From the NCBI GenBank assembly GCA_030248195.1, contig JASAND010022070.1, positions 33,241 through 97,240 on the forward strand: a stretch of DNA of 64,000 nucleotides, written 5' to 3'. Source of the DNA: Trissonchulus latispiculum (taxonomy: Eukaryota > Nematoda > Enoplea > Enoplida > Ironidae). The notes under the pieces are model-generated. The model did no database searches. It worked only from the letters and a program-made list of their open reading frames with translations, and was not told where the DNA came from. Every line of letters begins with the position of its first letter. Positions within the stretch are counted from its first letter, which is position 1. Of this stretch, positions 1-64,000 are shown piece after piece. Position numbers and translations under genes: made by a program.

Positions 1-1835
1 TGCTACAAAACTGTCACAAACCAGTAGTCACGCAAAAATTGTCCAAGCAGTAGCAGTGAAAAATTAGCAAAGCGATGCATTAGCTCATTCTCAATCAAAT
101 CCGACGATCAACCTAACGAGTAACTCGGTCAAACTCAACCCTACCCTTCACATTCTCCACAACAAAAAATGGGGTAGAGTTCAACCACCCGGTGCAAACA
201 GAAATAAAGAGGTGCAGATACAATAGTAGGGTGAGGTAGCAGACATCCATAGGGAAAATGTACAGTGCAAAACAGACAGCAGGTATGTACATACAGTGTA
301 AAGTCATAGCATATGTGCAAAGCAGTGTAGAAGTCAAGCATTGTAAACAAGGTTAAGAAATAGCAAAACATATTTACAGCAATGAAGGATGGTGATGCTG
401 ATGATGGTAGAACGACGGTGGCAGTGTAGAGTAAAGGTAGAACGCAGTCAGAACAGTGAAGAGCAGCTCGTGTCGTACCAGGTAGCATGCAGGGATCGGA
501 GTTGAATCGCATTAGCTGAGGCAAGGTCCATACAGTCTAAGAGGGGTGTTGCTGCAGAGGCAGGGTAAAGCAGCTGTAGCAGAATTCACACAGTTTATGA
601 CGGAGAGGAACAGCGGCGACAGATGGGAGAGGTGGAGTTCCACTGTGGAAAGTATCCATTCAGTCTATGGGTACAGATGAGCAGTGAGTGGGTGGCCTGC
701 GGCTGTAATGGCCAGCAGTGGTGGAGATCGGGAACGACCATGACGTGGTGTGGTGACACTGGCAATTGAGCAACTGTGGAGCCATCATCGATCATCAATA
801 GTTGGACTGTACAGGTAAAAGAATGAAAAACTAGCCACTGTTAGGAAACAGCCTGAAACATTTGAAAGACAAAATAAGTACCGATTTTACAGATAGTTGG
901 TATTTCTCCAACTATCGTCAAACTATGCTTCGCTGGTAAATCGTATGGTAGCTATTTCTCAGCAAGCTTCTATGTTTCTACGTACACCAGTATTAGCTTT
1001 TATCATTTAAGTTCAAACAGTTTAAATGTTCTCTATTAAGATACATTGCTGCATAACGCAGAAATTCAGATCGCGCCACCACGAAATTATATTTCTCAGC
1101 CAACTATGGTTGCCAAAGTGGTGTCTCATGCTATCTTTAAAGCCTCCTTAAAAGAATTATTCAGTAAACAGCGAAAATAATCAATTAAAACAGCAAACAA
1201 CCAAATCGTGGGTCAGTAGATTGATATGGGACTAGGTATCCGTATGAGGTAAGTGGCGGTGTTAGCGGTGAGTACTCGTCCAGTGCAGTGAAGCTAAAAT
1301 TGGTACAGACAAGCACAGGGCGGACAGTGATTACTAATCCCAAGTTTATTCTTGCAGTGGGGAAACTAATGTGTGGAGGACGGCTTCGTTTAATTATTCC
1401 TTGAGAGATTAAATTTGTTTATAGCGTTACAGGGGCTGGGTTCAGTTGCGTATCAATTAACCTGTCTGTTTCACATCTTCATTATCCCAGTATGTCTCTA
1501 GACCAATCAAGCTAGGGACCAGCGTGCAAGCATGCAGGACACAACAGAACCGACATACAAAACAGGGGACATCAACAGAAACAGGCTAACATGCAGTGCA
1601 GCCGAGAACTATACAAAAACGTCATGCAAAACCGAAAACACCAGTGCACAGAGATGAAAACTCATGCTCCCAAACCGAACCGAACAGAATATTAATTATG
1701 TTCCGATACCGTGGGTCTTGAACGCGATACAAACCAACTTTGTGTAGTTCAACCTTCATCTAGAATTTTCAGGCATAACCATCAGTTCAAACTAAACTTC
1801 TGCCGGCAAACTAAAAATTCGTCGAACGAAACACA
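1..1835. other. no recognised gene or repeat
   Basis: I see no convincing coding exon, RNA gene or named repeat here. Open frames on the minus strand (for example 141-524) have low-complexity, Cys/Leu/Tyr-rich translations with no motif and are probably chance. Because the Ty3/gypsy remnant on the minus strand points this way, some of this could be its 3' untranslated region or LTR, but I could not find a second copy of any LTR to show that. Confidence 0.4.
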
Positions 1836-2510
1836 CTAAAACTTAGGATCGACGAGATCGTCTGGAAAATGACGGTGCATGCGGTGCAAATAAGGAAGAG
1901 TAAGGGCAATGCAGGCAGGCTGTTTGTAGGGAAACGGAATAGTGCCCCAGCTGCCGTTCACATGCAAAATGATAACCTTAGGGGGCATGCACATGCGGTT
2001 AGGACAATGGAACTGAACATCGACAGCGGGCTTAACATAGGATTGCAAGTTAACCTTAGTCGGAAACGACTCAAACAGAACAGCATTGGGCAGCGTGTGA
2101 AACTTAAAGGGTATTCCATGCTAGGAAATGGAATACTTCCAAAAACAATCCGTGCACAACAGCGTGCAAACCTCCAATACCTCCGGATCAAGCAGACGGA
2201 TAGTTTTTCCTGGAGCAAACAACTCAGATGTTCCGGGGGCGACATAGATCCGCTGGGTGTGCAGGCATCTCCGCAACTCCGGAATCGGCGGAAACAATTC
2301 TCTTGAGGGTCCTCGCTGTTGAGGAGTGATCCACATGAGGGGGTCAGGACCAGGGTTATACCGAAGAGTGTGGATGCCTTCATCCGCAAACACGCGCATC
2401 ACCCGCCGACGTGGGGCAAGTTTAGGAGGGAGACGGGTCAGATCATCATTGCTCTCCTTGCCGGCAAACTTCTCCTGACCATTCAACCAAGCTAGGATCG
2501 GAACTGGCAT
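1836..2510 (-). pseudogene. Cys-rich ORF, paralogue B, broken by one in-frame TAG
   Basis: I do not recognise the family. The frame runs from Met at 2510 down to a stop at 1836, interrupted once by TAG at 2123-2121. It is collinear with the ORF at 2589-3218: both share a DP-x-V/I...LC-x2-CFW block, then about 40 residues later an F-x-CPN-x2-C block, then V-x-I/L-LH. The two Cys pairs (C-x2-C and C-x3-C) could bind zinc, but that is inference. The stop falls just after CFW, exactly where the other copy reads through. It lies downstream of an RT-RNase H remnant on the same strand, so it may be an accessory ORF of that element or a separate duplicated gene. Confidence 0.5.
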
Positions 2511-2588
2511 ACTGAACTGTAAAATGTATCAAGAAACTTACAGGAATATTATGCGGTAATAAAAGCTAGAGGAAATGTAAGTGGAGAC

Positions 2589-3218
2589 TTAACCTAAGGT
2601 ATTAGGGGTATAGGGATCTTGTTCAACATTCATGCGCATACAGTAACTCAGAACATCACGCGGAATATATGGATGTAGGAAAGCAGGCAGTCCAAACAAA
2701 ACTTCACCCACATCAGCACTCAAAACTTGCATGCCACGGCCATGCATCCATTCTTGCGATTCATGCAAAACAAGTACACAAACAGATTGACAACGGACAT
2801 TTGGACAACGAAAAATACCTCCACCAGACGAGGGGACATTATCATGTAGGTAAGCCTTAGCGGGATGGGTGGATCGGCGGGCCTCAGCGGAAACAGGAAA
2901 AATGTGGACTGGTACTCCATGAAAACTGAAACCTACTCTCCAAAAACAATTAAGGCATAGGAAAGTGCTAACCTGCGCAATTTGCGGATCGACTAAATGA
3001 ACTCTGCTATTTTCCTTAAACAATTCCGGATGGCGTGGATCAGTGTAGACATCTAACGTGCCGGGGAGCATCACAAGACCAAAGGGCATTTCACAAGGCA
3101 CGCGTAGGGGACCTTGAAACTCAAGCGGGCAAACTAGGCTAAAGGGTGCGGTCAAGGCAGGATCTTCATGTACAGAATCGGGCTCGGGCGCGATGACTAA
3201 GGGAAGCTTGGGAGCCAT
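2589..3218 (-). CDS. Cys-rich ORF, paralogue A (209 codons), unknown function
   Basis: An intact frame of 209 codons on the minus strand, starting MAPKLP. No family is recognised. It contains LCLNCFW (about residues 86-92) and RCPNVRC (about residues 137-143), the same spaced Cys pairs as the broken copy immediately downstream at 1836-2510. The two are therefore tandem paralogues about 80 bp apart. No signal peptide or membrane segment is evident. It lies 130 bp downstream of the Ty3/gypsy RT-RNase H frame, in the place where integrase would be expected. A zinc-binding nucleic-acid protein encoded by the retroelement is one possibility; an unrelated host gene is another. Confidence 0.5.
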   Translation of the reverse strand: MAPKLPLVIAPEPDSVHEDPALTAPFSLVCPLEFQGPLRVPCEMPFGLVMLPGTLDVYTDPRHPELFKENSRVHLVDPQIAQVSTFLCLNCFWRVGFSFHGVPVHIFPVSAEARRSTHPAKAYLHDNVPSSGGGIFRCPNVRCQSVCVLVLHESQEWMHGRGMQVLSADVGEVLFGLPAFLHPYIPRDVLSYCMRMNVEQDPYTPNTLG

Positions 3219-3349
3219 CTAATCAAGTATTCCTAAAGACAAGACAAGGGGATTCAGGACAACTGGGAAACGGGATGAAATCCCGGTTACATTCTTGTAG
3301 ACTATGACACAGGGGCATACATATCTAGCATCACCCCACACACATTACA

Positions 3350-4801
3350 TCATTCACTCATGCTCAGCAGACGATCATATTGATAACCTAGGAAATTGGG
3401 CAAATACATAAGAGCATCCTCCAACATAGGCTGTAAAGTTTGTAACTTAGCCCAAGATTTAGGGTTCAAAGAAACGTTAGAATTATCTCGCACGGCATGA
3501 TGAAAAACATCATTGAAAATAGCTGTGGTCGGATCAATTCGTTTCGAACGGCCAATTTCAGGAGAGTCATCTCTAGGCTTTTCATAAACTTTGCTCGGAT
3601 AGTCTAAATCTAGCATACGTGGTCGCGAAACTGGTTTTCTCTCCTGCTCATCTTCACTTGATTCTGAGCTAGAAATTTTTCGCAGTCCTCTCAATTTTGG
3701 TTGTTTTTCAGGGGATGGTTGACTTTGTTCCTCATCTGAATCACTGGAGCTAGAGGGTTGTGAAATTTTCGAGACCTTGGATCGAACAGCTGGTGGACCC
3801 TTTTTTGCTCTCAATTTGTTAACAACAGCAATGTTAGGGTCTCGAGCCCGTCGGGCTTGTCCACGGACAATAACCGAATTTATGTGAGCGACTAGCTCCT
3901 CACTCTCATCCTGATAAATTTGCACACATTTTCTGTCATTTTCCTGCTCATCACCTAGCAATCCTTTTGCAATATCAGCGAACAATGAATTCCTAGAAAG
4001 TCCATCTGCGTTCCTAAGTTGCGGATTATTTCGATGCTTGATTTCAAAGTCATACTCAGAAAACGTCATTTGCCAGCGAGCTAATCGGGAATTTCGAGGC
4101 GGATGCTTCATTAGCCAACGCAAAGCAGAATGGTCAGTGAACAAGCTAAAAGGGGGTCCACCATAAAGATAATGACGAAAATGTTCGATTCCGAATTTCA
4201 TAGCTAAACATTCTTTATGATGAGCAGAATAATTTCGCTTGTACTTTTTTTAAAGATCGGGCAGCGTATGCAACAGGGTGGTATTTACCGTCGTCCTGTT
4301 CCTGCGATAGAACAGCACCCAATGCCAAATCGGAAGCGTCAGTATGGAGAATATAACCTTTAGCGAGATCAGGGTGTGCTAGTACGGGTGCTTCGACCAA
4401 ACTCTTTTTGAGAAGCGCAAACGATTGCTGATGCGTATTATTCCAAACAAAACGTACACCTTTCTTTTTGAGAGAGTGGAGCAACTAGATGTGCAAAACC
4501 TTTGATAAACTTTGCGTAATAAGCACACATTCCTAAAAAACTTTCCACGTCCTTAATGGTTTTGGGTACGGCCAGATCACGTATTGCTTGAATCCGTTCC
4601 TTAAGGGGTTCGACCCCTTGCTCTGAAATGATGTGTCCTAGATAGGTGACGGATTTCTTCAGAAAATGGCATTTTCCAGGATTCATTTTCAAGTCAGCAG
4701 CACGCAATCGATCGAAAACCTCTTGCATAATTTCCAAATGTTCCTCAAAAGTTTTTGAAAAGATCAAAATATCGTCGATGTAAATGATACACTTTTTTCA
4801 C
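3350..4801 (-). mobile_element. Ty3/gypsy retrotransposon fragment: RT (C-terminal half) and RNase H
   Basis: Three overlapping minus-strand frames encode one interrupted pol. The RT catalytic YIDD box lies near 4785-4770, next to ILIFSKTFEEH, followed by YLGHIIS and FLGMCAYYAKFI (RT thumb). The second frame (4484-4215) has HTDASDLALGAVLSQ, the RNase H first catalytic segment, and HPVAYAARSL. The third (4201-3350) has FTDHSALRWL and RLARWQMTFSEYDFEI, typical of the Ty3/gypsy RNase H end, then a Ser/Glu/Lys-rich tail to a stop. Frameshifts sit in homopolymer runs near 4463 and 4247. The 5' part of RT, protease and gag are missing, and no integrase follows RNase H. Inactive fragment. Confidence 0.9.
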
Positions 4802-5368
4802 TGTAAATCGCCTAGAATTCTTTCCATGCAACGCTACCCTTCACATATATACCAAAAATTTTTGAACATCGATTTCTCAAAACTGTAGAATCGGCCAAAA
4901 TATGAAGGACATGTGGGCCGAGGGACATTTTTTTGGATTTGGCTCAACAAGTCTCAGTACTCCAAAAAATCCGGCAAATGAGCGATGACACGAAATTTCG
5001 CAACTTTCTATTCAGTTTTCTCACAACTGGAGCTGTCTTAGCTCAAACCAAGAAAACTGACCCTCCGCAATAGGGCGAATTTTCATTCAGCCAAAAATCA
5101 CGCGAATTCATTGGGCAGTTTTTGAGAAATCAATGTTCAAAACAAAATAATCGCAATTTTGCCAAAATGGTTTTTCGGCGAATTCCCTAGCTTAAAGCAA
5201 CGAACTCCAAAGAATAGGTATTGATAAAATGCGCAATTGGCCAGTGTATTGATTGAGTATAAATAAGCCGAAATTGTCTGTAAGATTTGGCAGTAATTTT
5301 GAAAAAACTGATTTCGTGAAAATTGGCCATTTTTGGTCGCTAGCTAGCTAGCTTTTACACGTGTTTAA

Positions 5369-5456
<88 letters not shown>

Positions 5457-5515
5457 TTATATGTATATATACACATATATATGCATATATACACACACAC
5501 GCATATATATATATA
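5369..5515. repeat. (TA)n microsatellite with TACA/CACA variants
   Basis: About 84 bp of uninterrupted AT dinucleotides (5369-5452), followed by imperfect ATACAT and ACACAC steps to 5515. It interrupts the MITE copy that contains it; the related copy at 55441-56454 lacks the run. Confidence 0.95.
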
Positions 5516-5650
5516 GGGACTAGGGACTGTTGACTGGTTTGCTGGCTATATCTTTAACATTAGAGTTAGCCAGTCTAAGCCAGTCAACTTTGATAGTCCC
5601 ATTATTTTTAACACTAGATTTAGCCAGTCAACTGCGACTGGCTAATTTTT
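5516..5650. repeat. AGCCAGTCAACT-type short inverted and direct repeats
   Basis: GACTGGTTTGCTGGCTA, AGTTAGCCAGTC, AAGCCAGTCAAC and TTAGCCAGTCAACT recur within 130 bp. GGGACT at 5516 and AGTCCC near 5596 bound one inverted unit. This looks like a small palindromic repeat inserted beside the microsatellite; no function can be read from it. Confidence 0.5.
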
Positions 5651-6184
5651 AAATAATCTTTGTGTACAAAATTTATTTTGCTAGACGCACTATAATGTAA
5701 AAGAGGATATGTTATTCAAATTAACTGACACGCTATTGCTCGACGTACTATAATGTAAAAAGAAATGTGTTATGCACAGTAACTGACTGGGTAGTGCGAT
5801 ACGCACTAAAAGAAAAGCCCATTTTTTGACCCCAAAAATCGTTTTTGGCTTATACCGACTTAACCATTAGAGGTAGCTCAAAAGTTGTAGAAGCATGAAT
5901 GTTCATTTTGGTACCCTCTTTTCAGCCATAACAACCAATGCGGTGTAGCGACTACGTACTGAGAGAATAAGGGCAAAAACCAAAACTTTCTTATCTTTAA
6001 ACCTAAAAATACGGGACTGGTCCCAGAATGTTAAAGAGCACGAAAATAAGGTATTTGGAAAGTTTCATCCACTTTCATAAAGAATTGAAGCTTGTAGGGC
6101 CGAATTTACACAAAGCGGTACCAGCACCTTAAACAACGCAACAAGTACGCACTCTTGGTGCAAGAAGAACTCCAAATTTAGGGC

Positions 6185-6256
6185 CTCGGTTCGGATTCGA
6201 ACGCAGGACATTCGGATTAACGCTACGATCGCTGTGCCGTTAGAGCCCGAGGGAGC
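6185..6256 (-). repeat. tRNA-derived sequence (SINE head or tRNA pseudogene)
   Basis: On the minus strand GCGTTCGAATCCG matches the pol III B box, about 45 bases after a degenerate A-box region. Short CCTCGG/CCGAGG ends can pair like an acceptor stem. The T stem is not well formed, so a functional tRNA is unlikely. The most likely origin is a tRNA-derived SINE or a decayed tRNA copy. Confidence 0.5.
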
Positions 6257-6844
6257 AAGCTTTTGGGCTAGCAAAAAATTTCTGTTAGAGCTCATTATTG
6301 ACTTTATTATTATCAATTATCAATCTTTAACCATAAAATTACGTTCCGAGATCTTAAAACGTTCTTGCAGTAGCTGTGACTCGCAACTAATGAATGAACA
6401 CAGTGAGTGGAATGACCAAATAAAATTAATTTCCACCTACTTCCAGCTTGCATTTTCTATGTATCTCCTTCCGTCATACTTAGTTCCGTGCCAAATCGAA
6501 GCTTCCGTAAAGTGTCTGTATTAGTTGTATAGAATTCACCCTTAGGTCTCACCAATAAAACGGACAAACAAAATACACCGAGTGACGTACTATAAATAGT
6601 TTTAATTACTATACTTGAATTAAATACAAGGATAGTGCGTAATCATACATAAGTTCTAGTAACAAAGTGCTTGACTTAGAGAACGCTTGTCATATAAAAG
6701 TTTTAAATGAATCCAGAAAATGCAAAACAAACCTGCAAGATAATAACCAGCATACAATTAACATTAACACGTTTTAATTATTGTAACACTGGTAGAAGTA
6801 ATCTGAAACTACTAATACTAACTATTTTATTAACTATTTTATTA

Positions 6845-7176
6845 AACTAATTTCCTCGAAAATGACCATTTCCAGACCACCGAAATAGTTTCTGGCTTAT
6901 ACTGACTTGCCATAAAAATACCTCTAAGGTTGTAAACACAAAAATGATCATTTCAGCGGCATGTTTTCAGCTATAACAACCATTCCGGTGTCCTGAATGC
7001 CCACTGGGGGACTATTGGCTAAAACAATTTTTTCCCTGAAAATTCTGGACCCATCCCAGATAGCTAAAGACCACCAAAATAATACATTTGAAAGTTTGAA
7101 AATTTCACCATTTCCATTTTTTGAGAAATTAAAACCTCTAGAGCCAAATTTACGCAAAGCGATACCAACACTTTAA
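6845..7176. mobile_element. TTAA-family MITE, right-half fragment
   Basis: Collinear with about 56118-56454 and with the 3' part of the 4840-6132 copy: TCCTCGAAAATG, CTTATACTGACTT, TATAACAACCATTCCGGTGT and a closing GATACCAACACTTTAA. The TTAA is at 7173-7176. Only the right half is present. No coding capacity. Confidence 0.6.
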
Positions 7177-7337
7177 GAAACATGTTTTGCGAATTTCGTC
7201 CCATACTGAAGCAACTTAACTTGGTTCAAATGTGGTTTTATTCGACAAATTCGTGCTTAATTTCAGTGTAGATATGTAGAAAACAATAAGGTAGTCATCC
7301 TTACTTTCTGAATACATTGGATACCGTTTATAGGTTG

Positions 7338-7692
7338 TAAGGGACGTGCTCAAAATTCTTGCCCTCTGAAAGCGCATATACGGGTTTAATATACGTAATT
7401 AAAGTATATTTTTCCTTAGATTTAAGCGCATATACGCTTCCTGGTATTTGCTGTGGTCTTATTTGTGTTGGACCAACTTAATCAAAACATGGCCACGTTT
7501 GGCCACTTTTTTGGATAAGAAAGGCTGCTGCTTGTTGAAGAAAACGCAGTAGGCAAAATTGCAAAAAGTTAGTATAAAGCTTTTTATGTGGAAGGAATCG
7601 TATTTTCCTTTGTTGCAAAGCATATATGCGGCTTCTGGGAAAGCGTATCAAAATTAACGCATATACGCTTTGATTTTTGAGCACATCCCTAA
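7338..7692. mobile_element. small TIR element carrying GCGCATATACG repeats
   Basis: The ends are inverted: AGGGACGTGCTCAAAA at the left and TTTTGAGCACATCCCT at the right. GCATATACGC-like motifs are repeated inside, next to both ends (near 7373, 7430, 7620 and 7662). About 355 bp, no coding frame with motifs. I could not define a convincing target-site duplication, so the superfamily is open. Confidence 0.6.
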
Positions 7693-8037
7693 TTCGAATG
7701 GAAAACGAACGTTTAATTACACATTTTCAACTGTGAATTTTGACGTGCACGGAGCGCACGATGCGCACGATCGAAGTGAAAATAAAGGGTGATAGGCTAA
7801 CGGACAGATTCAAGCTTTGATAAATAAGTAATCACGACTCATTCGAATTGGGCGGAACATACGTGCGCTTCGACATTGTAAATGCCTGTTACGTTGGAAG
7901 TATAAAGAACTTCAAAAATTGACATTAGGAGTAATTGATTGACACATTTCATTGGAATAATTGTTTCATTTCATTACATGCAGGCAAAATCAGTTTTTCA
8001 GAAATTTATTTAAATTTTGAAATTTCTCAAACGAATT

Positions 8038-9737
8038 TCAGTGTTCAAAGCTGATCGGCAAATCAATGGTTAGATCCAGCTGGAAATCTTTTCTGGCCTG
8101 GAAACCAACACCCTCTGTCGGATCCCAATCGGCCGGACCAACGTAGTCGTTTCGCGATCCATCGATGGCAAAGGCTCGAGTCTGCACCTTCAAACCGATT
8201 CTGGATCCGTCAAATTTTGTAATCTGAAACAGAATGACAGTTGATGCAAAATTTAAAAAAACAATTCCAGAAAAGCATCTCGAAACTCCTAGTCTATATA
8301 GATGTATTAAGATTTTGGTCCATGTTGTATCGATTATTATCGAAAACCTAGTTTAAAATCCTTTTTGCTTCAGCCTTGATCCAAGAGATCCAGTTTTTTT
8401 CTGCTGATGTGTAAGCTGTCGTTGATTTAAACTGATACCATAATCACGGCACGTTTTAAAATGTCTTTACAAATCTCTCAGCTTGGTTCATCCATAGGGG
8501 ATGGGAACATACGTTTTGCTTAAAATTATAATTCTTAGCAGATAGGTGCGCGAATGTGAACTACTTTGAGGGCCAGTGGACGGAAAAATCCGATTTGCTT
8601 GTCTTCTTCTTCTTCCATTTTGTATATTACTCTACAGTAACCCTTATTTAAAATTAACGTAACGAAATACTACAACTTGAAGAGTTGTTACAATCATACC
8701 GTAACTCCTTCCTTGAATGAGGACACCGGAGTGAGTACGGTAACATCCCAGTAGGGAGGTGCTGCAAACCCGGTTGGATAGACATTGGTCAACGCAATAC
8801 TGTCGAACTTTGATCTAACTTCGTCCAGTGTCGAACTTGCCGTTATTGGCTCTGTGAACATCAAGCCAATCCTCTGCAGTCGGCCTTCGTTATTTCTGCA
8901 ACAATAAATGCCAGGTCACAACATTTTTCTATGGCAAATGACGCTGCTGTTTCAAGAAATACCCCATAGAAGTTATTAATAAATTAATCAATTATTTGAT
9001 TCAAGACATAATTAATGTATAAAGGAGCAATTTTATTTTATCGCTATTTATGGTTCGTTTAATATGCTAAAAAAACTTTTATAGGTAGTGAAAAACAATG
9101 ATACCTAAGTTGGAACAGAGCAAATTTGTCAATTTGCTGAAGTTGTCTCGAGTTGTTTTTTAGGATCTGGCTACTTGCATTGTTCCGTTTTATTGACTTG
9201 TACTGTTTTTACTAGTTGACTACTTGTATTGGCTTTAACAATATTTCTACGAGAATAGGCTACCCTCTGTTGCGCACACAAGTGACAAACTTACACTATG
9301 AATGGACGGGCGAAACTAGGATGCGTCACTACAGCATGTTCGACTCAAAAATTGGGGTCTGAGGTATAGTTTTTATTGTATAGATTGGGTTAACTAGGCA
9401 AACACCCAGTTGCAATCGATAGCAGCTTACGTTTGAATTCGTTCCTAAACTGCACTAACATTTTTGGAAGACGCTTTACCTATCAGACAACTAAAGTCAT
9501 ACTCATAGTTGAACAAATCATCATGAAGTTCGTGCAACTTCAGTCCGGTTCCTTCATCATAAAGTGTCAGTGTTGCCACGGGATGCGCTTCAATCCAAGC
9601 CAGAGCATCGGCCTCAAGCTGATCTGCCTCGGCTATGCTGATTGGGGCTTCAGTTCCAAGGGGCTGAAATTCCTCAATTTCAGCGTTCACTGAAACAATA
9701 TCAAAGGTTAGCTTTAAGTGGAAGCTATCCACATCAT
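8038..9737 (-). CDS. unrecognised host gene, three 3' exons
   Basis: Three minus-strand exons are supported by splice sites and open frames. Exon 1 is 9737-9480 (acceptor CTGCAG, donor GTAAAG). Exon 2 is 8895-8700 (acceptor GTTGCAG, donor GTATGA). Exon 3 is 8223-8038 (acceptor TGTTTCAG), ending in TGA at 8040-8038. Exons 2 and 3 join in phase 0. Exon 1 leaves phase 1 while exon 2 needs phase 2, so a small exon between them is missing from this model or another donor is used. The encoded protein is acidic (for example EIEEFQPLGTEAP, WIEAHPVATLTLYDEG) and has no Cys pattern, membrane span or motif I recognise. Base composition is markedly more balanced than in the surrounding repeats, which supports real coding sequence. 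The 5' exons were not found. Confidence 0.6.
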
Positions 9738-9919
9738 CTGCAGCTGACGAAACGATCAGATAGAACGCGCAGTTGTGTGAGAGAGGAGAAGAGTCCAAGC
9801 TACAAAATGCATTTCATGACGTGAAACAGAATATGTTAATGGTGCTTCAGTGGAATGAGCTTAAACCAGAATTCGAATCCAATGTGTTCCAACTTCGAAC
9901 GCACAATTGTATTGCACAC

Positions 9920-10930
9920 TTAAGGTGCTGGTTCGGATTCGTGTATTTTTGGGCTTTAAAAGCGCAATTGTCGTTGAAATGTATTCAAATTTGCTACAAT
10001 TACATTATTTACCCTATAAAACATGTTAGAAAAGTCAGGGCTTGAAAATGTGAGTTTTGGAGAAATTAGCTTTATTCCGCCATAACTTGCACTGTGACCA
10101 CCCTACATGGATGAACTTATAGTCATTCGAATCCTCTCACCAAGGCCTACAACTTTGCTCTTGAGAGTTTTCTTCGATTCCATAAGGTATAAGAGATAAC
10201 AGCGAAAATTGATTTTCGAGGTCCAAAACCGGCCATTTTTCGAAAAATCAAATATTGCAAGATTTCGACAGCTTCAACAGCTCTGGTCCGTCGGTCAAGT
10301 ATTGTTCATTTTTGTGGTCCTAAAGGACATCTTACGCCCAAAGGAGAGCTCTCTGCGGTATCTCTGCCAGCGCACAGCAGCGGAAATGTGAAATTTTGAA
10401 AATCGCAACTAGATTGTTTTGAACACGGATTTCTCTCAACTCATGCAATCAATTAAAAAACCGGCTTTACACATGTATTTTTGAGACAATTGCCGAGGGC
10501 TATATTTCATGGTTTTGCATTTTGACTTTCAGTTCGAGAGAAATAAGCGTCCAAACGCGAAAATTTTGACGAAAATCGGACCAAATTTACGTTTTTCTCA
10601 AAATCTTGAGCTTCTTTACTCGTTAAACAATTTCGGAAAAATAGCCCTCGGGAAGACGTTTCTTTTGAAGCCTGAACTGGTCGCTTTTCGTGAGTTTTCC
10701 CACACTTCGAGAAATCCATGTTCAAAAACTGTTTTCATGTTATTGCAAGCCGTTGTTGAAATATTATGTTGTTCAAGCCGAAGAGTTGAAATGAGACAGT
10801 TATACTGTACCTAGTTGTAACAAGCACATTCTAAGCTTTAAAATGATATAAAAATTATTGTTGAACTCCAAAAATTGAGCAAATTACAGTCTTTCAAAAT
10901 TTGCTGCAAATACCCGAACCAGCACCTTAA
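9920..10930. mobile_element. TTAA-flanked MITE, about 1 kb
   Basis: Both ends are TTAA followed by inverted GGTGCTGGTTCGG: TTAA at 9920-9923 and at 10927-10930. The interior contains CCATAAGGTATAAGAGATAAC and TTGAACACGGATTTCTC blocks that recur in inverted orientation near 13650-14080. Short open frames inside (for example 10209-10391) show no transposase motif, so it is non-autonomous. TTAA duplication is the habit of piggyBac-type transposases; membership is inferred from that alone. Confidence 0.7.
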
Positions 10931-11636
10931 GGGGGGGGGTTCATTTTCGGGTCTTTTTTCGACTTTGTCCGATCTCGCAGATTTTCACATATTTTATTGT
11001 CCAAATGGTATATTTTGACGAGTTTTTAAAATTAAAGCCGTAACTCTTACGGTTGTCGAGTATTTTCACCTCAAAGCTGAGATTTCATGTGTTGAACATA
11101 GGAAATTTAAAAAATTGTCATTTTTCGCGTGCGCCAAAAACTCTTCCGACAAACGTTGAGGAATTTGGACAAATTATACATTAAAATAACGCTAAAATGT
11201 TAAGCTGCAGTACCCTGGAATTAGAATTTTAATTTAAGCCTTTAATATTTTTTAATTAATTTTTGAATGATTAAAATTTAACACGACTTGAGCATCAAGT
11301 CAAATTTTAATAAATTAGAAATTAATTAAAAACGTTAAGGGCCTAAATTAAAATTCTAATTCCAGGGCACCGCAGTTTAACATTTTAGCGTTATTTTAAT
11401 GTATAATTTGTTCAGATTCATCAACGTTTGCCGGGAGATTTTTTAGCGCACGCGAAAAAGGAACAACTTTTTAAATTTCCTATGTTTAACACATGAAATT
11501 TCAACTTTGAGGTTAAATTACTCGACAACCGTAAGACTTATGACTGTAATTTTACCATTTGGACAATAAAATACGTGAAAATAAGCCAGATCGAAGAAAG
11601 TCGAAAAAATGACCCAAAAATGGACCCCCCCCCTCA
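10927..11636. mobile_element. foldback element, arms about 340 bp
   Basis: The left arm starts TTAAGGGGGGGGGTTCATTT and the right arm ends with the complement (GGACCCCCCCCCTCAA). The arms are nearly complementary for about 340 bp and meet near 11285 at a small GACTTGA/TCAAGTC hairpin. The left TTAA is shared with the neighbouring MITE; the right one has decayed to TCAA. No coding capacity. A transcript would fold into a long double-stranded RNA. Confidence 0.8.
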
Positions 11637-12625
11637 AGATAACTGTTCAGCTTTAGGAATCTAAAGGAGTCCGCGCAAACTATAGGACCTTTGCCAAAAA
11701 ATGCTCACTTTCATAAATTGCCATAGAAATTTGACATATATTACGAAATCGCTAAATCTGATCTTTTTTCATCAGCATTGACTCAAATGGTAGATCCTTA
11801 TTTCTATGCATTCCGAAGGAAAAAAATTTTAAAAGAGGAACGCCTGCCCTTCTTTAAAAGCAAAAGCACTTGTCTGAGACATCATTGTCTCATTGCTGTT
11901 TCGGACAGAGGATCTATCCTAGTGCCTGTAGAGCAGGCGTTTTATTGGAATCAGGGTGAGGGACATGTGTTCACAATCGGATAATGATTTATCGAATTCT
12001 TGATTTTTCGTACAATTTTTGGGGTAAAGGATTAGTTTATTAAATTAAGTTAAATCAAATTGCTCTGTCTTTGTATTAAAACAGCATTCAGACAAGCATG
12101 ATCACTATTTGTTTTATTCGGTAGCTTAATATTGAAAGATAACAAGAAATAATACTTAGTACATTAATTTAATTAATTAATTTAAGTTACGTTAATTTAC
12201 CATGCAAAGCAATTGCAGCACAGACCAGAACGTTGATTAAGATATTAGCCATGTTAAATTATTGTTGCGTAATACAGGGCTAAATGCAAAAAATCGTAAC
12301 AAAATCCTTTACCCACCTACTTTTGGAAAATTGTGAATTCGAAAGTTTTCAGCACGCTACCCATACAAAACCCTGCATATTGACTGAAAGAAAGACACCT
12401 AGATGTGCCACTGCAGCACCTGAGATCAGTTTGATTTATTCACTTACTATGTTGTGTTGTAAACACTATCAAGCGTTCATGATAACTAACAGTGTCAGTG
12501 TCACTAACTAAAAGTATGATAGGTTGAAGAGAAAATATGTTTAATAATAGTCTCCCTTAATCTGTACCCGAAGGGAATTAGAATTAACTATTGTATTTCG
12601 TTCAAATAGCTGACCAAAACTGCCC
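11637..12625. other. no recognised feature
   Basis: AT-rich sequence with scattered short frames (the longest are 11778-11984 and 12284-12511 on the plus strand). Neither has a motif or convincing splice sites. Nothing further can be supported. Confidence 0.4.
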
Positions 12626-12629
12626 ATTG

Positions 12630-12912
12630 TCGTCTCGGTCTCGTGGTATAGTAGCTCTATTGAAACCAAGTACAAGTCCAGTATTCTTCTATCAGAGATG
12701 GTGAACCAAGAAGAAACCAAGTACAAGCAAGACGGGAGGCGTCAGGCACCCTCGTACCCACGAAACCTGGACCTAGAAGAGAGAAGGCAAGAGGGAGATT
12801 CAGCTTTTCATTCAGAATTGAAAGTAAAGAATTGGCCCAGCCGGGGGTCGAACCACGGCCCTTCTGATCTCGGGACTGACCTGCTAACCCACATCACTAC
12901 AGGGCCATCAGC
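12630..12912 (-). repeat. tRNA-derived SINE
   Basis: On the minus strand 12912-12835 reads like a tRNA 5' half: GTAGTGATGTGGGTTAGCAG, then GTGGTTCGACCCC, a near-perfect pol III B box. The adjoining sequence down to 12630 forms the presumed tRNA-unrelated body; GAAACCAAGTACAAG is repeated in it (near 12662 and 12713). The B-box end (GAACCACGGCCCTTCT on the plus strand) recurs near 21280, showing that the family is dispersed. Confidence 0.6.
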
Positions 12913-13551
12913 TGAACTACCATATCAGGCTTATCAATCTTTCCTATGCCTGCTTCCCTTACAGTATTACAAGCACATTGCAATATGCATTTGGTGAGGG
13001 CTTGTGGCTGATACGTGGCCTTCGGTACAAACTGGCCTATCGGGGCTAAAAAACAGATTGTCTGCAACTGATACAGTTGCTGGTTACGCTAAGTATAATT
13101 TAAGATTGCTTAAACACCGATTAAATAGCAGCTTTCAGGAAGACAGGATGTTTACGACGAGCTAATGCAATGAGTGGGCTGGATTGCATCTGATATTTGT
13201 TTGCAAATGGAAAAATGTTGTTTGCAGTTGATTAGGCATAAATCGGTAGCGTTTGGGAGAAGCTTAGCTACAGGACAAGCCTGATTAGGTTGTTTACGAT
13301 AATAGTCTTTTATGCTTTTACTGAACTGAAGCTAAAAAACCAAAGCTGACCATTCGCCTGTTTATTTATATGAAGTCGAAGGCTTAGGTACCTTAGGTAC
13401 TTAGGCTACCGAATATGTACCTAAAGTTTTCACAGCCATGTGATGACTCCCACACAAATGGATATTACACTTGTAAAAGGAAGTCGAAAAGGGTAATTTT
13501 AGCCATTTCCAATAATCTTACAGAAAATATAAAAAATATAGTGCTCATTTT

Positions 13552-13615
13552 CTGCAAGCTCTAGACTTGACATACACTTATAGCGCAGAAAGAACCTACT
13601 GCGCTATCGGAGGCT
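13552..13615 (-). repeat. tRNA-like SINE head, second family
   Basis: The plus strand has CAAGCTCTAGACTTGACAT and then TAGCGCAG-AAG-ACC-ACTGCGCTA-like sequence. The minus strand therefore has an A-box-like ACTGCGCTA context and a CAAGTCTAGAG B-box-like end. The same module occurs at 43635-43700, so it is a dispersed family. Confidence 0.45.
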
Positions 13616-13619
13616 CGTA

Positions 13620-14175
13620 AATCCAATTTTTTGATTTCGACATGTGATAACACAAAAACAGTTTTTGAACATGAATTTCTCGAAGTGTAGGAAAGCAGCA
13701 AAACGCGACCATTTGAGGCTTGAAAAGAAACGAGTTTCAGAATTCCATTTTTCTGAAATTGTTTAATGAATAAACAAGCTCTGTATTTAGAGAAAAATGT
13801 AAGTTTGGCTGATTTTGGGTAAAGTTTTCAAGCTTCGACGCTTAATTTCTACAGAACGGAAAAACCCAGAACCCTGAAACCTAGCCCTCGGTAAGTGTCC
13901 CAAAAATGCTCGTATAAAGACGCCTTTATGATTTTGAGAAAAATGCGTTTCGGACTGTTTACTTGAGCTGAGAAAAATCCCATATTCAAAACAGCCTAGC
14001 TGTGATTTTCAAAATTAACATTTTCATTGCTGTGAATACCTTCGAGAATTAATTGTTATCCCTTAAACCCTTATGGAATCAAAGAATAACCCGGAGAGCG
14101 AAGTTGCATGTCTTGTTGACAGGATTTGAATGACTACAGTGTCCGCGTAAGGCGTCAACGTCAATTGTATGTTTA
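13620..14175. mobile_element. inverted, decayed relative of the 9920-10930 MITE
   Basis: Blocks such as GTTTTTGAACATGAATTTCTC, TTAACATTTTCATTGCTGTGA, TTATCCCTTA, TATGGAATCAAAGAA and GGATTTGAATGACTA are reverse complements of blocks in the 9920-10930 element. No clean TTAA end remains. Non-coding. Confidence 0.45.
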
Positions 14176-14230
14176 TTGAGCCTGAATGTCAATGTAAACC
14201 CTTAACGCCTGTTAAGTTTATCTTGCCTAC

Positions 14231-15330
14231 TGTATTGTCAGAGATGAAACCGGGTCACCGGGTCAGTTCGGGTCACTATGTGGACCGGGTCACCGGGTCA
14301 GGAGCTCTGACCCGGTCTTGACCCGGTATTTTTGATTGGAGGAAAAGTTTTTGCTGCTATAGGATATTTTTCAAAGTTTACCAATTTTTGCCAACTGAAA
14401 ACAATTTACTGAACAATTACTCAAAAACTAGCAATAGAAATATTCTTAACTTAATCGTGTAGTCTTTAAAGTGACCTCATAATATTTGTACTGTCCTGTG
14501 ATCTTCGAAACTACAATGATTGCGTTGAATCTTAACTAGAAAATGAAAACTATTACATGGGCCCTGAGAGTCTGAAATCTTAACTTTAAAATCTAAAATT
14601 CTCTATGGTCCATCTACTGTAAGTGATTTATCGCTGCTGCTATTATTTTTGGAGGGAGAGGGTCCGACTGTGGGTGTCAAATCTCGGTAAGAAGGGAAAA
14701 CAAGCAGAACTCTCAGCAGTCAGAACAACAGCAGTCAGAACAACACTCAGCAAAACAAGGTTTACAAATTCTGAGTTTTACTTTGCATGTTTTGCAATTG
14801 TTATGGCTTACTATATATCTTCAGGAACCAATTGTGATTGATTTTATTTCATATTCTCTGAATCCTAGCCATACGAAAAAATATTTCCAAGGAATTTCCG
14901 CTGAGTGAAACTTCAATTATACAACTAAATGAAATATTTTACTAAAATATATAAGGATAAAACAGAAAAGTGCTAATGTTATGATTAGAATTAGATGATG
15001 TTATGACATTGGCAAAGTATTTTGTTCCAATTTGTTTTATTCAAAAGCTATGTAGTTTACTTCACATTATTGAGTGCAAATTCGTGCAAATCGTTTTGAT
15101 TTTTCCGGCTTACTTACAATATTCACTTTCTAATGCTACTACTTTAAAGAAAGCAAAACTTTTGCCCAACTTGATATTTTAGTCGTAAAAAATGTCCAAA
15201 ATGGTAAAAAACACTCACCGCACCGCAATAAAGTATTTTTAATTTTTTTTGCAAGCTTAAACCTGAATTTTCAAAAATACCGGGTCACCGGGTCAGTAAA
15301 TAGTGACCCGGTTTCATCTCTGTGTATTGT
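14231..15330. mobile_element. hAT-type MITE with perfect 8-bp TSD
   Basis: The element proper is 14239-15322. Its ends are CAGAGATGAAACCGGGTCA and the exact inverse, fitting the hAT terminal pattern CAGNGNTG. It is flanked on both sides by TGTATTGT (14231-14238 and 15323-15330), an 8-bp duplication typical of hAT. Near the left end GGGTCACCGGGTCA occurs twice; near the right end once. No transposase is encoded, so it is non-autonomous. The intact TSD and TIRs suggest a fairly recent insertion. Confidence 0.9.
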
Positions 15331-15535
15331 CACCCCAGGGTTGCCTAGCGGTACTTCTTTGGAATTTCACTATTGATAACATGGCTTTATCTTTCGGTTT
15401 TGGTTTACCGACCGGTACGGACTGTAGCCACCATATCTGTCTGGGTTGGGAAGGGCTCGTTTTAGCCCTGTGCCCGACTCGCAATAACCTGGCACAACCT
15501 AGAAGGACAATTAAGATGATAGCTGCTTTGGAGAT

Positions 15536-15657
<122 letters not shown>

Positions 15658-15882
15658 CTCAAGTTTCCGTTCTTAGTACACAATTTCTGACATGAAAGCC
15701 AACAGAAATTCCTGGCATGTAGCATATTCCGGATAGTGTGGGGAAGCTGCTACAAGATTATGCAAATTAGGTTGAAATTGCCAGGTTGACCATAATCTTA
15801 GATAGTTTGTTCGTCATAAGTTCACACTCTTTGCAGTTTCCGCTGCAGTTTGCACGTTAGAGTTTAAACTTATCCTACTATC

Positions 15883-15946
15883 ATGAAGGTGCTCGCTTTG
15901 TGTCTTTTATTTCTGGCAGTTCTGGAATTCTCGCGGTGCAGTCCAG
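15883..15946 (+). CDS. first coding exon of a secreted protein (signal peptide)
   Basis: ATG at 15883 opens MKVLALCLLFLAVLEFSRC, a textbook signal peptide: a Lys near the N-terminus, a Leu-rich core and Ser-Arg-Cys at the likely cleavage region. The frame then meets CAG|GTGAGC, a near-consensus splice donor, at 15946/15947, leaving phase 1. Upstream there is no TATA box that I trust. The following exon was not identified. The kringle exon at 40193 does need a phase-1 partner, but it already has a matching one nearby, so I do not link them. The product beyond the signal peptide is unknown. Confidence 0.6.
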
Positions 15947-16435
15947 GTGAGCAATTGTTATAATTAACTTTATTTGGATGAAGTATTAGTAATTGGTGGT
16001 TCTATGTCTAAAATTGTTTCAGGTTTGATTGTTGACAGTTGTACAATTTTAAAATTTCACGATAGGTCAACGTATATACGTTATAAAGGTCAACTTTATG
16101 CCATAATCATAGTTAGAGGGGGTCGAGCGCGTCTTGGATTTCACACTCTGCGCGCAAAATTGGAGAAACCTCACTCTGAAAATGGCAAAACCGACCAAAA
16201 TCTGTAATCTGACATTTCATTGTGATCGCCGTCGATTTCTCTGGAGAGAGGATAGAGTAACAACCTTGTTTCCCCGAAACTTACTGTGCAATAATATGAA
16301 AACTGACCGTTCTAGCACATTTTAATAGCCTCCGTCATTTATTAAGGTTAACTTCTGCTACCTATGTAGTTGGTTGTGATCAACCCCAGTCTGTCACCAT
16401 TACCAAAGTTACCAAGGCACTAGCATTGTCCCAGG
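15947..16435. other. presumed intron, no recognised feature
   Basis: AT-rich sequence downstream of the signal-peptide exon. Short frames (for example 15974-16207) have no motif. Confidence 0.35.
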
Positions 16436-16615
16436 CACTGAAACTGAAACCGAAACTAGGTTTCAGGTTGTACAGGTTTCTGTTTCAGTCATTGAGACTG
16501 AAACTTATGCTGAAACTATTTTGGGAGGAGACCTGAAACTGAAATTATTATAGGCCGTCGACTGAAACTGAAATTGAGCAAAAACTGAAACTCGGACCTG
16601 ACTAGTTTCCGTCTT
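16436..16615. repeat. GAAACT-rich dispersed repeat
   Basis: CTGAAACTGAAACCGAAACT, then a divergent middle (GTTTCAGGTTGTACAGGTTTC), then more CTGAAACTGAAA copies. The same arrangement recurs at 44286-44415, and simpler versions at 20958-21062, 21945-22045, 34800-34865 and 36004-36070. It is a dispersed family, not a local microsatellite. Confidence 0.7.
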
Positions 16616-17025
16616 TACTCAAAACATGAATACTTGAAGGTGCTAGGCAGCGTTTTTGTGGACAACACTTCACTTGTGGACAACCAACACTTCGCAGTGG
16701 AAGCCTAAATAATCATTAATTTTATTCCGCTGGAGCGGAATTTATTCCCCGGGTTTGTTGTAATGCAATGTATGTACGTATGTATGCAATGTATACAATG
16801 TATGTGTATGTATGTATGTAATGCATGTATGCTGTTGAAATTCCCGAATGCCTCCTCTATCTTTAGCACATGGGCTAGTATTTGTATTTTTTAGAGTCAA
16901 CTGTAAACGAAAAAGCAGCGGTGTCAGCTTTTGGAAAAATTGTATCGAAATCTGTTCCTGACGTTTCATTGAGTTTTATGGTATAGATCTTCTGAAATTA
17001 AGCAATACGCCCTGGAAATTAAATA

Positions 17026-18198
17026 CTAAAGTCTGACCAAAAATTCTTGGAACCGAAATATGAGCGGCTGTCCTGAGTTATCATTTAAAGGTAGCCTATA
17101 TAATGTATATATTTTTCGAATCCTCAGGAAGTCGAGATTTCGAAAATCCGCAAAAATCCTAAATTCCGGATTTCATTCACGGAAAATTTAAAATTTTTAG
17201 TTTTTCGCCCAATTTTTACCGCAATCAAAATTTGGTTCTGACAGTCGAATAGGCCTGGTCCCGCTACACATTTTTGCTCTTAGAAGCTTTTTCACGAAAA
17301 TGCACACAATTTCCGGAATTCCGGGTTTTCAAAATTACCGGATTTTAAAAATTTCCTCCAATACCCACAAGATGGGTATCATTCGAAAGCTCTTATCTTG
17401 CTGAACAACTTTTGTAATAGAACGAACTCGTGAAAATACACTCAATTCCCTGAATTCGCGAAAACCGGATTTTCCGGATTTTAAAAATTTTCTCCAATAC
17501 CCACAATATGGGTATCATTCGAGAGCTCTTGATGAGCTGAGCAACTCTTGTAATAGAACCAACTTGCAGAAATGAGCCCAGTTCTCGGAATTCACAAAAA
17601 ACTTCCAAGCTAGAGTGAAATCCGGAATTCATAAATCCCGGGATTTAGGTGCATTTTCAGACATTGGTTCTATTAGAAGATTTGTTCAGCTCATCGAGAG
17701 CTCTCGAATGATACCCATATTGTGGGTATTGGAGAAAATTTTTAAAATCCGGAAAATCCGGTTTTCGCGAATTCCGGGAATTGAGTGCATTCTCACGAGT
17801 TCGTTCTATTAGAAAAGTTGTTCAGCACGATAAGAGCTTTCGAATGATACTCATCTTGTGGGTATTGGAGGAAAGTTTTATAATCCAGTAATTTTGAAAA
17901 CCCGGAATTCCGGAAATTGGGTGCATTTTTGTGAAAAGCTTCTAAGAGCAAAAATGTGTAGCGGGACCTGGCCTATTCGACTGTCAGAACCAAATTTTGA
18001 TTGCGATAAAAATTGGGCGAAAACATAAAATTTTAAATTTTCCGTGAATGAAATCCGGAATTTCGGATTTTTTCGGATTTTCCAAATCTCGGCTTCCTGA
18101 GGATTCGAAAAATATATACATTATATAGGCTACCTTCAAATGATAACTCAGGACAGCCTCTCACATTTCGGTTCCAAGAATTTTTGGTCAGACTTTAG
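17026..18198. mobile_element. foldback element, arms about 570 bp
   Basis: The left end CTAAAGTCTGACCAAAAATT is inverted at the right end. Landmarks mirrored across the centre include CTGTCCTGAGTTATCATTT, GGTAGCCTATATAATGTATA, TCGAATCCTCAGGAAG and CCCACAATATGGGTATCATT. The centre is near 17612. The arms show few differences and fill nearly the whole element, so there is little unique core. The terminal AGTCTGACCAA is shared with the foldback at 19157-20612. No coding capacity. Confidence 0.85.
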
Positions 18199-18599
18199 AT
18201 AGATACTAAAAATACAAGGATCTTTAATCATTCTGTCCTAAAATTTTTATGCTTGCAAACTCGGCTTTCATCATAAAGATTTCTTGTCTGCAACAGTTTT
18301 TGTAGTTGGCCAACCGGCACGTTGGATCTAAAGCACATATAATTGCAGTACCTATTAGAGCATTCAATGTCTTGACCTGTCTGTACACTGTTTGTTCTGA
18401 ACAACTCCAGCCAGTTTAGTTTATCGCGTTACTTTACCAAGTCAAACTGTGTTCCACCAACACCATTCTACAATGTTGGCCACATGTAAACTGTGACTGT
18501 AAAATAGTTTGCTGACTCTATACGCTCCCAGAAGGCTTCTTGAGCTTATTCATAAATTTTCAGCACTTAAAAATGCATGCTAGTGTAAAATAACACTTC

Positions 18600-18752
18600 A
18601 GGAATTGTCGATTTTGAAATTCGAATATTCGCACATTTCGCGAATTATTCGAATAATTCGAATTATACGCGAATTTGGAATACTACGAATGATCAGCGAA
18701 TTATTCGAATAGTACCTCACGAATTGTGACGAATATTCGAATACTAGTTTTT
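18600..18752. repeat. TTCGAA-rich palindromic cluster
   Basis: ATTCGAATATTCG, CGAATTATTCGAATAATTCG, GCGAATTATTCGAATAG and GAATATTCGAATAC are packed into about 150 bp. These are overlapping palindromes built on TTCGAA. Probably a small element or cruciform-forming repeat; no gene. Confidence 0.6.
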
Positions 18753-19017
18753 CTATTCGCGCCCATGTTTACTGGAAATCATATACTCGGCAGTAGTTTA
18801 TCGAGTAAAGTTTCACAGACAAATTACAGTAATAACTGGCAGAATCGCATAAATGACTTTGACATTAGCAGACGATTAATACTAATACACTCATCCTGTA
18901 AAAAAATAGAGATTAGTTAGTTATTTAGTTAGCAGCTGAACGTGGCCCAATTTTGTTTTAATTTAGCTTTGTGAAAACCTGGTATTGGGAACGACCTGAA
19001 AAACCATTACAACAAAA

Positions 19018-19095
19018 GTTGAAACAGTGCAGTGGTTAAGACACTCGGCTAGCATCGCTATAACGAGAGTTCGACTCACAGTTGGAAATTTTTTT
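19018..19095 (+). repeat. tRNA-derived SINE head
   Basis: GTGCAGTGGTTAAGACACTC resembles a tRNA D-arm and A box. GAGAGTTCGACTCACA, about 30 bases on, contains the B box GTTCGACTC. The acceptor stem is not intact, so it is read as a SINE head and not as a functional tRNA gene. Confidence 0.55.
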
Positions 19096-19156
19096 AAATT
19101 TCACAAAGAAGGTTAAGGTCTGAGGCAGAAGATATACGGGCATACATTCCTCTTTT

Positions 19157-20612
19157 GAAGTCTGACCAAGAAATGTAGAGAGCGAAATTTTGTTTTTGTT
19201 TATACTGATTTAGCGGTACATTTTTACTGCTGCAATGTATACATTTTCTGAACCGTCATGGCATGAACTTTCCTTTGGTTGAAAAACAAATTTGAAAAAA
19301 TTAAAATTCATCAAAAGAAGCCGATTTTTAGGTTTTGAAAGATCAGTAGATGCCAGGAGCTAGCCGTTTGATGGAAAATTAGCCCATGTCCCAAAGATAT
19401 TGTATCGCAAATATCAGCTAATTTCGTCAAAAATTGTTATTATTATTATTAAGTCAAAAAGTTATTCGATTTTCAAAATACTTTGATCCTTGCCGCTTTT
19501 CCAACTTTGACTGGCTATTCCTCGCGATTCACTCCATGGAGAAATTTTTCAATTGGATTTTCAGGACCGCCTATGTGTCAGCTTTCATGTGATCTATTTG
19601 GTTTTTCAAAATGTGAAAATTGGTTTTTTCGAAAAATACCAATTTTTGACCCAAAATTTTGACAAAGCGAATCTAGCAAGAGTGAGTAAAAATAGCATAA
19701 TGAAAATTTTAATCTGCGCTGAATCCAACGATATAAAGTTTTCGTGGCTACTGCTTACATTACCCCCGCAATGAATTTTTAAACAATTTCCCTGTTTCAG
19801 CTGATTTTTGACAAGTTGTGCTATGTCGCATTGATTTGCCGCAACCAGTGTAAAATAGCCAAAAACCAGCTAAAAAGGGAAGTTGTTTAAAAATTCGCTG
19901 CGATGGCCATATAAGTCGTAGGCACGCAAACTTTATATCGTTCGATTCAGCGCAGATTAAAATTTTTCATTATGCTATTTTCACTCACGCTTGTTAGATT
20001 CGCATTGCCGAAATTTTGGGTCAAAAAGTGGTATTTGTCGAATAAGTCGACTTTCAAATTTTGAAAAACCACATAGATCACATGAAAGCTGACACATAGA
20101 CACACACTCTTGCTAGATTCGCTTTGTCGAAATTTTGGGTCAAAAATTGGTATTTTTCGAAAAAACCAATTTTTACATTTTGAAAAACCAAATAGATCAC
20201 ATGAGAGCTGACACATAGGCGGTCCTGAAAATCCAATTGAAAAATTTTCCATGGAGTGAGTCGCGAGTAATAGCCAGTCAAAGTTGGAAAAGCGGCAAAG
20301 ATCAAAGTATTTTGAAAATCGAATAACTTTCGCAATTTTTGACGAAATTAGCTGATATTTGCGATACAATATCTTTGGGACATGGGCTAATTTTCCACCA
20401 AACGGCTAGCTCCTGGCATTTACTGATCTTTCAAAACCGAAAAAATCGGCTTCTTTTGAAGAATTTTAATTTTTTTTAAATTTTTTCTTAACCAAAGGAA
20501 AGTTCATGCCATGACGATTCAGAAAATATATGCATCGCTGCAGCAAAAATGTACCGCTAAATCAGTATAAACAAAATATTTTCGCTCCCTACACTTTTTG
20601 GTCAGACTTTAG
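19157..20612. mobile_element. foldback element, arms about 650-700 bp
   Basis: The left end GAAGTCTGACCAAGAAATGTAG is mirrored at the right end (CTACACTTTTTGGTCAGACTT). Mirrored landmarks include GATTTAGCGGTACATTTTTAC, CGTCATGGCATGAACTTTCC, GCCAGGAGCTAGCCGTTTG, CCCAAAGATATTGTATCGC and GGACCGCCTATGTGTCAGC. The right arm carries an extra tandem duplication of about 120 bp (19983-20100 and 20101-20220, both with TTTTGGGTCAAAAA and AGATCACATGA). A decayed relative lies near 51717-51930. No coding capacity. Confidence 0.85.
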
Positions 20613-20957
20613 TTCAGGTAATGGCATATATGGCATAATCAAGATCTTCAACTTTGCTACTGTGAACGTTGACTGTGAGAATGCTTTACCGCTTTACAAA
20701 GTCTTAGCAACACCAAAACTTTGGGACGTTTCGCAAAGAATAGTGTATAGTTTTTCTTGTGTGCTAAAGTTTATATACCTACAGTCAGAAGAATCCTTCT
20801 TAAAATATATACGTTTTCTTGGGAACAGATGGCGGACTTAGTAGACTGCAAAATTTGCATTCGGAAATCTTTCGTTTATAATATCTCGAGAGCTCAACAG
20901 CGGAATAATGCCCATTTTAGGGGCGATCTTGTTTTTATTTCTGACGGATAGAAACAG

Positions 20958-21062
20958 CCCTTTTTGAGTGAACTGAAACTATTTTCTTTCACCGGTTGAA
21001 ACTGACACTGAAAATGAAACTATCTTGGACTGCAGACTGAAACTAAAGCTGAAACTAAGATC
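20958..21062. repeat. GAAACT-rich dispersed repeat
   Basis: GAACTGAAACTATT, GTTGAAACTGACACTGAAAAT, CTGAAACTAAAGCTGAAACTA. Same family as 16436-16615, shorter. Confidence 0.55.
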
Positions 21063-21259
21063 GTTCACTCAAACAACGCTACACGATGCACTCTTGGTGC
21101 AAGAAAACTGTTAGAGTACTGATAACGTTGTTGGAAAATTTCCAAAATGCAAAAATATCCATGCAAAATACCTTTTATCTGGACAAAAATGCCTTGGTTT
21201 GACTGGATTAGATGGGTTTTATGGAAAGCACCCAGCTGCAAATCCCAATAAAGGTAAAA

Positions 21260-21300
21260 CAGTTCTCAGACCAAGAACTGAACCACGGCCCTTCTATGTA
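21260..21300 (-). repeat. SINE fragment with tRNA-like B box
   Basis: ACTGAACCACGGCCCTTCTATG is the same module as GTCGAACCACGGCCCTTCTGATC near 12848. Read on the minus strand it gives a degenerate GTGGTTCAGTTCT B box. Too short to define ends. Confidence 0.4.
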
Positions 21301-21944
21301 CAGCTATCATTTTATTTCAGTTAAAGAAAAATGAATTTTAAAGTAAGAAATTCTGAATTTCAAGAAAAGAAAAAGAAAGTTTCATTGTATTGCTTTCATA
21401 ACATTCTGACAGCTGATATGCTCTTGTTGTTTGAGAGTGACCTTTGCCCAACTCTTTACCACTAGACTAGCACAAGCACAAATTGACAGCTGCGTTTCTT
21501 CAAAGTCGGCAATCAAGGTTTTATCAGTGAACTGTCACAGAAAACGAGTAGTTGTCGCTATTGCCTCTAATATTTGATGCATACATTTAAATGAAAGAAA
21601 ATGTAAAGAAAATTTTTCTTTCATTAGATCAAACCCAATCGATACTACTGGATCTGGGGAACGGTGTGATTGTGCAGGGATCTCCCTTGGTCTCCTCAGA
21701 AAACTCAGACTCAAATCAGCCACAGCAAGATAGACCCTATTAACGGACACCTGTTTAGTTGATATTTAGTTGAGCGTTTGTAGATGACAAAATAGTGTTT
21801 GGGTATCGTAGAATGATTTAGTTTTGTTACAGTAAAGGGATATCCCGTTTTGTCAGAAGTTGCGAAAACATATCTGTTAAGGTTACGGTAGCGTATCATT
21901 TGAGACGCGAGGCTCTAATCATCATTCATGTATTGTGATCCTTC
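21301..21944. other. no recognised feature
   Basis: AT-rich sequence without a supported gene. A minus-strand frame at 21535-21750 has no motif. GCCCAACTCTTTACCACTAG near 21445 faintly resembles the 5' part of the tRNA-like SINEs read on the minus strand. Confidence 0.3.
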
Positions 21945-22045
21945 AGTTCAGTCTAAACTGAAACTGAAATCTAAACTGATTTGAGAAGTGAAATAAAACT
22001 GAAACTATTTCGGACTGTCACCTAAACTGAAACTAATATGGCAGC
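21945..22045. repeat. GAAACT-rich dispersed repeat
   Basis: AACTGAAACTGAAATCTAAACTG and TAAAACTGAAACTATTTCGG. Same family as 16436-16615. Confidence 0.5.
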
Positions 22046-22580
22046 TGCAGCTTTGAACCAGACTGTCTCTGTCACTGTTTGATTTCGAACTCCAACATTT
22101 TGTCTTGTTTTTGAGAAGCTCTACCTATATTTCGCTTGAAAATGAGCGATATCTATATCTGTGACTATCGATTTTGGACCAAAGCCAACCATCACCCTAA
22201 AATGGGGGAATATTCTAGTATCGTAAACGAAAACTTCGGAAAGGTGGCAATCTTTCAACAAAAATTAACAGTATTTGTAATACGTTTTCGGATTATCATG
22301 GACGTATATATAGTATTATTTGCTTGAAAATTATAAAGTAAATAAAATAAATAAATATATTATAAGTAAAATAAAGTAGCTGCACTTTATACAAATTTAG
22401 TTTAGTTTTTACTCTTAATTTTATCTTTAGTTTTCCATCTATTTCTATAATATTTCAGGAGTACTTCTTTCCTGTAGCGAAAACCGTGGGTAATTTCAAA
22501 GAGAATCCCCATCGCGGAAAATTCTTACAAATTTACCTTTCTTCGTTAAAATTTGGTATGGCTACGTTTTCGACCACTTT

Positions 22581-22735
22581 GGGCCTTTTCAGGAAAGGGT
22601 AGAGTAGAGTTAAAATTAACTCGATTCTTTTCATGAAAGAGATAAAAGAAGAAAAGTCAAGCTTGAGCTGAGTTAGAACGAGTTAAATCAGTTCATTTTA
22701 ACTCTACTCTACTCTACCATTTCCTGAAAAGGCCC
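22581..22735. mobile_element. 155-bp MITE with 35-bp inverted ends
   Basis: GGGCCTTTTCAGGAAAGGGT begins a 35-bp stretch whose reverse complement closes the element (ACCATTTCCTGAAAAGGCCC). The internal part is AT- and GA-rich. TTT occurs on both flanks and may be a 3-bp duplication, but that is weak. No coding capacity. Confidence 0.65.
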
Positions 22736-22763
22736 TTTGACTTCAAGTATAAAATTTTACTAT

Positions 22764-23334
22764 GTGAAGTGTGTGAAGTTAACACTGCAGTATACTGAGT
22801 GCTCTTACTGTATCTTTTGTTGAATATTTGACACACAGAATTAGCATCGAAAACAGTTGACGTCATAGGTCAAATTCGGAACATAGAGAAACAATCAATT
22901 ATTTTAATTTGTGTAGATGGTTGGCTTAGGTAATTTCGTTTCAATATAAAAGAGTCTGTAGGAACCAGTTTAGTTGAGTTGAGTTGGGGGTTAAGTGTCG
23001 AGTAAGGCTCCGTCATTCCCGTAGAATAAGACCTCCAGACTTTTATAGTAGTATTTTATATTGTACTCGTCGTCTCTTGCTATTACTGGATTATATTTTG
23101 TATTACGATTTTGTCTATCTGTTGGAATCTTGCACCATTTTTGTTGATCATAATAAAGTTGAGTTTTGTAATTTTTCGTAGGATTATCTGGATAGGAGAG
23201 TAATTTTAAACTTAGAGTTTTTAGCATCACACTCCTTAGACTAGAACCTTAGAACCTGCACTTAGTTTCCTAAATTTATACGAAGTCCGGTCTTTATTTC
23301 GAAGTAGTAAGAACATATAGCACCAAACTTTACA
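22764..23334 (+). mobile_element. 5' LTR of the gag-protease retrotransposon
   Basis: The 3' boundary is set by TTTACA at 23329-23334, just before a primer binding site. The left boundary (TGTGAAG near 22764) is a guess. LTR-like signals occur in the right order: TATAAAAG near 22945, then AATAAAG near 23151 as a polyadenylation signal. No matching 3' LTR was found in the window, as the element is truncated on its right. Confidence 0.55.
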
Positions 23335-23338
23335 GATG

Positions 23339-23352
23339 TGGCGACCGTGACT
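23339..23352 (+). promoter_or_regulatory. primer binding site (tRNA primer)
   Basis: TGGCGACCGTGACT lies four bases after the presumed LTR end. A TGG-started, tRNA-3'-end-like stretch just past the 5' LTR is where reverse transcription is primed. The tRNA identity was not determined. Confidence 0.55.
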
Positions 23353-23359
23353 GAGGTAG

Positions 23360-26300
23360 ATGTTAAAAACTTTTTCTGTAAATTATTCACCTCCAGTTAC
23401 TCGCGCTATAGCAAAACGTCAGAGAGACGTCATTTTGCTTTTTGACGAGTTACCTGATTGTGAAATTTCGCAAATTTCTCAAAATTCTGGTGTAATGGCG
23501 GACCCTAATTTTTCCGGACCCCAAGATCTCAACCACCCCCCAGGAACCAGTGGTGTGTCGGGGAAGCGCTCAAAATTCTGCTCAAAATGGGGGGAATGAT
23601 GGCGTCAGGTCTTCCACTACTGGGGGGCAGCTACAAATTGGTTGAGAGGGGGAACCGGCCGTGATCTCCCCCAGAATAATGGTCGGGGGGCTGGGGGTTT
23701 TTCGGGAATCTTCTCTCGACAGCTTTTTGGGGGCCTCGCCTAGATTCGGGGGGACCCATATGCGTAGGTTTCCTCCTCCCTTTCCCCCCCCCGTGTTCAT
23801 GTCACTCCGGATTCTCCAGCTCAAGTTGGGAATGAAACTTCTGTAAAAGTTTTGGAAGGCGCGTCAGAAGGTCTTGCGGCTGGATTTGGCTCTCCTCAGG
23901 GGACGGAGTCGGTTACCGGGAGTTCGGGGGGAGACTCCGCCCGGCCTGACTTCCGTGCACAGAAAAAGCTCCCCGATCTAGACACTTATTTGGAAATGGC
24001 TTTCGAAAAAGGAGAGGGTGGCCTCTATGATGTTTTGCAAGAATTTTTTGATCAGAACTGTAAAGATCCAGGTCTGCCATTGATTTCAGTGGCGGAACTT
24101 TATCATTATGAGAAAGGGAGCGACCCCCACCCTCAGTCTCGGGGAGAGACCTTGTAGAGACTGGGAGTGGGCGACAAACCCCTTCGGAGGAGTTGATCCA
24201 GCTGACAGACTCTGAGGCGCCCCCTCAGGAGGGTCAACCCCCCAAAACTTCGGCAGTGTTGCCCATTCCTTCAGGTGAACAGTCGGACCCGCCGGCACAG
24301 TCTCAAGATGGTCAAACTTCGGCTTCTAGAAATTCTCCGGCTGTGGCTGGTACAGATCCTGTGCCTGGGACGTGGGGTCTGGCAGAAGGATTCGTCTGGT
24401 GTCCTACCTGTCCACAATACCCGCAAGGTACGTATATGCGAGTCCTCCAAAGTCATGGCGCAGGGACTCAGGAAGACTCCGGAGGTCAAACACAAGGGCC
24501 ACGATATTTTTATGAACCTCAGACGAATCAATACTACAGATATAATTACGAAGGTCACCCTGTTTACCCTTTCATACCGAATGGGGGGCCCCAAGGGGGC
24601 ACCCCGGAGCAATCAAATTGCTGCGGAACGGACTCAGGGCAATCTACCTCTGAGAGGTGCTCCTCAACCTCCAAATAACGTCCCAGGCCGGAGGTGCGGC
24701 GGACGCACGACAGCAACAAAATTATCTAGAGCCTCCACCGGTGCCCTTGCCCGACCACAATGGTCGCGCTGGAACGCCCAGTACGGGGGGTCAGACTTCC
24801 CCAACCTCCCCCGTTGACGCCCCCGGGACTCGGCCCAGTTCAGGCGGACAATGCGCTATATTACACGTCTAGACGGGAAAAAACCCCGTCTACGGTTCTT
24901 AGGCGCCCAACTCCTCCCACCATGGAGGCAATTGATGCGTCAGTTTTATCCCATGACGCTCGACTCTACCGCACATATATGGGCATACTATGGGAGGTAC
25001 CCAAATCCGAGCCTGAAACTATGGTGGAAAAATGGTTTCCACAGTTCGAGTCCACGGCTAATACTTACCAAATCCCTCAGAACTAACATCTACAATAAGT
25101 TAGGGAGTAAGGCCCAGGTGTATGCGGCAAGGGTGGATCCTTCGGTGACAGATTCTTATGCCAGGTTTAAGGAACTCTTGCAATCTCAATTTCCGCGAAC
25201 CAAATTGTCCATGGCGGACCGCTACACAGGCTTTGTATAGCGCAAACAGAGGCCGGGGGAGCATGCCCGTTAAAGTTCATTTCGGAACATCAGGCCATGT
25301 CATTGGACATTTGGAAGTACCAAGACGAAAGGGTCCGCCACTGTGTCCATCAAACGTTTCTAGGAATTCACCCAAGGTACGAGGGGGCTCTCGCATCAGC
25401 TTTTAGAGGAGAGGAATCGTCCCTTCAGCAAATCTTTCGTATCGTAGATAAGGTTGATTCACGCTCCCCTAAACCTGAGCTAGAGTCGCCTACGTATCTC
25501 TCCCCAGTCTACCAGCTAGACTCGAGGGAGACGGGAGCCACCGGATGTACTCCAAGTACCACTCCACAGCTTGCCATTGCACAGGAATTACAGGTTATGA
25601 AAGAATATTTCGAACAGAAAATTGCTAAGATGTCGCGGTCAGAGGATAGAGCTGCTGAGAAATGTTCATACTGTAATAGAAGGGGTCATGACCCAGATAA
25701 GTGCGGGGATAAGTATCCGAATTTGACCCCGTCTAACTGGACTAATCCCCGGAGAAACCCTCGGCGGGAGCAGGTTGCGGGGGTGGAATACAATCAGGCC
25801 GGTTAGGCGGCCCAACAAAATTTTTACCCTCCCCCGTTCCCACAGTATGGGCAACCTCTGCCCGAACAGTATGCATCCCCCTCCATCAACAACAGTGGCA
25901 GCCGGCACCGGCTCACCCACCGTTGCCCCCGGCACCTTTGCTACAGCAACAGCAGTGGCAACCGGCCCCACATCAGCAATATGGGGTGCCGATACAACAG
26001 ACCCAGGTGAGCATGCAGCAAAATTTTGTCACGGCCACCCCGCAACACCAAGGGCCGGCTCCGCCTACTCCGGGGGGGGGCCCTCGCCGGGTGTTCCAAC
26101 TTTGGTTCCGGTCCCTTCCGGGGGACACCCCCTGGTCAGCAACCTCAACAGAATCTGGTGGGACTTATTGAAACTCAGGAGGTTCGAAATCAACATATTT
26201 TCGTCTTGGACACCGAACGGGGTCCCTACGCCAACCTCGAACCTATTACGCAACTTTTTTCAACTATCCAGTGGAATTTTTTAACCTTACTAGCTGCGTA

Positions 26301-26751
26301 CGGAAGTGATCACGAGTTCATGATGAAATTTTTTCATACGGTGAGGGACCAGTTAGACACACTGTTGAGTTTAGCGATGGAGGAGTGGCCCGATGCAATT
26401 CATTGGGACGACATCCTCCCCCGGAACCTCGCCTGGACTGCTTCGGGAACAATAGCCCGTAGTTAAGCGGAGATAGTATGGCCTCCCCTGTATACGGTGG
26501 GGGTGGCGCTGTGCCTTTGGGGGGTGTCCCTGGCTCAGTAGCGAGCTCCTTTGCCATCACGGGGCAGGTTGACGCCAATTTTCCTGCTCCTGGGCCGGAT
26601 CATCGGGCTGGAAACGGGGTGGACGCGCCCAGCTCTTTCTCTCGGAGCCCTGGGGGTCAGGATATCACTACTTTTCATTGGGTTTCTGTGTTCCCTCAAA
26701 CTTCGACAGAACTAGAACTTGAGGCGGTCTTGGCCGCTGGCGATAATATAC
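23360..26751 (+). pseudogene. LTR-retrotransposon gag and pre-protease region, decayed
   Basis: Several plus-strand frames in succession (23360-23599, 23852-24157, 24193-24678, 25297-25806, 26026-26466, 26478-26751) carry one Gag-like polyprotein broken by frameshifts and stops. The Gag nature is shown by a zinc knuckle, CSYCNRRGHDPDKC (C-x2-C-x4-H-x4-C), at 25663-25704, preceded by a coiled-coil-like segment (ELQVMKEYFEQKIAKM). Long Pro/Gly/Gln-rich stretches flank these. The last frame is cut at 26751 by insertion of another LTR element and resumes at 28555. Local GC content is clearly higher than in the neighbouring DNA, as in many LTR elements. Confidence 0.8.
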
Positions 26752-26952
26752 TGTAAGGGATTTGAGAAAATAATCGGTTTCATATTGAAAAAAGGCTTCT
26801 TGTAAAAAACGGCTCAGTTTTTTCTAGATTTGATCCAGGACGGTAACCTGTGACTATACAGATACGTGTTTGTTTGACTATGTTTCATGCTGGCAGTTAA
26901 TTAAACCATTTCTCGTTCTATTTCATCATCACGTTCAGTCAACTGCCGTGGA
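26752..26952 (+). repeat. 5' LTR of the nested element
   Basis: TGTAAGGG...CCTTACA, about 200 bp, repeated at 28349-28554. Short inverted ends TGTAAG/CTTACA are typical of LTRs. Confidence 0.92.
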
Positions 26953-26961
26953 CCTTACAAT

Positions 26962-27732
26962 TTGGAGGGGGCGCCCGGGCGCCCATTTTCAAAATGGACC
27001 GAAGCTTTCCCGACGAAGACAATGGACGCCAGGGAAGTAGCCCGGTTGCTGGTTGAAGAGGTAGTAGCACGGTTTGGCTGCCCTGAAGTTATTCTTTCCG
27101 ATCGAGGGAAAAGTTTTACTTCACGGGTCATTAAACAGACGGCTGCTCTGTTATCATGCAAGAAGGTAGAAACCACAGCTTACCATCCCCAGGGCAATGG
27201 CCTGGCCGAGAGGACCGTGCGCACCTTAAAGGGTATATTATCAAATTATGTTAACCGGAAATTTACCAATTGGGATGAGTATCTGCCTTACGCAATGTTC
27301 GCCATGCGTACTTCGGTAAACTCATCAACTGGATTCACTCCTTTCGAACTTGTTTACGGTAAGACACCACGTTTACCCTTAGATGTCGCAGATTTTAATG
27401 ACACCTTGACCACTGAGAATTGTACCGCGGCAGGCTATGCGCGCAAACTTAGTAGGGTTCTCCAATCGATGCATTCCGAGGCCAGTAAACACTTGGAGAG
27501 TGCCCAACGTTCCCAGCAGCACTATTACAATTCAGCGAAAAAGCGGTTTCCAGCTTTCCAGGCAGGAGATCAGGTGCTGGTGCGGATACTACCGAAACCA
27601 AGATTTGGGCCAAAATGGATAGGTAACTGCGAAATACTTGAGCAAACATCTCCAGTGAACTATAGGGTGTGGAACAGAGACACGGGGGAAGAACTACTTT
27701 GTCACTCCAATAATGTGAAGTCTATGGAATGA
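26962..27732 (+). CDS. Ty3/gypsy integrase, catalytic core (partial) and C-terminal domain
   Basis: An intact frame of 256 codons. FSKWTEAFPT near residue 10 is the start of the DDE core. The second catalytic Asp is in VILSDRGKSF (about residue 47), and the Glu is in NGLAERTVRTLKG (about residue 83). FELVYGKTPRLP follows, then the GPKWIG-x-CEILEQ...YRV pattern of the gypsy C-terminal (GPY/F-like) domain. The first catalytic Asp, normally just upstream of FSKW, and the HHCC zinc domain are missing, because the frame begins immediately after the LTR at the internal deletion. The ATG used is therefore fortuitous. As it stands it should not be an active integrase. Confidence 0.88.
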   Translation: MEGAPGRPFSKWTEAFPTKTMDAREVARLLVEEVVARFGCPEVILSDRGKSFTSRVIKQTAALLSCKKVETTAYHPQGNGLAERTVRTLKGILSNYVNRKFTNWDEYLPYAMFAMRTSVNSSTGFTPFELVYGKTPRLPLDVADFNDTLTTENCTAAGYARKLSRVLQSMHSEASKHLESAQRSQQHYYNSAKKRFPAFQAGDQVLVRILPKPRFGPKWIGNCEILEQTSPVNYRVWNRDTGEELLCHSNNVKSME

Positions 27733-28348
27733 ATTTACTGAGTTAAAAGCAAAATCCCACCTGCGACTGCGAGGCGTCCTGGCCTCTTTACAAAGCAGCA
27801 AGGTGTAGGTGGAATTTTGTTAGTGTTTGTGAGTAAGATTTATTTAGTTTTGGGGGGGGGGTAGGCACTGTCCGTTTAATTAAAAGACTGTCTCATAACT
27901 GTGTACAGAGTCCAACGGTGTCTTGATTTTAGCTTGGATTTTTGTTTGGAGTTTTTGCTGGTGAGGAATTTTTCCTGGTTTTCGAGGCGTCCTGGCTTCA
28001 CGAAAGGCAAACAGTTCAAATTCCTGCACTGCCACTGCAAAACCTTACAAGTCGCACTCGACACCTGTTTCTTTAGTTTTATTCAGGCAGTACCGGTCTC
28101 TAGGTGTACTCTCATACATTTTATTTATTTATTTACTACTTTATTTAATATATTAGCAAACGCCACGCAGTGTATATTATTATAAGTATCAATAATAGGC
28201 ATTGAATCCTGTTTTACTTGACCTCGCGGTTTCCCTCTGGTCGGGCTAACGTTTGTATGCAAACCTTCATTGAAAGTGCTCGTCTGCTACTCGTTTATAT
28301 TATGTACTCTGTCTGTATTACAGCTTTTAGACAAAGGGGGAGGAATTG
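27733..28348. other. long 3' untranslated region of the nested LTR element
   Basis: About 600 bp between the integrase stop and the right LTR. It has a G10 run near 27852, repeated 'GAGGCGTCCTGGC' segments (near 27770 and 27985), and the terminal polypurine tract at about 28332-28348. No coding frame with motifs. Confidence 0.6.
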
Positions 28349-28554
28349 TAAGGGATTTGAGAAAATAATCGGTTTCATATTGAAAAAAGGCTTCTTGTAA
28401 AAAACGGCTCAGTTTTCTCTAGATTTGATCCAGGACGGTAACCTGTGACTATACAGATACGTGTTTGTTTGACTATGTTTCATGCTGGCAGTTAATTAAA
28501 CCATTTCTCGTTCTATTTCATCATCACGTTCAGTCAACTGCCGTGGACCTTACA
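28349..28554 (+). repeat. 3' LTR of the nested element
   Basis: Near-identical to 26752-26952. The visible difference is in the T-run before CTAG (TTTTTTCTAG against TTTTCTCTAG). Confidence 0.9.
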
Positions 28555-28905
28555 TATACCAGCCATTATGATCAATGTCCAGGGTCAGTCTTTACTGGCC
28601 ATTTTGGACACAGGAGCGTCTATCTCAATCATCAGTAAGGCGGGATAGGATCGTCTCCTCCGGGCGGGGGTAGACTTGGTGATTCAACACCCCGATTCCA
28701 TCCGGGCACGCACTTCCGAGAACACTTCATTGAAAATTGTAGGTAAAGTTTAGTTTTGTTCCAGCTGGGTAGCCTCCAATTTGGTTGGCTTTTTCATTTA
28801 GCTCCGGAATTTCATAAGGACGTGTTAGTCGGCACTGATTTTATAAAAAATTATAGCTGGGATGTGCTTTTCTCGAGAAATGTTCTTCATATGAACGGAC
28901 TTGAT
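28555..28905 (+). pseudogene. retropepsin of the outer LTR retrotransposon, decayed
   Basis: Directly after the nested element, in the frame left at 26751, comes LLAILDTGASISIIS: the aspartic protease active site DTGA (Asp codon at 28607). An in-frame stop follows near 28648. Further on, LAPEFHKDVLVGTDFIKNY near 28795-28855 matches the second conserved protease segment (hydrophobic-G-x-D-F). The element ends abruptly where a minus-strand LINE begins, so its RT, RNase H and integrase are not in this window. Confidence 0.8.
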
Positions 28906-30242
28906 TACGTAACAAAATTTTGCTTAATAAGAAATAATGTGCGACGAGCTTTAGCATTAATCGAATCTACATGCTCAGACACGCATAGACGGGAGTTGAT
29001 ATAGACCCCCAGGTCATTGGAACCATCAACTATCTCTAAAGCCGTATTAGATAGATTTTGACCCAAATGAGTATTGTTACGTCCCAAATGGAGCACAACT
29101 GTTTTATGAATAGCTACCGTTAGCTGCCACTCGTTAACCCATTCATTTAAAAGGTCAAGTTTCTCTTGCAAAACAATATTTCTATTAGCTCCGTTTTAAA
29201 ATAATTTGATACCGTCAGCATAAGCAGCATGACAAGAACCCCCCAATAAAAGTAACAACTCATTTATGTATATGAGAAACAAAGTAGGGCCACAAACAGA
29301 TCCTTGTGGTACACCACTAGTCACATAACGCCAATCCGAAAAAGAATTATCAATACAAACCTTCTGACGACGATTTGAAATAAATTATATAATGAAAGTT
29401 AGAAAACGACCAGTGATTCCATAAGCTATGAGTCGTTGCTCTATTTTAAGGATTGAAAGTGAGTTATAGGCTTTTTTCAAATCAATATATACCACATCCA
29501 CAGCTTGTTTTTTATCCAATGCAAGACTCCAGTCATTACCACAACGAAGTAAGTTTGTAACAGTAGAACGACCTTTAAGAAATCCATGTTGACTACTAGA
29601 AAAAATATTATTATCCATGCAAAAACGCATTAAGTTCCTATTTATAAATGCATCAACAGGTCTAGCTGCACCACAGGTTAAAGAAACATCTCTATAGTTT
29701 TCGACAGAATTTCGGGATCCCTTATTTTTGAAAATAGGAGCAACATTGGCATCTTTCCACTCTCGAGGCAAGGTACCTAATCGCAAACCAAAATCAGTAA
29801 TCAGAAACAAAGGAAAAGCAAGCTCAGCTGTAAATTTACGATAAAAAAGATAAGGTATTCCATCAGGACCAGTTACTAAACTCGACTTCAAACTCAATAA
29901 CGATTCATATACATCAAGAACAGTAATACCAACTTCATCTAATAATACATTATTATAATGTACTATAGCAGGTCGATGGCCATCATCGTTTATATAAACA
30001 GAACCGAAATGGTTGTTCAACAAGTCACATTTATCCCCGTTACATTTTACTTTATTACCTTGAGAATCAATCAGAGTAGGCACCCCGGCTTTCGCTTTTA
30101 ACTTTTGATTAGCATATCGAAAAAATTTTTTCGTGTTTCTATTTTTTGCCAGTCTATTTTCATGTTGCTCCATAAAATTACTCAATTCTCGACGAAACAG
30201 TTCACTTAACATAACGTATTCCCTTTTAGATAACATATCCAT
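28905..30242 (-). pseudogene. LINE ORF2, reverse transcriptase domain (dead)
   Basis: The frame 30242-29385 carries RT hallmarks: SSLVTGPDGIPYLFY, LPREWKDANVAPIFK, SVENYRDVSLT, QHGFLKGRS and DVVYIDLKKAYNS (motif A region). Past a frame break, VTSGVPQGSV...LFLIYINEL follows near 29330-29240. The catalytic box reads YADG instead of YADD (near 29223-29212). A stop comes soon after, before the last frame 29171-28905 (LLNEWVNEWQL, LGVYINSRL). The family looks like a CR1/jockey-type non-LTR element. The loss of the second Asp of the box and the stops make it inactive. Confidence 0.88.
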
Positions 30243-30641
30243 TTGTCAAGTCCAAGTTTTAAAGGCACCAATTCTTTGGTTATCAAGCCGTTTTAACCGT
30301 TCAGGCCAAACCATCGTTGATTTTGTAGCTTTAACCAGTGGAACGAAAGCATCAATCACATTTTAAATTAAAGCTAGAAAAACCTAAAGAAATTTGAGCT
30401 TTATTAAACTAGACCAAAACGATTCTACAATACCAATTTCATGATCTACATTAGCCCAAAACACATTAATCCAGTTAATATTATTCAAAACGGAACTGAT
30501 AAGTACACTGTCCATAATAAAAAAATTACGAAGCATTTCGGATTTTTCTCGGAAACTGCACGTAATTTTAAATCGAATACCAGCATGATCAGAATTTCCT
30601 AAAGGAGCATCAACAGAGAAATACTTAATTTACATTAGAGG

Positions 30642-31180
30642 TCAGAAGTAAATCAAGCAAATTCGGGGGACGAAATCTGGTAGGCTCAGTAATAAGTTGG
30701 GATAAACAACAGTCTGATACAACATCAGAAAATCCCTTTCTCTAAAGTTAGCCGACGACAAAGTATCCCATTTTATTCCCGGCATGTTAAAATCACCACA
30801 AAATACAAGCTCATACACACCCTCAGAATTTTCACAGATGTATGATATGTCACTGATTACAGCATCTAAGGCATCTGTATCACCCGGGGGTCGATACATA
30901 CAAACAAAACGCAGTAAGCTAGGCCTAAAGCAAAAGTCAACTACTAAACATTCAGAAGTTAAAGACTCATTTAAACTCAGAAAAGAATAATCAAGACTTT
31001 TCTTGAACACTACTGCAACACCACCTCCACGACGAGTCCTATCCTTTCTTATCAATTCAAAATTTTTGTCAGATAAAACTTCGATAGAGCTGACAGATTC
31101 ATCAAGTTTGGTTTAACAAAGAGCAATAACGCCGAAAGATGAAACCAAATAACTCAATTCCAATTTCTTACTCAAGATAC
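30642..31180 (-). pseudogene. LINE ORF2, APE-type endonuclease domain (dead)
   Basis: The main frame 31055-30642 contains RTRRGGGVAVVFKK, VCMYRPPGDTD and LVFCGDFNMPGIKWD, the usual order of an apurinic-type LINE endonuclease. Upstream, near 31180-31110, CNVNGILSKKLEL and GVIALC precede TKLDESVSS. The codon where the conserved catalytic Glu is expected (E-T-x-L) is TAA at about 31124. Frameshifts separate this from the RT part. Confidence 0.8.
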
Positions 31181-31264
31181 CGTTCACATTACAATAGTAA
31201 CAAGACAATAATCGGCTATCAAGTACATAGTCACATCGATACTCAATATGCATATCAAAATCAT

Positions 31265-32405
31265 TCAGTTTCCCTGATCAGTTACAGTCACAGGAAGAGC
31301 AGAGGAGGTAGTAGGCCTAGGAGCGGAATTTCGGCCACCCGCCGCAACAGGCACCGCAGGCGAACGCCCCAGAAACCGTAGACCCGGAGGGACATGGTCA
31401 GGGTTCATTCCTAAGGGAGGAACACCACGTCTGGCCACATCAATGTAGCGGGGAATAAGTGACGGAGTAGTACTGGAAGATCCCAAACGTCGACCATTGA
31501 AGGGTGCAGCGAAGACAGGGGCCGGTTTTATGTAGGTGACAATTAAACCCTACCGATGCTCAGCAGCGGCAGATCTAAGGGCCTGGCGTTCCTGAAAAGT
31601 CATGTCTCTGCGCAAACCCCAGCCCTGGGGGAATTTTTGTTCCCGAGCCAGATCCAGTATCTTGCGTTTGTAACGCAAATTGGACACCTGGACCTTCAAT
31701 AAGCGAGGACCATTGCGCTGAGGCGCATCTCTCCAACAGTCCAAAATAGCTTCCGGTGGAACCCCAGCCTCCACCAGGGCCTCCTTGATAGTCATAATAT
31801 CCTCCTTACCCTGTTCTTCAGGCACACCAAAAACGCAGATCTTATCCTTTTTTCACGAATTTCTTCCAGTTCAGAAAAACTGTCGAACAGAGTCGAAGCC
31901 GTGACCTTAGAAATAGATGACACCAGTTTATCCATAATGACATCAAGATTAAAAGACGAAATAAAGTTATCTATTTGGCCTCAAGAGCATTCAATTTGTC
32001 CAAAATAGGGTCCCCGGTTGGGGCGGTCGGTGGGCCAGTGGGGGGCCCGTTGCCGGCCCCTGCCCCATCGATGGGACCGTAACCCCCAGGCAAAGCTCGA
32101 CGGTTCACAAATCACGAAATTCAGTTCATTCATGCTTCATTTGCGCCATCTCAGCGAAATATTAGGGCGAGACTGAACTGAAGGCTTACAGCCATCGCAT
32201 AAGAATACCAGGCCAGCAGATTCGTCATTCGTAGTACTAATCGCGCACAGACACGATGAATACGCCCAGCGCAACAAAAGCAAGCAATGGCGTCCCCGTC
32301 ACTGGAGACCGCAGAATGGCAAAAACAGCAGGAGGAAGCCATAATAATCAGAAATAATAACCAAATTAAGCAGAAATAGAAAAATATATAAATCCAGTAA
32401 GCCAA
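31265..32405 (-). pseudogene. LINE ORF1 remains with PHD-like zinc finger
   Basis: Three minus-strand frames. The first, from a Met near 32342, gives CCFCHSAVSSDGDAIACFCC followed by H-x2-VC: a C-x2-C...C-x2-C...H-x2-C pattern like the PHD-type finger seen in ORF1 of some CR1-type LINEs. The second (31825-31550) has LLKVQVSNLRYKRKILDLAR and GLRRDMTFQERQALR, resembling the RNA-binding part of LINE ORF1 proteins. The third (31486-31265) is Pro/Ser-rich. Frameshifts separate them. The order and strand match an ORF1 upstream of the endonuclease-RT ORF2. Confidence 0.65.
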
Positions 32406-32420
32406 GGATAAATGAAATGA

Positions 32421-33415
32421 CGTAAATCAACCGGATAATCCAATAGAAAGCAAAGCACTGATGACGTCCGTAAAAAAGAATGCAAATCTGAAAAAGAATG
32501 CAAATCTAAAAAAAGAATGCAAATCTAAAAAAAGAATGCAAATCTAAAAAAGAATGCAAATCTAAAAAAGAATGCAAATCTAAAAAAGAATGCAAATCTA
32601 AAAAAGAATGCAAATCTCTAAAAAGAATGCAAATCTCTAAAAAGAATTTAAATATTAAACAGATAATTAGTTTAATTAATTAGTAATACTTAGACCAATT
32701 TCAGCCCAGGCTCATTAATATTAATAATATTACTAATATTACTAAATAATCAGTTAACTAATAAATATAATTATGTGACCGAAGTTAATTCAGCATGTGT
32801 ATATTACGTCGACACCAAGATTAATGTAACAGGTTTGCCCAATCTTATGTAATAACTGACACAAAATGGTAATCACCCATTTTCAGATTTGCATTGTTAA
32901 CTTTGTTATTCCTATGAGCCTACCAGAAGGCTGCTAACAGGGAGAGACAGGTTTGAGTCCTCAGTATGCTAAAGATATGAGCCTACCAGAAGGCTGCTAA
33001 CAGGGAGATATTAAGTAGAGACAGGTTTGAGTCCTCAGTATGCTAAAGATATTAGCCTACCAGAAGGCTGCCAACAGGGAGAGACAGGTTTGAGTCCTCA
33101 GCATGCTAAACATATGAGTCTGGGCTGAAATTGGTCTAAGTATTACTAATTAATTAAACTAATTATCTGTTTAATATTTTCATTCTTTTTAGAGATTTGC
33201 ATTCTTTTTAGAGATTTGCATTCTTTTTTAGATTTGCATTCTTTCTTAGATTTGCATTCTTTTTTAGATTTGCATTCTTTTTTTAGATTTGCATTCTTTT
33301 TTAGATTTGCATTCTTTTTTGGATTTGCATTCTTTTTTAGATTTGCATTCTTTTTTACGGACGTCATCAGTGCTTTGCTTTCTATTGGATTATCCGATTA
33401 TCCGGTTGATTTACG
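32421..33415. mobile_element. foldback element with ATGCAAAT minisatellite arms
   Basis: The outer ends CGTAAATCAACCGGATAATC and TCCGGTTGATTTACG are inverted. Each arm (about 300 bp) carries nine copies of a 17-19 bp unit AAAAAAGAATGCAAATCT (32473-32650, inverted at 33178-33355). It continues inward through CAGATAATTAGTTTAATTAA and GACCAATTTCAGCCCAG, mirrored near 33120-33170. The spacer (32915-33118) has three direct copies of GCCTACCAGAAGGCTGC followed by AGACAGGTTTGAGTCCTCAG. No coding capacity; Phe/Lys-rich frames through it are artefacts. Confidence 0.85.
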
Positions 33416-33420
33416 CTATT

Positions 33421-33815
33421 AGCTATTATCAAGAGTACATAATATATAAGACTGTGACAGCAGGCAAGCTCTCCGTTATCAGCTTAACGTACATGCTCTG
33501 CACGCTAACGCCTGACCCCATACACAAACGTGTATGCTCACTTCAAAGAAATTCGCACGCTGTCTTTGCTTTATAAAGCTCGAAGCAGACACAAATTGGA
33601 CGCACGCAGGCGTTGTGTTTTCGAGCTTTAACACGTAAAGATATGGCGAGTGAACGTACAGAAACGTGTACTGGGTACACATTTGTGGGGGGGGTCACTA
33701 GGTACACGTTTGTGTATGGGGTCAGCCGTTAGCGTGCAGAGCATGTACCTTGAGCTGATAACAGAGAGCCTGCCAGCTGTCACACTCTTATCTATTATGT
33801 ACTCTTGCTATTATC
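33421..33815. mobile_element. short foldback element, family 2
   Basis: Mirrored landmarks are AGAGTACATAATA, CTCTCCGTTATCAGCT, CATGCTCTGCACGCTAACG and ACCCCATACACAAACGTGTA. The two arms span about 33421-33545 and 33690-33815. A relative lies at 58205-58518 with the same TGTTATCAG...CTCTGTTCGCTAGCGGCTGACCC order. Non-coding. Confidence 0.75.
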
Positions 33816-34002
33816 TATTATTATTAAAACTATTAGCTAAGTGCGCAGGAACCCGTGTTTTTATACTACTGATTACAGCACAAGACAGCCAAATATAGAG
33901 GTGGGGCAGGTTCTCAATTTTCAAAACCGGTTCCGGTTAAACTAATTAAAGTATTTCAAATCAACTAAATCGCTATTAAATTAATGTTATTGAGAAAAAG
34001 TT

Positions 34003-36387
34003 AGTATTTATTTAAACATAATATCTGTTTCAGAAACACGGAGAATTACTGAAACCTGAAACGATCATTGCAAATGAGCAGCGGGGATCGGGGGGGAGGG
34101 CGGAGCACCTCAGTAGTTGAGCATTTTTGCAATTACACGTAAATTCTTAATGAAAAGTATGAAAATGCTAATTTGTCATCAGTTACGTCTAGCATCTAAA
34201 GCTAATGCATTTTTGTTTTTGTGTTTTTTCAGGAAAAACTGTGGGCATTTTCTAAAAACAATTTGCTCGCTTTAGTAATTACACTGGCTTTTGGCTACAA
34301 TTCTGAAAGGTCCTGACCTTGAGTTGAGCCCTGTTTATTTGCGTAAAAGTTAGAATATACGAGACGATCATCGCTAGGATTGGGTGACTGAAGACTGAAC
34401 CACCATAAGTTAAAGTACATCTGAATCGCTTTGCTAAACTGAACTTTAGGAAAATTTCATGTAAATATTTATGTAATCTAGATTCTGGCTTGGCTCGGTG
34501 ATTGCAATTCAAAATGACAAAAAATTTTACTTTTGATTTCACGACGAAACATTTTCTTGAACAGGTGTTTTGAATCGACAGATAGCTGAATAGCCCGATA
34601 TCCGGATACCCACCATTAAGGTAAACTAGGCGGATATCCGCATAAGAAATAATTTCCAGTACATCATTTAATTTTGTTTCACGTAGAAAAGCTTCCAGGT
34701 TTAATATAATTCAATTTATTTGATGATTATTGAGCATCCTCCACCTTGCAGAAATAGTTCCAGACAGCTCCAAACTTCAAATCTTCACATTTTGAGAAAA
34801 GACTGAAACTACGTTCAGACTGAGTTTCAAGTCATTACCCAATTTGAGTTTCAATTTCAGTTTCTGTCGACGAGCATACGTCTAACTAGAGTCTAGTCAA
34901 ATCTGATATCAAATTCTTGCTTCGGGCAAGCACAGCACAATAATGTTGTTGCATCTGGCAATTTTTATACTTTTGAAACAATTATTAAAGTTAGAATTCA
35001 AAATCCAAACTTATATAATTCCACTATCAACGCGAATTTAGTCCCAAGTAATCCCACCATCCCATGTGGAACGACATCTGAATCCCATCCCATCCCATGG
35101 GATCCCATCCCATTCGTCAGAGCTGATCTTATCGGACAAACTCACATAATACGCATATTCAGAATTCAAGCTCCCTCTAGTTCCGCAAAAGTATTTATTA
35201 TAAGTATTTATTTAAACATAATATCTGTTTCAGAAACACGGAGAATTACTGAAACCTGAAACGATCATTGCAACTGAGCAGCGGGGATCGGGGGGCGGGG
35301 CGGAGCACCTCAGTAGTTGAGCATTTTTGCAATTACACGTAAATTCTTAATGAAAAGTTTGAAAATACTAATTTGTCATCAGTTACGTCTAGCATCTAAA
35401 GCCAATGCATTTTAGTTTTTGTGTTTTTTCAGGAAAAAACTGTGGGCATTTTCTAAAAACAATTTGCTCGCTTTAGTAATTACACTGGCTTTTGGCTACA
35501 ATTCTGAAAGGTCCTGACCTTGAGTTGAGCCCTGTTTATTTGCGTAAAAGTTAGAATATACGAGACGATCATCGCTAGGATTAGGTGACTGAAGACTGAA
35601 CCACCATAAGTTAAAGTACATCTGAATCGCTTTGCTAAACTGAACTTTACGAAAATTTCATGTAAATATTTATGTAATCTAGATTCTGGCTTGGCTCGGT
35701 GATTGCAATTCAAAATGACAAAAAATTTTACTTTAGATTTCACGACGAAACATTTTCTTGAACAGGTGTTTTGAATCGACAGATAGCTGAATAGCCCGAT
35801 ATCCGGATACCCACCATTAAAGTAAAATAGGCGGATATCCGCATAAGAAATAATTTCCAGTACATCATTTAATTTTGTTTCACGTAGACAAGTTTCCAGG
35901 TTTAATATAATTCAATTTAATTTTAATGATTATTGAGCATCCTCCACCTTGCAGAAATAGTTCCAGACAGCTCCAAACTTCAAATCTTCACATTTTGAGA
36001 AAAGACTGAAACTACGTTCAGACTGAGTTTCAAGTCATTACCCAATTTGAGTTTCAATTTCAGTTTCTGTTTACGTCTAACTAGAGTCTAGTCAAATCTG
36101 ATATCAAATTCTTGCTTCGGGCAAGCACAGCACAATAATGTTGTTGCATCTGGCAATTTTTATACTTTTGAAACAATTATTAAAGTTAGAATTCAAAATC
36201 CAAACTTATATCATTCCACTATCAACGCGAATTTAGTCCCAAGTAATCCCACCATCCCATCGTGGAACGACATCTGAATCCCATCCCATCCCATGGGATC
36301 CCATCCCATTCGTCAGAACTGATCTTATCGGACAAACTCACATAATACGCATATTCAGAATTCAAGCACCCTCTAGTTCCGCAAAAG
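34003..36387. repeat. tandem duplication, two units of about 1.19 kb
   Basis: Unit 1 is 34003-35191 and unit 2 is 35203-36387, period 1200. They start AGTATTTATTTAAACATAAT and end CTCTAGTTCCGCAAAAG. Only scattered single-base differences and small indels separate them. Each unit contains an 87-codon minus-strand frame (34542-34279 and 35743-35480), nearly identical and without motif, a GAAACT-type segment, and an ATCCCATCCC patch near its end. Whether the frame is a gene cannot be decided; its conservation follows simply from the recent duplication. Confidence 0.9.
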
Positions 36388-36547
36388 CACTTCATTTAAT
36401 TCTCAAAACACCATTCCAGCGATCATTTGGTATGCCACAGCTAGATCATAGATTAATAATGATAATTGAAACATCAATCAACCCTTTGACTATATGAGCG
36501 TACAGTGACTACAACGAAGCCTTTTTGTGTTAATACACTATACTGTA

Positions 36548-37165
36548 CATGTCTCTTCATTTCTTGATCAATAGACCGCAACTTTCCAACCTACCACCAA
36601 AATTTACTTTTAAAGCAGGTCCTGGTTAGCATAAGTACATAAACGTTTAAAAACGTTTGGTAGATTGGAAATATACTTGCATGCTTTGCACATCATGGTA
36701 TTCCTGGAAAAAACAGCAACTGATATATTATCGGTAAGGTGTTTAACTGTTTTAATGGCGAAATCTCACTCAAAATAGCTTCATTTGTGAAGATCCAGTA
36801 CCACAAGAAAATAGGATAGTAGTAAGATTGGAGGGATCCAAAGCAAGGCTTCTTTCATGTCTCTTCATTTCTTGATCAATAGACCACAACTTTCCAACCT
36901 ACCACCAAGATTTACTTTTAAAGCAGGTCCTGGTTAGCATAAGTACATAAGCGTTTAAAAACGTTTGGAAGATTGGAAATATACTTCCATGCTTTGCACA
37001 TCATGGTATTCCTGGAAAAACCAGCAACTGATATATTATCGGTAAGGTGTTTAAGTGTTGTAATGGCGAGATCTCACTCAATTATTCTAAATAGCTTCAT
37101 TTGTGAAGATCCAGTACCACAAGAAAATAGGATAGTAGTAAGGTTGGAGGGATCCAAAGCAAGGC
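36548..37165. repeat. tandem duplication, two units of about 305 bp
   Basis: Unit 1 is 36548-36849 and unit 2 is 36856-37165, period 308. Both start TGTCTCTTCATTTCTTGATC and end GGAGGGATCCAAAGCAAGG. A plus-strand frame in the second copy (36973-37206, 77 codons) has no recognised motif. Confidence 0.88.
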
Positions 37166-37254
37166 AGACAGTTTTCAAAATTCTCAACAATCAATCAAAT
37201 CAGTAGCTGAAGAATAAAAGTTCTATAACATGAAGTGGGGTAGAAAGGATTATA

Positions 37255-37263
37255 TATATATAT

Positions 37264-37317
<54 letters not shown>
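37255..37317. repeat. (TA)n microsatellite
   Basis: An almost uninterrupted TA run with one CACA step near 37265. Confidence 0.95.
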
Positions 37318-37318
<1 letters not shown>

Positions 37319-38062
37319 AGAGCAAGACATAACTTAATAAACCGAACATATTGAGCAATCAAATCCACAGTCTGCCAACGACAATATGTAAATTGGGCAA
37401 TGCAAAGTTGGCCTCTATGTGCTTCTGCATGCCATGAAGTTGTTGGATTGGAAACTGTAAGCTTAAAAACACAAACATAGGCAAATAATCCATAGTTCAA
37501 GTCATTTGGAATGGAATAGTCACTGTTTTTTCCACATGTAGCCTTTCCGGCATGATTATTTAAGCGGATAGGTTTAGAGTCACAAACCGTAATGCTGTCA
37601 GAGGAAGTGCAAGTGGTTCATAAAATTGGCCAAAGGATTCCCAGTACCGTAAAAATAAGTTGTCGTACCTAAATTCTAATAATCCAGTGTATTCCGACAT
37701 CGCGGAATTCTGATTAATATTTTTAAATCTTTCCATGAGATGGATCAAAATTTCAAGGTTTTTTAAAACAATAAGGTTTTTGCAAAGCTTTGAAGAAAAT
37801 GCAATTTTATTACGATTGACTTTAATTCATACCCATAGTACAAGCCCCCCATCGAAAATTTTGGCCCACAATAAAGCGTTTCATAATTTTTCCTTTGAAA
37901 AGTCAATCCCTGAATCCGTCCCTACTTTAACATATGACATAAGTGCATATAACTATAACTTTAGCATTGTTGAAGAATTGGAATTTAGATAACAGATACA
38001 GCATTTAAAATATGTCATTATTCTTCTGATATTACTCAACAGAGTTGTGTAGTATTTTATAG
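37318..38062. other. unassigned; minus-strand frames that look partly coding
   Basis: Two minus-strand frames, 37748-37560 (HLMERFKNINQNSAMSEYTG) and 37500-37195 (ATSWHAEAHRG-like context, CRWQTVDLIAQYVRFI), have balanced amino-acid composition and sit close together. They could be exons or a decayed transposase, but I recognise no family and see no clear splice sites. A plus-strand frame at 37735-37992 lies just before the channel TM1 exon. It lacks a good donor, so I did not use it as the N-terminal exon. Confidence 0.3.
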
Positions 38063-39845
38063 ATCATCCAATTCATATGATTACTTCCCATGGTTGGATT
38101 AAATGGATTGGCATCATTTCATTTCTAGCAACGATTACTGTCATTTTCCTTCATTCTGCTATTCTAATATCTTCATTTAACAAATTTCCAGTTACTGTTG
38201 TAACCCAGGTACGCAAGGAACAAAGGTTTAGCATATCACATTTGTTGATTAGATATCCTACGTCTGAGTGGTTATCGCATTGATATTTACATACTTCTTT
38301 CTAAACCGTTTTAAAATCATTTGAAAATAATGATGCATTAATTATGTAATACTATGGCATTATATAACAATGAAATCTCAAAACCTTTTGTAAGGTCAGT
38401 AAATGACTCACTGTTAGGCAATAGCTTCTACGATAAACAGTGGGGAAGTGATGTGAAAACTCAAAAAGGTACTTGTACAGTACATGTTTGCTGGCAGCAG
38501 CAATGATTACGCATCCACACGGAGTACAAACAAATGTGGCAAGGGTGGCAAAATAAACATAATAATTGCAAACAGTGTTCACTAGACCTATAGATAACTA
38601 CTTCAGCTGGCGCGCTGCTTTATGCGGAACAATGTTATGGACTGTCCTCTGATTCTGATTCCGAACAAATGACCTAGTTCACGAAAATTCACGATCAGTT
38701 CTTGTAGCACCGTAAAATGCGACAGAAGCTTTCAGTTCCAAGAAAATATTAGAATTACAAGCTTGAAGGTTTCAACAAGGGTGGCGACTTTCCTGGCAGC
38801 TTTTGAAACGTCCACCGAATCAGCAGAAGCTCATTTCGAAGCTTTCTTAGAATGATTTGATTATGGATGCCGCAGCCAAATTCCAAACAAAGTAGCCACC
38901 TTCCAATGAATCTTGATGCACTGAAACACAAGTAGAAAAACTTCCGACACGATTGGTGGGTTTCACTAACAACGTTCCAAGGTGCAACAGGCCGTCAAAT
39001 GCCTTCGGATCCGGTCACTCGGTAGATGCAAAGCGACAGCGTAATGACTGTGTGCACTTAAACTAGTCAGTCGTTAATATACGGCTTTGATTTATCTGCG
39101 TTTTGTAGTTTTATCTTGCAAATGACTTTCCCGCTACAACACTTTGCAGTCTAAATCCTTATTGGAAAACGGCTTGGTTGGAGACTGATTTTGGGCATAA
39201 ACTGGTAAGACAAAATAAAATAATACATTTCAATGACTTTCCATGACTACGTGATTAAATAAGTTGCCAGCAGCAGTCCTATAACCGTGGTGGTTATCAC
39301 GATTGTCGATGTTTTCTAAAATTTAAAAATTTCACTCACCACGGCGAGACAGTATCATCCGACGCTTAATCCAAGGAGTAAAACGCCTAACCCGCTCACT
39401 CCAATGACATCGCAAGGCAACAACCAACACACAACAACGACCACACCAACAATTTGGCCCAATCTCATATGGGGTCGCTCACTCCTTACTACTATTGCAA
39501 GTTTAAAGTGACAGCAAATTTTGGGATGAGGTCTGTAGCCAACATTCAATCAGATTGCAGAAACTTCTCTATTTTGATGGGGTCTAGCTATGGATTACGG
39601 TGCTCTAGACAATTTTTCACAAAGGTTCCATAATTTGGAGACGGGTCTCTCATATTCAATCCGAGTTTGCTATTAGGAGACCATTTTCGTAATCCTACCA
39701 GGCAGTCTTTTCACAAAAGAAGTTTCGAGCCCCCAAAATATCATGATCTTGTTCCTTTTTCATTTTAAGGTGTTCTTTTATATTCGCATGAATGAACTAG
39801 CGAACTCGAATATGTCATGGATACACACTCAGCAAAAGACCGCAT
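38063..39845 (+). CDS. channel exons 1-3 of model: TM1 and post-TM1 FPATTLC motif
   Basis: Exon 38063-38208 encodes SHGWIKWIG, then a hydrophobic span (IISFLATITVIFLHSAILI), then FPVTVV. This is the N-terminal HG signature, TM1 and the start of the ectodomain of DEG/ENaC channels. Exon 39109-39204 gives NDFPATTLCSLNPYW, matching the family's FPAVTLCNLNPF motif just outside TM1. Exon 39770-39845 (VFFYIRMNELANSNMSW) has an excellent acceptor (polypyrimidine then TTTTAAG) and is the helical stretch after it. Phases are 0/0, 0/0 and 0/1. The first exon enters in phase 1, so at least one upstream coding exon with the cytoplasmic N-terminus is missing. Confidence 0.8.
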
Positions 39846-42800
39846 GTAAGTGTTTCAGTTACTGAATATAACTTCAAACATGAAATTTTAGACTAGGCTA
39901 GTATACAAGCTAAATAAGTCAAGGCTAGATAACCAAAGAGAAACCATGGTTTGTGAGATTACTCAAATTAAGTTTTGGGCATTGCGCGGGCGTACAGAAA
40001 TCACCTTTCTGCTTCGGGTCTTTCAATATCTAAACACGGTACTGAAAAACCGACATCGTAAACTTTTAAAATATCCCTGTTTGAAGTTGGGGTGAATCCT
40101 TACAACTGAACTGTGTTTAGCGCCTGCGTACAACTGTCAAGATTGAATAAAATATAGTCACACACCTGACATCTAAATATATTCTTGCATAGCTAACTGC
40201 ATTGACAGTCATAGAAATTGCTGGGCTACAAAATCAGGATGCAATGAAATATCATCAATCGCATCATCCCATACATACCTTGAAGAAACTTGTGTAGCCG
40301 ACACCAATACTAGTGTGGAGAGCGATAGCTCAGGTTTTTGCAAAAACTTGGACGGACGCGCTGCACCATGGTGTTTCACGAACTCAAGTTTTAATTACTG
40401 CCTTGTACCGTGTCAGAGATCTGCCCGCTATAACGGTGAGACCTTATGTTGCATGATTAATCGGTTGGAAACACAATTGGAATCCATAATTTAATAGATC
40501 ATTTTGCTTTCCTTATCTTATTAAAACATGACAATTGTTACTTTTTCAGACCAAACATGTCCCCCAGGATGGGAACGAGGAGATCATCAGGTATAAACAG
40601 TTTTCGCCTTTTAACAGTTCTAGCTTGATACCTCAAAGGATTAAATTATACTTTAATGATTCATTATGGGCGAATTGCAAAACAACCGTAGTCTTTCTCA
40701 GTGGTATTTGGAAAATATAAGCCTTAATGTTGCATTTTGTGAAAAAAACTGCTTCGATTGCTTGCCCCATACTACAAACATTGCTTATTATATGTCTCCT
40801 TTAAGACATGACAAACGAAATGATAGTGAGAATATTTGCCAGAATATGCATCCCAACGCACATTTGCCCGCGTTTGTTGACTGGGACCAAGCCCAAGACT
40901 TCGTTTTTAATTTCGCGTAAGGAACAACTTACATTGTCTGTATTAAGTACATTCTTTCAAAACAAGCTTTTTATAAGATCAGACCTAACAGTTGAATTCT
41001 GTTGTGTGTTCATTGATTTACAATTAAAAGCGATTTCAATAAGTGAAAAGTCAGTGATAAGCCTTAAGGCCTTAAGGGAGTTCAATATTAGTCATTGTTA
41101 GTCCGTTTGCGGTTACGTTCATTTTCACAGTTATATTGTTGTTTGAGTGGTATACTTTAACTACTTTTGACAATTTAGGTAGCAAGTCTTCGTTTTCCTC
41201 ATCGCAAATTGTTACGTTTCTTGCAGATGAAAAACAGTTGTACACTATTCAAGTCAGGCGTAAATAAGTATTCCAACACCAAGGTTTCGTAGTAAATTAG
41301 CGCTAAATTTTGATACCAAGTTTCCTGGTACCTCTGTCCTGTTTCGTGATTTTGTCGGCTATTGTTGTTGATTTTTAAATTTTTAAATACAAATTTTTAA
41401 CAAAATGTTAATCTTTGCTTTTTATCTACATTTGCAAAATTATAACGAATGGCCCATTGGTGCATCTTTGGCCTTTCAATGTGTATTGTAGTGTGTTGTC
41501 GTGGTATCAATTTATCGCATTTGGAACAAAAATAGCGAGGTCAAGTTTGTTTGTTTGCCCCCATCCCCTATTTCACAGGCTATTTTTCAACTTTTTTAAG
41601 ACATGCATGATTGAACTAAAATGCGGAAGCGTTTTTTACAGCACTATTCTTTCGTTCATATACAAGTTGCATAAAGTCTGTAGCTCGTATGTAGTGGAAA
41701 ACAGAACGAAACAATTCAACAAGTTACCCCTTAAAAGGGGAATAATACCGCCGTAGTGTTTCCAATATATGTGTTCAATGTTTTGTTTGTTTTCATAGAA
41801 CACATTTTTCTACTGTTCTGTGACGTTAGCGTTTTGACTAGTTTCAACTCCCCAACATTTGCAGTTTCTGAGACAAAAGAATGACAATATTTTATTACTA
41901 TTGCCAATTGTAAAACTAAAATATTTCCTGAAGAAGGATTCGATCTGTGTCCGGACCAGCGCCAAGCGGACACTCTAACCACTACACTACTCTGACTTGA
42001 ACAAATTTATCGACTAAACCCCGAGACAGAAAATTATGATTTATCTATATATGTTTATTTTTAACAATTTATTTTATCTAAATTCTAAAGCAAAGCAAAC
42101 ACTAATGAAACAAATACAGTGCAAGCGCAAAATCTTTTCACACGAAAATTGTAATTGCAGTATTAGCTACCTATTGATTTGTTAAACGTCTACCATTCAA
42201 GTGACAGAAAAATAACGCCAGATTTTCGGTAATATGAGAAAAGGCAGACAGTAATCATTTGCAAACCAATTTACAGAGCGAAGAAAAAATTGAAGTAAAT
42301 CGACTGCAACAATGCTCTGAAAATTGCAAAATTATAGAAAAATTGTTGGGCGAAAAAAACCTGCGTACTAGGACATGTGTTGAAGATAGGACGGAAATCC
42401 TCCGCGCCAAGCAATTTACATGCAAAACATAGGAATTCAGATGGGTCAACCCATTACAAGTATACCGCCTCCGGCGGTATAAACATTACACTATTAGGAA
42501 TGCACGACATATGTGGCCATTAAATGACGTGCTAAAACGAGCGAAATCCGACATCTAAAACTTTTTCCGGATGGACGAACCGTATGTGGTCAGCAGTTAC
42601 ACTAAGCAACATATCCCACTAATTCAGCTTGGACAATTCGTTTTATGGTCAACGAATGGTGCAGCGATATGGATACAGAAGCTCAATATATCTGGCAGGA
42701 CAATACAAGCATGGAGCATGGGTGGCAGAATGGAAATTATCTGGAACGCCGTGCATACTGAAGTAATAACACTATTAAAGCCATTATGTTACCCATGAAT

Positions 42801-45800
42801 AGCCGGCAAACTTTAGAATATTTATATAAAAACTTAGCTATAGCTAAATTAAATTAGCTATATTAAACTCATAATAAGGGTCTGTCCGCACGAAAGGTAT
42901 CCAAATGTACCTAGGTAGAATGCCAAGTAGATCTTCTTTATTTAAATACTAAATCAATCGATACATTCATTTGTTATTTACTCATTAAATAATATATTTT
43001 GACAGAGAAAAATGTTTCATCTGGAACAGTCATCCGTCGTACTAACGCTTACCGATTTTTCGTTACATATATTGCAGCATTTTTTGAAGAATAAAAAACT
43101 TGGTGGTCAGACCAGTTCAGGGAAGGTAAACTTACGTACTTTCGTAACAGATGAAAACAATTTAGTATTCTATGCACGGTTGTGATCTCTATACGATTTT
43201 AATAGCTAACAAGTTATAACAGGTAGTATAAACGGCAAGTGCCATGTCAACATAAAGCAGTCATTTGTTAAAACCGAAGCATAGCAGATTATCTTCAAGC
43301 AGGAATCTAGTCTTCACGTATCAAACGAACGTTGTTATTTTGCAAGCATAGCTTGTTTGTAACGCTCGTTGCTGTCTTTATGCCTCGAGCTTCTCAAAAT
43401 TCCTTTGTATGCTTCTACTTTTTCTGTAGATTTCAACAATGACAATATTTTGCCAACAAAACCACATTATAGCATTAGATTGCGACAGAAACCTGCCCTG
43501 ACTTTACTTTACAAAAATTTAGGCATATGCACATTCATGTACAGCATTTAAGCCGAGACTGAGGTTGCAGCTCTCATGTAGTTATTTTATATTTCTCGCA
43601 AGGATTTTCGAAGTAGGGTGCTAGAGCTTATTTTTTTCAAGCTCTAGACTTGACATGATCCTCCACTTGTAGCGCAGTAAGAAACCACTGCACTACAGGA
43701 TGTTCCAAATTTTATTTGCTACTGTGTTGTCGGACATACACTTTTTAATCTTCGAGAAAGTATCAACCAGAATCGACCAGAATTAAATAATATACTAAAA
43801 ATTAATTATTCCTGCCATTTACTGACTCAGAATTTCAAAAATAGTCATAATTAGTATATATTGATTCAGAACAGATTCAAAATTAAATGAATATTGAATG
43901 AGTGTTTCTAACTTTCAATTTTTTCTAAATATTGCTTATTGCTTTAAAATTTGTTAATCCCTACGAGTTTTAACTGCATTTAATCACTCATTTGCTGCGC
44001 TTCCAAACAGTCAACGAAGTCGCTAGCTCTAATGTTTTGCTCCTCTACTTTTTGCTGAGAACAGAAAAGTATCAAAACTGGACTGTAGTACAGTTACTGT
44101 GAAGTTAATTTATTAATTCTTGGTCAAAATTATATTAATTTTAATTTCAAGTGCTATTGTTGGAGACGAATCTACAACATTATCCCTGGTGGTCGTTGCA
44201 AGTTTCTGCGATTCTTGCCCAATAATTATGCCAAAAATGATAAAAATTGGATAACGGCACCATTTGGTGAGTATATAATCACGAAAACTGAAACTGAAAC
44301 TAGGTGTTAGGCTGTACAGGTATCAGTTTCAGTCAGTGAAGCTGAAACTGAAATTATTTTGAATCGACGACTGAAAGAGAAACCGTCAACTGAATGAAAC
44401 TGAAATCACCTTCTGAAGCTACACTAGTAAAAGCTTTAGCCCTGCATAGATGAATCGCAACCTTTAAAATTTGGATAACCAAGCTCATATCTTTCAATTA
44501 TATAAGCATCCGAAACTGAATAGATTTTGAATGAATGGAAATTGTTCAGAATGAGAACAGAGAATTAGGGCTTTTAGTATTATTGTATGTTTACCGTATT
44601 ACGTTTTACTCTCTTCATACAAAGCATTGATTGTATAAAGAAATCTAACTGATCTGACTTCTAAAACGTATTGCTTTTACTATTTCAGAAAATAGATTGC
44701 TGCTGCTGTAACTGTAATTAGAGCCTAGTTATAGTTGATGTCATACCTGAACGGCAGGTCAAATTTCACTGACCCTTGTGGAAGCGAATTTGGGTACCCC
44801 TTGTGAGAGCAATTTTTCTTAAGCGTACTTTTGAAAGCGATTTTTAAGCTTTTTTAACGGTTTTTAACGAAAAACAGCGATTTTTTAGCTAAAACATCGT
44901 TTTTCGGACATTTTTTAGCGAAAAATAGTAACTTTTAATGAAAAATTCCGGCGTAGCCGGAAAATTTTGCGAAATTTTAGTCGTAAAACCTATTTTTTGG
45001 GCAATTTTCTTACCCCTTGTGGCCAATTTTCTTACCCCTTGTGAGAGCAATTTCGAGACCCCTTGTGGGCGACTTCGCGGCGGGGGGGGGGGAAATTTCC
45101 CCCCCCCCCTTTCCCCCCCCCCTTGTCCACCTGTGGTTGATGTTCGTGTTCCGGTTGGGGTGGTATTGCATATTTATTATTATATATTTTCGATTGGAAT
45201 TCGAAAAATTGATCCACATTAGGATCAGCGTCAGCATCGGGCATTTAAAACAAAATTCGAGGATTCGCCTCTGCCTCCAACATTACTGAGGTATAACCTC
45301 AGTTTTAGGCCCATTCTAGTTTGGATAATGTTTTAGACACCCGATCATCAGTTTTCTGGGAATCGCTTAACACGAATCTGAAAACCGTATTTCGATCTAG
45401 CTAAAGATACGCTAAAGTGTGCAACTTTTTAGCAAAACTGAAGAAAAAATTTTTGGTTCCCCTTGGCCTCTCCACTTAAAACATTTAATTAAAATTTTTT
45501 ATAATTTTAAAATTTTACTGCAGATCGATCATTTAACTATTTAAATGCGTCCATACCGAATTTGAATTAAATCAAGATTTTGCAAAGGTTACGCACATGT
45601 GTGCGCCTATCCTGTCTTAGTATCGCTGAAACTGTAAATAACTGATTAAACACTGTTAAAATTCATACGGGTGAACAAATTAAACATTTACAAATTATTT
45701 TAAAAGTAATTAGCACTACTTAAACAAAATTGAAAATTAGAAACACTCATAAAATTTAATTTTGAATCTGTTCTGAATCAATATATACTAATTATGATTA

Positions 45801-48800
45801 TTTCTGAAATTCTGAGTCAGTAAAAGGCGGGAATAACTAATTTTTTATTATATTATTTAATGCGTGTTAAAATTAAAACACTTAATATGTTCCACATCGA
45901 TTCTGGTTGATACTTTACAAGACGTATGTAAAAAGTGTATGTCCGACAATACAGTTGCAAATACAATTTGCGAGAAATATAAATAATTACATGAGAGTTG
46001 TTGCCTCTAGTATCTAGGTTTCACTCTTTCATACATGAACGTGATGAAACTGCTGAACTAAAGAAGGGGTTCCTGCAACGAGGACTCAGTTTTAAGAAAT
46101 GTGCAATAGGCAATAGACTGACAAATTTTCTCCAGCGTGCAGCGTATCTATGTGCAAGTTACTAAGCAGTGTAGACAAAAACTGGTGTTGTTGGTCTATT
46201 TTGTCCCGAAGCATAGAACTGTGCAAGATTCCCCGGATATTATCCAAACTCTTGTCTAAAAGGTAATTCTATTAGGTGTGTCTATTGATTTAAGAAGTCA
46301 ACTGCTTCTACCAAGCATGGGATAGTGAAACGCACCAGGAACTTAGTTGAAGAAATTTGACCTTTGATGATAGTTGACCGATGTACGACATACCTAAACT
46401 GGCAATCAGCGAGATTTGGAATAGATTTATTCTCGCATGTGTATTTAAAATAATCCAAAAATACTAGCTAAAATTTGGCACAAATTTGCTTTAAAACTTA
46501 AACTTTTATGACATAATTTGAGGTATTATGGCCAATGGAAGAGCCGGGATGAACTCCAAGCTCGCTGCATCTTGGTAAATTTCTTCAGTTTGGAGCCAAT
46601 TTTTGTCGTGTATCCTTGCAGTGAAGGAACCACCGTCGTTTGTCAAATACAAGATAACTTGAAAGATGTTTGCAAATCTTCAGGTATGTTTAATCGTAAA
46701 AACTATAGCATGTGTCGGTAAGAAGTCCTGGTGCAAGACTCAAGATATGACAGACAGTAAACATGCAAGTTCTTGTCAAAGGTGTGTGATGCCCGAATAT
46801 CGAAAAAAATGGCGTTGGCTGTCCAGTAAAATAAAAATAGATTGGTTCGGCAAAAAGCTAGTTTGAAATCAAAACACCATCATTTATTTGGTTCTCACAA
46901 ATAGGACTGATATCAGGATAAACTTCGAATCAGTCCACGCAACTAACAAAACACCAAACTTCAGAGCACTATTTGGAATGGCAGAAGACGATGCAACTCA
47001 ACCTGAGCAACCCACAACGATATTCACGCCCATCTAACTAATCAGTACCTTTCTCCAGACTTGTGACTTGTTTGATGAGTCATTCTGACCACGAAACTAG
47101 CTACTCATAATTTTATCTTAATCATTTATGAAACGTTACATTTTACTTCAACCCCAACTGTTCATAAGCTTAACACACGGATATCTCTCATACTCTACAT
47201 GTAAAACAAGATCACTCCTAAAAGGGGAATATGCCTTCGTTGATCCATTTAGATATCATTATTTAAAAATTTGCTGAATCGAATTTCTGAAGATTTACTC
47301 AATTTACTCAATCCATTGACTCAATCCACATTGACTTGAAAATCAAACTGACATGTAAAGCATCAATTATATAACTATGATCTGAGAACCAAAATTCAAA
47401 AGAAATCGTTCCATTGAAGTTACTTAAAATTTTACTTGCCAGAATGCAACGTCTCAGATTGTGTGCGGGCCATCGTTTTATTTCCACACTCAACGCATCA
47501 TGTTTAAAAACAGTATATATCTAAAATACTATGTTCAACAGTGAATTAATCTTAACACCTTAACCACTACACTAGCCCAACTGTATTAACCAGGCATCTT
47601 AATTGAATCACTGACACACGGATATCTCTCATACTCTACACATGTAAAAACTGATCTGATAAAATTTGATTTTTGACTGCTTTTAATCAGGCAAACATGA
47701 AAACTGGGATTTGAATGTTTTAGACAATGATTTGGTGTTTAACTTTAACCTAGCTCCACCAGTTCTTGAAGCGGTTCTTATGGACTTACTGAAGTCAGAC
47801 AACAGTAAGGACAGACTTTCAAAACTGTTAGTAATGATTCAAAGGACTCCTATGTCAGCAATTAGCTCATACTTTCAATCAGTCGTAAGTATGCAGCTTA
47901 TAGTAGCGTTTTCGGTATGTCAACATATTATGCAATTATTCTGCATATGTGCAAAAACATATCTCTTAAGTAGCAGTCATCTAGCTTGCATAGTAAATGC
48001 TCTTTTGTGACAGCTTGTGAAGACTTCATTTTTAAGCATTGCAGTCTATGCGATAGTAACTGTGAACTTGCCACGCCGTAGTAAGTAGGAGCCTACAACG
48101 CTTTTATGGCCTTTTAAATTGGCACCCCTAGTTTAACCTTGCCTCCCGCATCTCTCACAATATCATACATGTTCCTGAGAGGAGCGACATTTCGGATCGT
48201 ACCCCTTAGGCCTAGAGCGCACCGTCTTCTCAATTTGCTGAATTTCTCGATTCATAGGTAAAATGCACGAAGCAGAATCTGGCAGCTGACTTTCCATTCA
48301 CCAAATATGGCTCCTACAAACATATGTTTGGTTATATCTCATGATACTTATACCGTTAGATCTCAGTTATACCGCTACTTCAACTATACGAAATCAGCAA
48401 ATGAGAATCCAGAAATAATAATTGCTTCGAAGCAAGTTTCCGGAAATTGGCTTAGGAAGCTAAAAAGTTATTTTGGAAGATTTTAATCATATTTCAATCT
48501 AATTGGTATCAGCTGTAAACAGTATGTCTAGAGAAATGTAATCATAAATATGAAGTAATTTTGCTAGCAAGCCGTAGCGTTTGAATATTAACAGAAGTTT
48601 AACGTGATGATATGGTCTGTCTAACGTCAAAAATAAAAACATATTTGACCTACATAAAAGTGTTGGTTGTCTGCACTTTCAATTATTATCATTTTAGACT
48701 AACTTAATGATATTTGCGCAAAATAACCAAGAGGACTGGCTTTCGAAGAAAACATTATGGACCTTAGCCACCCAACTAATTAACGATATTTTAATGAACT

Positions 48801-50075
48801 CCCCAGACGAACCACTGAATGAAGGATTCAGGGGAAATAATGTTGACAGCTTTATCTCAGACTGCAAGTTTATGTCCACTGCATGTGACAGGTTAGCGCA
48901 AACCCAAACCAGTTTTCGAGATTGAAGTTTTAATAAAGCAATGGAGAAGAGTTCAGCCTTGGTTGTCCTGAGTTATGAGAGGTAGGAATAATTAATTAAA
49001 CGTGTGTTGTTCTGGATGGAGAGATTAGGCTGTTCACATATAATTGTTGCAGCTACATAATAACAGTAATAATTAATGTATTTTAATGCAGGCATGACCT
49101 AACATATTTTCAAGATCCAAATTTTGGTGACTGTATCACAGTATTACAACGAACACAAATTATGCTTCCTGGTGAAAGAAATGGTAAATTTAAACTTTAC
49201 GAAAATTATGAACGAAAAACATTAAAAACCTATGCGTTCTCTTCAGATCTTGGCGTAAAGTTATACTGAGACGACTATTCAGCCGTTAGCGAACATGCAG
49301 CAACTGTCCTAAAATCCCTAGCGCTAAAGTGAAAGCGAAATGAAAATTGCTAGTGTGAAAAACAGCTTTCTGGACGGATTTCCATTGTAGTTAAAGCAGT
49401 AAGCACCAGAATGCTGAGGTTCCATGTTAGCTTCATTGACTTTCAACTTGCGATCTCATACGACTTTAGGTTTCCAAGTTGTGCTCAGATCGCCAGAGAA
49501 AGTGAATTTGTTTAGCGGTTCATTTAAAACAATAATGGCAGCAGTGGTTCATCACAAGACAAGAAGACCATTTCCACTGGTAGAAGGGCTTTCCCTTCCA
49601 AAAGGTTATGCTACCTGTCTGCAGGTTTCACTGGTATGTTTTGTTATTATATCTGTAGAACAACCGCATGTAGGTACTAGGTAGGTAGGTAGTAGGTACT
49701 CGAATGACTGACACTCCTTCAGTGCAGATCACGTATAGAATAATTGGCTGTTATCATCGAAACTTCATTGTTAGTATTAAAAAATCAATGAACTGCAGGT
49801 GAGACAATCTCTAATGTCTTATAATTCGGTTTGGTTGCTTGTTGATGAGTAATCTAGTTTGCTATCCATACTGTTAAATTTACCTTGTCGCAACAGACTA
49901 AAGCATATAATCTGATGGATGCATGGATCTGATATGAACCTTATTGAAAGCTCTAATTGTTTTATATGTAATACAGAAAACTGAGATAAGGAAGGGTAAA
50001 CCATATGGGGTCTGTGCCAACAAATTCTATTCTGAAACTGATCATATTGGAAACGGAACCAGCTACAACCTACAG
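38063..50075 (+). CDS. DEG/ENaC-family ion channel with kringle and C-type-lectin insertions (multi-exon model, partial)
   Basis: A hand-built model of 15 exons: 38063-38208, 39109-39204, 39770-39845, 40193-40435, 40550-40590, 40702-40916, 42628-42762 (or to 42721), 44152-44266, 46523-46574, 46622-46683, 47691-47884, 48698-48891, 49092-49183, 49470-49633, 49977-50075. All use AG acceptors and GT donors. Reading-frame phases agree at every junction except exon 7 to 8, which also agrees if the donor at 42722 is used. DEG/ENaC subunits are trimeric cation channels (often Na+-selective) of the plasma membrane with two TMs and a large Cys-rich ectodomain. Here TM1, the post-TM1 motif, the finger cysteines and the palm are recognisable. 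The ectodomain is enlarged by kringle-like and lectin-like modules. The N-terminal exon(s) and the thumb-TM2 exons are not found. Confidence 0.75.
40193..40435 (+). CDS. channel exon 4: kringle-like domain
   Basis: This 243-bp exon (acceptor GCATAG, donor GTGAGA, phase 1 in and 1 out) encodes eight Cys. The second half, GFCKNLDGRAAPWCF followed by NYCLVPC, is the classic kringle signature (YCRNPD...PWCYT...YC-x-IP-x-C). The first half (NCIDSHRNCWATKSGC) is less typical: it has two extra Cys and lacks the usual GxxYxG. A symmetric 1-1 exon is how kringles are usually carried and shuffled. Kringles are disulphide-linked protein- or ligand-binding modules of secreted or extracellular proteins, consistent with an ectodomain site. 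Confidence 0.78.
40550..46683 (+). CDS. channel exons 5-10: C-type-lectin-like domain
   Basis: Exon 40550-40590 gives TCPPGWERGDHQ, the usual opening of a C-type lectin-like domain. Exon 40702-40916 gives ENICQNMHPNAHLPAFVDW, matching the A-x2-x-C-x(5-6)-A-x-LA helix region. Exon 42628-42762 gives SIYLAGQYKHGAW, matching the WIGL...G-W strand. Exon 44152-44266 (GGRCKFLRF) and exons 46523-46574 and 46622-46683 (LAASC, then EGTTVVCQ) supply the C-terminal Cys pair (...C-x5-9-VCQ). Joins 40590/40702, 40916/42628, 44266/46523 and 46574/46622 are in phase. Between 42762 and 44152 either a small exon is missing or the alternative donor at 42722 is used. No clear Ca2+-binding EPN/QPD triplet is visible, so sugar binding is not implied. 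Confidence 0.7.
41930..42000 (-). repeat. tRNA-derived SINE head in an intron
   Basis: On the minus strand: GTAGTGTAGTGGTTAGAGTG (A-box region), then after about 30 bases CAGATCGAATCC (B box). No acceptor stem. The 5' part recurs on the minus strand near 47560-47590 (CTAGTGTAGTGGTTAAGGTG). Confidence 0.55.
43561..43900. repeat. dispersed repeat, left inverted copy (with SINE insertion)
   Basis: GAGGTTGCAGCTCTCATGTAG through ATTTCTCGCAA, then GTGTTGTCGGACATACACTTT and TTGATTCAGAACAGATTC. The reverse complement of all these blocks is at 45750-46010. It is split by the tRNA-like SINE at 43635-43700. It lies in an intron of the channel gene. Confidence 0.7.
43635..43700 (-). repeat. tRNA-like SINE head, same family as 13552-13615
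   Basis: CAAGCTCTAGACTTGACATG and TAGCGCAGTAAG-ACCACTGCACTAC. The minus strand reads GTAGTGCAGTGGTTTCTTAC then CAAGTCTAGAGC, a plausible A and B box pair. Confidence 0.5.
44286..44415. repeat. GAAACT-rich dispersed repeat in an intron
   Basis: AAACTGAAACTGAAACTAGG, GTTAGGCTGTACAGGTATCAG and GCTGAAACTGAAATTATTTTG align block by block with 16436-16615. Confidence 0.65.
44745..45300. repeat. ACCCCTTGTG repeats and poly-G/poly-C hairpin
   Basis: ACCCCTTGTGGGAGC-like motifs recur near 44797, 45010, 45034 and 45058. A G10 run (near 45081) faces a C13 and a C11 run (near 45100-45121), separated by AAATTT and TTT, forming a short but strong potential hairpin. AGCGAAAAA repeats precede it. Non-coding. 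Confidence 0.55.
45750..46010. repeat. dispersed repeat, right inverted copy
   Basis: Reverse complement of the repeat at 43561-43900, ending TTACATGAGAGTTGTTGCCTC. No SINE insertion in this copy. Confidence 0.7.
47691..50075 (+). CDS. channel exons 11-15: finger and palm of DEG/ENaC
   Basis: Exons 47691-47884 and 48698-48891 encode a helical region ending ISDCKFMSTACD. Exon 49092-49183 continues with YFQDPNFGDCITVL. Together these match the family pattern C-x-F-x3-x-C...F...T-x-YG-x-C-x-x-FN. Exon 49470-49633 gives GFQVVLRS, VVHHKTRRPFPLVEGLSLPKG and CLQVSL, matching the palm (GL-x-L-x-L...VH...P...PG...I-x-L). Exon 49977-50075 gives KPYGVCANKFYS, the R-x-L-x-x-PYG-x-C start of the thumb. 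All five junctions are in phase. After 50075 the donor GTGACT is clear, but the next exon (C-x3-C, CxC and TM2) was not located before the repeat-filled region begins. Confidence 0.82.
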
Positions 50076-50379
50076 GTGACTAAACAAAGTTTCAAGTAGT
50101 AGTGTCGAATTTCTCATTTTTATGCGAAGGTCCAGTGTTAGGATTTTTTGGCCATGTCTACATAGCCTTGGTAGGCCAATTGTGGCAGGTAACCAGTTTA
50201 CAAATCACAAGCTACATCTCTTAACGTTGTTAAGTAATTTCAACACAACGTAGATGTCTACGAATTTTAAACAATTGCGCCCAAGTGTAATCTCGATAAG
50301 GATTAATCTGCATTTGCCCCGACTTAGCAAATTTTAGTTGTATTCAAATAGACCGTAAGGAAATGATGCAATATCGCAT

Positions 50380-51005
50380 AGCCACACGTTGTGTCGGATC
50401 TTTTGCGCTTCCCCCCCCAGCCCTAACTTTGATTTTTTTGACCAATAACTTTGAAATTTGGTATGAGTGCATACTGGAGGCTGGTGAATTCAAAATTTTA
50501 AAATTTTTAAAATTTTTAAAAAATTTTAAATTTTTGTTGGTAAGGGGAAGGGGAACCAAAAAAACTTTTGAAAAAAATTTTGCTGAAAATTTGCATACAG
50601 GGGTTTTCTGGGGTGCTGAGCACGAATCTGAAGTCCATTTTTCGATTCAGTTTTTCGTTAGCTTGCTATAAGCTTACATGTTAAGCTTACAACTTTAGCT
50701 TATACTGAGCTAACGAAATGCTGAATCGAAAAACGGATTTCAGATTCGTGCTCAGCGCCTCAGAAGCCCCAGTATGCAAGTTTTCAGCAAAATGTTTTTC
50801 AAAAAGTTTTTTGGTTCCCCTTGGTCCTCCCTTACCAAATGAAAATTTAAAATTTGTTCAAAATTTTTAAATTTTTTTGAATTTTTTAATTCACCAGCCT
50901 CCAGTATTCACCCACACCAAATTTCAAAGTTATTGGTCAAAAAAATCAAAAGTTAGGGCTGGGGGAAAAGCGCAAAATATCCGTTGTGTCTGTGTGGATC
51001 CGGAA
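50380..51005. mobile_element. foldback element, arms about 300 bp
   Basis: The left arm contains CACACGTTGTGTCGGATC, CAGCCCTAACTTTGATTTTT, TGGTAAGGGGAAGGGGAACC and GAGCACGAATCTGAAGTCC. The right arm contains their complements in reverse order. The centre is near 50690 (AAGCTTACATGTTAAGCTTAC). A loose relative of part of it lies near 45365-45470. It comes just downstream of the last recognised channel exon. Non-coding. Confidence 0.78.
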
Positions 51006-52967
51006 TTTCAGTATAATACTCTCAGCAAACACTATTCTCGCGTAGAGCCTAATGAGGTAATGAAGTATAAGAGCATTATGAGGTAGAATTGTAAGGATGA
51101 TGAGAAAGAGATCAATTGTGTCTGCTAACTCTATTCCACATTCAATCCCTTGTCTGCATAACAGTCTGTTACGTTAAGACCAGCAACTGTACCCCTAAAA
51201 ACGTTAGCGGTTTGTTTGGTCAACAAAGAATGACAAAAATATAACATTTCATGTAATTTTCATAGCCGAGCCTGCAATCACAGGTGACATCTTATCTTGT
51301 TACTTTTGTTCGACATAGAGCGGCTGATATTTAGCTTCCCTTGAACAGCTGTTGTGTCATAAATAAAATATGCAAACTGAAGTCTGACACAAAAATTTGT
51401 GTAGAAAACTATTATAGATTCTACTGCATTATATATTAATCAAAGACCCATATCATTATATACTTTCAGAATCACCGTGATCAGAAAAACAATTTTTTTT
51501 AAATTTTAAATTTTGAAAATTTTCAAAAATTCAAAATATCGGTTTATCGGTGTTTTTCTCAGGAATAGTCATGCTAAAATTTCTTTCTATCAGCAAAATT
51601 TTTTCATCTCTAAACGAATGACGAATAAACGACGAAAGTATGACGCAAGAACTAAGAATTTCGGTTAAGGTTTGAAGTTTGAAATGGTTTGAAATTATTA
51701 GGATATAATTCAAAATTTTCAAAATACTTTGATCTTGGCCGCTTTTTTATCTTTGGCATGATATGTACTGCTCGCACAGTACTTGATAGAAAGTATTTGT
51801 TTCCACTTTGAGGACCGCTTAGGCATATGCTCTAACGTAGTAAAATTTGAAGTAAACTTTTCAAAATTCGAAAGTTGATTTTTTTGAAGAATGACCACTT
51901 TCTGACCCAAAACTTAATATGTTGGTTTCTGACCCAAAACTTAACGTTTAAAATTGAGTATAGATGCGTTACGCTTAACACGCCATCTTTGCTGAATTCA
52001 ACGATGTCAACATGTTGCCGCTAGAATGCATTTCGTGCGGAATAAATTTAAAACATTTACCCGCATTCCAATAGGATTTTGGCTATTGCCGTTGTGAAGT
52101 TGACTATACGAGCCTTATGAAATAGTGTTGTCTATCAAATTATTAGGTTAATGCCCTCATATACAGGTGAATACCGATAGTGTGCAATGTCGGAGGACGA
52201 TGAGACCTGACCAACTAAACTTGAGAAAAGGTTACAACGATGTTACGGATAATTCGAATGCAAGCTCAACTATTGACAATTATCAAAAATGCAACACTAA
52301 GTTAGAATATTACTGAACAGTTTTAACACAAAATTATAGCAAGCACCTAAATAAATTCGAACCTATAAACTCCAAATAGGAATTCCCGAACTTACAAAGT
52401 GCAACCTTGCCCAAACTGACTGACGGTAACCCAACTTAACATGCCGAACTTTAGCTAAGTAACCTAAACTTCTACACATCGGTGAGAAAAATCATTGAGC
52501 GTTTGTTAGAATTTATCACCAAAATCACTAAGGCTTAGAGTCGCATGAATATTTATATTTTCTCTGCCGGTGCTATGTCAAAAACTATAAATGCCAGACA
52601 CTGACACATGCTGGTTAAGCCGCGCAGGCTAATTAATAATGTCGCTGTAGATTTGCTACGAATCATGTTATCAACACAACTTGCACAAAATTTGCGGTTG
52701 TTACGATCCAAGAATTGAATCACCACATCACTACAAAACGCCTTGCCTCTCGGAAATCACTACAAGTAAGCGTTTGTAGCACAGATTGTTCAGCTGCGGC
52801 AAGAAAATGTTTAGTTAGAATAGTTAGCTAGGCTTGAGGTGCTTTGGAGCTGAACTGCAGATGCTGTCTGCAGAACGCAGTCTGCAGCCTGAAACGCTGT
52901 TTCTACCAGATGCAGAATGACCATCTCATTTCGCACACTTAACTTTCCTTATCAATATTAGTTTGAC
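51006..52967. other. no gene found; decayed foldback relative near 51700-51930
   Basis: CAAAATACTTTGATCTTGGCC, GAGGACCGCTTAGGCATATG and GACCCAAAACTTAA near 51717-51940 are diverged versions of blocks in the 19157-20612 foldback. Elsewhere I see AT-rich sequence and no convincing exon, although the missing channel exons would be expected on this side. Confidence 0.4.
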
Positions 52968-53541
52968 TTAAGGTGGTGGTATCGTTTACCGCACTGGTGT
53001 AGACTGAAAATTTTGAAATGGCAACCTATACATTTGACCACGTTACACCATTAAATTACCAAAATTTTGCGTATTCGCAAAGATTTAGCTTTCATAGCTC
53101 GGTGGTAACTCTATGTTAGAGAGCTGAAATTTATTATGCGGAGACATGAATATCTTGCCGAGGGTCATTTTCAGCATTATAGTTACTGTTTAGCATGTCG
53201 AAAGGAAATAACTAAAAACGCACATTGATGCCATTTTTCAAAATTCAACATGCAATATCTCAGCTGGTTTTGATTCAAACAGAAAACTAGGAAAAATGAC
53301 CCTGCAGTAGGCTTTAGTCTAATTTTATACAAAATTTGAAAACATAAAACTACTCGAAATATGATAAAAGCTTGTTTAAAACATAAATCAACTTCAGTAT
53401 TCAACGGTCAACATAATTTATGCTTAGCTAAGTGTTGGCTTGTCATCACAAAGGCGCAGAGTAGTGTTGACGAAATGAACTGATTTTGATATCGTAAATT
53501 AGTGAAACAACATAACAACAATTTCAACCACAATTTCAATT

Positions 53542-53558
53542 CCAACAATCAAAATCGG

Positions 53559-53646
<88 letters not shown>

Positions 53647-53668
53647 CAGCCGATTTTGAAATTGTTGG
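53542..53668. repeat. (TA)n run inside an inverted repeat
   Basis: An uninterrupted TA run of about 80 bp (53560-53641) is flanked by CAAAATCGGCT on the left and AGCCGATTTTG on the right. Further out, CCAACAAT and ATTGTTGG also match in inverse. The whole 127 bp can fold into one long hairpin. Confidence 0.85.
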
Positions 53669-53910
53669 GGGAGGGGTTATGTTATGTTATGTTTAATATT
53701 TAACCAGCCAACAAAAGTATAAGTAATACAACAAACAACGTAATAAGTGGTACAGAACAAGAACTTGCAGTCCAAATAGAGCGAATATGAGTTTCTGCAA
53801 AGTAGGGCTAGTAAGGGGCCAGGTTATGCCGAACATCGACTAATATTCAACCTGATCAATTCTAATTTTAATTGTAGCGAGACGACTTTTAAATTCAGAT
53901 AAAGTTTTAG

Positions 53911-54890
53911 CTAATACAATATTGTCAGGCAAACTATTCCAAAATTTATAATCCTTTCAATAAAGAAATATTTTCGAATATCAAGCCTGCTGTTGTTAGC
54001 TGCCAGTTTCAAACTATGTCCTCTGGTTACATCGTTACTGTTAAGTTTGAAAAACAACATACAGTCCAAATCAATCTTTCCGTTTATAATTTTGTAAACT
54101 ATTACTAGGTCTCGACGTAAACGTCTTTCCTCTAGAGTTTCCAAATTTAAACGTACTAAACGTTCTTCGTAGCAAAATTGCGAGTATCCCGGAATTCGAC
54201 GAGTGAAATACCTTTGTACTTTTTCTATAACTGCCACATCCTTAATTAAATAAGGATTTCATAACTCACTGCCATATTCTAATTTCGGCCGAACATAAGT
54301 CGTAAATATGTTACGTAGAAAATGCGCTGACGTTGAATGAAAATTTCTAAAAATTAAATGTCATTGTGTATCCAATTTTAGCCAACTTTAAACAGTGTGT
54401 CGATGACTTCAGATTACTAGTAATAGTCAACCCCAAATCTTTAACACTGTCACAAGCAGGTATCTCAAAATTTCCTAGGAAATAAGGCTGTCTCATTGTT
54501 ATATCCCAGATAGAGCAAATTTGATGTTTGAAAAGCTATTTTTAACTGATTTCTAAGAGCCCAATCATTTATGCTGTCAATATCAGCTTGGATTGAAATA
54601 GATTCAGCTGGTTTACTGTAAGCTAAATAGAATTTAGTGTCGTCAGCATAAATTTTTGCCGACATGCTTGACAAACAATCTTCTAAATCATTCATGAAAA
54701 TGATAAATAAACGAGGTCCCAATACACTTCCTTGAGGAACACCAGATAAGACATTTCTTACAGTAGAGGCGGCACCATTAATCTGAACAAACTGTGTCCT
54801 GTTACATAAATACTCTTCAAACCAAAGGTATAATTTTCCATTTATTCCGTAACTTTTTAACTTTGTTAGGAGCTTCGAATGTGACACTGA
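53911..54890 (-). pseudogene. 5'-truncated LINE, C-terminal half of reverse transcriptase
   Basis: The frame 54887-54465 has VLSGVPQGSVLGPRLFIIF and KIYADDTKFYLAYS, with the YADD catalytic box intact, then INDWALRNQLKIAF. After a frame break, 54237-53911 has AVIEKVQRYFTRRIPG, YEERLVRLNLETLEERR and VIVYKIING, the C-terminal segment typical of CR1/jockey-type LINEs. The endonuclease and first half of RT are absent, the usual result of 5' truncation during insertion. Confidence 0.88.
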
Positions 54891-55440
54891 ATAGGGGTGA
54901 ATAGCGTCATTTTATTTGAACCCCCTCTTTCCCAATTTTACTCCCCCCGGCATTCTTCACGCCCTGAATATGTCTCAATATTGCTATTATTATGGGTTAT
55001 TTTAAGTTGCCAGTCATCCACAATTATTATATATGCATGAATAAGTGCATTAAACGAAAAATTCAATTTTCTGGTCAATTTCGATTTTTCGGGGCAGCAG
55101 ATGCAGCTGCGCGCTGTCCGCTCACCGAAAGTAGTTTGGTTCGAGCTTAAAAAATTAAAAACCTTAAATTTCTTATTTTTTCAGTTTCAAGTCTGGATTG
55201 ATTCTATTTATATTAATAATGCTAAAATAATTCGAAAACTACTTAAAATTGAAAGACTACATAACCTTTTTTCGTCAAATATGGAATTTTGGTCAAAATA
55301 AAAATTTTTTTCATACACAGTTAAAAGTTTCATCAGCATGATTGGAAACAACAGTAAGGTAGTGTCAAGTGGCAGTTCAGGTCGCTGGGATTAGTTGCTG
55401 TAAAGTTAGCCTTCAAAATACGGTTAACGATACCAGCACC

Positions 55441-56454
55441 TTAAGGTGGTGGTATCCTTTTGTGCAGTGCTTTTATGGTGATTTTTTTGAAACGCTATAA
55501 CTTTCGCAATTTTAGGAGTTGGGAAGAGCTTTATACATCGTTTTAAAGCTTATTATCTGTAGATTCTCATGAACTTATGAGAACTGGCAAAATTAGCAAA
55601 AACGTAGCAGAAATTTTCTGACAAGCTGACATATAACAGGATGAATATGGACCAAAAGTTTTTGAACATTTCTCAAAACTGAAGAATCGGCCAAAAGTTC
55701 TTTTTGTGCCACGATATGAAGGACATATGAGCCGAGGGACGTTTTTTTGGATTTGGCTCAGCAGGTCTTAACGGTCGAGAAAATCGGCCAAATGCAGAGT
55801 AACACGAAATTTCGCAACTTCGCATTGAGTTTTCTTGCTACTCAATATGTTTTAGCCCAAATCAAGAAAAACGTCCCTCCGCAGAAGTGCGAATTTCGAT
55901 TCTGCCGAAAATCTCCTGAATCCGTCGAGTAGTTTTTGAGAAATCGATGTTCGAAACAAAATAATCGCAGTTTTGCCAAAATGGTTTTTCGGCCAAATCT
56001 CTAGCTGAAAGCAATAAAGTCCGGCTAATAGGCATTCATAAAATGTGCATTTGAACGATGTATCGATTGAGTATAACTAAGCCAATTTTGTCCTTAACAT
56101 GTGGCAGTAATTTTGAAAAAGCTGATTTCCTCGAAAATGGCCATTGTTTGGCCCTAAAAACAGTTTTTTGCTTATACTGACTTAACCACTGGAGATAGCT
56201 CAAAGGTTGTAAGAGCAAAAATGTTCATTTTCGAGTCCTCTTTCTAGCCATACCAACCAATCCCGTGTCTTGTCTACCTACTGGGAGCTTAAGGCCAAAA
56301 ACCAAAACTTTCTTATCTTTTGGCCTAAGAATACGGGACTGGTCCTAAAATGTTAAAGAGCACGGAAATAGGTTATTTCGTAAGTTTTAGCCCTTTGCGT
56401 AAAGGATTAAAGCAGTAGGAGTCAAAAATACCCGAAAGGAAACCAGCACCTTAA
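55441..56454. mobile_element. TTAA-flanked MITE, most complete copy of its family
   Basis: Starts TTAAGGTGGTGGTATCCTTTT and ends AAAGGAAACCAGCACCTTAA. Interior blocks (CGGCCAAAAGTTC, GCCGAGGGACGTTTTTTTGG, CTTATACTGACTTAACCACTG) are shared with 4840-6132 and 6845-7176. Both TTAA ends are shared with its neighbours. No transposase. Confidence 0.75.
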
Positions 56455-57661
56455 GGGGTGCGACTAAAATCTACTTGCCCGACTTTGTCCGATTGGCCTA
56501 CGTTTTGGCGAAGTTATAGAGGATGGGTGTATCCAAAAAATATCGGGTACTGAGATCTTAGCTGCCGTCCAGCCATGTGCAGCCGTCGGGTCTATGTACC
56601 CGACTCCCCCCTTTTTCACAACTACCAACATAATAAATTAAAAATCTCTGTGGGCTGCAAGACGCTAGCGTCAAGGTAGCCATTTGCCAATGTGATTTTG
56701 CACATATTCGCCTATCTAACTTATCTGAATCGAAGGGAATTACTCTTCAAACTTGAACTTTCGGCAAAAATTTAAAAAATTTTGGCTAACGAAAGGAAAA
56801 CTTTACTACTGGTGCGAGCTATAAGGCTGTAATTTGGCACATGCAGAGGCCCTGTAGGAGTACTCATTTGTGCCAAATGGCAAGAAATTCTGCCGCCTGA
56901 AAAACTTTTATGTCCACTTAAATCTTCAAAAATTGCCAAAATTGACATTCTTAGTCTGGCGTATCCTGAGTAGAAGCTTTCAGCAGTCTTAGAAGTCACC
57001 ACCTCCCTCCACTGATCGAGCTGAAATTTGATGTGGGTGTACTTTCAACCATGCTGAGTTCAAATATCTCAAAAAATTTAATTTCAAAAAAATTAATTTT
57101 TTCCGATTTCTGGGGTACCATTGCCCAAAAAAGGCGATTTTGTCAATTTTTAACGATTAAAGTTGACATAAAATTTTGTCAGGCGGCAGGATTTCTTGCC
57201 ATTTGGCACAAATGAGTACTCCTATAGGGTCTCTGTATATGCCAAATTGCAGTCATATAGCTCACACCAGTAATAAAATTTTCCTTTCTTTTTTCCTTTT
57301 TCAAATTTTCCTTTTTTAAAATTTTACCGAAACTTCAACTTTGAGAGTAATTCCCTTAGATGCAGATAATATAGAGACGTCTAGTATTTTTTCTGCAGGT
57401 AGGGGCACATGTGCCAAATCACATTGGCAAATGACAACCTTGAAGCTAAGGTCTTGCAGCCAGCAGTTATTTCTAATTTATTATGTTTGTTCTTGTGAAA
57501 AAGGGGGGGAGGTCAGGCACATAAATCCGACGGCTGCACATGGCTGGAAGGCAGCTAAGAACCAACGAAAGTATTTTTTGACCACACCCATGCTCTATAA
57601 CTTCGCCAAAAGGTAGGCCAATTATACAAAGTCGGGGCAAAAGTTTAGTCGCCCCCCTTAA
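56451..57661. mobile_element. TTAA-flanked foldback element, arms about 550-600 bp
   Basis: TTAAGGGGTGCGACTAAA at the left and TTTAGTCGCCCCCCTTAA at the right. Mirrored landmarks include TATAACTTCGCCAAAA, CAGCCATGTGCAGCCGTCGG, CAAATGGCAAGAAATCCTGCCG-like sequence and the AGGAGTACTCATTTGTGCC block. The centre is near 57056. No coding capacity. Confidence 0.82.
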
Positions 57662-58204
57662 ATCCGAAATCTGGATTGCAGCAATTTTCGTAGCAACCCA
57701 AACTCATTTGATTAACTTAATTGCATCTTGCAAAGTCAGTCATAGCAAAACGTTCTAGATTTTGATTACGATAGTCAGAATTGAGTAGATCCAGGTTTCA
57801 GTTCTAGCTAATTTAGGTAAAATCCAATCTTCGCTTCATAAGAGAATATAAGCGGTATATCAAACAATATCTTTCTTTGCTCTATTCTCTGATCCTTGGG
57901 AGTACTTAGCGAAAGGTGTTTTTGCAACCGCTTTTCATTGTTCTCTAATACATAGATATCGTTACTTTCATATTCTAGTGATATGCTTGCAACAGTTCAA
58001 ACATTCTGTCAAAAGTGGGGCAATAACGCTTTCCTGTAGATGCCCAATTCCATGTCGGTAATTTAACTTTAAATGTCATTAAATACTAAAGCTACTGGAG
58101 TAGAGCAAATTTATTTAGTTATTAAATTTGTTGGTTGCCCGGGATAGTTCTTGAATATGGTTGTCCAGGATCTGATAGGGCAACAAATCATAACTCATGG
58201 TTTG
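57662..58204. other. no recognised feature
   Basis: AT-rich sequence with no supported gene or repeat. Confidence 0.35.
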
Positions 58205-58518
58205 ATTACAGGTACCAAGAGTACATAATGATAAGAGTAAGCCACTAGGCACACTCTCTGTTATCAGATCAAAAACTATGCTCTGTTCGCTAGCGGCTGA
58301 CCCGCGAATCAGTACCTGTTCGAAATGGGGGCACGACACTCACTCTATGCTTGTTTGTTAATGCTCAAAATATAAGCTGTGTGTGCGCGAATTTTCTGCC
58401 TGCTTCGAGCTTTAGAACACAAGCATAGGGCGCGAATTCTTTTGAAGCGAAGGGTCTGATTTGGGGGGTCAGCCGTTAGCGAGCAGAGCATAGAGTTTGC
58501 TCTAATAACCAAGAGCAT
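58205..58518. mobile_element. short foldback element, relative of 33421-33815
   Basis: CCAAGAGTACATAATGATAAG, TCTGTTATCAGATC, CTCTGTTCGCTAGCGGCTGACCC, and the inverse GGGGTCAGCCGTTAGCGAGCAGAGCATAG near 58465. The same landmarks in the same order as the earlier copy. Confidence 0.65.
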
Positions 58519-60210
58519 CCTAGTTTCATTGTCTTGCAGATACTGAGCGTTGAACGTGATATATTGTGTGTTATAATGTTAAAACGTTTGCTTTCCACCA
58601 TAATTTAGCTTGATTAGAGATTGATTGATTTTTAATTTAGATCATAAAAACTGGCGGATATATTACAAGACTGTTAATAGTTTAAGCAAGAGTTTATAAT
58701 ACCAAGAGTAAGACACTCAGCTCTTCCTAATAGAATAAGCTTGCGAGATGCGACACATTAAGGCCGAAATCTCGGGGGGCTTCAAACATACAACGTGTAC
58801 ATACAGCGTGTAAACATACAACGCTGACATTTTTCAAAAACGGTCGTTTTGACAAACTATAACTTGAGCTAGGAAAATCGTACAGCAATAATTTTTATAT
58901 CATTATGTTGCGTAGAATGAGATCTTTTTAACGATAATCTCGTACAAATACAGCAACAACGTACGTTTTGAAGAAAAGATGAAATTCTTGGAATTTCCGT
59001 GGGAAGGATGTTTTATTGCCAGCGTTGTAAGAGACTGCCTGAGCCGAACTACATAAGTAGTAAAGATCGCCACCACCCCCCCGCTAGTTTCTCAAGTTGG
59101 ACAGTTGCCAACTAATGACGTCACCAACATCATTAAATATTGACAACAGTTGTTATATTACTTTTTTAATACTAACTGTCAATTTAAAAACTGACGTTCA
59201 CAAATCAATTACCTAGATAGTCATCCAAAACAGGTTATATAGCAATCATTTTGATGGCTGCTTATATCACGTGATATAAACAACAATAAGAGACCCTAGC
59301 TAACCTTACCTATCTAACAATTACGTCACAATTCCTTGAATGTCTTTATTGCTAAAACAACCTCGTGTTTCGCTAACTATAACCCCGCCCTCCGCACTGA
59401 TTCAACAAGCTTTCTGCGCAATCATCCCTTCCGCCCAGCCGCCAGATTGTTTTTTCCTAAAACTCGTCAGAGCTGCATATTGCGCAATCAGTAATCATTT
59501 AATTGCGTAATCATTTCTCCTGGGGCTAAGTCACTGTTTCATTACTTTAAATACCTCCACTGACGAAAGGGAGAAACCTAATTCAGATTTGTTAATTACT
59601 GCTGTTGCTTGTTGCATCTTATTAACTGCTATTGGTAATTGTTAATGTTGTCTCTAAAACAACAAATATCTTAAAGCTTTTCTTAATGAAGTCAAAGCAG
59701 TTAGCTAACATTATTTCCGATAATTATTTCTCTTCTAGCAACCTTGTTCTTTGAAAGACACCAGCTTTTAGCGCATAAGGTAATGTCTGTTTTTGCCAGA
59801 AAATCAATTGTTTAAACTTTGAAGCATCCCTTTGTAAAGTAGGCGACGTATTTGCCATATAATTTTAACAGCTTAATTTAACTTAGCAAAGCAAACTGCC
59901 TTACATAGCGAGCCCAACTTAAGTTTTTTTGCTGGTTTAGAGGCCTCATCTTGTGCTACACTTGCATTCTTTTTAAACATATAAAGTTTACATTTAGCTG
60001 AACTATGGGAAATTAAAATTTGGAAATAATTGTTACAAAGTACTTTGATAATTTGCCTTCTTTCTCTTCTAGTAGTCCAAATAAAACATTTTTTAATTGC
60101 AAACATAAAATAGCTCGTAAAAAAAAGTTGTTACTACAGCCAAATATCCATAGTGATACCGCCTCTATGATATTAATGTTATTTTAATTATTTTCAGTTT
60201 CTTGTTTTAG
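58519..60210. other. no recognised gene upstream of the polymerase
   Basis: ACATACAACGTGTACATACAGCGTGTAAACATACAACG near 58787-58825 is a short imperfect tandem repeat. The rest is AT-rich with no clear gene; a minus-strand frame at 60106-59873 is Lys-rich without motif. If the polymerase belongs to a Polinton-type element, other element genes could be expected on one side, but I see none here. Confidence 0.35.
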
Positions 60211-61371
60211 ATGCCGAACAAGTGTAGGCTCTGTAACAGAAGCTTTGACAGTAATGATGTGTTACGTAATCATTTGTTAACTTTACATCAGACTTGCTGC
60301 CGATTCTGTGGGAAGATTTTTACTAGAAAAGGGAATCTACAAAATCACATCCGTCTTCGTCACACCGCCGACTTTCCACCCCATGTAGATTCTACGGTTT
60401 CAGAGGGCTTTAATGGCCCACATTCTTCGACTGACGAAGTACAGGTGGGTGGTGCCCCGCCTAGGATGAATGTCTTTTCTCCAATTATTTCTGATCAGAA
60501 ACATTATTGCCTTTATCAGACATCTGAGCGTGATAATGACAAATTTCATACGACTAATAGTACGTTTAGCCTTCGATTTAAAGATATGGAGAATATTTCA
60601 CTCGAAGATGCTTTTGTTCTTCTTCACGAAATATTATCGTCCGTAATATCTCTAATTACAAGCAGCTTTCAGTCTTATGACAAACTTAAAGCTATGTTGG
60701 AATCTCCTACCTTGGATTATCCTATACTTTTGCCATTGATTTCTGTCATCGACTTCACACCCGAATTAGTTCTTGATCACATCATGAACGTTCTTCAGTC
60801 TTACGAAAACTTTCGTTTCGATTCCGGAGTTCTCTTGACCATAACTCACATCAGTGTACCTGAGCCTGGCCGCGGTTTTGGTGATGGACGTAGAACTCTG
60901 AGAAATATCAGAACTCGTAAAATTGTCAGCCTACCAATTTGGCTTAGAAAGAAACGTTGTATTCTGCAAATAAACGCTGCAGAAAATTGTTTAATTCATG
61001 CGATCGTTGTGGCAAGGTCAATCATAGATCATACTATTCAAAAGAAGTTCAACTCAGTAAAGCCTAATTTGGGAAAACGTTCGCGTGACCGTACCTTAAA
61101 ACAAATAACTCGAATGGATCGAAGCAGCGGCTTGCGGAACGAGCTCGTTCGGCAGATCATCGAACAATGTAGCTTCGAAAGCGGCGAAGCTTTTTCAATC
61201 AGTCATTTGCGTACTATTCAACAAAATCTGCCAAGCTATCAAATAAACGTTTGGTCTGCTGACCAATTTGGCGAGAATATATTCCTAGTGGGCCGTTTAG
61301 CGATAAACAAATTAACTTACTTCTGTATAATGGACACTTCGACGTCATCACAAAAATGGCAGCGTTTTTGA
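60211..61371 (+). pseudogene. polymerase N-terminal region with two C2H2 zinc fingers
   Basis: The frame opens at 60211 with CRLCNRSFDSNDVLRNH (first C2H2 finger) and CRFCGKIFTRKGNLQNH (second), then a long unique segment. LPIWLRKKRC followed by INAAENCLIHAI resembles the conserved stretch before the polymerase proper in many metazoan Polinton-like polymerases (a basic patch, then an N-C/A-I-containing helix). The frame stops at 61371; the related reading continues in another frame from about 61335, so this is one gene broken by a frameshift. Confidence 0.7.
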
Positions 61372-62375
61372 ATACACGCAATTACTGTCCTAAGTGCAAA
61401 ACTGGCTTCGACACAGCTAATTTCGTCACCGCTGCCCCCTCAGGCTGTGGGTTATGCCACTACGTTTATTGCACAAATACTGCCGACAAAACGACTGCAG
61501 AATCTACTTACTGTCAAAACTGCAATCGATACTGGCTTAGCCATGCATGTTACGAAAACCATGTAAACAACATATGCCAAAAAATGAAGAGATGTGGAAG
61601 TTGCTCTCGCGTAGTTTATCCTACCAAACTAAATGATCATCACTGTGGAAAGGTGCAATGCTTTACTTGTAAGCTGTGGGTCGGAGCAAATCATGAATGC
61701 TACATGCAGCCAGTTGTTAATAATCGACAGGCAACTGACTGCACAGCTGACATTATGGATCAGGGAGAAGACATTTCTTTTCTTCCTGGAGACAGTACTG
61801 TTGATGAAGTAGCACAAGCTTGGAAAGATCAGGTTGAAGCCGAAGATCTACACCTAGCTTCTCATCTTTTACCAGATGAAAGAAACCAGAAACAATTGTT
61901 GACACCATCATACTTTGTGTTCGATTTTGAAACTATGATTATGCCCGACGGATTGCATAAGCCAAATCTGTGTGTTGTTCAATCTTTGGAAGAACCTCAC
62001 CGCCAGTGGACATTCAGCGATTTGACAGCTGGTAAGGATTTCTGTCACTGGTTGTTCAATTCAAAAGAGACAAGATCTTCAACATTTATCGCGCATAATT
62101 TTGGCGGATATGACGGTTATTTCGTTATGGATTATTTATGCGAAAATGGTATCAAACCGGATGTCATTTATAGGGCAGGAAAGATTCTGAGTTTGTACGT
62201 CAGTGGCCCTAAGATACGATTCATTGACTCTTACAATTTTTTACCAATGCCATTATCCAAGCTACCCAAAACATTTGGATTCACAGAAATGAAGAAAGGG
62301 TATTTCCCTTATCTGTTTAATAAACCGGAAAAATCAAGACTACGTTGGCAGATTGCCCGACCTATCATTCTTTGA
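61356..62375 (+). pseudogene. polymerase Cys-rich linker and exonuclease motifs I-II
   Basis: MAAFLNTRNYCPKC is followed by many C-x2-C pairs (about residues 11-115). The 3'-5' exonuclease follows: FVFDFETM (Exo I, Asp and Glu catalytic) near 61916-61938, and FIAHNFGGYDGYFVM (Exo II) near 62087-62131. IRFIDSYNFLPMPLSKLP is the usual protein-primed polymerase segment between Exo II and III. The frame ends at 62375, after a break near 62340. Confidence 0.8.
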
Positions 62376-63173
62376 TACTGCTTCAAGGAAGCTTGGAGAG
62401 CATGAAGCCATCATAAAATGGTATCAAATTCAGCAGGAAGAGTTTTCAAAAAATAATTCGATGAAGTATGATTTGCGTAAAGAACTGTTAGAATATTGCA
62501 TCAGTGACGTACATATTTTACGAGCCTCCTGTATTGCGTTCAGACAGTTTTTTATGGAAGCAACAAATGGTGTGGATCCTTTTGAATCCTCAATAACGAT
62601 TGCTTCGGCATGTAACCAAGTCTTTCGTCGTAACTTTTTGCGAGAAAATACCATTGCTATAATCCCTCCTCAAGGGTATGTCCGCGTAAACAATTTAGTA
62701 GAAATGCAATGTGTTGGCTGCGGTGGATTAGTTCGAAAACAGGGGAAACAATACAACATGCTCTAAACGGGGGAGAGACTAAATTTGGAAGTTACTATGT
62801 GGATGGTTATTGCTCTCAGTCTGCCAAAAGCGGTAAACCAGTAATATATGAATTTTATGGATGCTTTTTCCACGGACATTACTGCCTATTTAAAGGTAAT
62901 TCTGGACTGAATCCTTCTTTCAGGGAATTATTAAAATGCCGTTACCAACAAACCCTAGATCACCGTAAATGTTTGCTATCGACTGGTGCGGAACTAATTG
63001 AAATGTGGGAATGCGAGTTTTTTACTGACATGCTAAAGAACAATAAGCAGTTGCAGGAATTTGCTAAATCCCAAACGGATGTCCCGGAACAACTACAGCC
63101 CCGAGATGCCTTTTTCGGCGGTCGAACAAACGCTGTGCATCTCTACTATAAAGTAAAAGCTCGGAAGAACTAA
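62353..63173 (+). pseudogene. polymerase exonuclease motif III and pre-palm region
   Basis: The frame 62353-62766 has ELLEYCISDVHILRASC (Exo III, Y-x3-D) near 62490-62540. After another break the frame 62709-63173 has VIYEFYGCFFHGHYC and PRDAFFGGRTNAVHLYYK, both typical of Polinton-like polymerases just before palm motif A. Confidence 0.8.
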
Positions 63174-64000
63174 TTAATTATTACGATATAACATCCTCTA
63201 CCCCTGGGTGAATGCTAATTGCAACTATCCGATAGGTCATCCAATCATAATCACCGAAAACTTTTCAGATGTAGTAATATTTCGGACTTGTGAAATGCTC
63301 AGTCCTACCCCCACGACGCCTTTACTTTCAGGTTTGCCTTATAAAACTGTAATGGAAAATGATGTTTCCTTTATGCTCTCAATGTGCAAACCAACGGAAT
63401 CAAAAGGAATGCACACACAGCGACGCAGAAAGAGTTCTCACTCGGTACGTGGTTCCCTTTTGAAATGATTACGGCATTGAAGAAACGGATACAAAATGGT
63501 TAAAATTCAAGAGATCTGGCATTGGGAAAAGCGATCTGCGGAGCTTTTTAAAGGAATACATCCGCTCGTTTCTAAAGCTAAAACAAGAAGCAAGTGGATG
63601 GCCGAGTAGCCCGTTTCAGAACAGGAGAAGTTATCCTATTTGCAGGAGTATGAAGAAATCGAAGAAGGAGTGAAAACAGGGCGGTTCCCCTATCTGCAAC
63701 AATCCAGGAAAAAGAGCAGTTGCTAAATTAATGCTCAATTCTTTTTGGGGATGACACGGAAAAAACCCAGGTATCGTCCAAACCCGTTACTTGTCCAACT
63801 ACGCAGAATATGGCCTGTGATAGATGAGAAGAGATCCTTCGATTGATGTTCGTGATCTTCATTTCACGACGAATGACTCTATGGCTATAATCAGCTATAA
63901 GATGCAGCATGATTTTCTACCTCCGGACAATAAAGCAAACGTAGTGGTAACGGCGTTTACCACTTGTTATGCCAGACTGAAATTGTACGGCTATCTAGAA
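63174..64000 (+). pseudogene. polymerase palm motifs A and B, broken
   Basis: The YDIT and LYPWVN halves of palm motif A (D-x2-SLYP) lie in two frames near 63181-63222, with a frameshift between them. A KQEASG-like segment is seen near 63577, and KLMLNSFWG (motif B) near 63727, followed directly by TGA. VVVTAFTTCYARLKLYGYLE near 63940-64000 is the conserved stretch that follows motif B. The gene leaves the window in this frame. Confidence 0.75.

Follow-up and report, generated by a model that had tools for sequence, protein, structure and literature searches.

Reading of the + strand of the window, the whole stretch of 64,000 nucleotides of Trissonchulus latispiculum DNA analyzed here, points to a DEG/ENaC sodium-channel gene in which one kringle-like exon and four exons predicted to be C-type-lectin-like fall in the region encoding the finger of its ectodomain. 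Our best explanation, which we rate an even call, is that these exons supply an arm coupling a bound partner to gating. That the channel, kringle-like and lectin-like exons form one gene is, on the sequence evidence set out below, a reading that we hold with good confidence.

The outer exons encode a DEG/ENaC channel core

The gene piece likely consists of 15 exons (A to N plus M2) on the + strand, none of which contains a stop codon as read. Exon A (38063..38208, HPIHMITSHGWIKWIGIISFLATITVIFLHSAILISSF...) ends at the donor cag/gtacgc; its 5' boundary is uncertain, as the exon could begin after an acceptor at 38062, after another AG at 38052 or at an in-frame ATG. Exon B (39109..39204, phases 0-0) carries the post-TM1 strand DFPATTLCSLNPYW, and the HG motif, TM1 and the FPAxTxC strand are all present in exons A-B. 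Exon C (39770..39845, VFFYIRMNELANSNMSW...) is open, with phase 0 in and phase 1 out, and from its order would correspond to finger helix 1. Together, exons A-C matched positions 11-92 of the Pfam ASC profile (PF00858, length 455) at E 7.5e-7 and 29.0 bits, above the curated cut-off of 23.6 bits, and the TM1/FPA part matched ENaC gamma in the PDB (E 1.8e-4).

The channel sequence resumes with exon I (47691..47884, KHENWDLNVLDND..., phase 1 in and 0 out), a linker back into the finger, followed by the finger exon J (48698..48891, SFISDCKFMSTACD), exon K (49092..49254, HDLTYFQDPNFGDCITV..., phase 2 in and 0 out), exon L (49470..49624, FQVVLRSPEK...VVHHKTRRPFPLVEGLSLPKGY) and exon M (49977..50075, KTEIRKGKPYGVCANKFYSETDHIGNGTSYNLQ). 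Motif scanning added exon M2 (52651..52765, ICYESCYQHNLHKICGCYDPRIESPHHYKTPCLSEITT, phase 0 in and 1 out), which carries thumb cysteines, and exon N (57979..58057, ICLQQFKHSVKSGAITLSCRCPIPC, phase 1 in and 2 out). The finger/thumb cysteine pattern is present in J-N through C-x-C-x2-P-C. These exons matched ASC positions 129-365 at E 1.4e-15 and 57.7 bits, again above the cut-off, with exon N taking the match to position 365 of 455. In the PDB, all ten matches of J-N up to E 1 were DEG/ENaC subunits, led by the annelid channel FaNaC1 (E 1.6e-8); exons L and M2 are aligned to both FaNaC1 and ENaC, and exons K and M are backed by the ASC and PDB matches of J-N.

Since the A-C and J-N matches are complementary parts of one profile, one DEG/ENaC gene is the reading that fits best. 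When A-C was joined in frame to I-N with the insert left out, a single continuous ASC match, running through exon I, covered positions 11-365 of 455 at 93.2 bits. The full 694-residue chain including the insert still scored 61.4 bits, above the cut-off, and a 655-residue chain lacking exon M2 gave no ASC match up to E 1. The order proposed in the initial annotation (HG-TM1, FPATTLC, a further exon, kringle-like, C-type-lectin-like, then finger and palm exons) was borne out on the + strand. Its exons up to 50075 stand, and M2 and N extend the gene to 58057.

The piece as read lacks both the 5' end and TM2. A motif scan of 50000-64000 (+) revealed no TM2 with a selectivity filter, and a hydropathy scan of 58058-64000 (+) gave four stretches, none TM2-like by eye; the TM2 exon may lie beyond the window end at 64000.

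A kringle-like exon and predicted C-type-lectin-like exons likely interrupt the finger

The insert (exons D-H, 40193-46683) would lengthen the chain by around 250 residues, first kringle-like and then lectin-like, at a point between positions 92 and 114 of the ASC profile. Such a location, after the post-TM1 strand and ahead of the finger cysteines, had been proposed initially and is the best fit, with the two ASC halves flanking the insert. By exon order, it would fall after finger helix 1 and before helix 2, at the place of the GRIP domain in ENaC.

Exon D (40193..40435, phases 1-1, GFCKNLDGRAAPWCFTNSSFNYCLVPC) contains the C-terminal kringle core C..N.DG..PWC and the last four cysteines of the domain, and its PDB matches were kringle-bearing chains aligned through their kringles: plasminogen at E 2.8e-12 for all its kringles together (0.0082 for the best single stretch) and angiostatin with a best single stretch of 0.0044. 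Scanned alone, the exon matched Pfam Kringle (PF00051) over the second half of the domain only, at E 1.3e-4 and 22.7 bits, below the curated cut-off of 34.3 bits, and none of nine shuffled or reversed controls matched. The E-value was 0.013 within the 655-residue chain, and the 694-residue full chain gave no Kringle match up to E 1. The earlier kringle call thus keeps its core motif and the match of the isolated exon, but stays below the cut-off and is absent from the full-chain matches. A canonical kringle has six cysteines, and its NPD-x-D pattern is part of the canonical ligand site; exon D has eight, and the second Asp of the pattern is replaced by Arg. Structure prediction on exon D alone returned an uninformative model (pLDDT 44.5).

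The C-type-lectin-like module would start in exon E (40550..40590, TCPPGWERGDHQ, phase 1 in and 0 out), recognized by its motif on reading, continue through exons F (40702..40916, ENICQNMHPNAHLPAFVDWDQAQDFV, phase 0 in and 2 out) and G (42607..42750, WTIRFMV...YIWQDNTSMEHGWQNGNY), and end in exon H (46561..46683, RCILVNFFSLEPIFVVYPCSEGTTVVCQI, phases 1-1). Pfam Lectin_C (PF00059) did not match any version scanned, and the full 175-residue piece gave no PDB match up to E 10. When the piece was trimmed to 114 residues, all three PDB matches were C-type-lectin chains, albeit weak ones (E 0.26-0.86). Chain 2e3x_B aligned over positions 3-110 of the 114, from exon F through exon H, whereas 6pwr_A aligned over 26 residues (exon G) and 1iod_B over 40 (exon F); the best stretches of the three lie in a consistent register. 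None of the three PDB matches of two controls was a C-type-lectin chain, although the best match of the reversed control, an unrelated protein, had E 0.034, better than any value of the trimmed piece itself. We infer from the motifs and these three weak matches that exons E-H would adopt a C-type lectin fold; the initial call is kept as a prediction with trimmed-piece matches in its favor and the missing Lectin_C match against it.

The calcium/sugar motifs of the C-type lectin domain are EPN/QPD and WND. Neither was seen by eye in the lectin-like part (exons G-H), and the carbohydrate ligand suggested initially is therefore without support and was dropped as first choice. Five N-glycosylation sequons are found in exons D, F and G.

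Splice phases and the single-gene reading

With the splice sites preferred for the fold, phases agree at 12 of the 14 junctions; the exceptions are F-G and K-L. The exon G acceptors at 42607 or 42628 are phase 1 and mismatch exon F, and the preferred acceptor of exon L, also phase 1, mismatches exon K, whose alternative donor at 49259 is phase 2. In-phase GT-AG pairs exist for both junctions: for instance, donor 40916 to acceptor 42665 (phase 2) for F-G, which loses WTIRFMVNEWC, and 49254 to 49499, or 49259 to 49489 or 49516, for K-L, which lose FQVVLR or more. A whole in-phase chain can therefore be drawn at the price of shortening two conserved stretches. The initial statement that phases match throughout, with one junction dependent on the donor, holds for the 12 junctions with preferred sites and, at F-G and K-L, only through the shortening sites.

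These two junctions could instead be frame breaks in the relic of such a channel. The failure to find TM2 in the 5.9 kb that follow exon N and the mobile-element remains in the flanks, partly identified by eye, would fit decay of this kind. However, all 15 exons are free of stops. A frame shift also separates two pieces of a neighboring polymerase-B element that are consecutive in its profile, which makes small indels of the assembly another possibility. The in-phase alternatives at both junctions lower the standing of a broken gene, which we regard as improbable, and raise that of an intact, expressed gene, which the sequence leads us to consider likely, a shade less firmly than the single-gene architecture itself.

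The insert is a phase 1-1 cassette whose outer borders are in phase with exons C and I. In-phase borders alone are no proof of inclusion in the channel mRNA, since exon C also splices in frame to exon I. Exons D-H might thus be left out of that mRNA, or make up a kringle-lectin gene of their own inside the C-I intron. The C-I junction (phase 1 out, phase 1 in) gives the best continuous ASC match, and exon H, if left unspliced at its donor, runs on for 12 residues before a stop. On the other hand, with only 347 bases the C-D intron could hardly accommodate the promoter and signal-peptide exon of a separate gene, and no clear signal-peptide exon was seen there by eye. This short intron, together with borders in phase with the channel on both sides, makes a nested or omitted D-H stretch quite unlikely. 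Mis-assembly would be a further way to place a kringle-lectin stretch here, and the architecture is known from one assembly. Yet the window has no gap (0 N), and the in-phase borders and short introns (D-E 114 and E-F 111 bases, besides C-D) would have to be coincidence; we give this explanation very little credence.

The single-gene reading, with one transcript that would run through both C-D and H-I, is thus favored by the complementary ASC halves, the common strand and the in-phase borders; what the initial annotation had put more simply is tempered by junctions F-G and K-L and by modules that score below their cut-offs.

A possible extracellular arm

If exons D-H are spliced into the finger region, they would form a built-in extracellular arm. 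Its putative partner would be a protein or a component of the matrix, and probably not a sugar bound through calcium. Binding of the partner could move the finger against the thumb and so open or close the pore, or the arm could anchor the channel such that force reaches the gate. Skipping of D-H, which the phase 1-1 cassette would allow in frame, would yield a form without the arm. Taken by itself, the gating-arm mechanism is plausible but falls slightly short of an even call. In the sections of PMC11026163 consulted, the first three finger helices are presented as the corner in which the family diverges and which is coupled to the gate, and as bearing proposed sites for matrix tethers. Finger helices 1 and 2 of ENaC flank its GRIP domain, where proteolysis relieves inhibition, according to the consulted part of PMC6197857. 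Lectins have been proposed as force-transmitting partners of ENaC glycans in the portion consulted of PMC7958617, where knowledge of the nature of the matrix tethers of touch-type DEG/ENaC channels is described as scarce.

A bolder version, which we consider doubtful, would be a one-chain receptor-channel: a trimer that acquired three kringle-lectin arms via exon shuffling, whose pore is opened directly by an extracellular or matrix protein, with one splice choice toggling between armed and plain forms. Unlikely, if only somewhat more so, is an architecture that is real but in which the arm does not gate, serving as a glycosylated spacer or as a trafficking, assembly or anchoring module. The five sequons fit a spacer, and both modules lack parts of their canonical ligand sites. 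Finger helices are poorly conserved even between close relatives, as the sections consulted of PMC11026163 describe, and added modules may therefore be tolerated. Against a non-gating arm, the insert lies, by order, at the site of protease gating in ENaC and of peptide gating in FaNaC1, as given in the consulted parts of PMC6197857 and PMC11026163.

Relatives and comparison with known systems

A protein database search yielded no relative (none of 2628 candidates at E <= 0.01), with few animal proteins possibly included, and a further search gave none among 1447 candidates at E <= 10. Two pieces matched no family in NCBIfam (a bacterial and archaeal library), and Rfam and tRNA scans of the window were without matches. 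No channel of this design is named in the titles and abstract openings listed from the literature searched, a body outside which most subscription journals lie, and neither "kringle" nor "lectin" occurs in the main text of the DEG/ENaC papers searched for both words. As far as that literature goes, the combined architecture has not been described. If real, a channel with adhesion-type modules in its gate-coupled finger would provide a naturally occurring example, open to genetic tests, of a covalent tether or of a channel gated directly by a protein. It would also mean that shuffling can bring entire extracellular modules into a trimeric channel while its core is kept.

FaNaC1 (PDB 8on7), the FMRFamide-gated sodium channel of annelids, is the closest structural match of J-N (query 49-224), but its finger helices bind a short peptide, and the sections consulted of PMC11026163 mention neither a kringle nor a lectin module. 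Human ENaC (gamma and alpha; PDB 6wth and 6bqn) resembles the present channel in the TM1/FPA strand and the palm, and likewise carries an added domain, GRIP, in the stretch from finger helix 1 to helix 2 (PMC6197857, in the part consulted). GRIP, however, is a small protease-sensitive beta domain, in contrast to the kringle-like and lectin-like insert found here. The kringles of plasminogen and hepatocyte growth factor share with exon D the C-x-N-x-DG...PWC core; exon D differs in its divergent first half, its additional cysteines and the Arg in place of the second Asp of the lysine-binding pair, and it is not part of a protease or growth factor. Finally, the factor X activator light chain (2e3x_B), CD23 (6pwr_A) and the factor X binding protein (1iod_B) align in a consistent register with the lectin-like piece, which, unlike these chains, has no Pfam match and no canonical sugar motifs, and is divided among four exons of a channel gene.

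The channel exons and the site of the insert

Direct reading of the plus strand over 37600-43200 and 46200-50600, with a partial listing of open reading stretches, found the exon chain of the initial annotation to be present as described, in a window of 64,000 bases with no N and 38% G+C. A motif scan added two exons absent from that list, M2 (52651-52765, CYESCYQHNLHKICGCYDPR) and N (57979-58057, CRCPIPC), and both joins among M, M2 and N are in phase. Exons A-C (38063-39845), carrying TM1 and FPATTLC, matched the Pfam DEG/ENaC profile ASC (455 positions) at E 7.5e-7 over positions 11-92, and ENaC gamma in the PDB at E 1.8e-4. Beyond the insert lie the linker, finger, palm and thumb exons I-N (47691-58057). 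The stretch I-M plus a provisional exon N failed to match ASC in the Pfam search and matched FaNaC1 weakly in the PDB (E 0.007; DEG/ENaC chains were seven of the eight hits up to E 1), and in the 655-residue A-N chain without M2, ASC was likewise absent up to E 1. With M2 and N included, J-N matched ASC at E 1.4e-15 (positions 129-365) and FaNaC1 at E 1.6e-8, all ten PDB hits up to E 1 being DEG/ENaC subunits. The channel part of the gene, with DEG/ENaC identity on both sides of the insert, is secure.

When exon C was joined straight to exon I, the ASC match ran unbroken (11-365, 93.2 bits). The chain with the cassette D-H (40193-46683) scored 61.4 bits over two separate stretches, of which the stronger begins in exon J, at position 114 of the profile. 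This puts the insert between profile positions 92 and 114. No TM2, expected past position 365, was found by motif scan of 50000-64000, and none of the four stretches in a hydropathy scan of 58058-64000 looked TM2-like by eye. The position of the 5' end of the gene piece is uncertain.

The kringle-like and C-type-lectin-like exons

Exon D, with 80 residues and eight cysteines, had been proposed to encode a kringle module. Alone it does match Pfam Kringle (E 1.3e-4), but the score of 22.7 bits is under the curated cut-off of 34.3 and the match is confined to the domain's second half. Within the 655-residue chain the match fell to E 0.013, and the 694-residue chain gave no Kringle row up to E 1. 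Up to E 10, the PDB search returned 58 sequences, six of leucine-rich-repeat type proteins and 52 of kringle-bearing ones (plasminogen, HGF, apolipoprotein(a), prothrombin, ROR, Kremen and others). None of nine controls (eight shuffled, one reversed) matched Kringle; one shuffle reached E 0.0084 with another cysteine-rich family, which marks the noise level.

The proposed lectin module comprises exons E (TCPPGWERG...), F (ENICQNMHPNAHLPAFVDWDQAQDFV), G (WTIRFMV...YIWQDNTSMEHGWQNGNY) and H (RCILV...YPCSEGTTVVCQI). No version scanned matched Pfam Lectin_C, and the full 175-residue piece had no PDB hit up to E 10. Trimming removed exon E together with the long first loop and left 114 residues, for which the PDB search gave three hits up to E 10 (E 0.26, 0.68 and 0.86). 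All of them are C-type-lectin chains; one aligns over almost the full length of the piece, and the other two, over 26 and 40 residues, keep to a consistent register. These E-values are at noise level because the best control hit reached E 0.034, better than every hit of the real piece. The controls (two hits for the reversed piece, one for one shuffle) included no lectin, and the sharing of one fold and one register by all three real hits favors the lectin fold. A C-type-lectin-like nature of E-H is probable but unproven.

Reading past the donor of exon H (46561-46740, plus strand) adds 12 residues before a stop (GMFNRKNYSMCR*), and an alternative short 3' end at this exon is conceivable.

Continuity and intactness of the chain

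The introns C-D, D-E and E-F are short (347, 114 and 111 bases), leaving little space upstream of D for a promoter and signal-peptide exon of its own. The D-H block is in phase 1 at entry and exit, the symmetric arrangement that is classical for shuffled modules. Skipping D-H would accordingly preserve the frame, so matching phases alone do not demonstrate that it is included.

Twelve of the 14 junctions are in phase with fold-preserving sites, for which the random-phase chance of ~8e-5 is flattering, since the sites were picked knowing the frames. For the other two, F-G and K-L, the site listing holds in-phase GT-AG pairs: donor 40916 with acceptor 42665 for F-G, at the cost of the WTIRFMVNEWC strand, and donor 49254 with acceptor 49499, or donor 49259 with 49489 or 49516, for K-L, at the cost of FQVVLR or more. 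A GC donor at 49252 would leave exon L intact. If its exons are slightly shorter, the whole chain may be in phase; alternatively, it may carry small assembly indels or gene lesions. In the neighboring polymerase-B element, a frame shift separates two pieces matching successive parts of the profile (7-92 and 121-196), which fits assembly indels or, equally, a decaying element.

Flanking repeats and mobile elements

That element belongs to a plus-strand region of Maverick/Polinton-like remains (60211-64000), in which a C2H2 zinc-finger ORF (60211-61368) is accompanied by DNA_pol_B_2 pieces in two frames (61263-62372 and 62293-62763; two of seven scanned pieces match DNA_pol_B_2). Upstream of exon A are ~1.2 kb tandem units (34003-36399, 95-99% identity), a further repeated 226-base unit (36548-37081) and arrays of an 18-19-base unit (AAAAAAGAATGCAAATCT; 32434-33399) whose opposite orientations form long inverted repeats, for example 32546-32715 with 33114-33283. 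By eye only, Gypsy-like retroelement fragments with RNase H/RT-like and integrase-like frames (3353-4797, minus; 26905-27729, plus) and LINE-like reverse-transcriptase- and endonuclease-like fragments (29388-31112 and 54468-54911, both minus) were recognized.

Comparison with known channels

The order of post-TM1 strand, insert and finger cysteines would most likely put the insert between finger helices 1 and 2, the place of the GRIP domain in ENaC. There these two helices flank GRIP, whose proteolysis relieves inhibition (PMC6197857). In FaNaC1, finger helices 1-3 make up the peptide pocket; this corner is described as divergent although it matters for gating throughout the family, and matrix-tether sites have been proposed in it (PMC11026163). 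The most likely mechanism would be a putative partner that binds the arm formed by the insert and either moves the finger relative to the thumb or anchors the channel to the matrix. No relative was found in the protein database searched, and no published channel of such architecture in the literature searched. For ENaC, a link through a lectin has been proposed, with that lectin in the matrix (PMC7958617), whereas here the predicted lectin would be part of the channel.
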